DNA of 64,000 nucleotides from assembly GCF_009730915.1 (NCBI RefSeq), contig NC_052478.1, positions 15,483,808 through 15,547,807 on the forward strand, given 5' to 3'. The notes beneath the pieces are model-generated. The model was not told where the DNA came from. It saw only the letters and a program-made list of their open reading frames with translations, and did no database searches. Of the stretch, positions 1 to 64,000 are shown piece by piece. Source of the stretch: Dioscorea cayenensis subsp. rotundata. Taxonomy: Eukaryota; Streptophyta; Magnoliopsida; Dioscoreales; Dioscoreaceae. Position numbers and translations under genes: made by a program. Numbering within the stretch: the first letter of the stretch is position 1; each line of letters begins with the position of its first letter.

Positions 1-149
1 GGCCGACTGTGAGTCGTGGCTTTCTAGCAAGCTTTAGTCATGAGTTGTGGAACATATGGTGTACCAATTAGCTCAGTCTGTTAGACTACCAAGGTACGTA
101 CAATCTCTACTAAACAGGTTGACTATATGGGTAATCCAGAATATAAGCT

Positions 150-1240
150 ATGGCTTCCATACTTGGCCAATGTAAGGAAAGAACTATGAAAGAAGCAATT
201 AAAGAAATTTTTAGATATGTTCAAGGCTCTCCACATCAACATGCTTTTTTTGAAGCATTATCACAAATGCCATGTTATATGAAATTTTTTAAACAAAATT
301 GCTTACTAACAAAAGGAAGTTGGAAGAAGTGCACACGGTGACACTTAGTAAAGAATGCTCCACCATCCTAACAAACAAGCTACCCCAAGAAAGGGGATCC
401 AAGGAGTTTTATCATTCCTTGTATGATTGGTGGCTTGGTGGACCACAAAGCTTTAGCTGATCTTTGGAGCATCAACTTAATTCCCTACAAGATATTCTAA
501 AGGTTAGGGTTAAGAGAGCTGAAGGCTACCAAGATAACCCTTTAACAAGCTGATTAATCAATTCACAACCGAAGAAGAATCATTAAATATGTGCTTATGA
601 AGGTCAATAAATTTATCTTCCAAATTAACTTTGTTATCTTGGACCTCAATAACAAGGTCGAGGCCCCTCTAATCCTTGGAAGACCATTCCTAGCAATGAT
701 CCAAGCCCTCATTGATGTCAAAGATGGGAGGATGGTCTTAAGGGTTGGAGGGGAGGAAGTGGTGTTCAAATAATAGGGCGTCTTAAGACACCCTTTGGAC
801 TTTGATGATTCATGTTATTTTGTGGATAATATTGATGAGTTTGTTGATAAACATGTAGGACTCTATGCTAATGTTTTTATTATTTTGTGGATAATATTGA
901 TGTGCGTTGATGATCGTGTAAGATTCCATGCCTAAAGACACATTGAAGGAAGACATAGCACCATATGAGGGACCTCCTAAGGAAAGTAAGTGGTGAAAGA
1001 AGTGGGAGTCCTAGAGAAGGAACAGGAAGAAATTACCCTCACAGAAGGCACCACCAATACAAGCTTTAGTAGATAATTTTGGTGATTATGATTTAAGTTC
1101 ATGTTTGAGTATGGAGGTGATGGGAAGTGTTCCTACTGGCATGATGAAATATGGGCTTCGATTGTTTGGTCTCCCATGAGCACTAACCATATGTCAAGGT
1201 ATTGATATTAAACAAGCCCTACTTGGGAGGTAACCAAAGC
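150..1240 (+). pseudogene. Ty3/gypsy gag C-terminus and protease relic
   Basis: Decayed piece of an Athila/Tat-like gypsy polyprotein. Around 150-340 the translation has the gag-end motif EALSQMPCYMKFFKQ; 380-430 gives DPRSFIIPCMIGG, which starts the retropepsin; around 450 the protease active-site segment reads ALADLW-SINLIPY, where the family has DLGAS, so a codon is lost at the site. 591-773 is the protease end (ILGRPFLA). Beyond the stop a weak match to the family's acidic linker continues (DDSCYFVDNIDE), then 1213-1235 encodes the QALLGR motif normally found after integrase. Reverse transcriptase, RNase H and integrase are absent between these points. Sequence directly shows stops and frameshifts; family assignment is from known gypsy proteins. 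Its upstream part and LTR lie outside the window or are unrecognisable. Confidence 0.8.
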
Positions 1241-1639
1241 TTTCACCTTTTGTTTTATTTGATCTTAGTTTGTTTAGTATAGTGTCATGTTTTTGATGTT
1301 CTTTGCGTGTGGTAATTTTGAGACATTAAAATTTTTGTTTGTCTATGATTTTATGTTTCTTTGGATCTTAATTGCTATATGTTTACAATGTATTTGAAGT
1401 GATGTGTGAATATCAGTGTAAATAGGTCAAGATTCATCACCAAGATAACAACCGAGAAGTGCATAGGCTAAGCATGGTTGTATTTGGCTGTACAGATTTT
1501 AAGCAGAGGAGAAAGAGAGTAATGACTATCAAGTAAATCTTCTTGGACTGGAAGATAAACCCTATATTAGAAGGCTCGACACCATACACCCTATCTCCAG
1601 GCCTGTAATCTATCCTAAACTTCTATGTGTGCTCTAATA

Positions 1640-2565
1640 AGCAATGTTAAACTATGGCAATCATACACATCAAGTTTTGTAATCATAATTATGGGAAACA
1701 TGCACATCAAGTTTTTGCAATCACAACTATGGTAATCATATACATCAAGCTTTCGAACACAAAATTTAATATAGAAGAATCTAAGAAAACTCCTTAGCCA
1801 TTATAAAAGAGTAAATCAAATACACATAATCTCAAAGTTCAATAGCCCGGGGCACCAGAGAATGGTTTAGCCCTCATGTGATCACATGACCACAAAAAGA
1901 TAGAGAAAACAAATGAGTAAGAATTCATAGAACTCCATTTTGATTCTCTAATCTTCCCAATCATGCTCCGAGGACCTTCCTGTTGACTTAGCTCCGCTAC
2001 ATTAGTGCTCCAGAATCTCAACTCTTTTCCCTATCTAGATTGTGATGAAGATCATCTAGTAGTTGCAATAGAAAATCCAAACCAAAGTCCCCTTTAAAAC
2101 CCAACTTGAGGCTTAGAAAATGATTCTTGACACAAGCACGACCATGCTTAATTCTGTCGCACTTGACATTTTGGTCTAGAATTCTCATCAGCTCTGAAAT
2201 TCTCTAAGCAAACATTTGCACCGGTAGAAAGCAGGCCTATGCTTGGACCATGCTTCCATCTACAAGGTCGTGCTCTAGGCTTTGTGCCCGTACTTCCTTC
2301 CTTCTGATAATTTCTTTAATTCCTGAGATTTGCACAATGTAGAAGCATGCCCTGAACATGCCCGTGCTTCTCCTAAAGAGTTGTAGATGAATTCTTTTGA
2401 TGCTGAATTTGCTCCAATTCTTGTTCTATTGCCCTAAGACCTGTTAACCTTCACAAATACATACAAATACCCAAAATGGCATCGAAATATATGAAATAGA
2501 TGCTAAAGGACAAGCAAAACATATATAGGAGGTATGTAAAATATCGATATAAAATGCACTCATCA
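1640..2565 (-). mobile_element. Degenerate gypsy LTR fragment
   Basis: Minus-strand remnant of the same LTR family that bounds the element at 8195-15404. It shares the block with repeated catcaagttttg-type phrases, the later CATGCCCGTGCTT-like dyads and the terminal AAAATGCACTCATCA, which is the reverse complement of the LTR 5' end. The distal part (left of about 1640) has drifted too far to define its end. No internal coding region in the same orientation is attached. Confidence 0.55.
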
Positions 2566-3442
2566 GGCACTCACACGACGGTGTGAAATTTATTCAAAGA
2601 TTTTCCATATTCTTAACTTGCACACAGGCAACCTTACGACCATGTAATTGGTTATGTGGGTCCATTTAGGTAGATATACGACCAAACATATGGTGTGTGT
2701 CACTTTATAACACCCCGATAAGTACCTTGAAGTTATGTTTCCAAGGGACCTTTTGGCAAGGGTTAAACACCCACTAAGCGAGGATTTAAATAGAAAGTCA
2801 AGAGGGCTTGGGAAAGGAGTTCTCCATCATGATTCATCAATTTGACACTACATTCGCTCATTAAGGGAGTCAACTAGAATCATTTGAGGTGGCATATTTT
2901 AATTCTTTCAATGTGGTTTGGGGGAGTTTGGCTTAAGGGGGTGTTTTTTTTTCAATATTTTCATTCTTGTTTTATTCCTTGGATTTGATTATGTACTCCT
3001 GTTAAATGAAGAACTAAACTTTTTGGTATTTAGGCATGTTGAACCCTAGAACTTTTGTATTTTGATTTGATTATTGATTCTTTACTTGAGATTTAGTTCG
3101 AGATTCAATCTTGTGTTTCTCGTGTAATGCAACCTGTTTTAGTGAGAGCTCAATTGTATTTGATAAGTGTTATGCCATATATATATCTTAATGATTATCC
3201 TTTGCACTTAAGTGGTCTTCAAGAGTGGTTTTATGGATGATTGGGCACTTAGTTTGTTCCATATATACTTTCAGGGCAATATAAGCACAACTTGAGCCAA
3301 AGTACGAAATTGGGAGCAAAACGAGGCCGAAGACAATATTTGGAGAAATAAATAAACAAAGTACACACCTGTGTACTTGCCTTTATACCTTTCAAATATT
3401 GGCAAGTCGAGGATCTAGAGAAATACACAGACCGTGCATTTG
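2566..3442 (+). repeat. Unclassified LTR-like sequence
   Basis: No gene seen. Contains short dyads like CACACGACGGTGTG, a T-rich stretch at 2940-2990 and phrases typical of the LTR R-U5 regions elsewhere in the window, so it is probably an old LTR fragment. A 24-base phrase around 3358-3382 (core ACACACCTGTGTACTTGCC) recurs near 7196-7218, on the other side of the nested solo LTRs. Confidence 0.3.
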
Positions 3443-6400
3443 TGACACACCCTTTCATGTGTACAACAAGTGCATGGGTGTCAAAATAATAAAGTACCCA
3501 AAGGGTAGGTAGTCGAATCCACAGGGAATAGACTCTAGAAACAAATAATTATGCTAATTAGCCAAAGTGACAATCAAATGATGAATATGTTCAAGATGAT
3601 AACAAAAGAGAAGAAAATAAGCAAAGGGCAAGAAGAGAAGACAATCAATGATAAATTGGGGTACTCAGATAATGCTCCCACTAGGATTCTAGTTTCAAGT
3701 GCAAGACTAAGATTGTTCTTCCCTAATTGAGATTCAATGAGTGGTGGAAATCCAAAAGCACAAGATCCCAAATCTAAGGTCAACCATGACTAGTCCCTTA
3801 TGAGATCCCGATGGAGAGAAAATTCTCGACGCTTCATACCATGGATGACTGCTTAATGCTCTATGGATTCCAAGTGATAAACCCTATTCCCAAACCTAGA
3901 TCAAACCCTTTGGTCCAGGTGAAAGATCCCTAATCACAACTAAGTCCTGGCAGAGAAGAAACTTTTGATGCCTCACACTGTATGGAATTGCAAAGAACTC
4001 TTGGAATGTGTAGGTAGGATAAATCATATCGGAGAGGAAAGGAAACATTCCGCTATCTCTTGACTCACCCTCTCAAACCTCTTCAACCTTGGTAAATCTA
4101 ATCCTAATAGTGATGGTCACTCATCATAAGGATGATTAGAAAAGGTTCTCAATCCTAGTATCACTCTAAGGGAAAACTAAACATCAAGCTCACAAGATTG
4201 TAACTCAAATAAATACTCAATTAAAGGAAACACAATAAAAGTTAAAGAAACAATTACATCCTACGATTTACATGTCCAAGTAACTACTAGGGGTTTAGCT
4301 CTCTATGGAGCAATACAAAATCAAAGATGAAAGCAAATAAGTGTGCAAATAATCCATAAAGGTAACCCTCTTTTATTCTGTGATGATGGTCTCCAAGAGC
4401 CAGTCCTCCTCGAAAGACTCCTCCGCCAAGCCTAGGGTATACCTCGCTGAATCAATGTCATCGGCAACTCTCCCAATAGCCTTCCTTCAAAAGAAATTGA
4501 TGTTGAATGGTGTAGAAGCGCTCTGACACGTCTGAATATGCGTGTAAACCGCAAGTGCACGGGTGTCAAAGTAATAATTACCCCGGTGAGTGGGTAGTCA
4601 AATCCACAGGGAACGGAAGTATTAGTATTAACCAATTCTTAGTTATCTAGTCGAAATCAATGGATGTGATGAAATGAACTAATTGCAAGAGAATTAATAA
4701 GCAAGCAAACGAGCAAGAAAACAAGTAAAGGAGATCTCAATCAATAAAGATGAGGTACCCGAACAATGCTCCTCCTAGGATCTAACATGAAGCTCATGAT
4801 TCACTAAATGCTTCTAAACTGAGTCTAATGAGTCGAGGTAATCCAAGAATAACTGGCCCTTGCCTCCAAGCCACCGGTACTAGTCCCCTAAAAAGTCCTG
4901 GTGGAGAAATCGCTCAATCTCAACACCTCACACCCCATATGATCGCAATACGCTCTAGGGACACCTAAGAGTGAAACCGATTCCTAAAGATAGATCCAAC
5001 CCTAATTCCTGGCGAAGGATCTCTAACCCCCTACAAGGTCCCGGCGGAGAAATCTCTTAATCTCACGCCTCACACCAAATTTGATTGCATAGAGTTTAGA
5101 GAATACGGAGATAGGAAACACTCAATCGGAAGGGAAAGGGGACACTCCACTATCTCATGACTCACCCTCTCAACCCTCTTTAACCTTGAAGTTCTAACTC
5201 TAATGGAGACCTCTCTCACATCAAAGTAACAAATCATGCGAATCCAATCAACCACAAGGATTAATTAAACAAGCAAGTAATGGGAATACAAGATTAAAAC
5301 TCAAATCAACTCGGATTTAATAGAAACAGAAAGCAAACCATTACAGAAACATAGATCCTAGGGTTCACATGCCCAAATACCTACTAAGGTTTAGCCCTCC
5401 ATGGAGCAAGTTACAAAACAATGATTATTACAATGAAAAGCAATGAAAACCATGAAATAAAACCCCCTTAAATTCGTGATGATGGCCTTGATGGGTCACC
5501 CAACGTCTTGAAGAATCCTTCTCCAAAACTAGGTCGCCGAAGGCTCCCTCTATGCTATGACGGAGAGAAGATCGATCAAAGTTGGTAATGGACGCCCCCC
5601 AATATCGCCAAAGACCTCCTCCAAAACCCTAGCCGCCTTGCCTGTCACGTGCCCTCACACGCCCGTGTGGATTTTCCACGCGGCCGCGTGGGCTGCAGGA
5701 ATTTTGCTACAATGAAATTGCTACAGTGAAATTGCTACAGTCTATTGCTGCATTACTTTTCACAAAACGCGATCCAAACACTCTTCTCTTGAGGCCACAT
5801 GTCCGGGCACACGTCCATGTGGTAGGCTATAAAACTTTTCTTCATCGACGTATCTTTGAGAGGTCTTGCAATCTTCACAAAGAGAAGGAACATGAAGATG
5901 TGGCTGCCATTGTGCCCTTCCAACTAGTGAATTGACTTGAATCTTCTTGGAAGTTGGCACACATCTCCATGTTTATGAACTCCTCTCGTGTCTTGGTCCT
6001 TGAATTGAACAAGAACTCCCAACATTGTGTCTTTATAGCCTATCTTTGCTTCCTTTTTACTCTTCAAGGTATTCACAACCTATATGCGTAAAAGAACACC
6101 AAATACACAATATGAGACATAAACCATAGTAAAAATGATTCTCAATGCATGTAAAACATATATAAAAATATGTCTCTCAAGCACTTATCACGCTCCAAAA
6201 CCTTGAGAAAAGCTCTTCCAAATCCTAGCCATGCTCTCTCTCACAGATAGGAAAGATCCCCAAATAACTCTTTAAAGCGGCTATTTAAATCCTTAAATCA
6301 GGAATCCACATGAGCATGTGGAAAATCCATAAGCAAATAACTCTTTAAAGCAGCTATTTAAACCCTTAAATTGGGAATCCAGATAAGCAAGTGGAAAATC

Positions 6401-6919
6401 CATAAGCCCATGTGGAAATTCTAAACAGCAGCATGGAATTTTCACACCCCCATGTGGATTTTCAGCTTCACTAAAAACTACTCAAATAAACTCCAAGTTT
6501 CATTATGTTTTCTTCTGATGTTACCTAGACAGACACACATCTTTGTGGTAAGTTATAAGGCATTTCTTGATACATAAAACCCATGTGGAGAGCTTTTGAA
6601 ATCTTTGAACAACCCAGAAAATGAGCATGTGACTACCTTTGTGCCCTTCTACATCACCCATTTACTTGAACTCTTTACAAGTTGGCACACATCCTCAAGT
6701 ATAAAATCATGGCTTGTATCTTGCTCGTTATATTGCACAAAAGAACTTCAAAAGGAACCTCCATAACCTATTTTTGCATTCTTTCTCCGTAACAAGCTTT
6801 TACAGCCCTAAATGCACAAAATAATACAAAAACACAATAATGAGCCATAAAACTTGATGAAAACAATGCTCCATGTAAGTATAACATACTAATTAATATG
6901 CATACACAAGCAGTTATCA
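3443..6919 (-). mobile_element. Solo gypsy LTR, interrupted by another LTR
   Basis: Minus-strand LTR in two parts, 3443-4523 and 6196-6919. It begins TGACACACCC (complement of an LTR 3' end ...TGTCA) and ends AGCAGTTATCA (complement of TGATAACTGC). It carries the family signature near the 3' end (complement of the 'GTGCACTTG...' block and 'gtcgaatccacaggga'). Flanks are ATTTG (3438-3442) and ATATG (6920-6924), a 4/5 match consistent with an aged 5-bp target-site duplication. No primer site or coding region follows, so it is a solo LTR. Confidence 0.75.
4524..6190 (-). mobile_element. Nested solo gypsy LTR, TSD CGCTC
   Basis: Complete 1,667-bp LTR inserted in the LTR at 3443-6919. It starts TGACACGTCTG and ends GCACTTATCA, so the inverted terminal TG...CA is intact, and it is flanked by a perfect 5-bp duplication CGCTC (4519-4523 and 6191-6195). 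Internally it contains the array of CACGCCCGTGTGG-like dyads (5640-5690) and the R-U5 block seen in the other copies. No gag/pol is present: a recombination-derived solo LTR. Confidence 0.9.
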
Positions 6920-8194
6920 ATATGGCTGTGTACGTGATCGTGCACTCCGTAGACCAAACTCATCCTTAGAACACGGTCGTGTATATGAATTGTGTACATC
7001 CAATAATCCAAAGAGCGTGCTCCAGAAGAGTGCATGAGCTGAAATGAGACACGCTCTTGTGCATCTCAATAACTGAGAAGCAAACCATCCAGAGATAAAC
7101 ACTGACAGACGAAGAGATGCATGGCCTTGTACACTTAGCCGTATAACCTAGGAATTATAGCTTTGAGTTCATCTAGAGATCTACACAAGCAAAGTACACA
7201 CCTGTGTACTTGCCCATATACATACTTAATTCCTAAGTGTATAAAAAGAAAATTGAAAAGGTATTTGGGGAGCTAAATTTTGGAAAAGTGACTTTTGGAC
7301 GACGGCTAAGGTTTGGAGGCGAGTTTAAGGAAGAAGATGGAGTTTGAAGGAGTTTCCCTAGTGATGATCCAAGATGAAGATATCGGCTCACATCTATTCC
7401 TACTTTGATGACATTGAGAGGGGATTCTTCTTCTATAAATAGTGTTCTTGTGCTTTATTTCCTTTTTTTTTTTAGATGAACATAAACCCCATGGAGGAGT
7501 AACTTCCTTTGGTGTTCAAATTTGATGTACCTTAGGATAATTACACTTTTATATTGCTTTTAATTTAGATTTCCTTCTGATTGTTGGGTTCATCTATGTC
7601 TTTATTTGGTTAATTTAGCTTAATGAGAATGGTTATTTCATTATGATTGCGTTATTGATATCGAGAGTTTCATCGTGTAAGATAACCCATATATGAAGAG
7701 AATCAAGAGTGTGCACTAGAGATAGGCCAGTTGTGATTCTTTTGATTAGAGTCATATAGTGAGAACTTTGATTTCTATTAGGGATTTCCTAGATCTTTTT
7801 GCAATCATGTGAAAGTGGGATTATAAGAGATTCAATTCTACCATAGCATAGGATTAGTTATTGAGGTGACTCGAGAAAGCACTCGATATATTTTTGAAAG
7901 CCCTAGGTCCAACAATACTAGCTTCCAATCTATATTAATTGCAATTACCTTAATTCTTAATTCCTAAGTGAAATCTTATGTGGATATCTGTTTCTCCTAT
8001 TGGTTATTTGCCTCTTAAACTCTTGACCTTAGTTTTTTTTTTCTTGAATTTTAGTTAATTTTTCTCTCAAAGATAATTTTCTTGTGAGCTAGATAATGAG
8101 GATAGAGCTAGTGCTAGTAATATTTAGTTATTATAGGTTCAACACCCATTCTCACACATACTATTACTTGATGACCCATACATTTGTGTAGTAG
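6920..8194 (+). repeat. Old LTR-like sequence, target of later insertions
   Basis: No protein-coding gene recognised. A TATA-like CTATAAATAG at about 7432-7441 and a downstream leader containing the phrase for 'ccccatggagg' resemble LTR promoter/R regions; the segment ends at the AGTAG that was duplicated when the gypsy element at 8195 inserted, and continues past that element at 15405. Probably a degraded LTR of another family. Confidence 0.4.
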
Positions 8195-9572
8195 TGATAT
8201 GCCCCTTGAGTAACCGCAAGTGCATAGGTCGTACAAATAGTAAATTGTACCTAATGGGGTTCTGTAGTCGAATCCACAGGGAATGGTAAAAGCTCTCAAT
8301 ACTCGTTTGTTTCCTAATATCTAGCCCATTCAAAAGATTGGAATTGCACTAATTAAAACCACTGAAGAAGAAGAAAATAAGAAAGAAGAAAAAGACAGGA
8401 TTTTGGTTACGGAGATAGAAACGGGAAGTACAGTGTCTTGGACTAATCCCCTTAACAAATGTATTGATTATGCTATTGATTGCATAGACATCTCCTTGGA
8501 CCGTGGTGACCACCTACGGAGGGTTTGATAGCGTAGATCCTCACTCAAGGCTCGGAGCGGACTCAACCCCTTCCCTAATGTGTGCCCTAGATATATGAAC
8601 AAAGCTTATCCTTTAGATAACAAGAAATCAATCTAGGGTTAACATACACTCTTGACTGCAATTGCAACTATGGGGGACATGCATAGCACATCAATGCTCT
8701 CACAGATAGTGGCAATCCCCACGTCGAGTTTTGCAACATACAAATATCAATAGCAATCAACACAAGAAGATAATCCAAATAAACAAAAGGGAGTTTACAA
8801 GGAAACTCAATAATTAAATAACACAAGTCAATACATCATAGTATCAAGGTTCATAATCTGGGACACCGAAAGATGGTTAACCCCTCATAGTTCTATAATT
8901 AATCATAGAAAAGCAATAAGAGAAATGAAGATTATACAATAGACTCCCTTCTTGCTTCATAATCTCATTGAAGAATTCTTGAAGATGATCATCGCTGACA
9001 ATCCTCATATCGTATGCTTATCTCCACTCCAAATCTAGCCCTGAATGATGTCGACGGATGCCCTAACCTGTGCCTCTAGAAAGAAAAAAAGAAGATCCTT
9101 CTAAAATCTAATTTTAAGGCATAAATACCCCTTTCTCAATGCAAGCACGACCATGCTCATGGCCTTGTTGATGATCGTGCTGGGCTCCAGATGCTGGGAA
9201 GTGATCTTCAACATGAAACCAATAAAACGAATGGCTTCAACATGCCCGTGCTTACTACATGTGCTTGCTAGCATGTTGGTGCAAGGAGCCCTATGACCAT
9301 GCTTATATTTACAAGAGATTTCTAGTAAAACACACGGTCGTAAGCATACTTGTGCTTACTGACTATGCTCCCTCATCACGCCGCTGTTAAGAGAGGCAAA
9401 ACCATGCTTTTAAGCCTTGTGCTGACTCTAGTAAAATGCTTGGGGCTCAGCAAGCCGTGCTTCCAAGCCTGGGTGTGTTTCGGACCATGCTTGTTCTAAA
9501 ACTTGCATTCCAAAACCCAATTATCAGCAACAATTAGCAAACATACCTCAAGTAGCATCGATTTATACAAAA
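8195..9572 (-). repeat. 3' LTR of gag-protease gypsy element
   Basis: Matches 12580-15404 (without the nested insertion) throughout, for example the 'ggtaaaagttctcaatactc' block (8285/12670), the 'cttgactgcaattgcaacta' block (8650/14405) and the region ending 'agtagcatcgatttatacaaaa' at 9572/15336. Relative to the other LTR it lacks the last approximately 70 bp (LTR 5' terminus), so the junction to internal DNA is a deletion. Confidence 0.85.
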
Positions 9573-10064
9573 TCAATCTGTAATAATTAGCAAACAATTA
9601 ACACTCAAGAGATCCCAAAATGACCTGAACTGACAAATAACTATGTCCCACAGTAGTAAACAACAAACAAAAATAAAAAAAAAACCAAAATGCAACCAAG
9701 ATAAGAAAAACACACAAAAACACTTCGGTTGCCTCCCAAGAAGCACTTGTTTAACGTCACTAGCTTGGCATACCTTGTAGCAATTGTGTGTGTGTGGGGG
9801 GGGGGGTGTTATAAAATCGAATTCCCTCAACATTCCCTATGCCTTGAGCAATTGAATAGGTGGTTAATGTTTCAATCAAGCAAATTTTCCCCTCCCTTAA
9901 AACCAAAGGATATATGCAATCCCTAGGGGAGGTCGGTGGACTAATGCTCTTCTTATTAGTGGTGAATTGCTTCCACCACTTCTTAGTCTTAAAAATCCTA
10001 TGGGTAACCAACTTCAATTCCATCTCATGCTCTTTAATGTTACATTATGGGTGAAGCTCCTCTA
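9573..10064 (-). other. Gypsy spacer between protease and 3' LTR
   Basis: Non-coding internal tail of the element. Its one recognisable piece is the reverse-strand QVLLGRQP motif near 9735-9760. On the plus strand 9787-9808 is a (GT)n run followed by ten G residues. A translated match to reverse transcriptase or integrase is absent. Confidence 0.6.
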
Positions 10065-10698
10065 CTAATTCATCAGGTGGTCTTCATAATCCAATAAATC
10101 AGACAAGTCATCCTTCACCCATGTGTTTAGCACAAAGTCCGAAACACAATCATCAATAATATCCAAAGCATAACACATGTCATCAACATCCATATAGTGC
10201 CACATAGCATCTCTCAACTTGAACACTACTTCTTCATCACCCACTCGTAACTCCATAACACCATATTTGACATCAATGGCTTGTGAAGTGGCCAAAAATA
10301 GATGCCCAAGTGTCAAAGGAACCTCAACCTTGTCATCCAAATCTAGAATAACAAAATCGACCAGGAAGATGAATCGGTCCACCTTGACTAGAACATCTTC
10401 AATAATGGCCATTGGTTGACGAATTGACTGATTGACAAGTTGTCAAGTCATCTTTGTTGGCTTAAGCTCACTAAGCCCCAACTTTTGAAAAATTTTATAG
10501 GGCATTAAATTGATACTTGCCCCAAGATTGGCAAGTGCTTTTTCATCAAGCATCCCCCCAATAGTACATGGGATGATGAAACCTCCTGGGTCTTTCTTCT
10601 TTTTGGGGATTTTGTTGGAGATGTTAGCAGATCATTCTTCACTCAATGTAATAGTAGCTACCTCTCCTAGATTCCTCTTGTTAGTCGACAATTGCTAG
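10065..10698 (-). pseudogene. Gypsy retropepsin relic with mutated active site
   Basis: Aspartic protease domain of the gypsy polyprotein. On the minus strand 10698 to 10440 reads DPGGFIIPCTIGGMLDEKAL, ANLGASINLMPYKIFQKLG; the catalytic motif of the family is DLGAS, so the active-site aspartate is Asn here (codon at about 10532-10534). After a break, 10412-10230 gives the C-terminal protease part (VDFVILDLDDKVEVP, LGHLFLATSQ) and 10230-10065 the acidic linker. Frameshift/stop lies between the two halves around 10415-10440. The D-to-N change alone should abolish proteolysis. The downstream neighbour is the spacer, not reverse transcriptase. Confidence 0.85.
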
Positions 10699-10798
10699 AG
10701 AAACTTGGCATAGTGGGGCATTTGAGCAATGGCCTCAACAAATGGAACATTAATGTGCAAGGTCTTGAACATTTCAAGAAATTTCTGAAACTGCTCAT

Positions 10799-12419
10799 CC
10801 TATTGATCTTTCTTCACCTTAGCTGGATAAGGTAGCTTAGGTTGAAAGCTAGGAATCTTGGTCTCATCCTTGATTTGTTCACTCTCACTTTGCTCACCAT
10901 TACCACCAATGGATGTGTCCTTCATAATCACCACTTCAGGTTCAGGAGATGCTTTCTCATACACTTGAGTAAGGATAGATGTCAATTCCCTTCCACTCCT
11001 CAAAGTGAATACCTATAGGAACTCACGGGGGTTGACATCTGTATTGCGTGGGAGTGAACCCGAAGGACGTTCATCAAGAGTCTTAGCAATTTATGCCACT
11101 TGGTGTTCCAAATTCTGCAAGGATGCTTGTTGGTTTCTTAGCAATTCTTCATGTCCCATGAGACAAAAATCATTTGCCTGGATATATCTTGCTAACAAGG
11201 TTTTAAGCATTGGCCCCTTTCCTTCTTGATATGGTGGTCAATGAGGTGTAGGTTGAGGTTGCAATGGTTTGAACTACCCTTGTGATCCTTGCCCCTCTTG
11301 GCTGCAAGTGAAATTTAGGCGGTTTCTCCCCACTAGATTGTAGGTATTACTGTAGGGGTTGTTTTGGAACCTATTGTTCTAACCCAGATAATCTACTTAT
11401 TTTATGCTAGAAAGCCCCTCATGAGATGGAACAGTCGACCCTGCTTGGCCATAATTTGTTTTATGCTAGAGAGACCCACATAATCTACTTGTTTTGGAAC
11501 CTATTGTTGTGACCCACATTTCACAACTCATAATTGGTGCTTGTTGTCAAACTTGCATTGCATCTAATCTCTTTACAATAGCTTCCACCTTTGCAGCTGG
11601 TACAGTCAGTGGATCAACCACAAATTCCAATAGACTTCACTAGCTTGTTTCTTTCTAAGCTCCATTGATAGCGATTCGAAGTCATATCATCAATAAGAGT
11701 ATAAGCTTTTGTTGGTTGTTTACTATAAAGAGAACCCCTGTCAGATGCATCCAACATTTGCTTGGTAGCCAAGTTCAAACCACTGTAGAAAATCCGAATT
11801 TGCATCCATTCCATAATCCCATGTCGAGGACACTTCCTCAAAAATTCATTGTACCTTTCCCATGCCTCGTATAGAGTTTAAGACTCCATCTGTCAAAAAT
11901 AAGATAAGTTATTTCTGTGCTTCATAATCTTTGCCAAATGAAAAAGTATCGGGCAAGAAACTTCTCGAATAACTATACCAAAGTATTGATCGACCCCTGT
12001 GGCAAGGAACTTAGCCATTGCTTGGCTTTTCCTTGCACTTAAAATGGAAAGAGTCGAAGGCGCTCTGCATCCTCAAACACATTGCTTGCCTTAAAATGTT
12101 CATATGTGTCCTCATCCTGAAATCCGTTAAACTGGCACATATATTGCATAATTTCTATGAAATTTGGTTTCAACTCAAAGTTATTTCCCACTACAGGAGG
12201 GCGAACAATGAAGGACCCGGCTCTCTCCAAATTTGGCCTAGCATAATGTGAAATACTTCTTTGTTGATTCTCGGTAATAGGTTCGTTCTGAACCATATCA
12301 ACACTAATTTCTACTAAACCTATTTCTCTAAGATTTACTTGTCTTAATCTTTCATGCAATGCTCTCTCTAACTTTGGATCTGAATTCGCAAGTGGTGAAG
12401 AGGAACTTCCTTTAGTCAT
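10799..12419 (-). pseudogene. Gypsy gag relic
   Basis: Gag of the gypsy element, start at 12417-12419 (MTKGSSSSPLANSDP). 12419-12039 keeps the N-terminal region ending DAERLRLFPF; after a frameshift near 12030-12050 the next frame continues SLKGKAKQWLSSLPQGS. 11841-11614 is the capsid-like block (EAWERYNEFLRKCPRHG just upstream, then NLATKQMLDASD and AYTLIDDMTSNRYQW). 11230-10800 is the proline-rich end with LRSGREL and the motif FQPKLPYPAKVKKDQ. At least three frameshifts or stops are visible. A longer open frame extends upstream to 12554, but that hydrophobic extension is leader, not gag. Confidence 0.85.
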
Positions 12420-12554
12420 GCAAGAACACATGTAGACAAATTTAGTAAAACACATATCAAAAATGAAAAAATAAAATAAAATAATGCAAGATAAACTGAA
12501 ATAAAGAAAAATGACTAAATTACTAGAAAGAAAAACTTTCTCAAGGGTTACCAA

Positions 12555-12573
12555 TTCCTCAACAACGGTGCCA
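12555..12573 (-). other. Primer-binding site, tRNA-Asp type
   Basis: On the minus strand the sequence just inside the LTR reads TGGCACCGTTGTTGAGGAA, resembling the plant gypsy primer site complementary to tRNA-Asp (TGGCGCCGTTGCCGGGGA) with a few mismatches. It follows the LTR end ...GAATCA by six bases. Confidence 0.8.
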
Positions 12574-12579
12574 AAAACT

Positions 12580-15404
12580 TGATTCGTCCCTTACATAATA
12601 GCAAGTGCACGGGTCGTGCAAGTAATAAAGTGTACCCATGGGGTCGGGTAGTTGAATCCACAGGGACTGGTAAAAGTTCTCAATACTCATTCATTTCCTA
12701 ATATCTAGGTTGTTCAAAAGATTAGAATTACATTAATTAAATTTACCGAAGAAGAAGAAAAGAAAAAAAGGAGAAAGATACAGAGTTTTGGGTTGCGGAG
12801 ATAGCAGTTGGAAGGATAATGTCCCATACTAATCCCCTTAACAAATGTATTGAGTATGCTATTAATTACATTGACATCTCCTTGGACTGTGGTGACCACC
12901 TACAGAGGGTTTGATAGCGTACGTCCTCACTCAAGGCTAGGAGCGGACTCAACCCTTTCCATAATGTGTGTCCTAGCTAGATGAATATATCTTGTTGATG
13001 AGTACTTGTGTATACATATTAAATAGTATGATTTACTTACATGGAGCATTAATTTATTCAGGTATTATGGCTGATTCGTGTGTTTTTGTGTTCTTTTGTG
13101 CATTTAGGGTTGTGAAGACTTGTTGAGGAGAAAGAAGGCAAAAATAGGTCATGAATGTAGTTTTTGGGACATTTCTTGCATGGAAAAAGGATCAAGATAC
13201 AAGCCAAGATCAAAAGCATGAAGGTGTGTGCCAACTTCCAAGAGTGTTCTAGTCAATATACAAAGTGGAAGGGCACAAAGGCAGTTACACACTCATGACC
13301 TAGCTTGTACAAAGGTTTCAAGAGCTGTTTCAACATGTTCGAAAGATAAAACATCACTTGACTAACTACACGGGCATGTGCCCGATCGTGTGGCCTTAAA
13401 TGGAGAAAATGAAGTTATGTGAATATTACTGTTCACCACATGGGATTGTAGCAAATTGTTTTCACAGGTGATGTAACAGTTACTGTTCACTAGCCAAAAT
13501 AAAGAATCCACATGCCTGTGTGGGAATTCCACATGGCTGTGTTGATGCCTGATTCTCAAGTATAAAAGGCCGCTCAGATATGTTTTTGGGGGATCTTCTT
13601 TTTAACTTTGAGAGGGAGTGCGGCTAGGGTTTTGAGGAAGTTTTGCAAGGTTTTCAGGCATTTCTAGGCTTTCAAATATCAATTTCCTTTGAAGGAGAGT
13701 TATTGGGGGAGCTTTCATCAGTATTGATTCGGCGAGGTGTGTGCTTAGGCTTGACGAGGGAGTCTTTGGAGAAGAAGAAGCGGCCCTTAGAGACCATCCT
13801 TACGGAACAAAAGGTGGTTTATCTATAGATTGCTTGCATTTTATTTTGATTTCATATTTTATTTTGTATTGCTCCATGGAGAGCTATACCTCTAGTGGGT
13901 ACTTGGACATGTAAACCCTAGATTACTTTTTTTTCATTGACTCTATTGCATTTCCTTTAATTGAATTTTTAATTGAATTTTAACCTTGTGTATGCTTGGA
14001 TCTTGATTTTCCCTTAGAGTGATACTAGGGTTAAGAATCCATCTAATCATCCTTTTGATGAGTGGCAATCGCCATTTGGATTAGATTAACCTAGGTTAAA
14101 GAGGGTTGAGAGGGTGAGTCGAGAAGTAGCAGAACGCCCCTTTTCCCTTCTGGTGTGATTTCATCCTTGATTTTTTACTTGTTTTCAAATTTTCTTTACA
14201 ATTCGAGCACATCCATCAATTGATTTGTCACCTTGGCTATTTAGCAAAATTACTTGTTTCTAGAGTCTATTTTTTGTGGATTTGACTACCCATCCTTGGA
14301 GTATTTTATTACTTTGACACCCGTGCACTTGCGGTACACACACACAAGGGTTTGTCAATTATCCTCTAGATAGTAAGAAATCAATCTAGGATTAACAAGC
14401 ACTCTTGACTACAATTGCAACTATAGGGGACATTCACATCACATCAATACTTACACACATAACGGCAACCGCCACGTCAAGTTTTGCAACATAAAAACAT
14501 CAATGGCAATCAACACACAAAGATAATCCAAATAAAAAAAGGGAGGTCACAAGGAAACTCAATAATCTAATAACACAAGTCAATACATCATAGAATGAAG
14601 GTTAATAATCTGGGACACAAAAAGATGGCTAGCCCCTCATAGTTCTATAATTAATCATATAAAAGCAATAAGAGAAATGAAGATTATCCATTAGACTCCC
14701 TTCTTGCTTCACAATCTCGTCGAAGAAGGCTTGAAGATGATCATCGCCGATAATCCTCCTATCCTTCGCTTATCTCCACTCCAAATCTAGCTTTGAATGA
14801 TGTCAATGGCTACCTTAACCTATGCCTCCAGAAAGAAAGAAGAAGATCCTTCTCAAATCTAACTTTAGGGCATAAGTATCCTTTTCTCGATGCAAGCACG
14901 ACCGTGCTCATGGCCTTGCCGATTACTATGCTGGGCTCCAGATGCTGGGAAGTGATCTTCAGCACAAAACCAATAAAATGAACAGGGCTCAGCACGACGT
15001 GCTTATTACATGTGATTACTGAGAACAATAGTGCAAGGAGCCCTGTGACCATGCTTATATTTGCAAGAGATTTCTAGTAAAATGCACGGGTGTAAGCATG
15101 CCTGTGCTTACAGACCATGCTCCGTCGGCACGATGGTGCTAGTAGAGGTGAAACTGTGCTTTCAAGCCTTGTGTTAACTCTAATAAAATGCACAGGGCTC
15201 AACACGCCCATGTTGACGACCGTGCTTCAAGCATGGGTGTGCTTCGGACCATGTTTGTTCTACAAATTTCATTCCAAAACCTAATTATTTGCAACAATTA
15301 GCAAACATACCTTAAGTAGCATCGATTTATACAAAAACATACTAAAAGGACAAGTAAATCACACAATAGGGTATATAAAGTATCTATATAAAATGCACTC
15401 ATCA
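12580..15404 (-). repeat. 5' LTR of gag-protease gypsy element (interrupted)
   Basis: Parts 12580-12995 and 14358-15404, together about 1.46 kb. The minus-strand LTR starts TGATGAGTGCATTTT (complement at 15404) and ends ...GGGACGAATCA next to the primer site. The interruption is the plus-strand solo LTR 12996-14357; the flanking text 'gaatatatctt...atcctctagatag' matches the uninterrupted copy at 8595-8625. Confidence 0.85.
12996..14357 (+). mobile_element. Solo gypsy LTR nested in an LTR
   Basis: Starts TGATGAGTACTTGTG and ends GGGTTTGTCA; 1,362 bp. Inside are dyads (13371-13400, 13505-13545), a TATA box TATAAAA at 13561-13567 and the R-U5 tail 'cccgtgcacttgcgg'. Flanks CTTGT and ATTAT are each close to CTTAT, the sequence expected from the uninterrupted LTR copy, suggesting a decayed 5-bp duplication. 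No internal domain attached. Confidence 0.82.
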
Positions 15405-15816
15405 AGTAGTGTGCACCACACTCAAGAGCACCCAGTATTTTTAATCACATTGATGAGAGTTGAGAGACCCATTGATGTTAGATTAGACAAGGTTAAAGAG
15501 AGTTGAGTCATAACTCAGAGATAGGAGAAATTTCACCCGATTCTCCCTATTAAGTTAATCCTATATTTGAGTTTCACTATGTGCAAAGCAATTGTATTTG
15601 CCATAATAAGTATAGTAATCTCTGCCGAAAGTTATATGGGATTAAGGGTTGCTTAGCCTATGAAAGTGACTAAACTATCTTTAGGTAAGTAGGAAGCTTA
15701 GATTACCTTCATGATTGGGACACCTATAGTGTTCAACCAATCATATAGAGCTTTGGCAAAAAGAGATTTCACCAAAGATTCGTTGGGGACTAGTTCTTGA
15801 TTGCCTTGAGCGGGGC
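15405..15816. repeat. Degraded LTR-like sequence
   Basis: No gene. Continues the older sequence interrupted at 8194 and includes phrases related to LTR tails ('attagacaaggttaaagagagttgag', 15480-15505). The boundary with the 5' LTR of the next element is indistinct. Confidence 0.3.
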
Positions 15817-17311
15817 ACAAAGGCAGTCATACTCATGTGTTCCGACTTGTGTAATACTAGCAAGATCTTCATCAATGTGATTTCATTGAAGACGCAACAC
15901 GATTTACCGCATGGATGTCTGCCCATTCATGTGGCATCGATGAAAACTGTGGATTCGGGAGTATTTTGGCGAGTACTATAGCAGTAAGTATTCACAGCTC
16001 GCAGAATCGACTTCTGAAAATTCACACAAGCATGTGGAAATTCAACACACCCATGTGGATTCATGATTCCAGCCCCTATAAAAGCCACGATTTCTGACGT
16101 TTTAGGGGATCCTTTTCTCATTTTTTCCCCATCTTTGGAGATGCTCACGGCTAGCGTTTGGAGTGACTTTGGCTAGGTCTTTAGAGGGGTTCTACGGCCT
16201 TCGATAGTGCGTTCCTTTTGAAGATAGTTATTAGGGAAGCTTTCATCGACATTGATTCGGCGAGGTGTGCCCTAGGCTTGATGAGGGAACTTTTGGAGAA
16301 GACGAGGCAACTCCACAAGACCATCGATACAGACTACGAGGGGGGTTTTTATTTATGGATTGCATGCTTTTACATTTGATTTCATTATTGATTATATCTT
16401 TCTCCATGGAGAGCTAAACCCCTAGTGGGTGCTTGGACTTGTAAACTCTAGGATAATTTTGTTTCATTGATCTTTCATTATGTTTCTTTAGTTGATGTTT
16501 TTAATTAAGTTCCAACCTTGAATGCTTGTTGAATTGATTTTCAATTTGAGTGACACTAGGGTTAAGAATCTATCTTGGTAATCCTTGTGGATGGGTGACT
16601 CACCATGAGGGTTAGACAAAGCTAGGTTGGAGAGGATTGAGAGGATGAGTCGAGAGGTAGCGGAACATCTCCTATCCCTTCTGATGTGATTCATCCTACC
16701 TCCACGTTCCAAGAGTTATTTGCGGTCACAATAGAGTGAAGTGCTAAGAGATAAATTCCACTGGGGCTTAGTCGTGCGAGCAAAAGAGTGAAGTGTTGAA
16801 GTAATCCTTAGTGCTGGGGGTTAATAATGACTAGTGGTCTTTCTCCTGGACCAAAGGGTTAGATCTATATTAGTGAATAGAGTTTATCACTGGGAGTCCC
16901 CAAATCAAGAGTATCCCTTTTCGCCGGGGCATAGGTAAGGGTTTGTCACAGTTGACCTTAGGTTTGGGACTGTATGTCTTAGGATTTCCATGACTCATTA
17001 GACATCAGTTAGGAGACATAATGATTGGTCTTGCATTTGAAACAATAGTCCTAGGGTGAGCAATGTCTGCGTGCCCCACTTTCTATCGATTGCCTCTCCT
17101 ATTATTCTATTGTGTCTCTTTTTTCTTTACCTTATTTCTATTTGCATTGATATTGTTCACACCACTCTAAAATCATCTTCACTATAGCTAAATAGCAATA
17201 CTTGTGTTTCTGAGCACTATTCCTTGTGGATATAACTACCCACTTACCAGGGTACTTTATTACTTTGACAACTCATGCACTTGCGGTATGCACTCGCAAG
17301 GGGTGGTGTCA
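15817..17311 (+). repeat. 5' LTR of pol-only gypsy element
   Basis: Nearly collinear with 20782-22221. Shows the 'ggggcacaaaggcagtcat' block, dyads at 16021-16062, TATA box TATAAAA at 16077-16083, the segment translating as SARCALGLMRELLEKTRQL (16246-16300) and the tail ending ...GGTGGTGTCA at 17311. Confidence 0.82.
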
Positions 17312-17318
17312 AAGTTTT

Positions 17319-17336
17319 TGTCACCGTTGCTGGGGA
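17319..17336 (+). other. Primer-binding site, tRNA-Asp type
   Basis: TGTCACCGTTGCTGGGGA lies 7 bases after the LTR end and matches the tRNA-Asp type gypsy primer site (TGGCGCCGTTGCCGGGGA) at most positions. Confidence 0.85.
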
Positions 17337-17452
17337 ATAATGTTTTAGAAGCATTTTGCACTTTGCTATTTTAGCTATTCATTACTTGTTGTATTTCACA
17401 CTTTCTTATTCTTCCATTGTTCTGATTTATTTTGTTTTAATTTCAGAGAAGA

Positions 17453-20400
17453 TGATCAACATAACCAAAATATTTGACACAATTGCAGGAATGGTTGAAG
17501 ACATAGAACAGAAGATACAGTTATTTGCAATGCAGTCAACTTCATGTTGTTTCATGCCAGAGAAACTCATAAACAACCACCCTTTGGAAGAATCAGTTGT
17601 TGATCACATTAATGAGATTCAGGATACAAATTATGAGCTAGATAGTGTGTTGGATCAGTTTGAAAAGTCAGTGCTTTCATCTATGAGCTATCTTTTGGAA
17701 GAAAGTTTGGAAATGGTCCTTGCTTAGTTTAAATCTTCCTTTCAAGAACAAAGGCATGGAATTTTCTCATTGGGGGTGTCAAATACAGTACTGGAAATTT
17801 CTGAGATAGAAAATGTGGATGTTTTTGAAGATCATTCATAATCACATGCCCAAGCAGACGGTCTGGAGGACGTTTTCGAACAAGATTCAGCACAATTCGA
17901 GGAAATTCATAGATTGAAGGAAAGCAGATTAAGACCATCAATTAAGGAACCACCCGAGTTAGAGCTTAAGACTTTACTAGCACATTTGGAATATGCTTTT
18001 CTGATGGAAGAATCAAAGCTCCCTATTATTGTGGACTCAAACTTCTCTACTGATCAGAAGGACAAGCTTGTGAGCATGTTAAAGAGATATAAATCTGCCA
18101 TTGCTTGGAATATTTCTGATATAAAAGGCATCAATCCCTCATTTTGCACTCATAAAATCCTAATGGAGGATAATTACACGTCATTGATTCAACCTCAGAG
18201 AAGATTGAACCTAAACATGAAGGAAGTTGTTTAGGTGTAGGTGGTGAAGCTGTTGGATGCACGAATTATATATCCCATCTCTGACAGTGCTTAGGTGAGC
18301 CCAACTCAAGTAGTCTTGAAGAAGGAAGAAATGACAGTGGTGAGAAATGAAAGGAATGAATTAATCCCAACCAGGATAATCACAGGTTGGCGTGTATGTA
18401 TTGATTACAGGAGGCTAAACAATGTGACTCGAAAGGATCATTTTCCGTCACCATTCATTGATCAGATGTTGGAGCGATTGGCAGGGTATCAGTTTTATTG
18501 TTTTCTTGATGGAATATCAGGATGCTTCTAGATTCCTATTACTCTAGAAGATCAAGAGAAGATAACATTTACTTTCCCATGAGGGACCTTTGCTTATAGA
18601 AGAATGCCTTTCGAGTTGTGCAATGCGCCGGCGACATTTCAATGCTACATGACTTTATTTTTTATGGTCTCTTAGAAGACATTATGGAGGTGTTCATGGA
18701 TTATTTTTCAGTATTTGGAGACTCCTTTGACATTTGCTTAAGAAACTTGGAGAGAGTGTTGGTGAGATGTTAGGAAACAAATCTTGTTCTTAATTGGGAG
18801 AAGTGTCACTTTATGGTCCATGAGGGCATTGTCCTCGGTCACAAGATTTCCCAATTGGAGATGGAAGTGGATAAGGCAAAGATTGAAGTCATAGACAAGC
18901 TTCCCAAAGCAACAAATGTGAAAGGAGTTCATAGTTTCTTGGGGCATGAGGGCTTCAATAGGAGGTTTATCAAGGATTTTTCAAAAATCAGTCAACCATT
19001 GACAAAACTCCTTGAAAAAAATATGCCCTTTGGTTTCGGAGATGATTGCTTTCAAATTGTTGAAAGAGAAATTAGTGCAAGCACAGATTTTAGTCACGCC
19101 GGATTGGAACAAACCATTCGAGCTCATGTGCGATGCGAGTGATTATGCTATTGGAGTAGTTTTGGGGCAAAGGAAGGATAAACAGTTCCAACTGATTTAT
19201 TATTCTAGCAAGACTCTTACAAGTGCTCAAGAGAACTACACTACTACAGAAAAAGAGTTGTTAGTAGTGGTGGTTGCCTTTGACAAGTTCAGGCCATACC
19301 TCATCTTATCTAGGGTCACTGTATTCACTGATCACTTGCCACTCTGTTATCTCATGAGCAAGGCCGATGCTAAACCAAGGTTGATTCGTTGGATTTTACT
19401 GTTACAAGAGTTTGATATGGAGATAAAGATAAGAGAGGGACCGAAAATGTGGTTGTAGGCTGTTTGTCTCTATTAGAGGGTTGTGAGGGGCAAGAACCAT
19501 CAAACAAGGAAATTAACAATTTCTCTCCCGAGGAGCATTTGTATTCAGTCCAAAATTTGGCATCAACTGACACTCCATGGTTCACGAATTTTGCGAATTA
19601 CTTATCGGGAAGGTTCTTAAGCAGGGCCTCATCTTTCAACAAAAGAAGAAGTTTTTTATTGATTTAAAGAATTATTTTTTGGACGATCCATTTTTGTTTC
19701 AAATTTGTGCGGATCATGTGGTCCGAAGGTGTGTATCAAGGGAAGAAGGTTGGGACATACTTGCACATTGTCACTCAGGACCGGTTGGGGGGCATTATGC
19801 TTCAAATAGAACTGCTAAAAAAGCTTTGGATACCGGATTTTATTGGCCAACTTTATTTCAGGTGCACATCAGTTTGTTCTTCGACGCGACAGTTCTCAAA
19901 GAGAAGGAAATCTTTCATGACTGGATGAAATGACTCAGAATCCAATACAATTTTGCGAGGTATTTGATGTGTGGGGTATTGATTTCATGGAACCATTTCC
20001 AAAATCCAACGGTAATCAATTTATTTTGGTGGCTGTTGATTATGTTTCCAAGTGGGTGGAGGCCCAAGCTTTGCCTACTAATGACGCTCGGACCATGGTT
20101 AAATTTTTAAGAGGTTGTTTACTCAATTTGGAACCCCACGAATTATCATTAGTGATTGAGAAACTTATTTTTGCAACACTCAACTTGAAAATGTGTTGAA
20201 GCGTTATGGAATATATCATCACCTTGCTACCCCCTACCACTGACAGACGAGTGGTCAAGTGGAAGTCACAAATAGAGAGCTTAAAAGAATCTTGACAAAG
20301 TCACTAGAACAATGAAAGTGGGATTGGTTAGGACGCTTAAATGATATGCTTTGGGCTCATAGAACAACATATAAAACTCTGATAGGGACCACTCCCTACA

Positions 20401-20712
20401 ACTTAGTCTATGGTAAGTCATGTCATTTGCCCTTGGAACTTGAGCACAAAGCCTATTAGCTATCAAGGCAATGAATTTTGACTTGAGTAAAGCAGGGGAG
20501 CAAAGAATGCTTCATCTCAATGAGTTGGATGAATGGAGGTTGAAGGTATATGTGAATGGGAGGATTTACAAGGAACGAATTCAAAAGTGGCATAACAAGC
20601 ATATCAAGAATCTGAAAGAATTCAAAGTAGGGGATTATGTTTTATTGTTCAATTCTCTCTTATGGTTATTTCTAGGGAAGCTCAAGTCTAGATGGTTTAG
20701 ACCATACACAAG
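17453..20712 (+). pseudogene. Gypsy pol relic (RT, RNase H, integrase)
   Basis: Begins with linker sequence, then RT from about 17930 (KEPPELELKTL; WRVCIDYRRLNNVTRKDHF at about 18390; RRMPFELCNAPATFQ at 18600). The RT catalytic box is FMDYFSVF at 18693-18716 where the family has FMDDFSVF, so a metal-binding Asp is Tyr. RNase H spans 19100-19455 ([35 protein letters not shown]). Integrase follows: the zinc-binding part near 19740-19860 (HCHSGPVGGHY, GFYWPTLF), core [13 protein letters not shown] at 19975, stop after IISD at about 20157, and C-terminal YVLLF...GKLKSRW up to 20712. At least six in-frame stops or frameshifts. The coding end fuses straight into the 3' LTR by deletion. Confidence 0.92.
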
Positions 20713-20724
20713 TTGTGTTCAAAG

Positions 20725-22221
20725 ATATTTGGCTGTTTGCCAACCTCCATTGTGTTCAAGAAAATATACAAATTGGAGGGGCACAAAGGTAGTCATACTC
20801 ATGTGTTCCAGCTTGTGCAATACTGGCAAGATCTTCATCAATGTGATTTCATTAAAGATGGAACATGATCTACCACATGGATGTGTGCCCATTCATGTAG
20901 CCTCGATGAAAAGTGTGGATTCGGGAGTATTTTGGCGAGTACTTTAGCAGTTTACTGCAGCAAAAGTACTGTAGTGGTTATTGTTCACAGCTCACAGAAT
21001 CGACTTCTGGAAATTCACACGAGCGTGTGTGGGGATGCTTGATTCCAGCCCCTATAAAAGCCATGATTTCAGTCGTTTTAGGGGATCCTTTTCTCATTTT
21101 TTCCCCATCTTTGGAGGCACTCGCGGCTAGGGTTTGGAGAGGCTTTGGCTAGGTGTTTAGAGGGGTTCTACGGCCTTCGACACCATGTTCCTTCAGAAGA
21201 TAGTTAATGGGGATGTTTTTTTCTTTGGCATCGATTCGGCGAGATTTGCCCTAGGCTTGGCGAGAGAACCTTTGAAGAAGACGAGGCAACTCCACAAGAT
21301 CATCGATATGGACTACGAGGGGGTTTTACTTATGGATTGCGTGCTTTTACATTCGATTTCATTATTGATTGTATCTTGCTCCATGGATAGCTAAACCCCT
21401 AGTGGGTGCTTGGACTTGTAAACCCTACAATAACTTTGTTTCATTGATCTTTCATTATGTTTCTTTAAATGATGTTTTTAATTGAGTTTCAACCTTAAAT
21501 TCTTTTTGAATTAATTTTCCCTTAGAGTGACACTTGGGTTGAGAATCTATCTCGGTAATCCTTGTGGATGAGTGACACACCATGAGGGTTAGACAAAGCA
21601 AGGTTGGAGATGGTGAGTCGAGAGGTAGCAGAACGTCTGCTTTCCCTTCCGATGTGATTCATCCTACCTCCACATTCAAGAGTTCTTTGAAGTCACAATA
21701 GAGTGAAGTGCTAAGAGACAAATTCCACTGGGGCTTAGTTGTGCGAGCAAAAGAGTGAAGTATTGAAGTAATCCTTAGTGCTGGGGTTTAATTGTGACTA
21801 GGGGTTTTTCCACTGAGACCCTTTGCCTTTCCTCCTAGGCATAGTGTGAGGGTTTGTCATGGTTGACCTTAGGTTTGGGAGTGTGTGTCTTAGGATTTCT
21901 ACGACTCATTAGATATCAGTTAGGAGGCGAAATGATTGGTCTTGCACTTGAAACAATCGTTCTAGGGTGAGCAATGTCCGGGTTCCCCACTCTCTATCAA
22001 TTGCCTCTCCTATTATTCTATTACGTCTCTTTCTTCTTTATCTTATTTCTATTTGCATTAATATTGTTCACACCACTCTTAAATCATCTTCACTATAGCT
22101 AAATAGCAATACTTGTGTTTCCGAGCACTATTCCCTGTGGATATAACTACCAACTCACCAAGGTACTTTATTACTTCGACAACCCGTGCACTTTCGGTAC
22201 GCACTCGCAAGGGTTGTGTCA
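20725..22221 (+). repeat. 3' LTR of pol-only gypsy element (5'-truncated)
   Basis: Starts within the LTR at the phrase 'gccaacctccattgtgttcaag', about 230 bp in from the LTR start seen at 31577. Contains dyads, TATA box TATAAAA (21053-21059) and ends GGGTTGTGTCA at 22221. It lacks part of the tail repeat present in the 5' LTR near 16840-16920. Confidence 0.82.
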
Positions 22222-22287
22222 AAAATTTAAATGTATGTAGTGATTAGTCTATGAAAATGGTTAAGCAATAATCCACAATATAAGTAT

Positions 22288-22670
22288 CACTGCAACAAAA
22301 TTGGTCTACATCGACTAAAATTAGCGCCAAATTTATTAATTTATCACTATAAATTTATTTAGCGGCAAATTTTTTATATTAGTCATTATAGATATATTTT
22401 TAATGGCAAATTTTTAAGTTAGCTACTATAGACATAAATTTATTTATTATTTTTTAATAATAATTTCTATAGTGGCAAATTCATGTATTAGCCGCTATAT
22501 ATATATTAATTTAAAAGTGTAGCGTCAGATATTTATATTAGGCGCTATAGATGTGTTTTTAGGGGTAAATTTTTAAATTAGCTACTATAGGCACAAGATT
22601 TATTTAACAATAGTTTTTATAGTGGCAAATCTATCTATTCACCGTTATATATATTAAATTTAAAAAAATA
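22288..22670. repeat. Left terminus and subterminal repeats of gene-capturing CACTA
   Basis: Terminal CACTGCAAC followed by six or more degenerate copies of a unit around 'tagcggcaaattttt / gccgctatagat', in both orientations. Such subterminal motifs are the binding sites for the DNA-binding transposase in CACTA elements. Confidence 0.8.
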
Positions 22671-25600
22671 TATTTAAGGGTTGAGAATGATCTTCATTGT
22701 TTTTTATCATTTATTTAAATAAAAATTATATACTGAAAAAATTTATTATTCCAAATTTTTTGGATAATATTTTATCTAAGAAACTTTTAACCAATTTTGA
22801 AAACTTTTGATATATAATTTATAAGATTCGAAGGGTTTAGAAAGAAAAAAAAAACACACTAGATCTGAGACATGAGAGAGCATTGCGTTTTGTCCCTTTT
22901 ACAAACCCACTCTTTAACTTAATCCTTAAAAGCTTCATCCCATTAAACAAACCCATTGTTTAACCTAATCCTCACACGTGTCAACTCCCATATTCAAGCA
23001 CATATCCCATTTTTTCTAGAATTTTCCCATAATTTCAGAGAAGAGAGAGAGAGAAAGAGAGAGAGAAACACAAAGTGAGAAAGGCGGCGAGAGCTTCTTC
23101 TTGCGATGTTGTTTTAAATCTTGGAATCGAATGGATCATGTTTGCTTCTTTGATTGATCGAGAACCCCTGATTGGGTGCTGGAATCCTCTTTTCGGATCG
23201 AATGTTTGGTATGAGTTGATGTAATTGTTGCTTTTAATCGCTAGATTCTCTATGAATTGATCGGTTTTTAAGGGGGATTGTGTTGGGGGTTTTTGGTTGG
23301 ATTTCGTGGGTGATTTTGTTTGGTTTTTGGAAATTTAGGGGTTGTTTTTAGGGGAATTTGGGGAGGGATTGGAGTTTGTTTGTGTTGAGTGTTGGATTTT
23401 CGGTTTATAGGAATGTGGCATGGGTAGAGGGTATTTGCTGGATTGGAGCTAGCGGAAGGGTTCTTGAGATTTCTGGGGACTTTCGGACGGGTTAATTTGG
23501 AGTGGAGCAACGGGCATGATTCTGAATCCCATGTGAGTTCTTCATGTCTCTGTTCCTCTCTAGTTTTCCCTTTTTTTTTCTTTTGTCTTCAATTATTTTG
23601 TTGTTGTTTTTGTTTGATATCTATCTGATATTTAGAATCAAAGTTTAACTTGACATTCCATTCAATGCATATCCTCTAGAGTTAGTATCCGTTTTTTCCA
23701 TTTGATGATGATTTGACTGTATGTTCTTCAAGAATAAAGGCATGGCATGGATCTTTGCACAAGTAATGATTTTATCAGGGAAAGAATAGATCCATGTAAT
23801 TCCAATATAGTGAAATGATTGATTTATATTGATAAGAAGTCAAATTGTAAAAACTATTTTCCTTCATTGTGTTAATATTGTGTGGCTCATAGTGGGTAGA
23901 TGTCCAGAACACAAAAGCGATGGGTATGTTATATGAAATCTTGACGATGTTCTTTTAAATCATTGTTGAAGAAAATTTAATATGCGTCCTCTTTAACACA
24001 TGCTTAACACATAGAATGAGTGGTCTAGTGTGTCCGCATCACCCAGATTTATGGTCAAAACAAATTTCAACTAGTACTTTATAAATGTGTAAATTTTTGA
24101 ATCAGGTGCATAGTTTTGAGTTCCAACAATCTCGTTGATCAATGATAAGGTTAGTTGATTATTTAACTCTGACTAGACAATTGGTTTTGAAGATTTAAAA
24201 TTAGGGATTTTGAAGATACGTCTTCATGTAAAGTCTGGTCTGGGATTTGAGTGGAATTGCTGTAATAGTGTGGCTTTTGTGTCTTGTTATCGGCTCGGTA
24301 TACAAAATATGGTTGTGCAATATGTTTACTTTCAAAGAGTGTTCAGATTTGTCTCGGTGAATGGCCTTGTAGAAGTGTTTTTAAAAGTAAAAATTTAGTT
24401 TGATATCCAACGAGCTTGCTGATTCTTGTTAGATGTTTCATTTTTTTTTTCACTCGAGGTTGATTTCATATATAGTTCTTTTATGAGAGGATTATTTTGC
24501 AAAACAATAAGGTTATCAAATATTTATTTTAAGGTCTATTTGAAGGATTAGTTAGAGGATGTATTTGAGACATTCCAGTAAAATATATGCAGTTCTCTGA
24601 TGATAATTACCTAATTGAACTTCTATTACTTGAATCCTAATTAATCTATTTGATAGCTTGTCATCATGCTTGCATTATTTATTTTCTTCACAACACTATT
24701 ACAGCCTTAAGATTTCTATGGGGATTGAGTATATCTTGATGGTGTGTTAAGAATTCAAACTTCAAAGTGAAAGCAAACCAACAGTCTCCTTTAGGGGGAA
24801 TAAAGAAAAGAAAAGAAATTGTCTGCTCTGTGTTGTTGTTATGTTTGTCTTTGTCATAGAAAAATGGAGATGAGGTGATGTATGTGAGCGTATCTATAAG
24901 GTAATGCAATAGCTTTTGAAAGTATAAACGACATGCCTGAGTTTGAGAAGCTTATTATCTGTTCTCTAGTTAATAATGTTTAAGGTTTGAGTATGTTGGA
25001 TCCTAATCATGAGTGCTTTGGTTTCTGATTCTTGAGCCCTCTGAGGAAACTAAGGCATGTGTTTTTTCTGGCCATTATGGAATTAAGGATCTGAAATTTA
25101 AATCCAATTCAGATTGCTGGACTAATTCCTTGAGTTCTATCAACTTTGATTTTGGATATCAGAAATAAGAAATAGAATGTGCATGGAAGTAGCATGAGAA
25201 GTTCAGAAATAATCATTCATTTAGCAAAGTAGACTTATACTTAAGTCTTAGCTCTGGAAGAAAAGTGAAAAAAAGCCCTCTTAGATGAGAGTGATGAGTA
25301 GAACATCTTTTGTTCTCAAATCTAATTTCATGCTATGCTTCTAACCAAAATCTCCATTTATGTTATACCGATGTTTTGGGTAAAATATGTAGTTGGTGAG
25401 GAATGATGACTTTATCTCTTTTTTTAGTGTTAGTTACTTTTGGTTAATTATCTGATTTCTACATAAGTGCTTTGTCATAGCTATTCTAATTGCTTCAGCT
25501 GTTAGTGTTCAAATTTTCCATCCTTACTTATTTTTAGCGATGCAGATCTCTCCTTTTGCTGGAGTAACCCATCTATTGAAATATCATACCTTGCACATCA

Positions 25601-27824
25601 GTGAAGATCTCATCAGGTAATTGCTTTTTTTTACAACATTGTAACAGATTAACTTTGCTTGTTATTCTTGGGTTTGAAAGGAACTCTAAAGAGATCTGGG
25701 ATAAGTATTTCATGATCTTATAATAGTAGGATTTCATTCCACTATTTATTGATAAAAAGAACATTTTACCCTGATTATGTTGTAACTTTATGCAATTGAG
25801 TTGTTATTATAAAAATATCAATTTCTATATATAGTTCTGTCTGTTTCCTTTATTCATCTTTCTTATGGTGACAGGATTTCTATGTTGTGCATTACTAGGC
25901 AGACCAATCTATGGCATTCTATGAACTGATTAGATTATCATTTGTTATTAGTTCTCAAAAATCACCACCTGCACCTTTTTCACATTTGAACTCAAGCTTT
26001 CAATTAGCATGACATACTGATCATTCATATATGATTCATACAAAATTTGAAATTTTGTCTCTTTTGATTTAGCCACACTATAAACACCCAAAGGAAAAAC
26101 ATTCCATTAATTTTAGTTGCACTCTTTTATTATAAAGGAGGCCATGACTAAGTCTTGAATTTGTTTAAAGGAAGAATTTTATTTATTTTAATTTTTTTTA
26201 ATGAAAATAAACTAAAATTTCACTAATCTTTTATTAATCCAAAAACAACATGAACAACTAGTATGAACCGCTGAAGAGATCCTTATAAGTGCCAGTATCC
26301 ATACATAAATAATAAATCATGTAATTAAATAATTCTATTAAATATTGCCACACCTTCTAGAATGATAATTTGGTTTGTATATTTTAACATTTATACAATT
26401 GTTCTCTATTGAAAGAACATCTGAGCTGCTGTCTATCATCATGATAACATAAACGCAAGTACAAATGGTTCCTCAATTATTGTTGATAGCATGTGCTTCA
26501 AGAATTGCCATCATCACCAGTTCCGCCCTCTTGATGTACTGCATTGGTAGAAGCATACAGTAAGTTAGAGAATTATGGTACAATTGTGTATGCCATTTTA
26601 ACTCATAACAACACATTCATTCAGCTGTCTCTTTTTACTTTATGAAATCCAATTAATTAGTCTTATTCTGTTCTTATTTAATAAAATAAATAATTAAAGC
26701 TTGGTGGGATTTGATGTTAACTGTTAAGCTATCATTCCTTCGGTAGAGAATGAAATCTATTCCTGCTGGTTTTTTAACAATGTAATAAAACATTCAAGTT
26801 TGTCAGTTTAGGTTATAGCTCCTTCTTGTTGTAGTTCCTTTGGTGGAGACTTACATTTCTTCTCCTTGATTATGGGAAATAATTGATGTGTGTAATACAA
26901 GAGGATTGCTCAAGGAAATGCAATGTTGCTGTGTGGATGCTAAGGTGGTTTAAGTTCTCAGTGTTTCTTTGCATTCTTAGAATAACAAATATCAAGTAGA
27001 CACATGCAGCTAGATACATGTATGAATTGATAAGTTTGCTTTAGCTGACTGGCTTGCATGTTTTGTTAGATGATTGTAAATGTATTGCTATCCTAGTATG
27101 GTTACAATATGATACTTAAAATTAGATATAGGCTACTAAATGATGTGATTTCCTTGCCTGAATCTCTTCTTCTGTCTTTTCTATTATTTTCCAATATATA
27201 TTTTCTTTCCTTCATATAAGTCTGGTATTTTTGAAGGAACTCTTCATGGTATAATGTGGACTTGTGTTTGAAGTATGACTATTTTTGGATTGACTAACTT
27301 TTATACATTCTTCACAATTAGATGTGAGGTTTGACTTATTGAATTTTTTTATTGAATAGGAACTGATCATCAATACATAGTTGATTCCACGCGTGCTGCA
27401 ATTTCTAGATCATTCCCTGAACCTAATCTTCATTTATTGCAAAGGTATGGCTGATAGTCATGTGATAAATTACCCCATTTTGGATGATTCATTTGGATTT
27501 ATTAATATGCAAAGGTGAGCAAGCTTATTTCAGTAATATATATATATATATATTACCACTATTTACTTTCTTTCGTTGATTTTCATTTACCTTGATTTTG
27601 TTTAGGAATTCAATGTAATTTTCTTTCCTTGAATGGTTCTTGGTGGCCACCATAAAATAAGACCTGTTTTTTGAAGTCATACAGCTCTTCAATTAATCAA
27701 AGGCTCTAACCATTGATTAGAATTCCTGACTTTGATGATTCTCATGCACTATTTTGTTCTGTGTATTGTTTATTTCTAATGCTTTTTTCAAAAGTTTATT
27801 TACTAAATTAGAAAAAGAACTCAA
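22671..27824 (+). other. Internal region with unidentified exon-like pieces
   Basis: No gene could be identified. 23035-23110 is a purine (GA)n microsatellite followed by GC-richer sequence that looks like a transcribed 5' leader. 23443-23530 is open (MELAEGFLRFLGTFGRVN) and ends at a donor-like CAT|GTGAGT. 25546-25617 is an exon-like block, framed by CAG and GTAATT, reading ISPFAGVTHLLKYHTL. 27360-27445 is another, framed by TAG and GTATGG, containing STRAAISRSFPEPNLHLLQ. I do not recognise these peptides. The rest is AT-rich intron-like sequence. Confidence 0.4.
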
Positions 27825-28402
27825 TTCCCTTTCATCTGAAACTTGGCACAGAACGCATTGAGACTGTACAAGACTTCCTCAAACTTTTGGTCATTGATTC
27901 TGATCGCCTGAGAGTGGTATATATATATATATAAAGTTTTCATTCATCTTTGGACACAGATTTATATAAGTTTCAATTAAAATACACAAAAATAATATGT
28001 TATTGACCTTGGTATATCAGATACTATCATCTATGTCAGACAAGATGTGGGAGGGCACTGTTAATCACGCAAGAACATGCCCCATAGGGTCAAAAAAGAT
28101 ATTTGTTCAATGATCCTTATGGTAATACCGTCTTTTTGAATCCAATATGTGAAGTAGTAGGTGAAATCTTACATGGCAATCTGGTCTATACCCATAATCA
28201 ACTACCAATACAGCAGAAAGTAAGCATTAGGATTTCAATCAATTGAAAGAATAATTAGAATTCAGATATTAAATGAACACCAATGACTTGACTTCTTTTT
28301 TGGCAAGCTTATGTGCAGTCTCTGGCAAAACAGGCATACTACAGCTGGGATAAGCTGGAAGAGACTAAAATTTTCTTTCTAGCAAGTGCTCTCCTTCCAA
28401 GT
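27825..28402 (+). pseudogene. Captured CBP60-like gene fragment
   Basis: Three exon pieces of a calmodulin-binding protein 60 (CBP60) family gene, a plant-specific DNA-binding/defence regulator family. Exon piece 27842-27917 reads ERIETVQDFLKLLVIDSD; piece 28021-28219 starts MSDKMWEGTVNHARTC, frameshifts after CPIG, and continues NDPYGNTVFLNPI; piece 28319-28402 reads SLAKQAYYSWDKLEE. These match, in order, the conserved central domain of CBP60 proteins (WE-TVEHARTC block and the K-AY--W block). The introns keep AG acceptors at 28020 and 28318 and a GT donor at 28220. N- and C-terminal parts are missing; the frameshift makes it non-coding. Retained introns mean it was copied from genomic DNA. 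Family identity is from memory of the conserved motifs. Confidence 0.7.
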
Positions 28403-28756
28403 AATTAAACTGATTCACTACTCTGTTGTGATAATTATATAATCATTATATTTTTAAAGTTCTGTTCAAGTTCTAACATCTTAGAAAACATAATAGTAGA
28501 GCTGCAAGCACAACAATGACTGATGGCGTCTTCTTCATGGCATGCTACCAATCAAGAGATAGCTACTGTAACTAAGTTTCAAATTGAAGGACCTGATGAA
28601 TCTCAACTCTTTGAAGTAGAGTTTCTCTTGGATTTCTTTGGATCAAAATCTCAGCCTGATTGATTTTAATCACATTGATTAAAAAACGAACAAGATGTTG
28701 CTGATCAAGATGTACATCCTAAGGATGTAAATTATTGGTAATGAAGGTGGGTTATT

Positions 28757-28800
28757 ATGTTTGTTCGTAATATATATATATATATATTACGAACAAACAT
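28757..28800. repeat. 44-bp perfect palindrome with AT core
   Basis: Arms ATGTTTGTTCGTAA and its exact complement flank a (TA)n core, making an uninterrupted inverted repeat. It lies between the CBP60-like and ENGase fragments. Confidence 0.9.
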
Positions 28801-28883
28801 CTTTCACTAAATCTGTGCTCTTTTTAAAAAATAAATAGATAATTTTGTTCAAGCTTAAATTTGTGTGGATTCTTGGATTTTGA

Positions 28884-29657
28884 AGGTTTTGGGGACTTTC
28901 ATCATTGAATGGGATGATGGTAAAGTGATATGTGACACTATCCTTACCTCAAAGGACCTTTGCTCATATGTATGCTGAGAGGTTGGCTGCATTAGCTGAA
29001 GCTCTGGGTTTTGATGGCTAGTTGGTGCTTTATCTTTCTTTCTTTGAGATTTATTTTGCCAGTAATTATTTTTGCATAATAGTAGAAAATTGGATTTTAG
29101 TAGTGTTTGTTCTCTTGAATTTTCAAAGGCTCTTTGTTTCTAGTTCATATGAGTTTGACACATAATATTTACTGCAGCTAAACTTAGAAGTTAATTTTAG
29201 CTTGGATCGAATCAGTAACTTGAAAGAATGTTAGCCATTTAACCTCAGTTATGCATTCCTCTGTGTCGGGATCTTTGGTCATATAGTAACTTCTCTTCTC
29301 TTTAAGATTCCTATTATTGAAGTTTCTTAAACTTTCAATCATTTTGCTATAGGTATGATGCTGTAACCATAGATGTAGACTAATCTGGAAAAATTGACTT
29401 AATGAGAAGAACAAGCCTTTTTTTGATGCCTGTGATGGTATATTTGTTAATTACAGTTGGGAGATTAGTGGTTTTTATTTATTTATTTTATAACTTGATT
29501 TGAATTCTTTTCTCATGTAAAAGTCTTGAATAAAGAGTTAGGAGACTAGGAAAATTATCCAAAGCTTTCAGCTGATGTTGCTGGGGAGAGGAGATATGAT
29601 GTGTACATGGGCATTGATGTGTTTGGCCAAAACACATTTGGTGGTGGAGAATGGAAT
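28884..29657 (+). pseudogene. Captured cytosolic ENGase gene fragment
   Basis: Exon pieces of cytosolic endo-beta-N-acetylglucosaminidase (glycoside hydrolase family 85), which trims free N-glycans in the cytosol. 28884-29015 reads VLGTFIIEWDDGKVICDTIL then, after a frameshift, HMYAERLAALAEALGFDG followed by a stop. 29190-29450 is decayed but shows YDAVTI and, in the next frame, LNEKNKPFFDACDGIFVNY. 29545-29657 reads NYPKLSADVAGERRYDVYMG, IDVFGQNTFGGGEWN and ends at a GT donor. The order matches the GH85 catalytic domain; the part before VLGTF and everything after GGGEWN are missing. Introns are retained between pieces. Stops and frameshifts rule out an active enzyme. Confidence 0.85.
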
Positions 29658-30062
29658 GTATGTTTTCCTTGATACTTATTTGATATCACATTGTTGTTTA
29701 TGTTTAAGGTTTAGATAATTTTTTTCCTAACAGTTTTATGTGGCTGAATATTTGTCTTATATGTTTCATTTATTGAAGTTTCATTTTTTTCTGTAATTTA
29801 TTTTTTAATAGAACTGATTTAAATTTAGCTTTAAGAAATTCAATGTCAAAATGTAAGTCTCCATTTCCTTTTTCATAGATCCTAATTTGTTTTGTTCTGT
29901 ATTTTTTGTTCAAACTAAAATGCATTTAAAATCTTTAGCCTCAAGCCGATTCCTATTATGAAAAAAAGTCTGTCATCAGCATGGACACTCAAAAGCCAAG
30001 GAATGTGATGGAAAATCCTTCTACTATGAAATTAGAGACAAATGCAGTAACTTTGACAAGTA

Positions 30063-30106
30063 CTTCTCTAGTTTCCAATGATGATCAGTGTACTGCAGAG
30101 TCGCTA
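30063..30106 (+). repeat. 44-bp direct repeat, left copy
   Basis: Starts CTTCTCTAGTTTCCAATGAT and ends GCAGAGTCGCTA; matches 30999-31042 with two mismatches. It lies 160 bp upstream of the annexin fragment, which the two copies enclose. Confidence 0.9.
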
Positions 30107-30264
30107 GCTGGCATTCATTTAATGGACTGTGTTTTGTTTAAAGATATTGACTCTGTCTTCCAAGTCTAATGACACATATAAAAGATAGAAATTTGATGAA
30201 TGGCTTCAAACATAGCTTAATCTTAGGAATGACTTCAGTGTGTGTGTATTAGTATCCAAACTAA

Positions 30265-30990
30265 AGATTTATGTTTGCATTACTAGGGTGGGGAACTGAT
30301 GATAAGACAGTAATTGCAATCATGGCATACAGGAACTCAACGCAAAGGAAACATATTCAAGAAGCCTATGAAGAACTCTACAAAGAGAGTCTCACCAAAA
30401 GGGTTGAATTTGAACTCAATGGTAATCATGAGGTACTTGCATTGACTTGCATTTTTATCTCATCTTAATCTTATCAGATCCATATACATAAAATTTTATC
30501 TCTCAATGCAGAAAGTTGTGTATCGATGGATGTTCAATCCAATTGAAAGAGATGTAATTCTTGCTAACATAACACTGTAGAAGACTATTGATAACCTTGT
30601 TATCATTGAAATAGCCTGCATAAATTCACCTGCTGATCTTCTTGTAGTGAAGCAAGCCTATCAAGCTCTGTACAAATAGTCTTTGGAGGAAGATGCGGTT
30701 GCATGCACTTCCGGCGACTTGCCAAGGCATGTCATTAAACTAGAACTACCATGTTAGCTCTTTTCATATAGTTCTATGCTAAAAAATTGTGTTGCAGCTC
30801 CTCACTAGATTATTGGGCACATATTGGTACAATGGCGATGAGATCGACGTTAAATTAGCTCAGTCAAAGGCCTTGATTATCCATGATGCTATCAAGTGCA
30901 AGAACTATAACCATGAAGATATCATCAGAATACTGACTACTCAGAGTAAAGCACAACTCAATGCTACATTCAATCATTATACTATTTGAG
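30265..30990 (+). pseudogene. Captured annexin gene fragment
   Basis: Exon pieces of a plant annexin (calcium-dependent phospholipid-binding protein). 30268-30432 encodes most of repeat 1 with the calcium-site motif GWGTDDK and AYRNSTQRKHIQEAYEELY; a GT-AG intron runs 30433-30511. 30512-30727 continues RWMFNPIERDVILANI, then a stop, then repeat-2 sequence SPADLLVVKQAYQALYK followed by a stop. After a second intron, 30798-30989 encodes repeat 3 (YNGDEIDVKLAQSKAL, YNHEDIIRILTTQSKAQLNA). The N-terminal residues and the whole of repeat 4 are absent. An open stretch just upstream (29981-30168, MDTQKPRNVMENPSTMK) is not annexin and is unidentified. Non-functional; captured with introns. Confidence 0.88.
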
Positions 30991-30998
30991 ATTACTGT

Positions 30999-31042
30999 CT
31001 TCTCTAGTTTCCAATGATGATCAGTCTACCGCAGAGTCGCTA
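30999..31042 (+). repeat. 44-bp direct repeat, right copy
   Basis: Second copy of 30063-30106, beginning 10 bp after the annexin piece ends. Confidence 0.9.
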
Positions 31043-31162
31043 ATAGTATTTAAATGCTTTGGAGAGGCTATTTGTTATACTATTTGTGTTTTGCCATTTG
31101 ATACTACTATTTTTATGGTGTAAAATTAATAAATTAAAATATTAATATTGTCTTTTATAATT

Positions 31163-31190
31163 TCTCATATATATATATATATATATATAT
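31163..31190. repeat. (AT)n microsatellite
   Basis: Uninterrupted alternating AT run of about 26 bp within AT-rich sequence ahead of the right subterminal repeats. Confidence 0.9.
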
Positions 31191-31249
31191 CTTTGTTTGT
31201 CTATATTAGAAATAGAGTTGATTAGTTATTAAAATATCTACTCAATTTA

Positions 31250-31576
31250 CAAGCCTTATAACGGCAAATACTATAAGGTACCAAAAAATCTAAAAGACTT
31301 ATAGCGGCAGAAATATTTTTTCACTATAAAATTTATAGCGATAAAATTTTTCGTAGCTATAGGGATATTAAACAAATCTATATAATTTATAGCGGCAAAA
31401 ATGTTGTCATTATAGAATTTATAGCGGCAAAAATTTTCCACCGCTACAGATTATTGTGTAGTTATAATCTTAATAGATGGGATAGCAGCAAATGTGTACA
31501 TTTGTTGCAAAAACCATATAGCGATTGAGGTTTTAGTGGCTAATTAGCTATTTGCCGCTATAATAATATTGAGGCT
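31250..31576. repeat. Right subterminal repeats of gene-capturing CACTA
   Basis: Seven or so copies of 'ttatagcggcaaaa'-type units, in both orientations, related to those at 22300-22660. The array resumes after the inserted solo LTR at 33423-33480 and ends with the terminal TTTTTCTTGTAGTG. Confidence 0.82.
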
Positions 31577-33417
31577 TGATAAGTGCTTGTGTATTAGTAA
31601 TACGAAGTATTCTTTTCTTATTATGAGCATTACTTTTATTAGGTTTTAGCGCTAATGCATGTGTATTTATGAACTTTTGTGCATGAAGGGTTGTGAAGCC
31701 AAATATGAAAGAAAAAAGCCAAAGTGGATTGCGATTGTACTTTGTTGATGAAGTCTTAGAGTGAACAAATGTGAAGACACAAGTTGTGATTGAAGATACG
31801 TGAATGTGTGCCAACCTCCATGCGCTCAAGCAATTATAATGGTTTGGAGGGGCACAAAGGCAGTCACATTTGCGTATCCCGACTTGTGCAATGATAGCAA
31901 GATCTTCACTAATGAGATCTTTTATTGAAGAAGCGATGCGATTTATGACATAGACATGTGCCCGTTTATGTTGCCTCGATGAAAAGTATGAATTCGGGAG
32001 TATTTTGGCTGAGTACTATAGCAGGTTGCTTTAGCAAATCACTGCAATAATTTACTGTAGCAGTTACTGTTTACAGCCTACAAAAAATTAGATTTCCAGA
32101 AATCCACACCAGTGTGTGGAAATTTCACACGCTCGTGTGGATTCCCGATTCCAGCCTATATAAAGCCGCGAACAACCCCGATTTCATCATTTCTTCTATC
32201 TTTTCTCCAACTTTTGGGTAGCCGGCTGCTAGGGTTTAGTGTCTTTGGCAAGTCTTTTGGAGTGGTTCTACAACTTCGACACTGCGTTCTCTTGGAAGAT
32301 AGTCATTGGGGGAGCTTTCGTCAGCACCTATCCGGCGAGGTGTGCCCTAGGCTTGATAAGGGGTCCTTTGGAGAGGACGAGGCAACTCCACAAGACCATC
32401 GATACGAATACCGAAGGGGTTTTCCTATGGATTACATGTTTTTACTTTCGATTTCATTATTGATTGTATCTTGCTCCATGGAGAGCTAAACCCTAGTGGG
32501 TACTTGGATTTGTAAACCCTAGGATGCATTTGTTTAATTAACCTTTTATTATGTTTTTCTTAATTGATGTCTTTAATTGAGTTCCAATCTTGAATGCTTG
32601 TTGAATGATTTCTCCCTTAGAGTGACACTAGGGTTGAGAGTCCATCTTGGTAATCTTTGTGAGTGAGTGAGTGACACACCATGAGGGTTAGACAAAGTAA
32701 GATTGGAGAGGGTCGAGAGGGTGAGTCGAGAGGTAGTAAAGCGTCCCCTTTCTCCTCCGATGTAATTTATCCTACCTCCACATTCCAAGATTTCTTTGCG
32801 GTCACAATAGAGTGAAGGGTTAAGGAATGAACTTCGTTGGGGCTTAGTTACATAAGCAACAGAGTGAAGTGTTGATGTGACTTTAACACCTGGGGCTTAA
32901 TTGTGACTATGGGTCTTTCGCCTTGACCAACGGGTTAGATCTACATATAGGAATAAGATTTATCACTTGGAATCCCTAGAGCTTCTTGCAACTTTACACA
33001 GTGTGAGGTGTTGAGACGGGTTGATTTTTCCGCCGGGGTATAGTGTAGAGTTATTCATGGTTGACCTTAGGTTTGGGACCGTGTGTTTAAGGATGTCCAC
33101 GACTCATTAAGCATTAGTTAGGAAGCATAATAGTTGGTTTCGCACTTGAAGTAGTAATCCTAGGAGGAACAATATCCGAGTACTCCACTTTTATCGGTTG
33201 TCTTTCCTCTCATTTTATTGTGCCTCTTGTTCTTATTTTCTTTAGTTTGTTTGCATCAATCTTTATCCACAACATCATTATTTCATCTCCACTTAGTTAA
33301 GTAGCAATCTTGGTGTTTCTATTCCTTATTCCCTGTGGATACAATACCCCACTCATCTGGGATTTATTACTTCAACAAACCCGTGCACTTGTGAGTCACA
33401 CGCAAGGGGTGTTGTCA
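31577..33417 (+). mobile_element. Solo gypsy LTR inside the CACTA, TSD AGGCT
   Basis: 1,841-bp LTR, starts TGATAAGTGCTTGTG and ends GGTGTTGTCA, flanked by a perfect AGGCT duplication (31572-31576 and 33418-33422). Contains dyads CACACCAGTGTGTGG (32104) and CACACGCTCGTGTGG (32127), TATA box TATATAAA at 32157-32164, and an open frame 32112-32489. The alternative frame 32239-32463 contains the peptide ARCALGLIRGPLERTRQL found in other LTR copies. No primer site or internal region. Confidence 0.92.
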
Positions 33418-33483
33418 AGGCTAAAATGGAACCTATAGGGGCAAATTTTTCTGCCTCTATATGTCCTTTTTCTTGTAGTGTAT

Positions 33484-35110
33484 GATTTTCTTTGAGTGTG
33501 AACAATAATAAAAAAAATTTAAAAATTATATCTAATCATAAATTTATTTGTAAAACAGGGCCTCCATATTTAAGAAGAAAAATTGATATTTATTGATTAA
33601 ACAAATTCTAGAAATTAACATGTTATTTAAAAAAAAATAATGACACAAATTAATATTGTATACCATGACCCGGTAACAAAAATTGAGGTAACCTCACTTT
33701 TAGCGGGAAAATGGTGAGTAGAATTCCATTTCAATGCTAACCAAACACCAGAAATCGTTGAAGTCACACTTCAATATTTTCAACTCCACTATTGAAACTG
33801 AGAAAACGGTTGGAGAAGTGACACTTCCCTAACCAACCAAAGACACAGAATTCCCTAAGCAACCAAAGGCACACAATTGACGCTTCTCAATGATGTCAAA
33901 CTTCCAATGAATTGACACTTCCAAACTTTCATGATTTCGGTGGAGCACTTTCTGAACATAATATTCCCATATTGTCCATGTTGTTCTCCATTTTGGTTTT
34001 TATGATTTAATTCATTATAAAATGCAGACAATTGTTTGTTTTGTATGGTACCCAAATTCCATTATTTGATTCAATCCTAGACATTTTGCATGCATAATTA
34101 GGTGATGTTTAGATTACTACAAGGAGGATTCAATCCATAAATGCTAACTTTGCCTACTTAATTTTTGACATGACTTCCAAATCCATTGTATAGAACAATG
34201 CAAAATAGAGGAACAAGATGAACCAATTAACCAAGGGTTCTCTTAAGTCAACTGCAAGTTTTGAACCCTTCTTGAAAGGCTAGATGTTATGCGCCATAAT
34301 TTTCATGAATCATTAGTTAAATTCAGTTTCTTGTTTCATATGTTGATAATTGTTGAAGAAGATGATCTCAACATGTTGGTGAAAAAGAGCTACTCACTTT
34401 TGTTAACTGGGTTTTTATATATGACTCTTTCTAGAAATCAATGCCTTTCCGTGGGTTATACATGAAATTTTTGTTAGTGAAAATTGAGATATGCAACCTC
34501 TTGTTGTCACATCTACTCTATTGTTGAAAATAAAATCTTTGCAACTAATTTTCCTTTTAGATAGAAGCCCTATATAAAAACTATAGATTTTTTCTTTTAT
34601 TTGTACAATAAATACATAAACTTTTCCATTGCTAATTACTATTGGTGCCGCATTATATATTATTTGAGAACTTGGCAAACTTTTTCACTTCTATTGAATT
34701 TTATGTTAATCAGTGATACCACGAGGAATTTGTCACATATATGCTTTAAGGGTCCTAATTCGAAAGTTGGAAATGTTAGAAGCTATAAATGGCACAACGA
34801 CCTCAACAAGAAACTAGAAAGAAGGACTTTATTCTAAAGTAAAATATATAAAAATACTTTTTATTTATTCTTCACATCGTACAAAATACAACAAACTTAA
34901 CATTCCTTAACTCTAAACTCCTAAATCAATAACTCTAAACCTTAGTTAGTTTATTCACATAGAATACACAAATTGTATGTGTATATATGTATGATTTATG
35001 AAACACCAATTTTATGTACGTTTTAAAAGTTATGGAAAAATACACGTCTTTTTAAATTCAAATGTATTAACCATGAAAAAAACTTAAAACCCCAATTTTT
35101 TAAAAATACA
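33484..35110. other. Intergenic, no gene seen
   Basis: No recognisable coding sequence. 33690-33850 has repeated phrases about 'aagtgacacttcc/ttgacacttcc' suggestive of a small degraded repeat. 34835-34935 resembles, in reverse complement, 60040-60150 (shared 'ttattta-ttcttca' and 'aacttaacattccttaactc' phrases), so a short interspersed or MITE-like repeat is probably present. Confidence 0.4.
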
Positions 35111-36982
35111 TGATAAGTGTTTGTGTGATAGGAATGCGAAGTGTTCTCTCCTTATGATGAGCATTACTTTTATCAGGTTTTAACGCTAATATATGTGCAT
35201 TAATGTTACTTTCATGCATATAGGGTTGTTAAGCCGAATGTTAGAGAAAGAAGCTAATATAGATCGTGAATGCACCATTTGGAGGAAATATTGAGAAGGA
35301 TCAAACACGAAGACATAAATCGGGCTCAAGATGCGAGAATGTGTGCCAACCTCCGTGTATTCAAGTTAAGACAATGATTTGGAGGGGCACAAAAACAGTC
35401 ATATTCGAGTATCCCGGCTTGTGCATTAATAGCAAGATCTTCACTGATGAAGCCGTTATTGAAGAAGCAAAGCGACCTATGACGTAAATGTGTGCCCATT
35501 TATGTTACCTCGATGAAAACATAGATTCGGGAGTGTTTCGGGCCGGTACTACAGTAGAGCACTTTAGTAAATACTGTAGCAATTCATTATAGCAGGTACT
35601 GTTCACAGCCGACTGAGAAAAGTGAATTCCAGATAATCCACACGGGCATGTGGAAATTATCCATGCCCGTGTGGAAACTCCACGAGCCATGTGGTGAATC
35701 CACAGGGGTGTGTGGATTCCTGATTCCAGCCCTATTTAAGGTCGATTTCAGCCACGATTTCAACATTCTTTTCTCCATCTTTTCCCCAACTTGAGAGAGG
35801 GTGGCGACTAGGGTTTGGAGAGGTACTGGCTAGGGATTGGGAGAGATTCTACGGCTCCGACATCGTACTCCGTTTGGAAGAAGGTTAGTGGCAGAGCTTT
35901 CGTTGACACCGATCCGGCGAGGTGTATCCTAGGCCGGATGAAGGGACCCTTGGACGAGTAGAGGCTTCTCCACAAGACCATCGTCACTACTATCGAGGGA
36001 TTTTTCTATAGATTACTTATTTTTACATTCAATTTCATTGATTGTAACTAGCTCTATGGAGAGCTAAACCCCCTAATGGATACTTGGATTTGTGAATCCT
36101 AGGATGTATTTGTTTCATTAAACCTTTCATTATGCTTTCTTTAATTGATATTCTAATTGAGTTCCAATCTTGAATACTTGATTGTGTGAATATTTCCTTA
36201 GAGTGACACTAGGGTTGAGGATTCTTATTGGTAACCCTTGTGAGTGAGTGACACACCACGAGAGTTAAACAAAGCTAGATTGGAGAGGGTTGAGAGGGTG
36301 AGTCGAGAGGTAACGGAGCGTCCCCTTTCCCCTTCGATGTGATTTATCCTACCTGCATTTCCTCGAGTTCTTTGCGGTCATAGTAGAGTGAATGGGCTAA
36401 GGGATGACCTTCCATTGGGGATTTGTTGCAGAGGCAACGGAGTTAAGCATTGAAGTGATTTTAGCACATAGGACTTAATTGTGACTAGGGAACTTCTACC
36501 TGGACCAAAGGGTTAGGTCTACATTTAGGAAGATGATTTATCACTTGAATCCCTAGAACTTATTGCGATTCTATGCGAGTGCGAGGTTCAGAGATTGTTC
36601 AATTTCTCCTCCAGGACATGTATAGAGTTAGGTATTATTGACCTTAGATTTGGGACCATGTATTGAAGGATCTCCACGACTCGTTAATGTATTAGTTAGA
36701 AAGCATAATAGAGGGTTTTGCACTTGAAACGATTGTCCTAGGCTGAGCGATATCCGGGTACCCCATTTTTATCGATTGCCTTACGTGTGCTCTCTTTCTT
36801 GTCTCTTTTACTTTTGTTACGTTATATCTTGTCACACAATTATTATTCACTTTACGCTTATTTAAGAAACAATTTAAGTGCTTTTATTCCCTACTCCCTG
36901 TGGATACGATACCCATTCATCTGGGATTTATTACTTCAACAAACCTGTGCACTTGCGGGACATATGCAAGAGGCGTTTGTCA
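35111..36982 (+). mobile_element. Solo gypsy LTR, TSD ATACA
   Basis: 1,872-bp LTR of the same family as 31577-33417. Starts TGATAAGTGTTTGTG, ends GGCGTTTGTCA, flanked by perfect ATACA (35106-35110 and 36983-36987). Carries a striking dyad cluster at 35638-35720 (CACACGGGCATGTGGAAA and variants), TATA-like TATTTAA at 35733-35739 and the R-U5 tail. No internal region. Confidence 0.92.
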
Positions 36983-37004
36983 ATACAACTAATCGTTTAA
37001 CCCA

Positions 37005-37116
37005 AAAATTTGACTTTGGCTAAAATACAAAATGATTTCTCTAACCTAACTTTGACATTGGCCAGAATGCGAAAATATTTCTCTAACCTTAAAATTGACT
37101 TTGGCTAGAATACAAG
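37005..37116. repeat. Short tandem repeat, about 43-bp unit
   Basis: About 2.6 copies of a unit with 'tttgactttggctaaaatac ... atttctctaacct'. Not assigned to a known family. Confidence 0.75.
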
Positions 37117-37550
37117 AAAGCCTAGAAGTCTAGAGCCATAAGTAGGGCATGATAAAATAAAATAAAATTTAAATAAAAATAGATAGAATAGAAGTACGGT
37201 GACAATTTCTTCTAGACTTAGGAGTAAAGAAAACATAGGCACATCAATCTTCAATTATTAGGTTTCTCTTTTTCATCACTTTTTATTTTTGCATTTTGGG
37301 CTAAATAAATCACATATGAAAAGATTAAACTTGTATATGAGATGTTGGGTATTTCTAATTTTGGGGATGTTTCATGTTTCTCATCTTTGTTCTTTTTTAT
37401 CTTAAAGTTTGTAATGATCTAGAGAAAAGAGATCATACTTGCATTGTAGTAGTTCTATCACAATTAAATATGATAAAATTAAATATGCTTGTTGAATTTT
37501 TGTATCAATCAATAGTAATATTATTTTTATAATTTTTTTTCTTGTTGTAG

Positions 37551-38087
37551 GATTAACTAAATATGGCTTAGAAAAAATATATAATTTGGCAGTATGTTGA
37601 AGAATTGGATGGTTGTTTAAGTACATGTTTTGTTTCTATGATTTTTCCAGGGATGCTCCAAAAATCAATTCTCATTTAGCTGGGATATAAGGACATCACA
37701 TTGAGATATTTCATAAATTTTCTGAAGGCTTGCAAGCTAGAGCCTATTTGGTGGTTGGAGGAATTCCTAGTAAATAAAAGAAGAGCACCATTGATTCAAG
37801 TAATAATATGAATGGTGCAACTAATTTACCTCTTGCATTTAACTATTCAAAAGTTTTGCAGCCATAGCTACTATTTTCAAGAAAAAAATAAAGATAATAC
37901 ATGATCATTTATTCGGAATGGTTTTTGTAGTGAATAATATTCCTTTTATTATTGTGCAAACACCATCTTTCCTTAAATTTGTGCGAGCTTTTTGAGAACA
38001 TGGTGTTGGATATAAAGTGCCATGCTATTCATGTCTTCACCTAAATTATGTCTAGAAAGTAGAATTAATACAGGTGAGTATGTAAAG
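37551..38087 (+). pseudogene. hAT transposase relic, segment 1
   Basis: Upstream part of a plant hAT transposase. 37560-37690 is a decayed BED zinc-finger-like region (IWQYVEELDG, then NSHLAGI), and 37915-38087 matches the segment before the catalytic domain (PSFLKF, EHGVGYKVPCY in a frame with stops). It stops at 38087 where the copia element inserted and continues at 43198. Many stops; recognised mainly from order and from segments 2 and 3. Confidence 0.65.
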
Positions 38088-38632
38088 TGTTGGTGCTGAG
38101 GTGGTGTCGTGATTGAAGCCTGGTGCAGCGCGTTTGTCATCCAAGTCGTGGGAAGCATGGTGGATCTCTGAACTGGAGCATGACGGCGGCATGGATCGAG
38201 GATACGCATCATGGAGTGAAGGAAAGGCTGGGCATGGTTGCTCAGGAGAACCGAGAAGACTTTTCTTTTGAATTTTTGACTATCTTTTTATATAGTATCT
38301 GTGTTAAGGTTGCTGGCCAATCAGGTTTAACTTAATCAATGATGCTGGCCAATCAGGTGAAACTTAATGGACTAAGATAGCCAATCAGCTTGTTAGTTGT
38401 GTTATAACATTTCAACTTACTATTGATTATTAATAGTATGAAGACTAATAGCTCATTGGTTGGATGAGCAAGTATTATTCATTCTTTCTCTCTTGACTTG
38501 TGTTGACTGAGAACCAGAGCTTGTTCTTCTCGTCTTCTTGACAGGTGCTTCTTTTAAATCTTCTCTTCACCTACGTCTTTCTCTTTAGCAGAGTACGAAG
38601 ATGGAGGCTTGCCGACGTCGCAATCCTCAACA
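38088..38632 (+). repeat. 5' LTR of copia element
   Basis: 545 bp, TGTTGGTGCTGAGG...ATCCTCAACA. Contains a near-duplicate 'gctggccaatcaggt' pair (38312, 38345) and a TATA-like TTTATATAG near 38286. Confidence 0.95.
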
Positions 38633-38635
38633 AGG

Positions 38636-38647
38636 TGGTATCAGAGC
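38636..38647 (+). other. Primer-binding site, initiator-Met tRNA
   Basis: TGGTATCAGAGC, the standard plant copia primer site, three bases after the LTR end. Confidence 0.95.
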
Positions 38648-38693
38648 TTCAGGGTGGTCGTGACGAGTAAAGCCCCCGTAAGTCTCATGCAGC

Positions 38694-41600
38694 ACTGCAT
38701 CCCAGTCTTCAAGGGTGAAGATATGGGAGATGGAGCTTGAGAATGAAAACGGTTTTTCAGTCGTAGGAGCTCTGTGATTTGGTTGAGAATGGAATGCCGA
38801 AAAGAGAGGATGAAGCAAAGGAGAAAGAGAGCAAGAAGAAGGATGCAAAAGCAAGGTATCTCATTCAACAGGCGGTAGATGGGCTGGTCCTTGACAGGAT
38901 AGTAGAGGCAGAAACGGCTCATGATGCGTGGGAAATAATTAAGAAGCAATCTCAAGGTTCCTCAATGATGGTGGCCGTAAGGAAGCAAGCTCTTCGGCAA
39001 AGTTTCGAGACCTTGCAGATGGAGGATGGTGAAAGCATTCAGAGCTATTAGGCACGGGTTGTCACAATAGTGAACCAAGTGAGAGGTCTTGGGCACAAGC
39101 TCTCGGAGGCAGAGGTAGTGTCCAAGGTCTTGCGAAGCCTGGCGCCGAAGTTCGATTTTGTGGCCGTGGCAATGGAGGAGTTCAGAGATCTGTCAACACC
39201 CACCCTTGACGAGCTTTGTGGGTCATTCCAAGCTCATGAGTTCAGGGTTAATAGATCTGCAGGAAAAGTCAGTGAGAAAGCATTGTATGCGAAGAGTGAT
39301 AGCTCAACACCTCAGTCCAAGGAAAAGGGAAGCTCAAGCACTCCGGGTGGTTGGAGCTCAGCTCGAGGATAAGGAAGAGGCTTCTTCAGAGGTAGAGGAA
39401 GAGGCAGAGGGTCTAGAGGACAAGGGAGTGATTCCAATTCCAAGGCTCATATCCAATGTTTTCACTGTAAAAAGTATGGACATGTGAAGGCTGAGTGCCG
39501 GGAAAGAATTAAGTCCACAGAGAAGGGAGCATCTCTGGTTGCTGAGGAAAATGAGGTCATGAATGTGTTCAAAGCCAGCACTGATGAAGTCCCAGTCTCA
39601 AACTCGGTGTGGTTAGTGGATTCGGAATGTTCGAATCAAATGACGGGCCAGAGAAGCATGTTCACAGGCTTGGATGAATCTCAGAAAATCACAGTTCATC
39701 TTAGTGATGATAAGGAGATGGAGGTGCTTGGAATGGGTACGGTTGCCATTGGCATGAAGGGTAGAGAAGCTAAACAACTCTAGGAAGTCTAGTTGGTCTC
39801 CGGCCTGGCCCATAACTTGCCAAGCGTCGGACAGCTTCTCACCAGGGGATACTCGATAATCTTTCAGAAGAACAAGTGTGTTATTAGTGATGATAACACA
39901 GTAGAAATGATCGTTGAGGTACCAAGAATGAACAATAATATGTTTCCTATTGATCTCAAGGGAGTGGAGAGGCTGAATTTGGCCGTGAGCAAGCATGCAG
40001 TTTTGGAGTTGTGGCATCGAAGGCTCGGTCATCTGAATTACAGGAGTCTTGAGATGCTTGCGTGTGTCGCAAGTGTTGTTGGGCTACCAAGACTATACAA
40101 TGTGACTCAGTGTGAGGAGTGTGCGATGTGTAAGCATGCAAGGAGCTCCTTTCCAACAGTAAAGACTAGAAGAGCCCGATGCTGTCTAGAACTGGTCCAT
40201 ATGGACATCTGTGGTCCAATGAGCGTGCTGTCGCTGGGAGGTATGAACTACTTCTTTCTTCTTGTCGATGACTATAGTAGGAAGTGCTGGGTTTATTTCT
40301 TGAGAAACAAGAGTGTGGCCTTTGATTATTTTAAGAAATTTCATGTTATGGTTGAGAGGGAAACCGGGAAAATTAAAAACACTCAGGAGTGATCGTGGGG
40401 GAGAGTTTACTTCACATTCATTCACTAGATACTGTGAAGAAGCTGGAATTAGGAGGAAACTCTCAGTATCCTATACACCACAACAAAACGGTGTTGTGGA
40501 ACGGAAGAACAGAACCATTGTTGAGATGGCTCAATGTTTGCTCAAAGATGGTGAATTACCAACTGAATTCTAGGCTGAGGCAACATCAACCTCAGTCTAC
40601 TTGATTAACAGGTCTCCTACACAAGCTCTAGAGGGAAGGACTCCATTCGAAATATGGCATGGAGTTAAACTAGATGTGAGTCACCTTAGGGTATTTGGAT
40701 GTATTGTGTATACACTAATTCCCTCACAGAAGCTCAGGAAGTTAGATGAGAAATCAGTGAGGTGTGTGCTGTTGGGATATTGCTCAGATTCTAAGGCCTA
40801 TAGGTTGTATGATCCGTTGAACTCCAAGGTGATTGTGAGTAGGGATGTGATATTTCATAAAAATTCAAGGTGGAAGTGGAATGAAGATAGAGGCAAGTCA
40901 GTGGTGACAATGAGTGAACTTGGTGTAGATGAAGAGATGAACAAGAGCAATGAAATAGATGAGACAATTAACATGAATGGATACTCTTCAAACAGAAGGA
41001 ATGCTGGGAGTGGCTCAAACTAATCAGAGGAATCAAGTGATGAGTCACCACCAAGAAGAACAAGATCATTAGCAGAGGTATATAATTCTTGCTCCTTTTC
41101 TCTTCTTGTGAATGATCCACAGGTGTATCAAGATGCCATAGAACATGAATAGTGGAAAGAGGCCATGGATGCCGAGGTAGCAGCAATTCAAAGCAATGAT
41201 ACTTGGGAATTGATTGAGCTACCGTTTGGGAAGAAGGTTGTGGGACTTAAGTGGGTATACACGACCAAACTTGGTGCGGATGTAGAGATCCAGAAGCACA
41301 AGGCGAGGCTGGTAGCAAAAGGTTATGTCCAACAGCATGGTCTGGATTATGATGATGTCTCCGCACCTATGGCCCGGATTGAAACTGTAAGGATTATGTT
41401 AGCTATCGCTGCTCAAACTTGCCAACATGTGTATCATTTTGATGTTCGATCAGCTTTCTTGAACGGGGAGATCTCAGAGGAAGTCTATATGTCTCAACCT
41501 GAAGGATATGAAATCAGTGGTGATTAACACAAGGTGTATCATCTGAAGAAGGCTCTCTATGGGCTTAAGCAAGCGCCAAGAGCATGGTACAGTAAGATCG

Positions 41601-42640
41601 ACACTCATTTTAAGCAGCATGGTTACATGAAGAATGATACTGAGCATACACTCTATAAGAAGGAAGATGGAGAAGGAAATTATGTTCTGATCAGTATCTT
41701 CGTGGATGATATGGTGTATACCAGTGCATCACAAGGTTTGATCAAGCAATTCAGAAGGAAGATGATGCGTACATTTGACATGTATGATCTAGGTGAATAA
41801 ACTTTTTCTAGGATTTGAGATATTACAATCAAGGGAAGGAATTCTTATCTTACAGAAGAGATACATTGAAGAGCTCCTTTCACAAATGAATATGAAACAT
41901 TGCAAGCATGCTGAGACCCCGATTGGAGTAAATGAGAAGTTCTCAGAAGGAGAGGAGGAGGAACTAGCAGATGGTACATTGTATAGAAGTCTCATTGGCA
42001 AATTACTCTATATTGTGCATTCTAGGCCAGATATATGTTATACTGTTAGCTTCTTATCAAGGTTTATGAGCAGGCCATGTGTAGAGCATCTCAATGCAGC
42101 GAGGAGGGTCTTGAAGTATCTTACAGGAACTCAGTCGCTTGGCTTAGTCTATTTTAATGAAAACAGTGGAATTCTTGAGGGGTTTACAAATAGCGATTAG
42201 GGAGGTTCTCTTTGTGACAGGAAGAGCACCTCAGGAGTATTGTGCAGGATTGGAACATGTTCAATTACCTGGTCCTCGAAGAAGGAGGACGTTGTGGCTC
42301 TCTCATCAACTGAGGCCGAGTACATTGCGGCTACCTCATCAGCATGTCAATTGGTTTGGCTGAGAAGGATACTAGGAGATTGTGGAAGGATGATTGAAGG
42401 GTCCTCTGTGTTATGGTGTGATAATCAGTCAGCTATAGCTGTTACGAAGAATCCAGCGTATCATGGGCGAACCAAACACATAGATGTTAGGTTCCACTTC
42501 ATTCGCAGTCTTATGACAGACGGGTCGATCACACTTTAGCATTGCAACACAGGGGATCAACTGGCTGATATTCTAACCAAGCCATTACCCTCAGTGAAGC
42601 ACAGAAGGTTGCGAGCTCAACTGAGAATCATAGAGCTTCA
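38694..42640 (+). pseudogene. Copia gag-pol relic
   Basis: Gag from about 38694 (HCIPVFKGED; AREDEA region; zinc knuckle CFHCKKYGHVKAEC at 39461-39500). Protease at 39600-39640 reads WLVDSECSNQMTG, with Glu where the family has Gly in the D-S/T-G active site. Integrase: GAG-pre-integrase HRRLGHLNYRSLE (40018), catalytic MDICGP (40203), RSDRGGEF (40387) and NGVVERKNRT (40490). RT: WELIELPFGKKVVGLKWVY (41206), DVRSAFLNGE (41441), FVDDM (41699). RNase H: KYLTGTQSLGLVY, ALSSTEAEY (42297), ADILTKPLPS (42568). Stops at about 39049, 39370, 39781, 39787, 40571, 41021, 41150, 41525, 42198 and 42537; frameshifts near 38730, 40375 and 41795. Confidence 0.95.
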
Positions 42641-42652
42641 ATTAAGGGAGGG
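42641..42652 (+). other. Polypurine tract
   Basis: AAGGGAGGG immediately before the 3' LTR, priming plus-strand synthesis in retroelements. Confidence 0.85.
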
Positions 42653-43197
42653 TGTTGGTGCTTAGGTGGTGCCGTGATTGAAGCCTGGTGCAGCGCATTC
42701 GTCATCCAAGTCGTGGGAAGCATGGTGGATCTCTGAACTGGAGCATGACGGCAGCATGGATCTAGGATACGCATTATGGAGTGAAGGAAAGGCTGGGCAT
42801 GGTTGCTCAGGAGAACCGAGAAGACTTTTCTTTTGAATTTTTGACTATCTTTTTATATAGTATCTGTGTTAAGGTTGCTGGCCAATCAGGTTTAACTTAA
42901 TCAATGATGCTGGCCAATCAGGTGAATCTTAATGGACTAAGATAGCCAATCAGCTTGTTAGTTGTGTTATAACATTACAACTTACTTTTGATTATTAATA
43001 GTATGAAGACTAATAGCTCATTGGTTGGATGAGCAAGTATTATTCATTCTTTCTCTCTTGACTTGTGTTGACTGAGAACCAGAGCTTGTTCTTCTCGTCT
43101 TCTTTATAGGTGCTTCTTTTAAATCTTCTCTTCACCTACATCTTTCTCTTCAGCAGGGCACGAAGACGGAGGCTTGCCGGCATCGAGATCCTCAACA
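42653..43197 (+). repeat. 3' LTR of copia element
   Basis: 545 bp, TGTTGGTGCTTAGG...ATCCTCAACA; same length as the 5' LTR with about 21 substitutions and no indels by eye. Confidence 0.95.
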
Positions 43198-44536
43198 AGG
43201 AAGGTGAAAACATTGTGGAGTACAACTGGTATCACTTTAATGCTTGATATATGGTCCGATATGAAACAATGGTCATTTTTTAATACCATTGCTTATTCTC
43301 CTATTGGTGCTGTCTTGATGAACTCGTTTGGTATATCTTTGGAAAAAAAGACGGGCTTATATTTGAAGAACATATTATCTTCGGTACTTGAGAATAACTG
43401 CCAAAAAATTGGTGTTCAGTTTATTATTGATAATGCTTCAAATTTCGAGTTTGCTTGTAAAAAGATACTTGGCAAGTACCCAACATGTATAAAATAAGGT
43501 GTGCTACTGATGGAATTCAATTGCTGCTAAGTGTATCCATAAAGAGGTTATTTAGATTCAAAATATTAGAAATTGTGCTAGATATATTGTTTCATATATG
43601 TATAGTCATACTATTGTTTTGTTACATATGTGGCAATTTACTAAAAATAAAGAACTGAAGCACTACTGTACTTCAAGTTTTGTACACAGTTGTTATGCTT
43701 CAGTCTATTTTTGATGTAGAAAATGAATTGTGTTTATCGGTGGAATTTCCTGAATGGTTAAGATTAGACTATAACAAGAAGGATACAACTAAGAAAATCA
43801 CTAGCATTATCCAGAATTCTATTTTGTGGAAAGAAGGATCTGAAGTGCTGCAAGTTTTAGAACCTTTAGTTTGTGTGCTTTGATTGGTTGATAGTGATGG
43901 GTCCACTGCGGATACTTCTATGGAGCAATGGAAAGTGCTAAGGAAGCTATAAAAAATTATTCTGTTGATAATCAAACAAAGAATTCAAAAATATGGGAAT
44001 TATTTGAGTAGTGGAGGAGCACAAATATTAAACATTCTTTTCATGATGTTGCAACTTCTCTAAATTTTGTTAATATGACTAGTGATGATTTTAGAGAATC
44101 TGGTGAGATGAAGGATGGTATCAATGTAATATTTTTTATTTTTGCTTTACTAATTTTTAAAACTAGTAGCTCTATTATTTAAAAATTGTAGAGGAATCAA
44201 TTTGATGTTCCAACATCTTGTGGCTCAAGAAGAAAAACATGAGTTCATTTTACAAGTTCAGTTGTATCAAGCTACACCAACTAACTTGTTCACAACTACA
44301 ACATTAACATTGTTGAAAACATCTCATCCTCATGAGTCAAAGCTGGGAACGTATATTGAAATATTTATTATTTTTTAAAATAAATTTTAAATCTCTTTAC
44401 TATGCTATTTTAGGTGTGTGGTGGGATTATTGTGGGGATCCACTCCCTATATTTAAAAAGTATGCAATTCGAATTTCAAGCGAGCCATGTAGGCTTTCTC
44501 CATGTGGGCAAAAATGGAGTGCATTTGAAGCTGTAC
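43198..44536 (+). pseudogene. hAT transposase relic, segment 2
   Basis: Central and C-terminal catalytic region. 43210-43494 reads TLWSTTGITLMLDIWSDMKQ, then VQFIIDNASNFEFACKKILG, the RNase-H-like hAT core. 43800-43900 (WKEGSEVLQVLEPLVCVL, then DSDGSTADTSMEQ) is the insertion-domain end. 44415-44536 gives GVWWDYCGDPLPIFKKYAIR and SSEPCRLSPCGQKWSAFEAV, the hAT dimerisation domain, where it is cut by the CACTA element. Frames shift several times. Confidence 0.87.
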
Positions 44537-44960
44537 CACTACAAGAAAAATTACTGTTTAGAATTAGTATTTTCTGTTTCTAATCCGTTGCTAAAGTGAA
44601 TTAGCAACGGATTAGAAACGGAATTTATCTGTTTCGAATACCCTTGTTTCTAATTTAAATAGAAATTGGAAAATATTCTGTTTCTAAATTTAGAAACGGA
44701 TTGGAAACGGAAAGCATTATATTTCTAATTTTTGAAAAATTAAAACAGAATAAGATGTGTTTCTAATCCGTTCTAAGTTACAAAAATAGAAACGGATTCC
44801 AAACGGAATATTTTCTGTTTTATTTTTGGTCCCCTATTAGAAACAATAGTTTTTTTGTTCCTAATCCATTCCTAATTTTTTTTAAAATGAAAAAACAATA
44901 TTCAAACAAATAAAGCCGTTTCTAATCCGTTTCTAACATTTAAGTCAATAAAATAAAATA
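44537..44960. repeat. CACTA left terminus and subterminal repeats
   Basis: Terminal inverted repeat followed by about ten copies, in both orientations, of a motif around GTTTCTAATCCGTTTC / GAAACGGATTAGAAAC. These are the expected binding sites of the Ptta/TnpA-like protein. Confidence 0.88.
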
Positions 44961-45129
44961 AAAATTATATCCCTAATTTTTTTTAAAAACCTGCTACATA
45001 AATTTTTTACCTAGAACACCAACAAATAAGATAAACTCATCAATTCATACAAAAAGAAATATTTAAGTATATATGTTCAACACAAAATAATACGTATACG
45101 ACAAATACAACTATAAGTCAACATCATGA

Positions 45130-47212
45130 TCGTCAATAACTGGTTGTGAGTCCTGTGTGGTAAACTGCGTCTGTTGAGAAATCCTCCTATCAAAACTCAT
45201 TATCATGTCCTTCATTTGACCCATCATCTCCGCACGATATTGGTCCCTCCTCTTTCATTTCAAGCAAACTTTGTTGAAGCTCCTTGTTATTATCTTGTAC
45301 TTGGCCAAGCGTCTGTTAAAGCCTCTCCTAACGATCTTGGACGTGGTCAAGTGTTTGTTGAAGCCTCTCCTCACGATCTTGGACTTGACTAAGAGTTTGA
45401 CGCAAATCTCTAACCTCAGCATGTAGTGCCTCAGATGATGAACCTATGGACAAACTCGAAGATGAATGTGGATAAAAGATACACCCCTGGGACCCTATTC
45501 CATAAACCTAACTTTTCTTTCCTCCCCCAACAGCCTCATAGTACAAAGCTATTTCATCCACAATAGGAAGCTCGTCATGCCCTTCTTGCGTTTGAGATGC
45601 TTGCTCCACAAGCTCCAGATAGCGATCCTACATCAATTAACTCAACTCATTAAATATTATTCTTAAACCAACCAAATATAAACTCACAATAACATTGTAG
45701 AGAAAGTCTATAATTAAAAACCGCACAAAAAATTGTTCCGCTTACCTTAATAGATTGAGCACGTGCATCAACAAGCATGGAGGTACCCTTCTTTGTATGA
45801 GTTACTTCAAAGGGCGAGGATCGCGTCCAAGCCTCGATCGCTAGAATAATACAACAAATTGAATTTTGTTAAAATTAGCACTAAACAAATTCTTTATAAA
45901 TTAAAAGCACATTTATATAAATATTAAACAAATTACCAATCTATCCGCATAGGAAGCATGAGAAATGGAACCTCCTGTGTGTCGGGATATACCAGATCCA
46001 GGTCTTGCAATCTCAGTGAGTCAGTTTGCGATAGCTTTCTTACACCGAGTTTTAAATTCCGGGGAATTCCATGCCTCGGTCCATGTCTTCCATGCAGAGT
46101 CAGACACATGCATTGATTTTTCTTTCCCCTTTCTCAAAATACACATCAATGCTCTATACCGTTCCGCAGCTTTACGTTGCCATGCCATCTTAATAGCAGA
46201 TAACATTGATTCATCCCACACAAATAAACAAAATACATATTATATATAATTATTGATTTAAAAATACTAACCAATGTATTATATTAAACTACTAATGTTT
46301 TGCTAATTATAATTATAGTAAAATACTAACAATAAGATCTTAATTATGGAAAATGACACTATATAATTAATAATTCAATAAAATTTACTTCCACAAGCAA
46401 CATCAATTACGTGATTTGCCAACATTAAAACAATCATGATAATGATATTCAAATTCACTAAGAATTACCAATTTAAGTACTAACTAAGCAATATTATTTG
46501 AATGATGTAGATGACATAATACTTATGCACAAATAATCTCTAGGTTTGCGAGGATAAATTAACGTTATAATTTATTTATCCTCACAAACAACATCAATTA
46601 TTTATTTTTACCAACATGTCAAGGATTTACAAATTCAATAAATATTACAAATATAAGCAAAAAAATTTATTTTAAATATTATATTAATCTACCTGAAATT
46701 CATTCCAATAGAAGTTTTTTGTCTCCTTAGAGATATTCTTCCAACTGTATCCATTCTCATCCATTCTTTCCTTAAAGATGAATGTAATTTTTCGAGCACA
46801 GACATATGAGGGATGCAACCTACAAATATACAAAGATAATGAATAAATTAAATACCTCATCATTACCAATTGTACATAAAAATATAGCAATTTTTTACAT
46901 TCCATTAACTAGCTTTATGCGTGGTCTTCTTGACTCATCAATAGTAAGGGGCAAGCAATCCATGGATGATGTCGGGGTATCTCTAGCATGCATAGTAGGC
47001 TCGCCATTAGGGGTAACCCCTCCACTAGCACAAGGAGTAGAAGCAGAAGATGATGATGATCCCGCACAAGCATTAGCAACAAATGGAGGTAATGGTTGTG
47101 ACAATACATTCGGTGCAGAAGTAACTTGAGCTGGAGCATCAAGTGCTATCGAATGTAAACTATCGGATGAACCTCTGTAACTTGAACCTCCTTTACAACC
47201 CTTCCCTCTCAT
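45130..47212 (-). pseudogene. Ptta/En/Spm-type CACTA protein gene
   Basis: Second gene of the CACTA element. Starts MRGKGCKGGSSYRGSSDSLH at 47212; serine/alanine-rich leader to 46895. Next exon 46815-46684 includes ENGYSWKNISKETKNFYWNE; 46221-45960 holds MAWQRKAAERYRALM, WKTWTEAWNSPEFKTRCKKA and the family hallmark GSGISRHTGGS, followed by the exon 45845-45745 (KKGTSMLVDARAQ). 45430-45280 encodes a probable coiled coil with heptad-like repeats REERLQQTLDHVQDR and QTLGQVQDNNKELQQSL. In En/Spm this class of protein binds the subterminal repeats. Introns separate the pieces; at least one stop interrupts the coiled coil. Exon ends are estimates. Confidence 0.8.
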
Positions 47213-47286
47213 TTTGCTTGAACAGGTACTGTTATATAAGAAAAATATACAAATACATATCAGAAGGAACTAAAAAGCAACGTATG

Positions 47287-47313
47287 CTATTATTATTATT
47301 ATTATTATTATTC
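47287..47313. repeat. (ATT)n microsatellite
   Basis: Uninterrupted ATT/TAT repeats, about 8 units, between the two CACTA genes. Confidence 0.9.
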
Positions 47314-47360
47314 ATTTCATATTATTCGTTTAATTAATTTTAGGAGTTTTATAAAATATA

Positions 47361-50300
47361 TTACCTTAATTTATTCACTACCACTCTCAATTTCATCAAA
47401 CTCATCATCTTCATCATTGCTTCTGATTCAAATATAGGATTACCGTCAACCTTAACGACTTCATCATCAATTTCAATCAATTCTCCACTTGGATCATTTA
47501 GAGATTGTTCTTCATCATCAACATTGATTTGTATAGATGAAACTTCCATTTTATTTTGCTGAAAAGGTTCTTCACATGTTGTCGATGTCTTCAGTTGAAC
47601 TTGTTTAGGAAGCTCTACAACATATCTAGCTTTTACTTTGAACACTGCTCACCAGTCGGCCTTGTCGCATTTTAAACTAGGACATGTTGCATAATTAATT
47701 TGAATTGCTTGAGAGGCAAGAACAAATGGTTCATATTTGTTGAAGAACCGCTTATGATTGATATCCACGAGTTTATATTGTTGATGACATTTGGTACCCA
47801 CTTTCGGTGTTGGATCAAACCAATCACATTTAAACAAGATTGTTCGCTTAATTGGTAATCCCGGGTACTCCAAGCATAAAACCTCAACTAATTGGCCATA
47901 GTAGTCATTTTCATCTATAGTATAATTCGTGCCCTTTACATATACACCATTATTTATTGTTGCAGTATTTGAGCAATGAATTTTTGTGTGAAATTTGTAG
48001 CCATTTACAATGCATCCATTATAAGACTTATAGCTCCTTAATGGACCTTTTGATAAGTCCTTCAAGAATTGGTTGGAAATGCCTTTGCAAGGATCATGAG
48101 CAAACTGGTGAAACCATGCTGCAAATTCATGTTCTATTTTTTATCAACATGTCTATCATCAATGTGCTGATTCTCCGCAATTAACTCATCAACAAAGATC
48201 CTGATACATTGGAATAGAACCTTATATTAGTTTATAGGCAGATGTGAAGTGCATAATCTTCTTAATAATAAAAAAAGTAGTCATACTTGGTGAATGGTTG
48301 CACTTCTAAACAATTTAATAAGTTGTACATTTGTGCTGCTGCATATTCATCTTTAGTAAGAAATTTAATTTTCCCTTTTCCCGATGTTCTACCGGGACGT
48401 ATGAAAATTGATAAGTTGCCAAAATGTTCTTTTGCATCTTCTCCGCCATCATCATTACGGGGTATCTTACGATGTCTTGTCCTTACATGTGGTTCAAAAT
48501 AATGTGCGCAAAATAATGTTGCTTCCTCAACTAAGTAGGCGTTACATATGGAGCCTTCAACTCTTGCTTTATTTCTCACATTCATTATCAGTTTTCTGAG
48601 ATATCTACAATTTATATATATATATATTTAATGAGTCAATTGATATGATTCAAGTAGAGAGTGCACAACAACAATTTAAAGGTTTTACCTCTCAAATGGA
48701 TACATCCATCGATATTGTACTGGAACCGCAATCCATGCTTCATAAGCCAAATGCACCAGAAGATGTTCCATTGAATCAAAAAAGCTTGGGGGAAATATAC
48801 GCTCTAATTTGCAAATAATTAGAGGAATTTCTTCATTAAGCCTTAACATGTTTTCTTCGTGGAGTACAGTCAAAGTGAGCTCTCTAAAAAAATTACTCAT
48901 TTCTGTTAATTCCTGCCAAATATTTGATGGAAGCAATTCCCGAAATGCTATTGGGAATAATCTCTGCATAAAGACATGACAATCATGACTTTTCATACGA
49001 AAAAGCTTTAGCTTTCGCATATCAACACATCGGCCTATATTCAACACATATCCATCTGTGAATTTAAGATTGCGAAGCCATTCACAAAGCACAATTTTTG
49101 ATTGCCTATCAAGAGTGTAGCATGCTTTCGGATATTTTCCGGTAGCATCATCTTTTTCTAAGGCATGTCGACAACAGAATTCCTTCAAATCTTCCCTAGA
49201 TTTAGTATTATCTTTACTCCTCCTTTCCACATTCATAACAGTGTTGAATATATTATCAAACACATTTTTGTCAATATGCATAACATCAAGATTGTGTCGA
49301 ATAAGATTTGTCTGCCAATAAGGTAACTCCCAAAAAATGCTCCGTTTTCTCCAACCAATAATCCTAGCAATGCGGCTATTAATCTTACGTGCACCAGAAT
49401 CTACAACACTCTTCAAGCGCAAATCTTCTATTTCTTTCAAGATCTCATCACTAGATGGAATAGTTGGAGCTGTCTTTGTTACTGTTCTATTTTTCAGGAA
49501 AACTGTTATGTTTTTTCTGAATGGATGATTATGAGGTAAGAACTTACGGTGATTATCAAACCAAGATTGTTTCCCATCTTTTGTTAGAGTGAATGCATCT
49601 GATTCTTGTTTGCAATACGGACAAGCAGTCCTACGCGTAGTGCTCCACCCAGACAACATTAAATATGCTGAAAAATCACTTATGGTCCACATAAGAGCAA
49701 CACGCATCTGAAAATTATTTTTCTTTGATGTATCATAAGTCTAAACACCAACTTCCCACAAATGCTTCAATTCTACAATTAGGGGTTGCAAATACACATC
49801 CAACATATCCTTCGGATTTCTAGAGCCAGGAACTATTATAGTCAAAAACATATACTCCTCTTTCATACATATAGAAAAGGGTAAATTGTATGGAGTGAGT
49901 ATTACTGGCCAAGAAGAATATTGTTGACCTGACTGCCCAAAAGGTTGAAATCCATCAATACACAATCCCAATCTTACATTTCGATTTTCTGATGCAAATG
50001 AAGGATGGGTACTATTGAAATGCTTCCATGCAGGGCTATCAGAACAATGACGCATAACCCCTTCTTTTAGCTCATGTTCTGCATGCCATCTCATTTCTTT
50101 TGCTGTCACATTTGATGAATACAATCTTTGTAGCCTTGGGTTAAAGGAAAGTTGTACATCTTCTTGTATAGGATATTTTTTTTATTTTTAGATGAACCAA
50201 CTCTTTGCTGCTTATATCTAGGAAACTCACAAAGTTTGCAACTTATCAATTCACGGTCTTCTCCCTAGTATATCATGCACCCATTAGGACAACAATGAAT

Positions 50301-50676
50301 CTTCTCAACTGGTAGGCCCAACCACTGAACTAACTTCTTTGTGTTATAGAAGTTATCTGGCATTACATTATCAGTCGGTAATAATTCTTTCAAAAACTGG
50401 TAAAAGTCATCAAAGCATCTCTCTGTCAAATGATGTTCTGCTTTTATGTTTAACATTCTTGCAACAGCCGATAATTGTGAATGATTTTCATCAAAGTGAC
50501 TTTTGTTCCTTGACCCGTTTCCCATCAAATAGACCTGGTACAACCATAAAATCTCGTCGCCCGCCAAATTGCCAAAATGCCCTTGCATCGTACTTCTCCA
50601 TGTATGCACATGCCATGTTGTCTATGCGCCTGTCATCATTAAGCCTAGCATAAATCCAACTCCTATTTGTAGACAT
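47361..50676 (-). pseudogene. TNP2-type CACTA transposase gene
   Basis: Main transposase. Starts MSTNRSWIYARLNDD at 50676 (transposase-associated N-terminal region), frameshifts near 50600; 50609-50268 continues with LPVEKIHCCPNGCMIY and a stop at 50265-50267; a frameshift follows in an A-rich run near 50175-50185; 50124-49744 reads WPVILTPYNLPFSICMKEEY with a stop at 49741-49743. 49707-48689 (340 codons) is uninterrupted Transposase_21 core (MWTISDFSAYLMLSGWSTT, LDVMHIDKNVFDNI) running into DUF4218. A clean GT-AG intron, 48605-48688, joins it to YLRKLIMNVRNKARVEGSI. A frameshift near 48148 precedes 48065-47649, DUF4216 (GYKFHTKIH, LFKCDWFDPTP), and an acidic tail ends at 47361. Product would cut the element ends; this copy is disabled by about two stops and three frameshifts. 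Confidence 0.9.
48605..48688 (-). other. GT-AG intron in transposase gene
   Basis: Donor GAGAG|GTAAAACC and acceptor TTGTAG|ATATCTCAG on the minus strand restore the frame FER-YLRKL, typical of DUF4218. 84 bp. Confidence 0.85.
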
Positions 50677-50699
50677 GTTACTAATAGTTCTGTGTCAAA

Positions 50700-53600
50700 A
50701 ATGTAAAATCAGTCAACACACTCATTATATCATTAGCCATTAAATTCATTAACTAAAAAACAAACAAAAAATGAGAATAAGATGTCATATAAAAGCTAAG
50801 TTGTTAGCTAATATCAACTTAAAATGTACAATTGACCCATTAGGATAACTATTTCAAACATCAATAATTGGTCCATTTATATAGCTCACTTGTGCAATAG
50901 TTTGTTAACAAGATCCTTTTAAGAAATACATCATGCAAAAAACAAATATGATTTTCACAGGAAAGAGGTGATACCTTCTCTTTACCAACAAACAATTGAG
51001 AACTCAACTACTTTCGCCCCATCAAATCGTACGAAATGCAAATAAAACTGCAGCAACAAGGGAAATGGTTAGAATTTTATGTACAGTGAAAACAAGGCAG
51101 AATAGACTGAAAGCAATTGATAGAGAATTATGGCACATCAGAAAAGAGTGGGTGGTAACCAAAAAGAGCATAATCACCAAAATAAATAAATAAATAAATA
51201 AATAAATAAAATTGGCAACCAATGAATGGCTGGTGGACTAGATCCAAATATCATCAAATCCTGCTTGCTTGCTTTTTTATTGCTACAACACAAACAACCA
51301 CAATAATAATGCAAGTAATTCATTAGCATCTCCTTTTGTTTTTTTTTTCTTCTTTTTCTTATCGTCTTATGAGAGTGCACACCTTATCCATTGAGCTAGC
51401 CTAGTCTTAATAACTCTTATTTCTCTAATAAAATTTTTGTTAGAATAGGTTTATATTTTTTTTTTAGAAATATAAAACACTAGTCCAAGACTCAAAACGG
51501 GGAAGGTACACCAATTAAGGGATCCAATGCATGGCACTAATGGGTGTTCCTTAGTATTGGCCCAATTCCTTAGTAATGGGTGTTCCTTAGTATAGGCCTG
51601 GCCTGAAATGGCAAATCTTTTAGATATTGACTAAGATTTAATAGTCCAAATTTATAAAATAAAAAAAAATAATAAAATGTAAACTATAAAAAATTAGATA
51701 TATAACTGTAACTGTCCATTTAAAACTTTTAAAAATATAAATACATCATAAAAAAATTACTAACCAATTAATTTACCAGGATTCTTTTATTAGTTGAGCA
51801 ATTGTAATTTTTTTTTTATTTCGTTAACAAAAACTCCTTTTGTAATAACAGTATTTTCTCTGATAATTACAGGCTCCAACATTGTCAAATTCCTAATAAA
51901 AGTTGAAATCTAGTCTGGCTATATATAGATAATATATAAATTAATCTAAAGTATTATTCTTTTATAATAGAAGAATTAATTAACAACCTTCTTCCTTCTA
52001 GTGACAACAAAAGCATAAGAACCGTTGAATGCTTTCCCGCCAGCCATTCTAGAGAAGCTGACTCACCATGAATACCAAACTGTAGAATTATATATGACTC
52101 CTATCTAAAGCGGACCCACTTTATTTAATGTTATATATACTTTTCCATTGATTCTTTAATCAAATTTATGTATATTTATTCATTTTTATTTTAATATTTC
52201 CAAAATAATTCAACTCAATGTTGCATGACAAATCAACCCAACCATAATGACCACTCAATCTAGTTTTTAATCTAAAATTCCTGTAATTAACAACCTTATT
52301 GATGTCTCTGCTTATGGGGCAGGGTAGAACGGAACAACAAAGTCAAATGAAATGAAGAAAACGGTGCACTTCTAGTGTGGCATAAGTAAATACATTTGCT
52401 TGATTTAACTGAGTTTCAGTGGCTGCTAGCGTACTACTAAACAAGTTATAAGATCTTTCTAATGTTTTTTTCTCAGGTTTGGTCTAGCTTGAAAGATTTT
52501 CTTAGAACATCAAGGCTAATATTGAAGATGAGAAATGAAAGGCGAGTGGTGCCAGGTTTTCACAAACATCTATCACTCAACTACTGCCCAGCCAAGTTCC
52601 GAACACCAAGGCCTTGTATCATCTTGAGGACTTGTATCTATCACTCAACAAGCATTTTGTTCATCTATATATATATATATTTCTGTAGATCAATAACTAT
52701 GAAGCTCTATTGCGTTAATTACATGCATTTTACTCAATTAATTAAACACATTATCATCCCAAAAAAATAACATTGCTAACTTGAACCATTGAAAAAGCAT
52801 GCACAACTTGAAAATGGTAGTGAACATCCACAATCAATAACTCATTTTAAAGTACACCAAGTGTAGGGCAGTTTTAATAATTCTGAATGCAACAATAAGA
52901 CTGGATAACCTTAAGCATATCGAAAAACCATTATGCATCAAAGTGGAAGTAAAAATGGTAGTGAACATCAACAATCAATAATTCATTTTAAAGCTTAATT
53001 TGGTTAAATTAGATTGTCAAGACTATTAGCAGCATGGTTGATATCCCTCCCAATGACAATGACAAGCCATCTGGAATACAAGCCAAGCATTCTGTGTCTG
53101 ATTTACACACACACAAGAATATTCTAGAGTTAAGTAACTAGGAATATATGTCATATTTCACTATAATGTATCATTATGTATAAAAAATTCTAAGAATGAA
53201 CATGTGTAAAAGAAAAGTGGAAATAGAAGCCATAGTAAAAACGCATGAGTAGAACTAGTACAGTACCATCCTTATTTGAAATTTGAGGAAGTTGACCTCT
53301 TCCATAGCTTTTGTATCAACCTACATGATTAATTACCAAAAGAGTGAATAAAAAAACTACTTGATTTCTGCATGAATCATAATGCAACTGCTAAAAAGAT
53401 ACTTTAAGATAGCAATATAGGCAAAAATAAGTAAAAGGACTAAGGCATACTACTGAATGTATGCAATTGATTGTAATTGATTTCATTATGATTAGTGTTA
53501 TGTTAGGATGACTGCACTTTCAATTTCATTTGAGTATTGCTTGACAAAACTGTATACTATCTCCAAATGCAAACACTGTCAAGGCGATAAATGGAACAAT

Positions 53601-54480
53601 CATTACCAATGGACAGGTTAGTTATGCATCAACTATACCTGCTCTATGATTGCAAAATAGTCTGAGTTGGCCTGCAATAAATTAAAATTTTATAATAAGA
53701 ACTAGTTTTGAAGGAATCAAATGCAATAAATTTTTAGCCAAACATACTTACATATATATATATATATATTCTCATATTGATTATCAGAAAAAAGATTAAA
53801 GATGGTGAGAAAAATAGGAAATAGGCTACCACACAAAGCTTCTGCAGGATAATTCAGATCTTTGATTTGTTGCATATATTCAGAGAAATATATTTTATGT
53901 TAAAAGTGAAAGGTTCATTTTGTACCTTGAAGTGCTAAACGGTTGCAAACTAATCAATTTTTTTCATATATATATATATATATGTTCAGAAAATCAACCA
54001 AATATAAGGTTTTTGTAAACGCTACAGTCGCTCCTCTTGTTCTGCAAAGACATACCATTCACTGGATTAGCCATGACGATCATCACCCCATTATATATAA
54101 TAATTCAGATCTTATGAACAAATATGACATCAAAAAACATGAGATTCATAGCAGCTCCCAATCATTAGAATAGTATCAATTTCCTTATTAAAACATTCAA
54201 GCTCTATAACTAAGATAGGATCTAGCCAATTTACCAAGAAAAACTATTAGGATTCCATATGAGCTATATTTGGAGCTCATGAACAACAAACCATCAAAAT
54301 CCATACCAAAAATGCGAATTCGTTCCACAAAGAACTCAAAACAAACTGCCCATCCATACAAACCAATCGATCTACGACTCAGATATTAAAATCACATCAA
54401 TATTCAAAGAAAAGCTAAAAATCAAAGGGAAAAACATAGAAATCACTAGAAAAGAAGCAATCGGGAAGGGATCTATAGCA
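50700..54480 (-). other. CACTA 5' intron region, no exon recognised
   Basis: AT-rich, no protein match in any frame. Contains (AAAT)n at 51179-51210 and AT runs at 52664-52680, 53752-53769 and 53967-53984. Most likely a long intron between the leader exon and the transposase coding exon. Confidence 0.55.
51179..51210. repeat. (AAAT)n microsatellite
   Basis: Eight tandem AAAT units in the CACTA intron region. Confidence 0.9.
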
Positions 54481-54484
54481 CCTG

Positions 54485-54650
54485 CAAGATCCGCGAACTC
54501 TGCAAACCGATCAAAGAGATTGAAACGCTGGATCTCTCACCGGAGCTCGGAGGTCGGAACCCTTTCTTGGCGATTGGAGGGTGGCTGAGCTCGAGCTTCT
54601 CTGCTTTGAGATTCGTGTACGGAGAGAAATGAGAACAGCTCTGCAAAGCA
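54485..54650 (-). promoter_or_regulatory. Probable CACTA leader exon and promoter region
   Basis: A GC-rich island in AT-rich DNA. On the minus strand it ends GATCTTGCAG|GTGCTATAG, a good splice donor, and has no long open frame, as expected for a non-coding first exon shared by the two CACTA genes. Placement just inside the subterminal repeat array is typical of En/Spm-like promoters. Inference only. Confidence 0.5.
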
Positions 54651-54664
54651 AATGAAAGGGTGAA

Positions 54665-55480
54665 GTATTTAATGATATTTAAATAATATATTAATTTCTA
54701 AATCTATTTCTACTGCATTTTTATTAGAAACGGATTAGAAACGGATATTTTTTTAATATTTAATGATATTTAAATAATATATAAATTTTTAAATCCGTTT
54801 CTAATCCTTTTCTATTAGAAACGGATTAGAAACGGATATTTTTTAATATTTAATGATATTTAAATAATATATTAATTTTTAAATCCGTTTCTAGTTCTTT
54901 TCTATTAGAAACGGATTAGAAACATATTTTTTCTAATATTTAATGATATTTAAATAATATATTATTTTTAAATCTATTTCTAGTGCCTTTCTATTAGGAA
55001 CGGATTAGAAACGGGTAATTTTTAATATTTAATGATATTTAAATAATATATTAATTTTTCAATCCGTTTCTAGTCCCTTTCTATTAAAAACATATTAGAA
55101 ACGGATTTTTTCTAATATTTAATGATATTTAAATAATATTTTTTTTAAAATCCGTTTCTAGTCTCTTTCTATTAGAAATGGATTAAAAATGGACATTTTT
55201 TTAAATATTTAATAATATTTGAATATTATATTATTTTTTAAATCCGTTTCTAGTCTTTTTCTAAAAGAAACGGAGTAGAAACGGATATTTTCTAATATTT
55301 AATAATATTTAAATAATATATTAATTTTTAAATCCGTTTCTAGTCCTTTTATATTAGAAACAGATTAGAAATTGATATTTTCTAATATTTAATAATATTT
55401 AAATAATATATTAATTTTTAAATCCGTTTCTAGTCCCTTTCGAATAGCAACGGATTAGAAACGGATATGTTTTAAAATTT
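54665..55480. repeat. CACTA subterminal tandem array, 90-bp unit
   Basis: Nine copies with starts of the anchor AATGATATTTAAATAATAT (or AATAAT...) at about 54671, 54762, 54852, 54942, 55031, 55121, 55211, 55301 and 55391, a period of 90 bp. Each unit has two inverted motifs, ATCCGTTTCTAGT and AGAAACGGATTAGAAACGGA. Confidence 0.92.
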
Positions 55481-55634
55481 TAATAAATCATATTTTTAAA
55501 TGCCCGTTTGTAAGCCGTTGTTATTAAAATCATATTTAAAACGATTTTTATTCCGTTGCTAATCTATTGCAAGTACAAACAAAATAAATTTCGTTTCTAA
55601 TATTCTGTTTTTAAATTGTAACTTTCTTGTAGTG

Positions 55635-55826
55635 TACAATCAAAAAAGATAAATATGTTATCTCCAAAAATGTTAAAAGATCTTGTTTATATTCAGATGA
55701 ATACCATGATGATGGAAAATTCCGATTTTTTAGAAGTAAGAGATATACAACCTATTGATTTGAAAATAATTGATGGACCTCTTACTTTGGAAGATCAACC
55801 GGAAATAAAGTGGTTAGATTAAGGTG
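55635..55826 (+). pseudogene. hAT transposase relic, segment 3
   Basis: Immediately after the CACTA the frame resumes with KKINMLSPKMLKDLVYIQMN, the conserved end of the hAT dimerisation domain, and ends EDQPEIKWLD before an LTR insertion. A short further piece, LLDANENVDDDLSW, lies beyond that LTR at about 57630-57677. Confidence 0.85.
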
Positions 55827-56322
55827 ATAGTTGACAAGTGTCTAAACATATGTATTTTATCATACATATTTTATACGCTTAGCATGTATTTCGTTAAGAA
55901 TTGATACTCGTTTTGTGCTTAATCATGTGTTATTTACTTTGTAAGGCACATGGAAGCCATGGAGAACATGATGACACGATTAGACCGGAAAAAAGAAGGA
56001 AACCAAGTTCCGTAGTATTGTCATGCGCGGCGGACGCGGGGGAGGGGGTATTGTAGCAATATCACTGTAGAAGGTACTATATCACCTGCAGGTTTTTCGG
56101 GACAAAGAATTTTGCCTAACTCATGCGGCCTTCATATGGGGCTGCATGATGGCCGTATGGACCCTAGTATGCCGTGATTCATTAATGTTTTGAGCATAAT
56201 AGGGCTAAAGATTTTAGGGCCCCATACGGCCCCATATGACCCGAGGATATAAAAGCAAGATTCTAGGGCTAAAGAACGGAGTTTTTTGCCACCATTTGGG
56301 AAAGGAGACGGATCAAGAATGA

Positions 56323-57000
<678 letters not shown>

Positions 57001-57621
57001 GAATTACTTATATAGAGATCCATAGTTCTATATTGAGTTGTACACGTCGATATGACCTACTCACATGCATTAGATCATGAATGAATTAAAAGGTGTTGCT
57101 TGTATCGGCATGCCGAGAGATTGGATTTCTGTAGCCCTCCGATCTTCAAAGGTAGACTTAGGTTGAGTGTACCCTTGTCTTGGGAATTCCTTATTCTTAA
57201 TGCAATTGTAGGGATGTTGGTGAGGAAGAGATTCCGACCAACATTTGTATGCGATTAGGATTCAATCACAGAGAAATTGGGGTTGATTTAATCTTGAGAT
57301 CCCTCGGCCCAAATCACCCTTGTATTTTTTGTTCTTCATCCTTGTGTCATAATGACACCCTCAAGGGGATCCACATCCATAGGCCTTTGTATTTCATTGT
57401 TTCTCTTGTATTCTCTTACATACTTCTTTAATTTGTATAGCCGTATCTTATGTATTGTTTTGCATCTAGTAGAGTAAATTCTCTTGTTTAAGATGTTGGG
57501 CTAGATAGTAAGCGGCGAAGGAGTAATAGTAAATCCTTAACCCCGAGGAATACGATCCTCGTGTCTTTACACGAGCTATTACTTGTGGATCCCGTACACT
57601 TGTGGGGAAGCAATCAATAAT

Positions 57622-57848
57622 TAGGAAAGGGAAAAATTATTAGATGCAAATGAGAATGTTGATGATGATCTTTCATGGTAATCTGGAAGATATTTGCTTG
57701 ATATTATTAACTTAATTATTCAATATTATCTATCATTTCATTTCGGAGTAAATATTCCTATTATATATATATACACTTGTGGGGATTTAATTTTATTGGA
57801 TGTTCATACTTTAATATGTCAATATGATTTATTTTTAATGTGTACTAT
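57622..57848 (+). pseudogene. hAT 3' tail
   Basis: About 57630-57677 reads LLDANENVDDDLSW, like the acidic ends of hAT transposases (ddlsW), then AT-rich sequence with no coding sign. Recognised from position. Confidence 0.45.
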
Positions 57849-59652
57849 TAACAACGCCCTTTGTGTGTGACCCACAAGTGCACGGGTTTGTCGAAGTAAT
57901 AAACCCAAAGTGAGTGGGGTATCGTATCCACAGGGATTTGGAATAAAAATACTAAAATTGCTACTTAATCAGGCAAAGATGAATAATGATTGTGTTGATA
58001 AAGTGTAATGTAAGCAGAAACAAAAAAAAACAAGAATGAGAGGCCCAAGTAAGTGAGAGGAAAGGCAATCGATAGAAGTGGGGTACTCGGACAATGCTCT
58101 CCCTAGGACTAATGTTGCAAGTGTAAAACCTACTATTATGCTTTCTAACTAATGCTTAATGAGTCATGGAAACCTAAAGCATATGGTCCCAAACCTAAAG
58201 TCAACCGTGACTAACTCTACACTATGTCCCGAAGGAGAAATCGCTCAGTCTCAACACCTTCCACTGTGCAAAGTTACATGGAGTTCTAGGGATTCCAATT
58301 GATAAACCCTATTTCTATGTGTAGATCTAACCCTTTGGTCCAGGCAAAAGACCCCTAGTAACAATTAAGCACCAGATAATAAAGTCACCTCGACGCTTCA
58401 CTCTATTGCTCGCACAACTAAGCCCCAGCAGAGTTCATCCTTTAGTTCTTCACTCTATTGTAACCGCAAAAAACTCTAGGAATTGGAGGTAGGATAAATC
58501 ACACCGCAGGGTGAAGGGGATTCTCCGCTACATCTCGACTCACCCTCTCAACCCTCTCCAATCTAGCTTTGTCTAACCCTCATGGTGTGTCACCCATCCA
58601 CAAAGGTTACCAAGATGAACTCTCAACCCTAGTTTCACTCTAAGGGAGAAATCATTCAACAAGAATTCGAGATTGAAACTCAATTAAAAACATCAATTAA
58701 GGAAGGCATAATGAAAGGTCAAAGAAACATTAACATCCTAGGGTTTATAAAATCCAAGTACCCACTAGGGGTTTATCTCTCCATGGGGCAAGATACAATC
58801 AATAATAAAATCCAAAATAAAAACAAGTAATCCATAGGAAAACCCCCTCAGTAGTCATGTCAATTGTCTTGTGGAGTAGCCTCGTCTTTTCCAAAGGTCC
58901 CCTTGTCTGGCCTAGGGCACACCTTGCCGGATCGATGCTGATGAAAGCTTCCCGAATAACCTTCTTCCAAGCGAAGCGCAGTGTCGAATCCGTAGAACTA
59001 CTCCGTAGAAGAGTGAAAGATTCCTTCCAAAATCGGGCGGAACCGCGACTTAAATAGGGCTGAAATCGGGCTTCCACATGCCCCTGTGGATTTTTCACAT
59101 GGGCCTGTAGAATTTCGATACGGGCGTGGGGAATTTCTACATGCTCGTGTGGATTCTGTGGAAACCTAATTTTCAGCCGTCTATGAACAGTAACTGCTAC
59201 AGTATATGCTATAGTACTCCTCCAAAACAGTCCCAATTCCACAGTTTTCATCAAGGTAACATAAATGGGCACACGTTTATGCCCTAGATCGCAACTCTTC
59301 TTCAATCAAAGACCTCATTGGTGAAGATCTTGCTATCAATGCACAAGTCAGGATACGCAAATGTGACTGCCTTCGTGCCCCTCCAACTCATTGTAATGAC
59401 TTGAATACATGGAGGTTGGCACACATTCATGTATCTTAGAGCCCCACTTGTGTCTTCACGTTTGTTCCTTCCAAGATCCATCAAATAGTGCGTTCACGAT
59501 CTACTTTTGGCTTCTTTTCTTAATACTTAGTTTCACAACCCTACATGCGCAAAAGAACACAAATACACATGTATTAGCGCTTAAACCTGATAAAAGTAAT
59601 GCTCATCGTAAAGAAAGAAAACTTCGCACTCTTAACACACAAGCACTTATCA
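57849..59652 (-). mobile_element. Solo gypsy LTR
   Basis: Minus-strand copy of the family at 31577 and 35111. Right edge GCACTTATCA at 59652 is the complement of TGATAAGTGC; left edge TAACAACGCC is one base off TGACAACGCC. Flanks ACTAT and ACCAT match at 4 of 5. Dyads at 59083-59160, TATA-like CTATTTAAG on the minus strand near 59053-59060. A 168-codon open frame, 59305-58799, includes ARCALGQTRGPLEKTRLL. Confidence 0.88.
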
Positions 59653-59865
59653 ACCATTTTTTTATATTATATACGTATTTTTCATGATGTATTTTTTAAT
59701 ATAAAAAAGTAAAAAAACTCGTATAAATAGCTATCAGTATTCTAAACTGTTTCATTTATTTGCCATATTTTTTATTTGAATTTTTCAATTGAACCATGTA
59801 TAATATCCGAACATATCAAGTACCATAGTTTTGTCATATAGTACTATACTAACTGTGGTCCAAAC

Positions 59866-60010
59866 TCTTAATTTTTAACCCCAAAACCTCTTTATATTTT
59901 ATAACTAAAATATTTAAGTTTTTCTTCCAACATTCACTCTTAAACTTAAATATTTTAGTTATAAAATATGAAGAGGTTTTGGGGTTATAAAAATGAAGAG
60001 TTTGGAGTTA
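59866..60010. repeat. Fold-back inverted repeat
   Basis: Arms of about 45-60 bp: AACCCCAAAACCTCTTTATA... and its near-perfect complement ending ...GAGGTTTTGGGGTTATAA, separated by about 20 bp. Related sequence occurs at 34835-34935. Likely a MITE or a relic of one. Confidence 0.7.
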
Positions 60011-60079
60011 TTAAATATGAAGCATTTTAGGAGTTAGGAGTTAAGAAATGTTAAGAGTTTTGTTAGATCATATATAAAG

Positions 60080-60940
60080 GCTTAGTTGGCTGAAGAATAA
60101 ATAAAAAGTATGTGTATATAATTTAATTTAAAATAAAGTTCTTCTTCCTAATATCTCCTTAAGACAATTGTGCTCAACATAGTTTCTAACCATGTAATAT
60201 CATAGCGTTGGCTCAATCTGGAAAAACAGTGATAGGTTGGGTGAGATAAAGGGAAAGCTTGGATGAGAAAGTAAGAGTTGTGAGGTAAGCTCGAGGGAGA
60301 AAAAATGCCATCGAAGTCGTTAAAGCATTACAAAAGCCAGAAGAACAAGTTGAGAAATGGAGAGTGGAAGATCTATTATTGTCTCAGTACAACTTAAAGA
60401 GATGCTCAAAAAGATACCAGAGAAGCTAAGCCTATCGCCAGCAAGGTAAGATTATGAAAGGTCTGACCCTAATCATTGACTTGTTTTTGCAATAAAATTA
60501 AGGTTTAAAGATAGGCTCGGAAGTCACAAACAACATAGATTTAGAGCATATACAAAGAAGGAGACTAAGAATACTTCATTATGAATGATAAAGGATCTAG
60601 GAAAATATTACACTATTGTCATGGAAGATGTGAACAAGGAGTTATTTGAACTCAAACATGGTGTTAAAGATCTCAATGAAGCTAACATTGAAACTAATAA
60701 AGAGTTGAATGAGTTGAAGATGAAGGATAGAGAGAGCTTAACAAAGAATTATTAAAGAGTGTTCATATATATATATATATATATTGAGTTTCTTATTTGT
60801 TCGAAGCAATGGTGTGCACTACCTCAAGGAGATATTAGGAAGAGGAAGAAACTCAAAACACGTAAGAATACCTTTTTTTTATTATTATTTTTCACCTCTT
60901 TTGCATAGCTTTCTCAAGTGATAAAAATTCCATTCTTTAA
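60080..60940. other. No gene recognised
   Basis: A short open stretch near 60628-60756 reads MEDVNKELFELKHGVKD and could be coiled coil, identity unknown. An (AT)n run lies at 60765-60784. Otherwise unremarkable. Confidence 0.35.
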
Positions 60941-60949
60941 TTGTTTCAC

Positions 60950-62114
60950 TTTACTGCCCAAGTAATAGGACATCAACCCCATATTAGTCATCTCAAATTC
61001 TCAAGGCATTGAACATTTGAAATCTTCATACATCTTTGAGTTATTGTCGATAAAGATAAGATCATCCACATAGATGCAAGTAAATAGCAAACCATATTCA
61101 TCATTTTTGACATAATGAGAATATTCTTATAAAAATTCTCTTGGAAGACTCATCAATTAAGTTATTTCATGCTCTTGGTACTTGTTTAAGCCCATAAAAT
61201 ACCTTCTTTAACTTCAGTACTTTGTCTTCTTGACCTTCGACCACATACCCTAGTGGTTACTCAATGTAAATTTCATCTTCAAGATACAGATTGAGAAAAG
61301 CTGACTTGACATCCAATTTCTAAAGCCTTTATTAATTTTGAACAACAAGAGAAATCAACAAACGAATTGTCTACAAGCAAGGAACGAGAGCAAATACCTC
61401 TTTATAATCAACTCCTTGCTTATGCTTATACCTTTTGATAACAAGCCTTGCCTTGTAACTCTCCACTTTACCTTCTATATTCTTCTTAGTTTATACACCC
61501 ATTTAACTCCAATAGACAGATGACCAAATGGAAAAGTAACAAGTTCCCAAGTGTCATTCATTTCAATAGCTTGAATTTCTTTATCCATGGCATAAATCCA
61601 CTTTTATCCTTACTAGTTTCAGCAAAAGTCAAAGATTCAGCATCTACAAAAAGACACATCAAGTTTGCATTTTCATAACTTTCATCAATGTTTTGATATC
61701 CTTGTGGTCCGACATTTTCTGGTGTAGATATTGATGATAATGCTTCATAAGTTGGAGTTTGTGATGATGGTGAAGTGGGATCATTTCTTTTGTATTGGAT
61801 AACATCCTCTTCTTCTTCTTCTTCTTGAAAACAAGGAAGAAAATCATAAGAACCTTCCATAGGAGTACCCTAATCCCATCAAGCTTCTTCATCAAATTTG
61901 GTATCTTTGCTATTCTTTCCATTGTTTGGATTGAACAACTTGTAGTGTTCCAATTTTTAATCATAACCAATGAAGACAAACCATATACTTCGATCATCAA
62001 GATTGGATCATTCTTGCTCATAATAGGTGTATATGTAATAGAGCCAAAAACTTTGCGATACACAAGGTCATAAGTGCTTGATCCTTGAGTAATTTGATAA
62101 GGTTCAATGCTCAA
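60950..62114 (-). pseudogene. Copia integrase/RT relic
   Basis: On the minus strand, 62090-61900 has the integrase C-terminal block (VFGSITYTP), followed by a coding linker EGSYDFLPCFQEEEEEED (61860-61807). From 61592 the RT begins: MDKEIQAIEMNDTWELV, then SIGVKWVYK, and after breaks VKSAFLN (about 61300) and VLYGLKQ-like text (about 61180). Multiple frameshifts and stops. LTRs of this element are not visible in the window. Different copia lineage from 38088-43197. Confidence 0.8.
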
Positions 62115-62229
62115 TCTTGTTATTTTTCATGATTAGGCTCATTTTGCAGTCATAGAAGCAAAAGAATGGAATTTCATCTAGCTTTAGGAAGAATTTCCAA
62201 AGGTAATGATGATGTTGAAAAATCATGGC

Positions 62230-63512
62230 CAAGGAACACAACAGTGTTCTTATACACAGCTGTATGTTGAGTTTTCTGAATCAAATAAAGAAACAAACCC
62301 TTTTAAACATGCTCGTACACTATTCTGTAAGGCCGTGTTCTTCAACATAGCCGTGTTTGGATCTTGTTGGTGAGTATTACCAAATCATGTTCCTACACGA
62401 CTGTTACTGATAAAGAATCTTAACATCCTCATAGACCCACTAAACACACCTGTGTTTAGTAGCCATGTTTAGCCTTCTAGAAGATCCTATAAATAGATGT
62501 TCAAGATCCATTTAGACGAGAGGAAGAACTATTTTCATGGAGTTATGCCCAAAGATTGGAGAACACTTTAGTGACATGATTTTAGAGCCTTCTCTCATCA
62601 CATTGAAGAGAAGATTGAAGATCAAAAGAAGATTCAAAGAGGAGTATCAAGCATTGAAGAGTCTAAAGTCAATCTTCGACCTTGTTATATAAATTTGAAG
62701 GAGTTCTTCATGAAACTCTTATTCTTTAGCTTTTTTATCATGTTTTGTATGATATTCTCATCTAAGTGTAGTTAGACACCTTCTTGGCACTTTGATTTGA
62801 TGGAACTTTGTTGTAATATCTTTTCTTGATTTCTTTTATATTGTTCTATTTCATTTTGATATTGAGATTCAATTGTGGCAATGTTTGATGGCAAATTTAG
62901 TTACCTAGAGCTCGAATTTGTGAGCAATGGTTAAGTCAGTGAAAACCTGAGCCTATGATTGATCACATGCTTGGTTAGTGAGGGCCCGAGTATGTGAATG
63001 ATCTCTCACATCTGGAAGAGTTTGAACTTATCTCTTACAGCAAGAACTATCTGGATGAAGGTGACCTAATGGTGTGGTTCATAAAATTGAAATGCATTTA
63101 AGGGAAGGATATACGAATTAGCCACTCCATCTTGTTTAAGGGTTAGTCACTTAGAGATAAGGGCTAATCTACGTGAGGAACTGCCACGGTCCAATAATCA
63201 TAATAAATTAGGTTCAAAACTCTATAAATAGAAGTTAACATTTTGAACAACTAAGGGAAGTCTTATCTGAGTTCCATTCGCATCATCTTGAGCTTTACTA
63301 GATTATATTTGCATTTCTTGGAAGCATATTCATGATTTTTGCTAGTTTCTTGTTAAACACTTTATCAACCTTTTGAATGGTTAAATAATAAAAAGAAAGC
63401 TAGTAATAGTACTCAGTTTTCTCTTAGGATTGACTTTGCTTATTTGAACAATCATACTATTTGATATGACACATGCACTTGTATCACTTAAGCTCACTTG
63501 CGCACCTCATCA
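62230..63512 (+). mobile_element. LTR of an element continuing past the window
   Basis: Ends CACCTCATCA at 63512, followed by a primer-like site and a gag-like start. Contains TATA-like CTATAAATAG at 62489-62498 and again at 63220-63229, and CCGTGTTTGG-type dyads at 62325-62460. The left boundary was not found; the given start is a guess. Confidence 0.5.
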
Positions 63513-63518
63513 AGTTTT

Positions 63519-63536
63519 TGGTGTCGTACCCCTGGA
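63519..63536 (+). other. Probable primer-binding site
   Basis: TGGTGTCGTACCCCTGGA after the LTR end (CATCAAGTTTT). It matches 12 of 18 positions of the tRNA-Asp gypsy primer site. Confidence 0.6.
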
Positions 63537-63690
63537 AATTAATATTACAAACACTCATTTCTTGTTACTCTAGTCATTTTAGGGTTTTGTTTTCCTTTAT
63601 TAGATTTTTTTAGTTTTTTTATATTGATTTATTTTATTTAATTTTTATTTTGACTTGATTTGTCTTGTTCTATTCTAAAAAAATTGAAAA

Positions 63691-64000
63691 TGATTAACAA
63701 ATTCCAGCTTTGGAATTCCAAGTTGCACTTTTTGGAAGGTGGAATGATGGATTTTCTTTGAAGCAAGAAATAATGGGAAATTTAAGGAGTAATGTTAGTT
63801 ATCCATGTGCAAAGGGTTTTTCAAAAGTTTCATGTGTGGTTGTGTGAATCCCAAGAAAAATCTTTGTTATGGAAAAAGGAATTGAGCTTGGAAAAGTATG
63901 TGAAAAGATTTAAATGGAATTATGATGTCGATTTTCAGAGAAAGAAGTTAAATATGGAAGACATGATTGAAAATTTTATTCAAAATTCGGAGAGGAAAAT
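63691..64000 (+). pseudogene. Possible gag start of edge retroelement
   Basis: Starts MINKFQLWNSKLHFLEGG 155 bp after the primer site, then a stop within 25 codons; later text (KYVKRFKWNYDVDFQRK) is open to the window end. Position suggests gag or a leader; no domain recognised. Confidence 0.35.

Follow-up and report, generated by a model that had tools for sequence, protein, structure and literature searches.

A probable Pack-CACTA transposon carrying CBP60, ENGase and annexin gene pieces in a yam

Soybean, maize, wheat and Arabidopsis all provide earlier examples of gene shuffling by CACTA transposons. Tgm-Express1 of the soybean wp allele, a CACTA-superfamily element of ~5.7 kb in intron 2 of an F3H gene, is reported to carry exonic and intronic parts of five unrelated host genes, the chimeric splicing of which was demonstrated by cDNA (PMC1947982). 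In Arabidopsis and maize, Pack-CACTA elements consist of host coding DNA bounded by CACTA terminal inverted repeats (TIRs), and some, mostly in maize, combine material from several loci; as described, their annotation started from groups of related copies, and elements present only once were discarded (PMC8903248). A whole-chromosome survey of wheat CACTA families on chromosome 3B, which included expression data, recorded 140 events involving captured genes and fragments, some with exon shuffling. There, 46% of the captured genes are given as having a likely functional structure, the rest being pseudogenes (PMC4290129).

The element described here lies in a 64,000-nucleotide window of Dioscorea cayenensis subsp. 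rotundata contig NC_052478.1 and adds a yam to the record of multi-gene capture by CACTA elements. Like these systems it holds parts of unrelated host genes between CACTA-type ends, and its cargo is likewise multi-locus. It differs from Tgm-Express1 in size (9.35 kb), in the genes involved and in adjoining a retrotransposon, and from the annotated Pack-CACTA clusters in that one copy is known. A literature search found no report of the combination of CBP60, ENGase and annexin, consistent with the novelty claimed in the original prediction, and a search on Dioscorea, CACTA and transposon, assessed by title only, found no paper on gene capture. That claim is nevertheless weaker than it was put: a CACTA element combining several unrelated, intron-containing fragments had been published by 2007 at the latest (PMC1947982).

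The interval 22288-33480 (11,193 bp) is very probably a non-autonomous Pack-CACTA with a cargo of gene fragments, 9,347 bp long once a solo LTR that inserted later and the duplication that came with it are subtracted (Table 1). The right TIR begins with CACTA and the left with CACTG, one base off. Similarity between the ends weakens past 13 bp, with 12 of 17 and then 14 of 22 positions equal. TAT stands on both sides, and direct and inverted subterminal repeats extend over several hundred bp; a 3-bp target-site duplication and subterminal repeats are both described as features of the CACTA superfamily (PMC8978399). The ends, duplication and repeats had all been proposed beforehand and were borne out, as was the overall reading of a CACTA-type element containing pieces of three unrelated genes. 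The surrounding DNA is AT-rich, which makes a TAT duplication a weak signal. The element presumably moved as a single unit, and the predicted empty site would be AATATAAGTATGATTTTC, the flanks joined with a single TAT. The interval first proposed was confirmed as the element, except that 1,841 bp within it are a nested solo LTR. This LTR is a later insertion, with 79% identity to 57848-59653 (reverse) and 75% to 35111-36983.

Table 1. Positions of features in and around the element, numbered from the first nucleotide of the window.
Feature	Position	Strand	Basis or remark
TAT, left copy of presumed target-site duplication	22285-22287	.	sequence
Left TIR, CACTGCAACAAAA	22288-22300	+	11 of 13 positions equal to right end
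Left subterminal repeats, TATAGCGGCAAA	22320-22649	.	7 plus and 6 minus copies, ≤3 mismatches
Leader-like stretch with GA-rich tract	22870-23533	+	sequence; borders read by eye
Exon-like block	25542-25617	+	no significant match
Exon-like block	27360-27445	+	no significant match
CBP60 piece, intron-interrupted	27830-28660	+	residues 264-444 of 444 of P0001, to C-terminus; tblastn E 6.2e-68, Pfam
ENGase (GH85) piece, intron-interrupted	28880-29657	+	residues 122-278 of 668 of P0003; tblastn E 5.7e-55
Exon-like block	29939-30106	+	last 44 bp repeated at 30999-31042; no significant match
Gene model for NCBI protein P0123 (annexin D1-like, 161 aa)	29981-30989	+	exons 29981-30128, 30287-30432, 30798-30989
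44-bp direct repeat flanking annexin piece, left copy	30063-30106	+	42 of 44 identical
Annexin piece, intron-interrupted	30277-30980	+	residues 23-207 of 310 of P0121; tblastn E 1.6e-90
44-bp direct repeat, right copy	30999-31042	+	sequence
Right subterminal repeats	31257-31562	.	two further copies at 33434-33461, past nested LTR
Solo LTR in right end	31577-33417	+	TG...CA; AGGCT at 31572-31576 and 33418-33422
Right TIR, CACTACAAGAAAA	33468-33480	-	sequence
TAT, right copy of presumed target-site duplication	33481-33483	.	sequence

The subterminal motif TATAGCGGCAAA gave 14 matches at ≤2 mismatches in the 802 bp of the ends. Across 1000 order-1 Markov controls the mean was 0.225 and the maximum 2, a comparison that is not independent because the motif was chosen from the same ends on which it was scored. 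More telling is its restriction to the ends: at ≤2 mismatches no copy was present in the 8,550-bp interior, and three matches occurred there at exactly 3 mismatches. In the left array, all six minus copies begin 20 bp after a plus copy.

No transposase family, including Transposase_21, was detected by Pfam in 94 of the element's 106 ORFs, in agreement with the original prediction. The scan covered 69 of 81 plus-strand ORFs (≥28 aa; the 12 left out were all on this strand) and all 25 minus-strand ORFs (≥45 aa); six scanned ORFs appear to equal the listed ORFs except for the first residue. A tnp2-type transposase is required of autonomous CACTA members only, and its absence is no bar to membership because it is expected in a non-autonomous element. 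The window contains a second, transposase-bearing CACTA element at 44537-55634. This is not an evident transposase source because it contains no copy of TATAGCGGCAAA at ≤2 mismatches; tblastn of six of its ORFs against the first element also gave no match (E up to 0.1), and it was rejected in this role. A distant relationship between the two is possible. The element retains the ends required by a CACTA transposase, which an autonomous member of its own family would provide in trans.

Host coding DNA lies between the CACTA-type ends in place of a transposase. Pfam families within the element were Calmod_bind_M and Calmod_bind_C (CBP60), Glyco_hydro_85 (ENGase) and Annexin. Homologue searches with joined queries returned E values of 1.5e-74 for CBP60, 2.8e-49 for ENGase and 4.2e-93 for annexin, and the annexin piece matched annexin D1 in the PDB at E 9.1e-55. 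As predicted, tblastn placed the three pieces in the same orientation, each with intron-like interruptions; the same alignments corrected the prediction at exon 28524-28660, which they assign to CBP60. To judge from the alignments, the cargo includes genomic copies taken from the 3′ portion of a CBP60 gene, the middle of an ENGase gene and approximately the initial two thirds of an annexin gene. The CBP60 piece has a frameshift near 28083-28100, the ENGase piece has stops at 29019-29021 and 29395-29397 and frameshifts near 28958 and 29229, and the annexin piece has stops at 30578-30580 and 30677-30679. These lesions show decay of the gene pieces, and the cargo is probably mostly dead as protein.

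Parental genes occur elsewhere in the genus, with Dioscorea CBP60, ENGase and annexin proteins of 444, 668 and 310 aa, respectively, in a fetched set without a D. rotundata CBP60 or a full-length D. rotundata annexin. For ENGase, the D. rotundata record carries a low-quality label. The common orientation and the intron-like interruptions kept in all three pieces would also suit adjacent host genes that decayed in place, with CACTA-like ends by coincidence, and a more distant D. zingiberensis annexin (P0126) is on a contig equal in size to the ENGase contig. The closest D. zingiberensis matches to the three pieces, however, are on three different contigs (97.3, 72.3 and 62.5 Mb), and this led us to reject decayed neighbors. 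CBP60 and annexin also occupy separate contigs in both D. alata and D. sansibarensis, every piece is truncated, and the motif forms clusters only at the two ends, all of which makes such an origin highly improbable. The original prediction had staked itself on the pieces not being neighboring host genes in other species, and this came out in its favor.

The presumed assembly of the cargo from unlinked genes raises the question of the route of capture. A 44-bp direct repeat with a 27-bp exact core lies on both sides of the annexin piece, which suggests that this piece was inserted separately, perhaps by break repair; 60 order-2 Markov shuffles contained on average 0.7 exact repeats of ≥14 bp. 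A break within block 29939-30106 would have been repaired with the annexin piece, leaving 44 bp on each side, and the pieces would have been collected one after another from separate chromosomes. At the 3′ border of the annexin piece, a 12-bp match, considered as filler DNA or templated repair, was not above chance (one seen versus 0.23 expected within 150 bp). The published proposal for Arabidopsis Pack-CACTA is fusion of neighboring CACTA elements via aberrant excision followed by remobilization (PMC13317346, PMC8903248). That all capture here proceeded in this way, with no break-repair insertion, is plausible but less likely than not. The interior free of close motif copies speaks against it, although internal ends may have been lost since, and fusion as outlined in those sources predicts no 44-bp direct repeat around one piece; such a repeat goes unmentioned in the portion of the Arabidopsis and maize report consulted (PMC8903248). 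Fusion and break repair may both have been active, at different steps. A 2026 review allows that a still-undiscovered mechanism of transposon fragment pick-up might exist (PMC13317346). Comparison of the 44-bp repeat across other yam genomes would allow a test of how, and in what order, capture took place.

At an E limit of 10, none of 23 candidates matched two of the exon-like blocks (25542-25617 and 27360-27445). Their PDB matches at E 0.22 to 0.25 were judged to be chance, as were those of block 29939-30106 (E 0.43 to 1.5), which was absent from the original prediction. No Pfam family was above cut-off for any of the three blocks. The leader-like stretch, searched with Pfam only, showed no convincing plant family, its weak matches not being traceable to individual ORFs. 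The suggestion that the first two blocks and the leader derive from other genes was thus neither confirmed nor contradicted. Weak Pfam matches to seven families (E 0.019 to 0.48) among 28 ORFs and to three families (E 0.003 to 0.009) among the other 66 were also attributed to chance, and Rfam gave no match at gathering score in 22000-34000.

Block 29939-30106 contributes to P0123, which NCBI lists as a protein model for Dioscorea cayenensis subsp. rotundata. The protein was reproduced letter-for-letter by one GT-AG combination, the only such combination found, and its model omits the exon carrying both annexin stops. This exact match by itself points almost certainly to that yam as the source of the window. 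An identical NCBI protein, and canonical splice sites that bypass the two-stop exon, are what a working chimeric gene would provide, with 49 aa of unplaced origin joined to annexin repeats, expressed and under selection. Wheat 3B offers a parallel, 26% of its CACTA-captured genes being reported as transcribed and 13% as expressed with dN/dS < 0.4 (PMC4290129). We nevertheless regard a working gene as improbable: the product has lost a large part of the annexin core, a gene model does not by itself show expression, and stops and frameshifts break the CBP60 and ENGase parts. The cargo would most likely act through fortuitous chimeric splicing, or through small RNAs derived from stretches that it shares with the parental genes. 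Doubtful too, if less so, is the fuller scenario of stepwise break repair inside the element, in which annexin entered a captured exon with duplication of 44 bp and the exon-annexin fusion is now transcribed as the NCBI-annotated chimeric gene. If true, the acquisition of pieces of unlinked genes by a DNA transposon would here have left its trace at the sequence level. The exact agreement with P0123 indicates that this public gene model is transposon cargo.

Judging from its sequence, the interval 22288-33480 very probably represents a Pack-CACTA element. End-to-end agreement of its terminal inverted repeats over stretches longer than that tabulated was 12/17 and 14/22, and TAT flanks the interval on both sides. 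A 12-bp subterminal motif, TATAGCGGCAAA, was found 14 times in 802 bp of element ends (≤2 mismatches), whereas 1000 order-1 Markov controls gave 0.225 hits on average and never more than 2; the motif was chosen from these very ends, so this count is no independent test. At ≤2 mismatches it was absent from the 8,550-bp interior, which holds three copies with 3 mismatches each. The left array consists of inverted pairs, since minus-strand copies begin 20 bp after a plus-strand copy in 6/6 cases (≤3 mismatches). The CACTA-type ends, TAT pair and subterminal repeats of the original prediction were all recovered. The solo LTR in the right end landed there after the CACTA element, which measures 9,347 bp once the LTR and one copy of its duplication are subtracted. 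LTRs related to this one occur at 35111-36983 (75%) and, in reverse, at 57848-59653 (79%).

Features of the element and its left flank (window positions; residues refer to the full-length reference proteins)
Feature	Position	Description	Location or method
CACTA-type terminal inverted repeats	outer ends of 22288-33480	11/13 positions equal	
CBP60 piece	27830-28660	residues 264-444 of 444	tblastn
ENGase piece	28880-29657	residues 122-278 of 668	tblastn
Annexin piece	30277-30980	residues 23-207 of 310	tblastn
Solo LTR	31577-33417	1,841 bp, TG...CA, AGGCT on both sides	right end of element
Flanking element	15812-17313 and 20778-22223	repeats, 82% alike	left of 22288

Pfam matches within the element comprised Calmod_bind_M, Calmod_bind_C, Glyco_hydro_85 and Annexin. 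Best-scoring homologues came from D. alata for the CBP60 (E 1.5e-74) and annexin (E 4.2e-93) pieces, and from D. cayenensis subsp. rotundata for ENGase (E 2.8e-49). Block 28524-28660 is the CBP60 C-terminus, because the tblastn placement of this protein runs to its last residue there. Intron-like interruptions break up the coding stretches, a sign that genomic DNA was captured. Domains, homologues and alignments agree with the predicted intron-bearing CBP60-like, ENGase and annexin pieces. In line with the predicted lack of transposase, no transposase family was found in the 94 ORFs scanned (69 of 81 on the plus strand, all 25 on the minus strand) of the 106 listed for the element. A perfect 44-bp AT-rich palindrome (28757-28800) separates the CBP60 and ENGase pieces.

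That the three pieces are neighbouring, decayed host genes was rejected from the contigs of their homologues in other Dioscorea species. The closest D. zingiberensis CBP60 (P0015), ENGase (P0004) and annexin (P0124) lie on three contigs, of 97.3, 72.3 and 62.5 Mb, respectively. A second D. zingiberensis annexin, P0126, does sit on a contig as long as that of ENGase, but is only 60.5% like the annexin fragment, compared to 77.4% for P0124. CBP60 and annexin contigs also differ in D. alata (26.5 vs 25.4 Mb) and D. sansibarensis (8.0 vs 11.8 Mb); the D. rotundata ENGase contig measures 21.9 Mb. Since the homologues occupy different contigs, the three genes are, as far as this shows, not neighbours in D. 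zingiberensis, and neither are CBP60 and annexin in D. alata or D. sansibarensis. This check in other species, named with the original prediction as one that could refute it, came out in favour of that prediction.

The cargo carries stops at 29019 and 29395 (ENGase) and 30578 and 30677 (annexin), and frameshifts near 28083-28100 (CBP60) and near 28958 and 29229 (ENGase), all of which disrupt the pieces. When typed fragments were compared with their nearest Dioscorea homologues, agreement was 86.6% over 157 gap-free columns for CBP60, 87.5% over 144 for ENGase and 84.7% over 177 for annexin. Among 24 CBP60 sites that distinguish D. alata from D. sansibarensis, the fragment agreed with the former at 15 and the latter at 6; the corresponding figures for nine annexin sites were 5 and 2. 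For ENGase, 21 of 27 differing sites matched D. rotundata and 2 D. zingiberensis. If the compared genes are orthologues, these small numbers from typed fragments would date capture later than the divergence of D. zingiberensis, and perhaps close to that of D. sansibarensis or later still.

The annexin piece is enclosed by a 44-bp direct repeat (30063-30106 and 30999-31042; 42/44 identical, 27 bp exact); in 60 order-2 Markov shuffles, each shuffle yielded on average 0.7 exact repeats of at least 14 bp. The left copy lies at the end of an open, exon-like block (29939-30106) of no named origin. One reading of this single insertion is that annexin DNA would have been pasted into that block, with a 44-bp duplication of the kind that break repair can leave; the repeat is possibly an informative insertion scar. 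In rice, 58/94 transposon excisions were accompanied by foreign segments averaging 13 bp (PMC4423477); these inserts (maximum 123 bp) are much shorter than the annexin piece here. A 12-bp match at the other annexin border, considered as a repair trace, was not above chance.

NCBI lists an annexin D1-like protein of 161 aa (P0123) from D. cayenensis subsp. rotundata on a 22,086,263-bp contig. Predicted exons 29981-30128, 30287-30432 and 30798-30989, the only GT-AG combination found to do so, yield it letter for letter, and the annexin exon with two stops is skipped. The locus of this predicted model is therefore either the present one or an identical copy of it.

Soybean Tgm-Express1 carries five unrelated intron-containing gene fragments and gives rise to chimeric transcripts (PMC1947982). 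DNA from several loci is combined in Pack-CACTA elements of Arabidopsis and maize (PMC8903248), and for wheat chromosome 3B a list of 140 capture events by CACTA elements exists (PMC4290129). By title, no capture of the present genes appeared in literature on CACTA with annexin or Dioscorea, a scope outside which most subscription journals fell. The original claim of novelty is thus weakened: by these titles the gene combination has no earlier report, but several unrelated intron-containing fragments within one CACTA element have a precedent in Tgm-Express1.

RNase H-like reverse-transcriptase domains occur at 19003-19455 in the left-flank element, which we take to be Ty3-type. An element at 38087-43200, presumably Copia-type, has 549-bp repeats at both ends (96% identical) and an RVT_2 domain (41153-41524); a DUF659 ORF (43123-43494) overlaps its right end. 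A second CACTA-like element (44537-55634) bears CACTACAAGAAA at both ends (12 bp equal), flanked by TAC, and contains no copy of TATAGCGGCAAA at ≤2 mismatches. It carries interrupted, minus-strand Transposase_21 (48688-49740, 49744-50181), DUF4218 and DUF4216 ORFs. Self-matches revealed a tandem repeat with a period of ~90 bp (54666-55549) directly within its right end.
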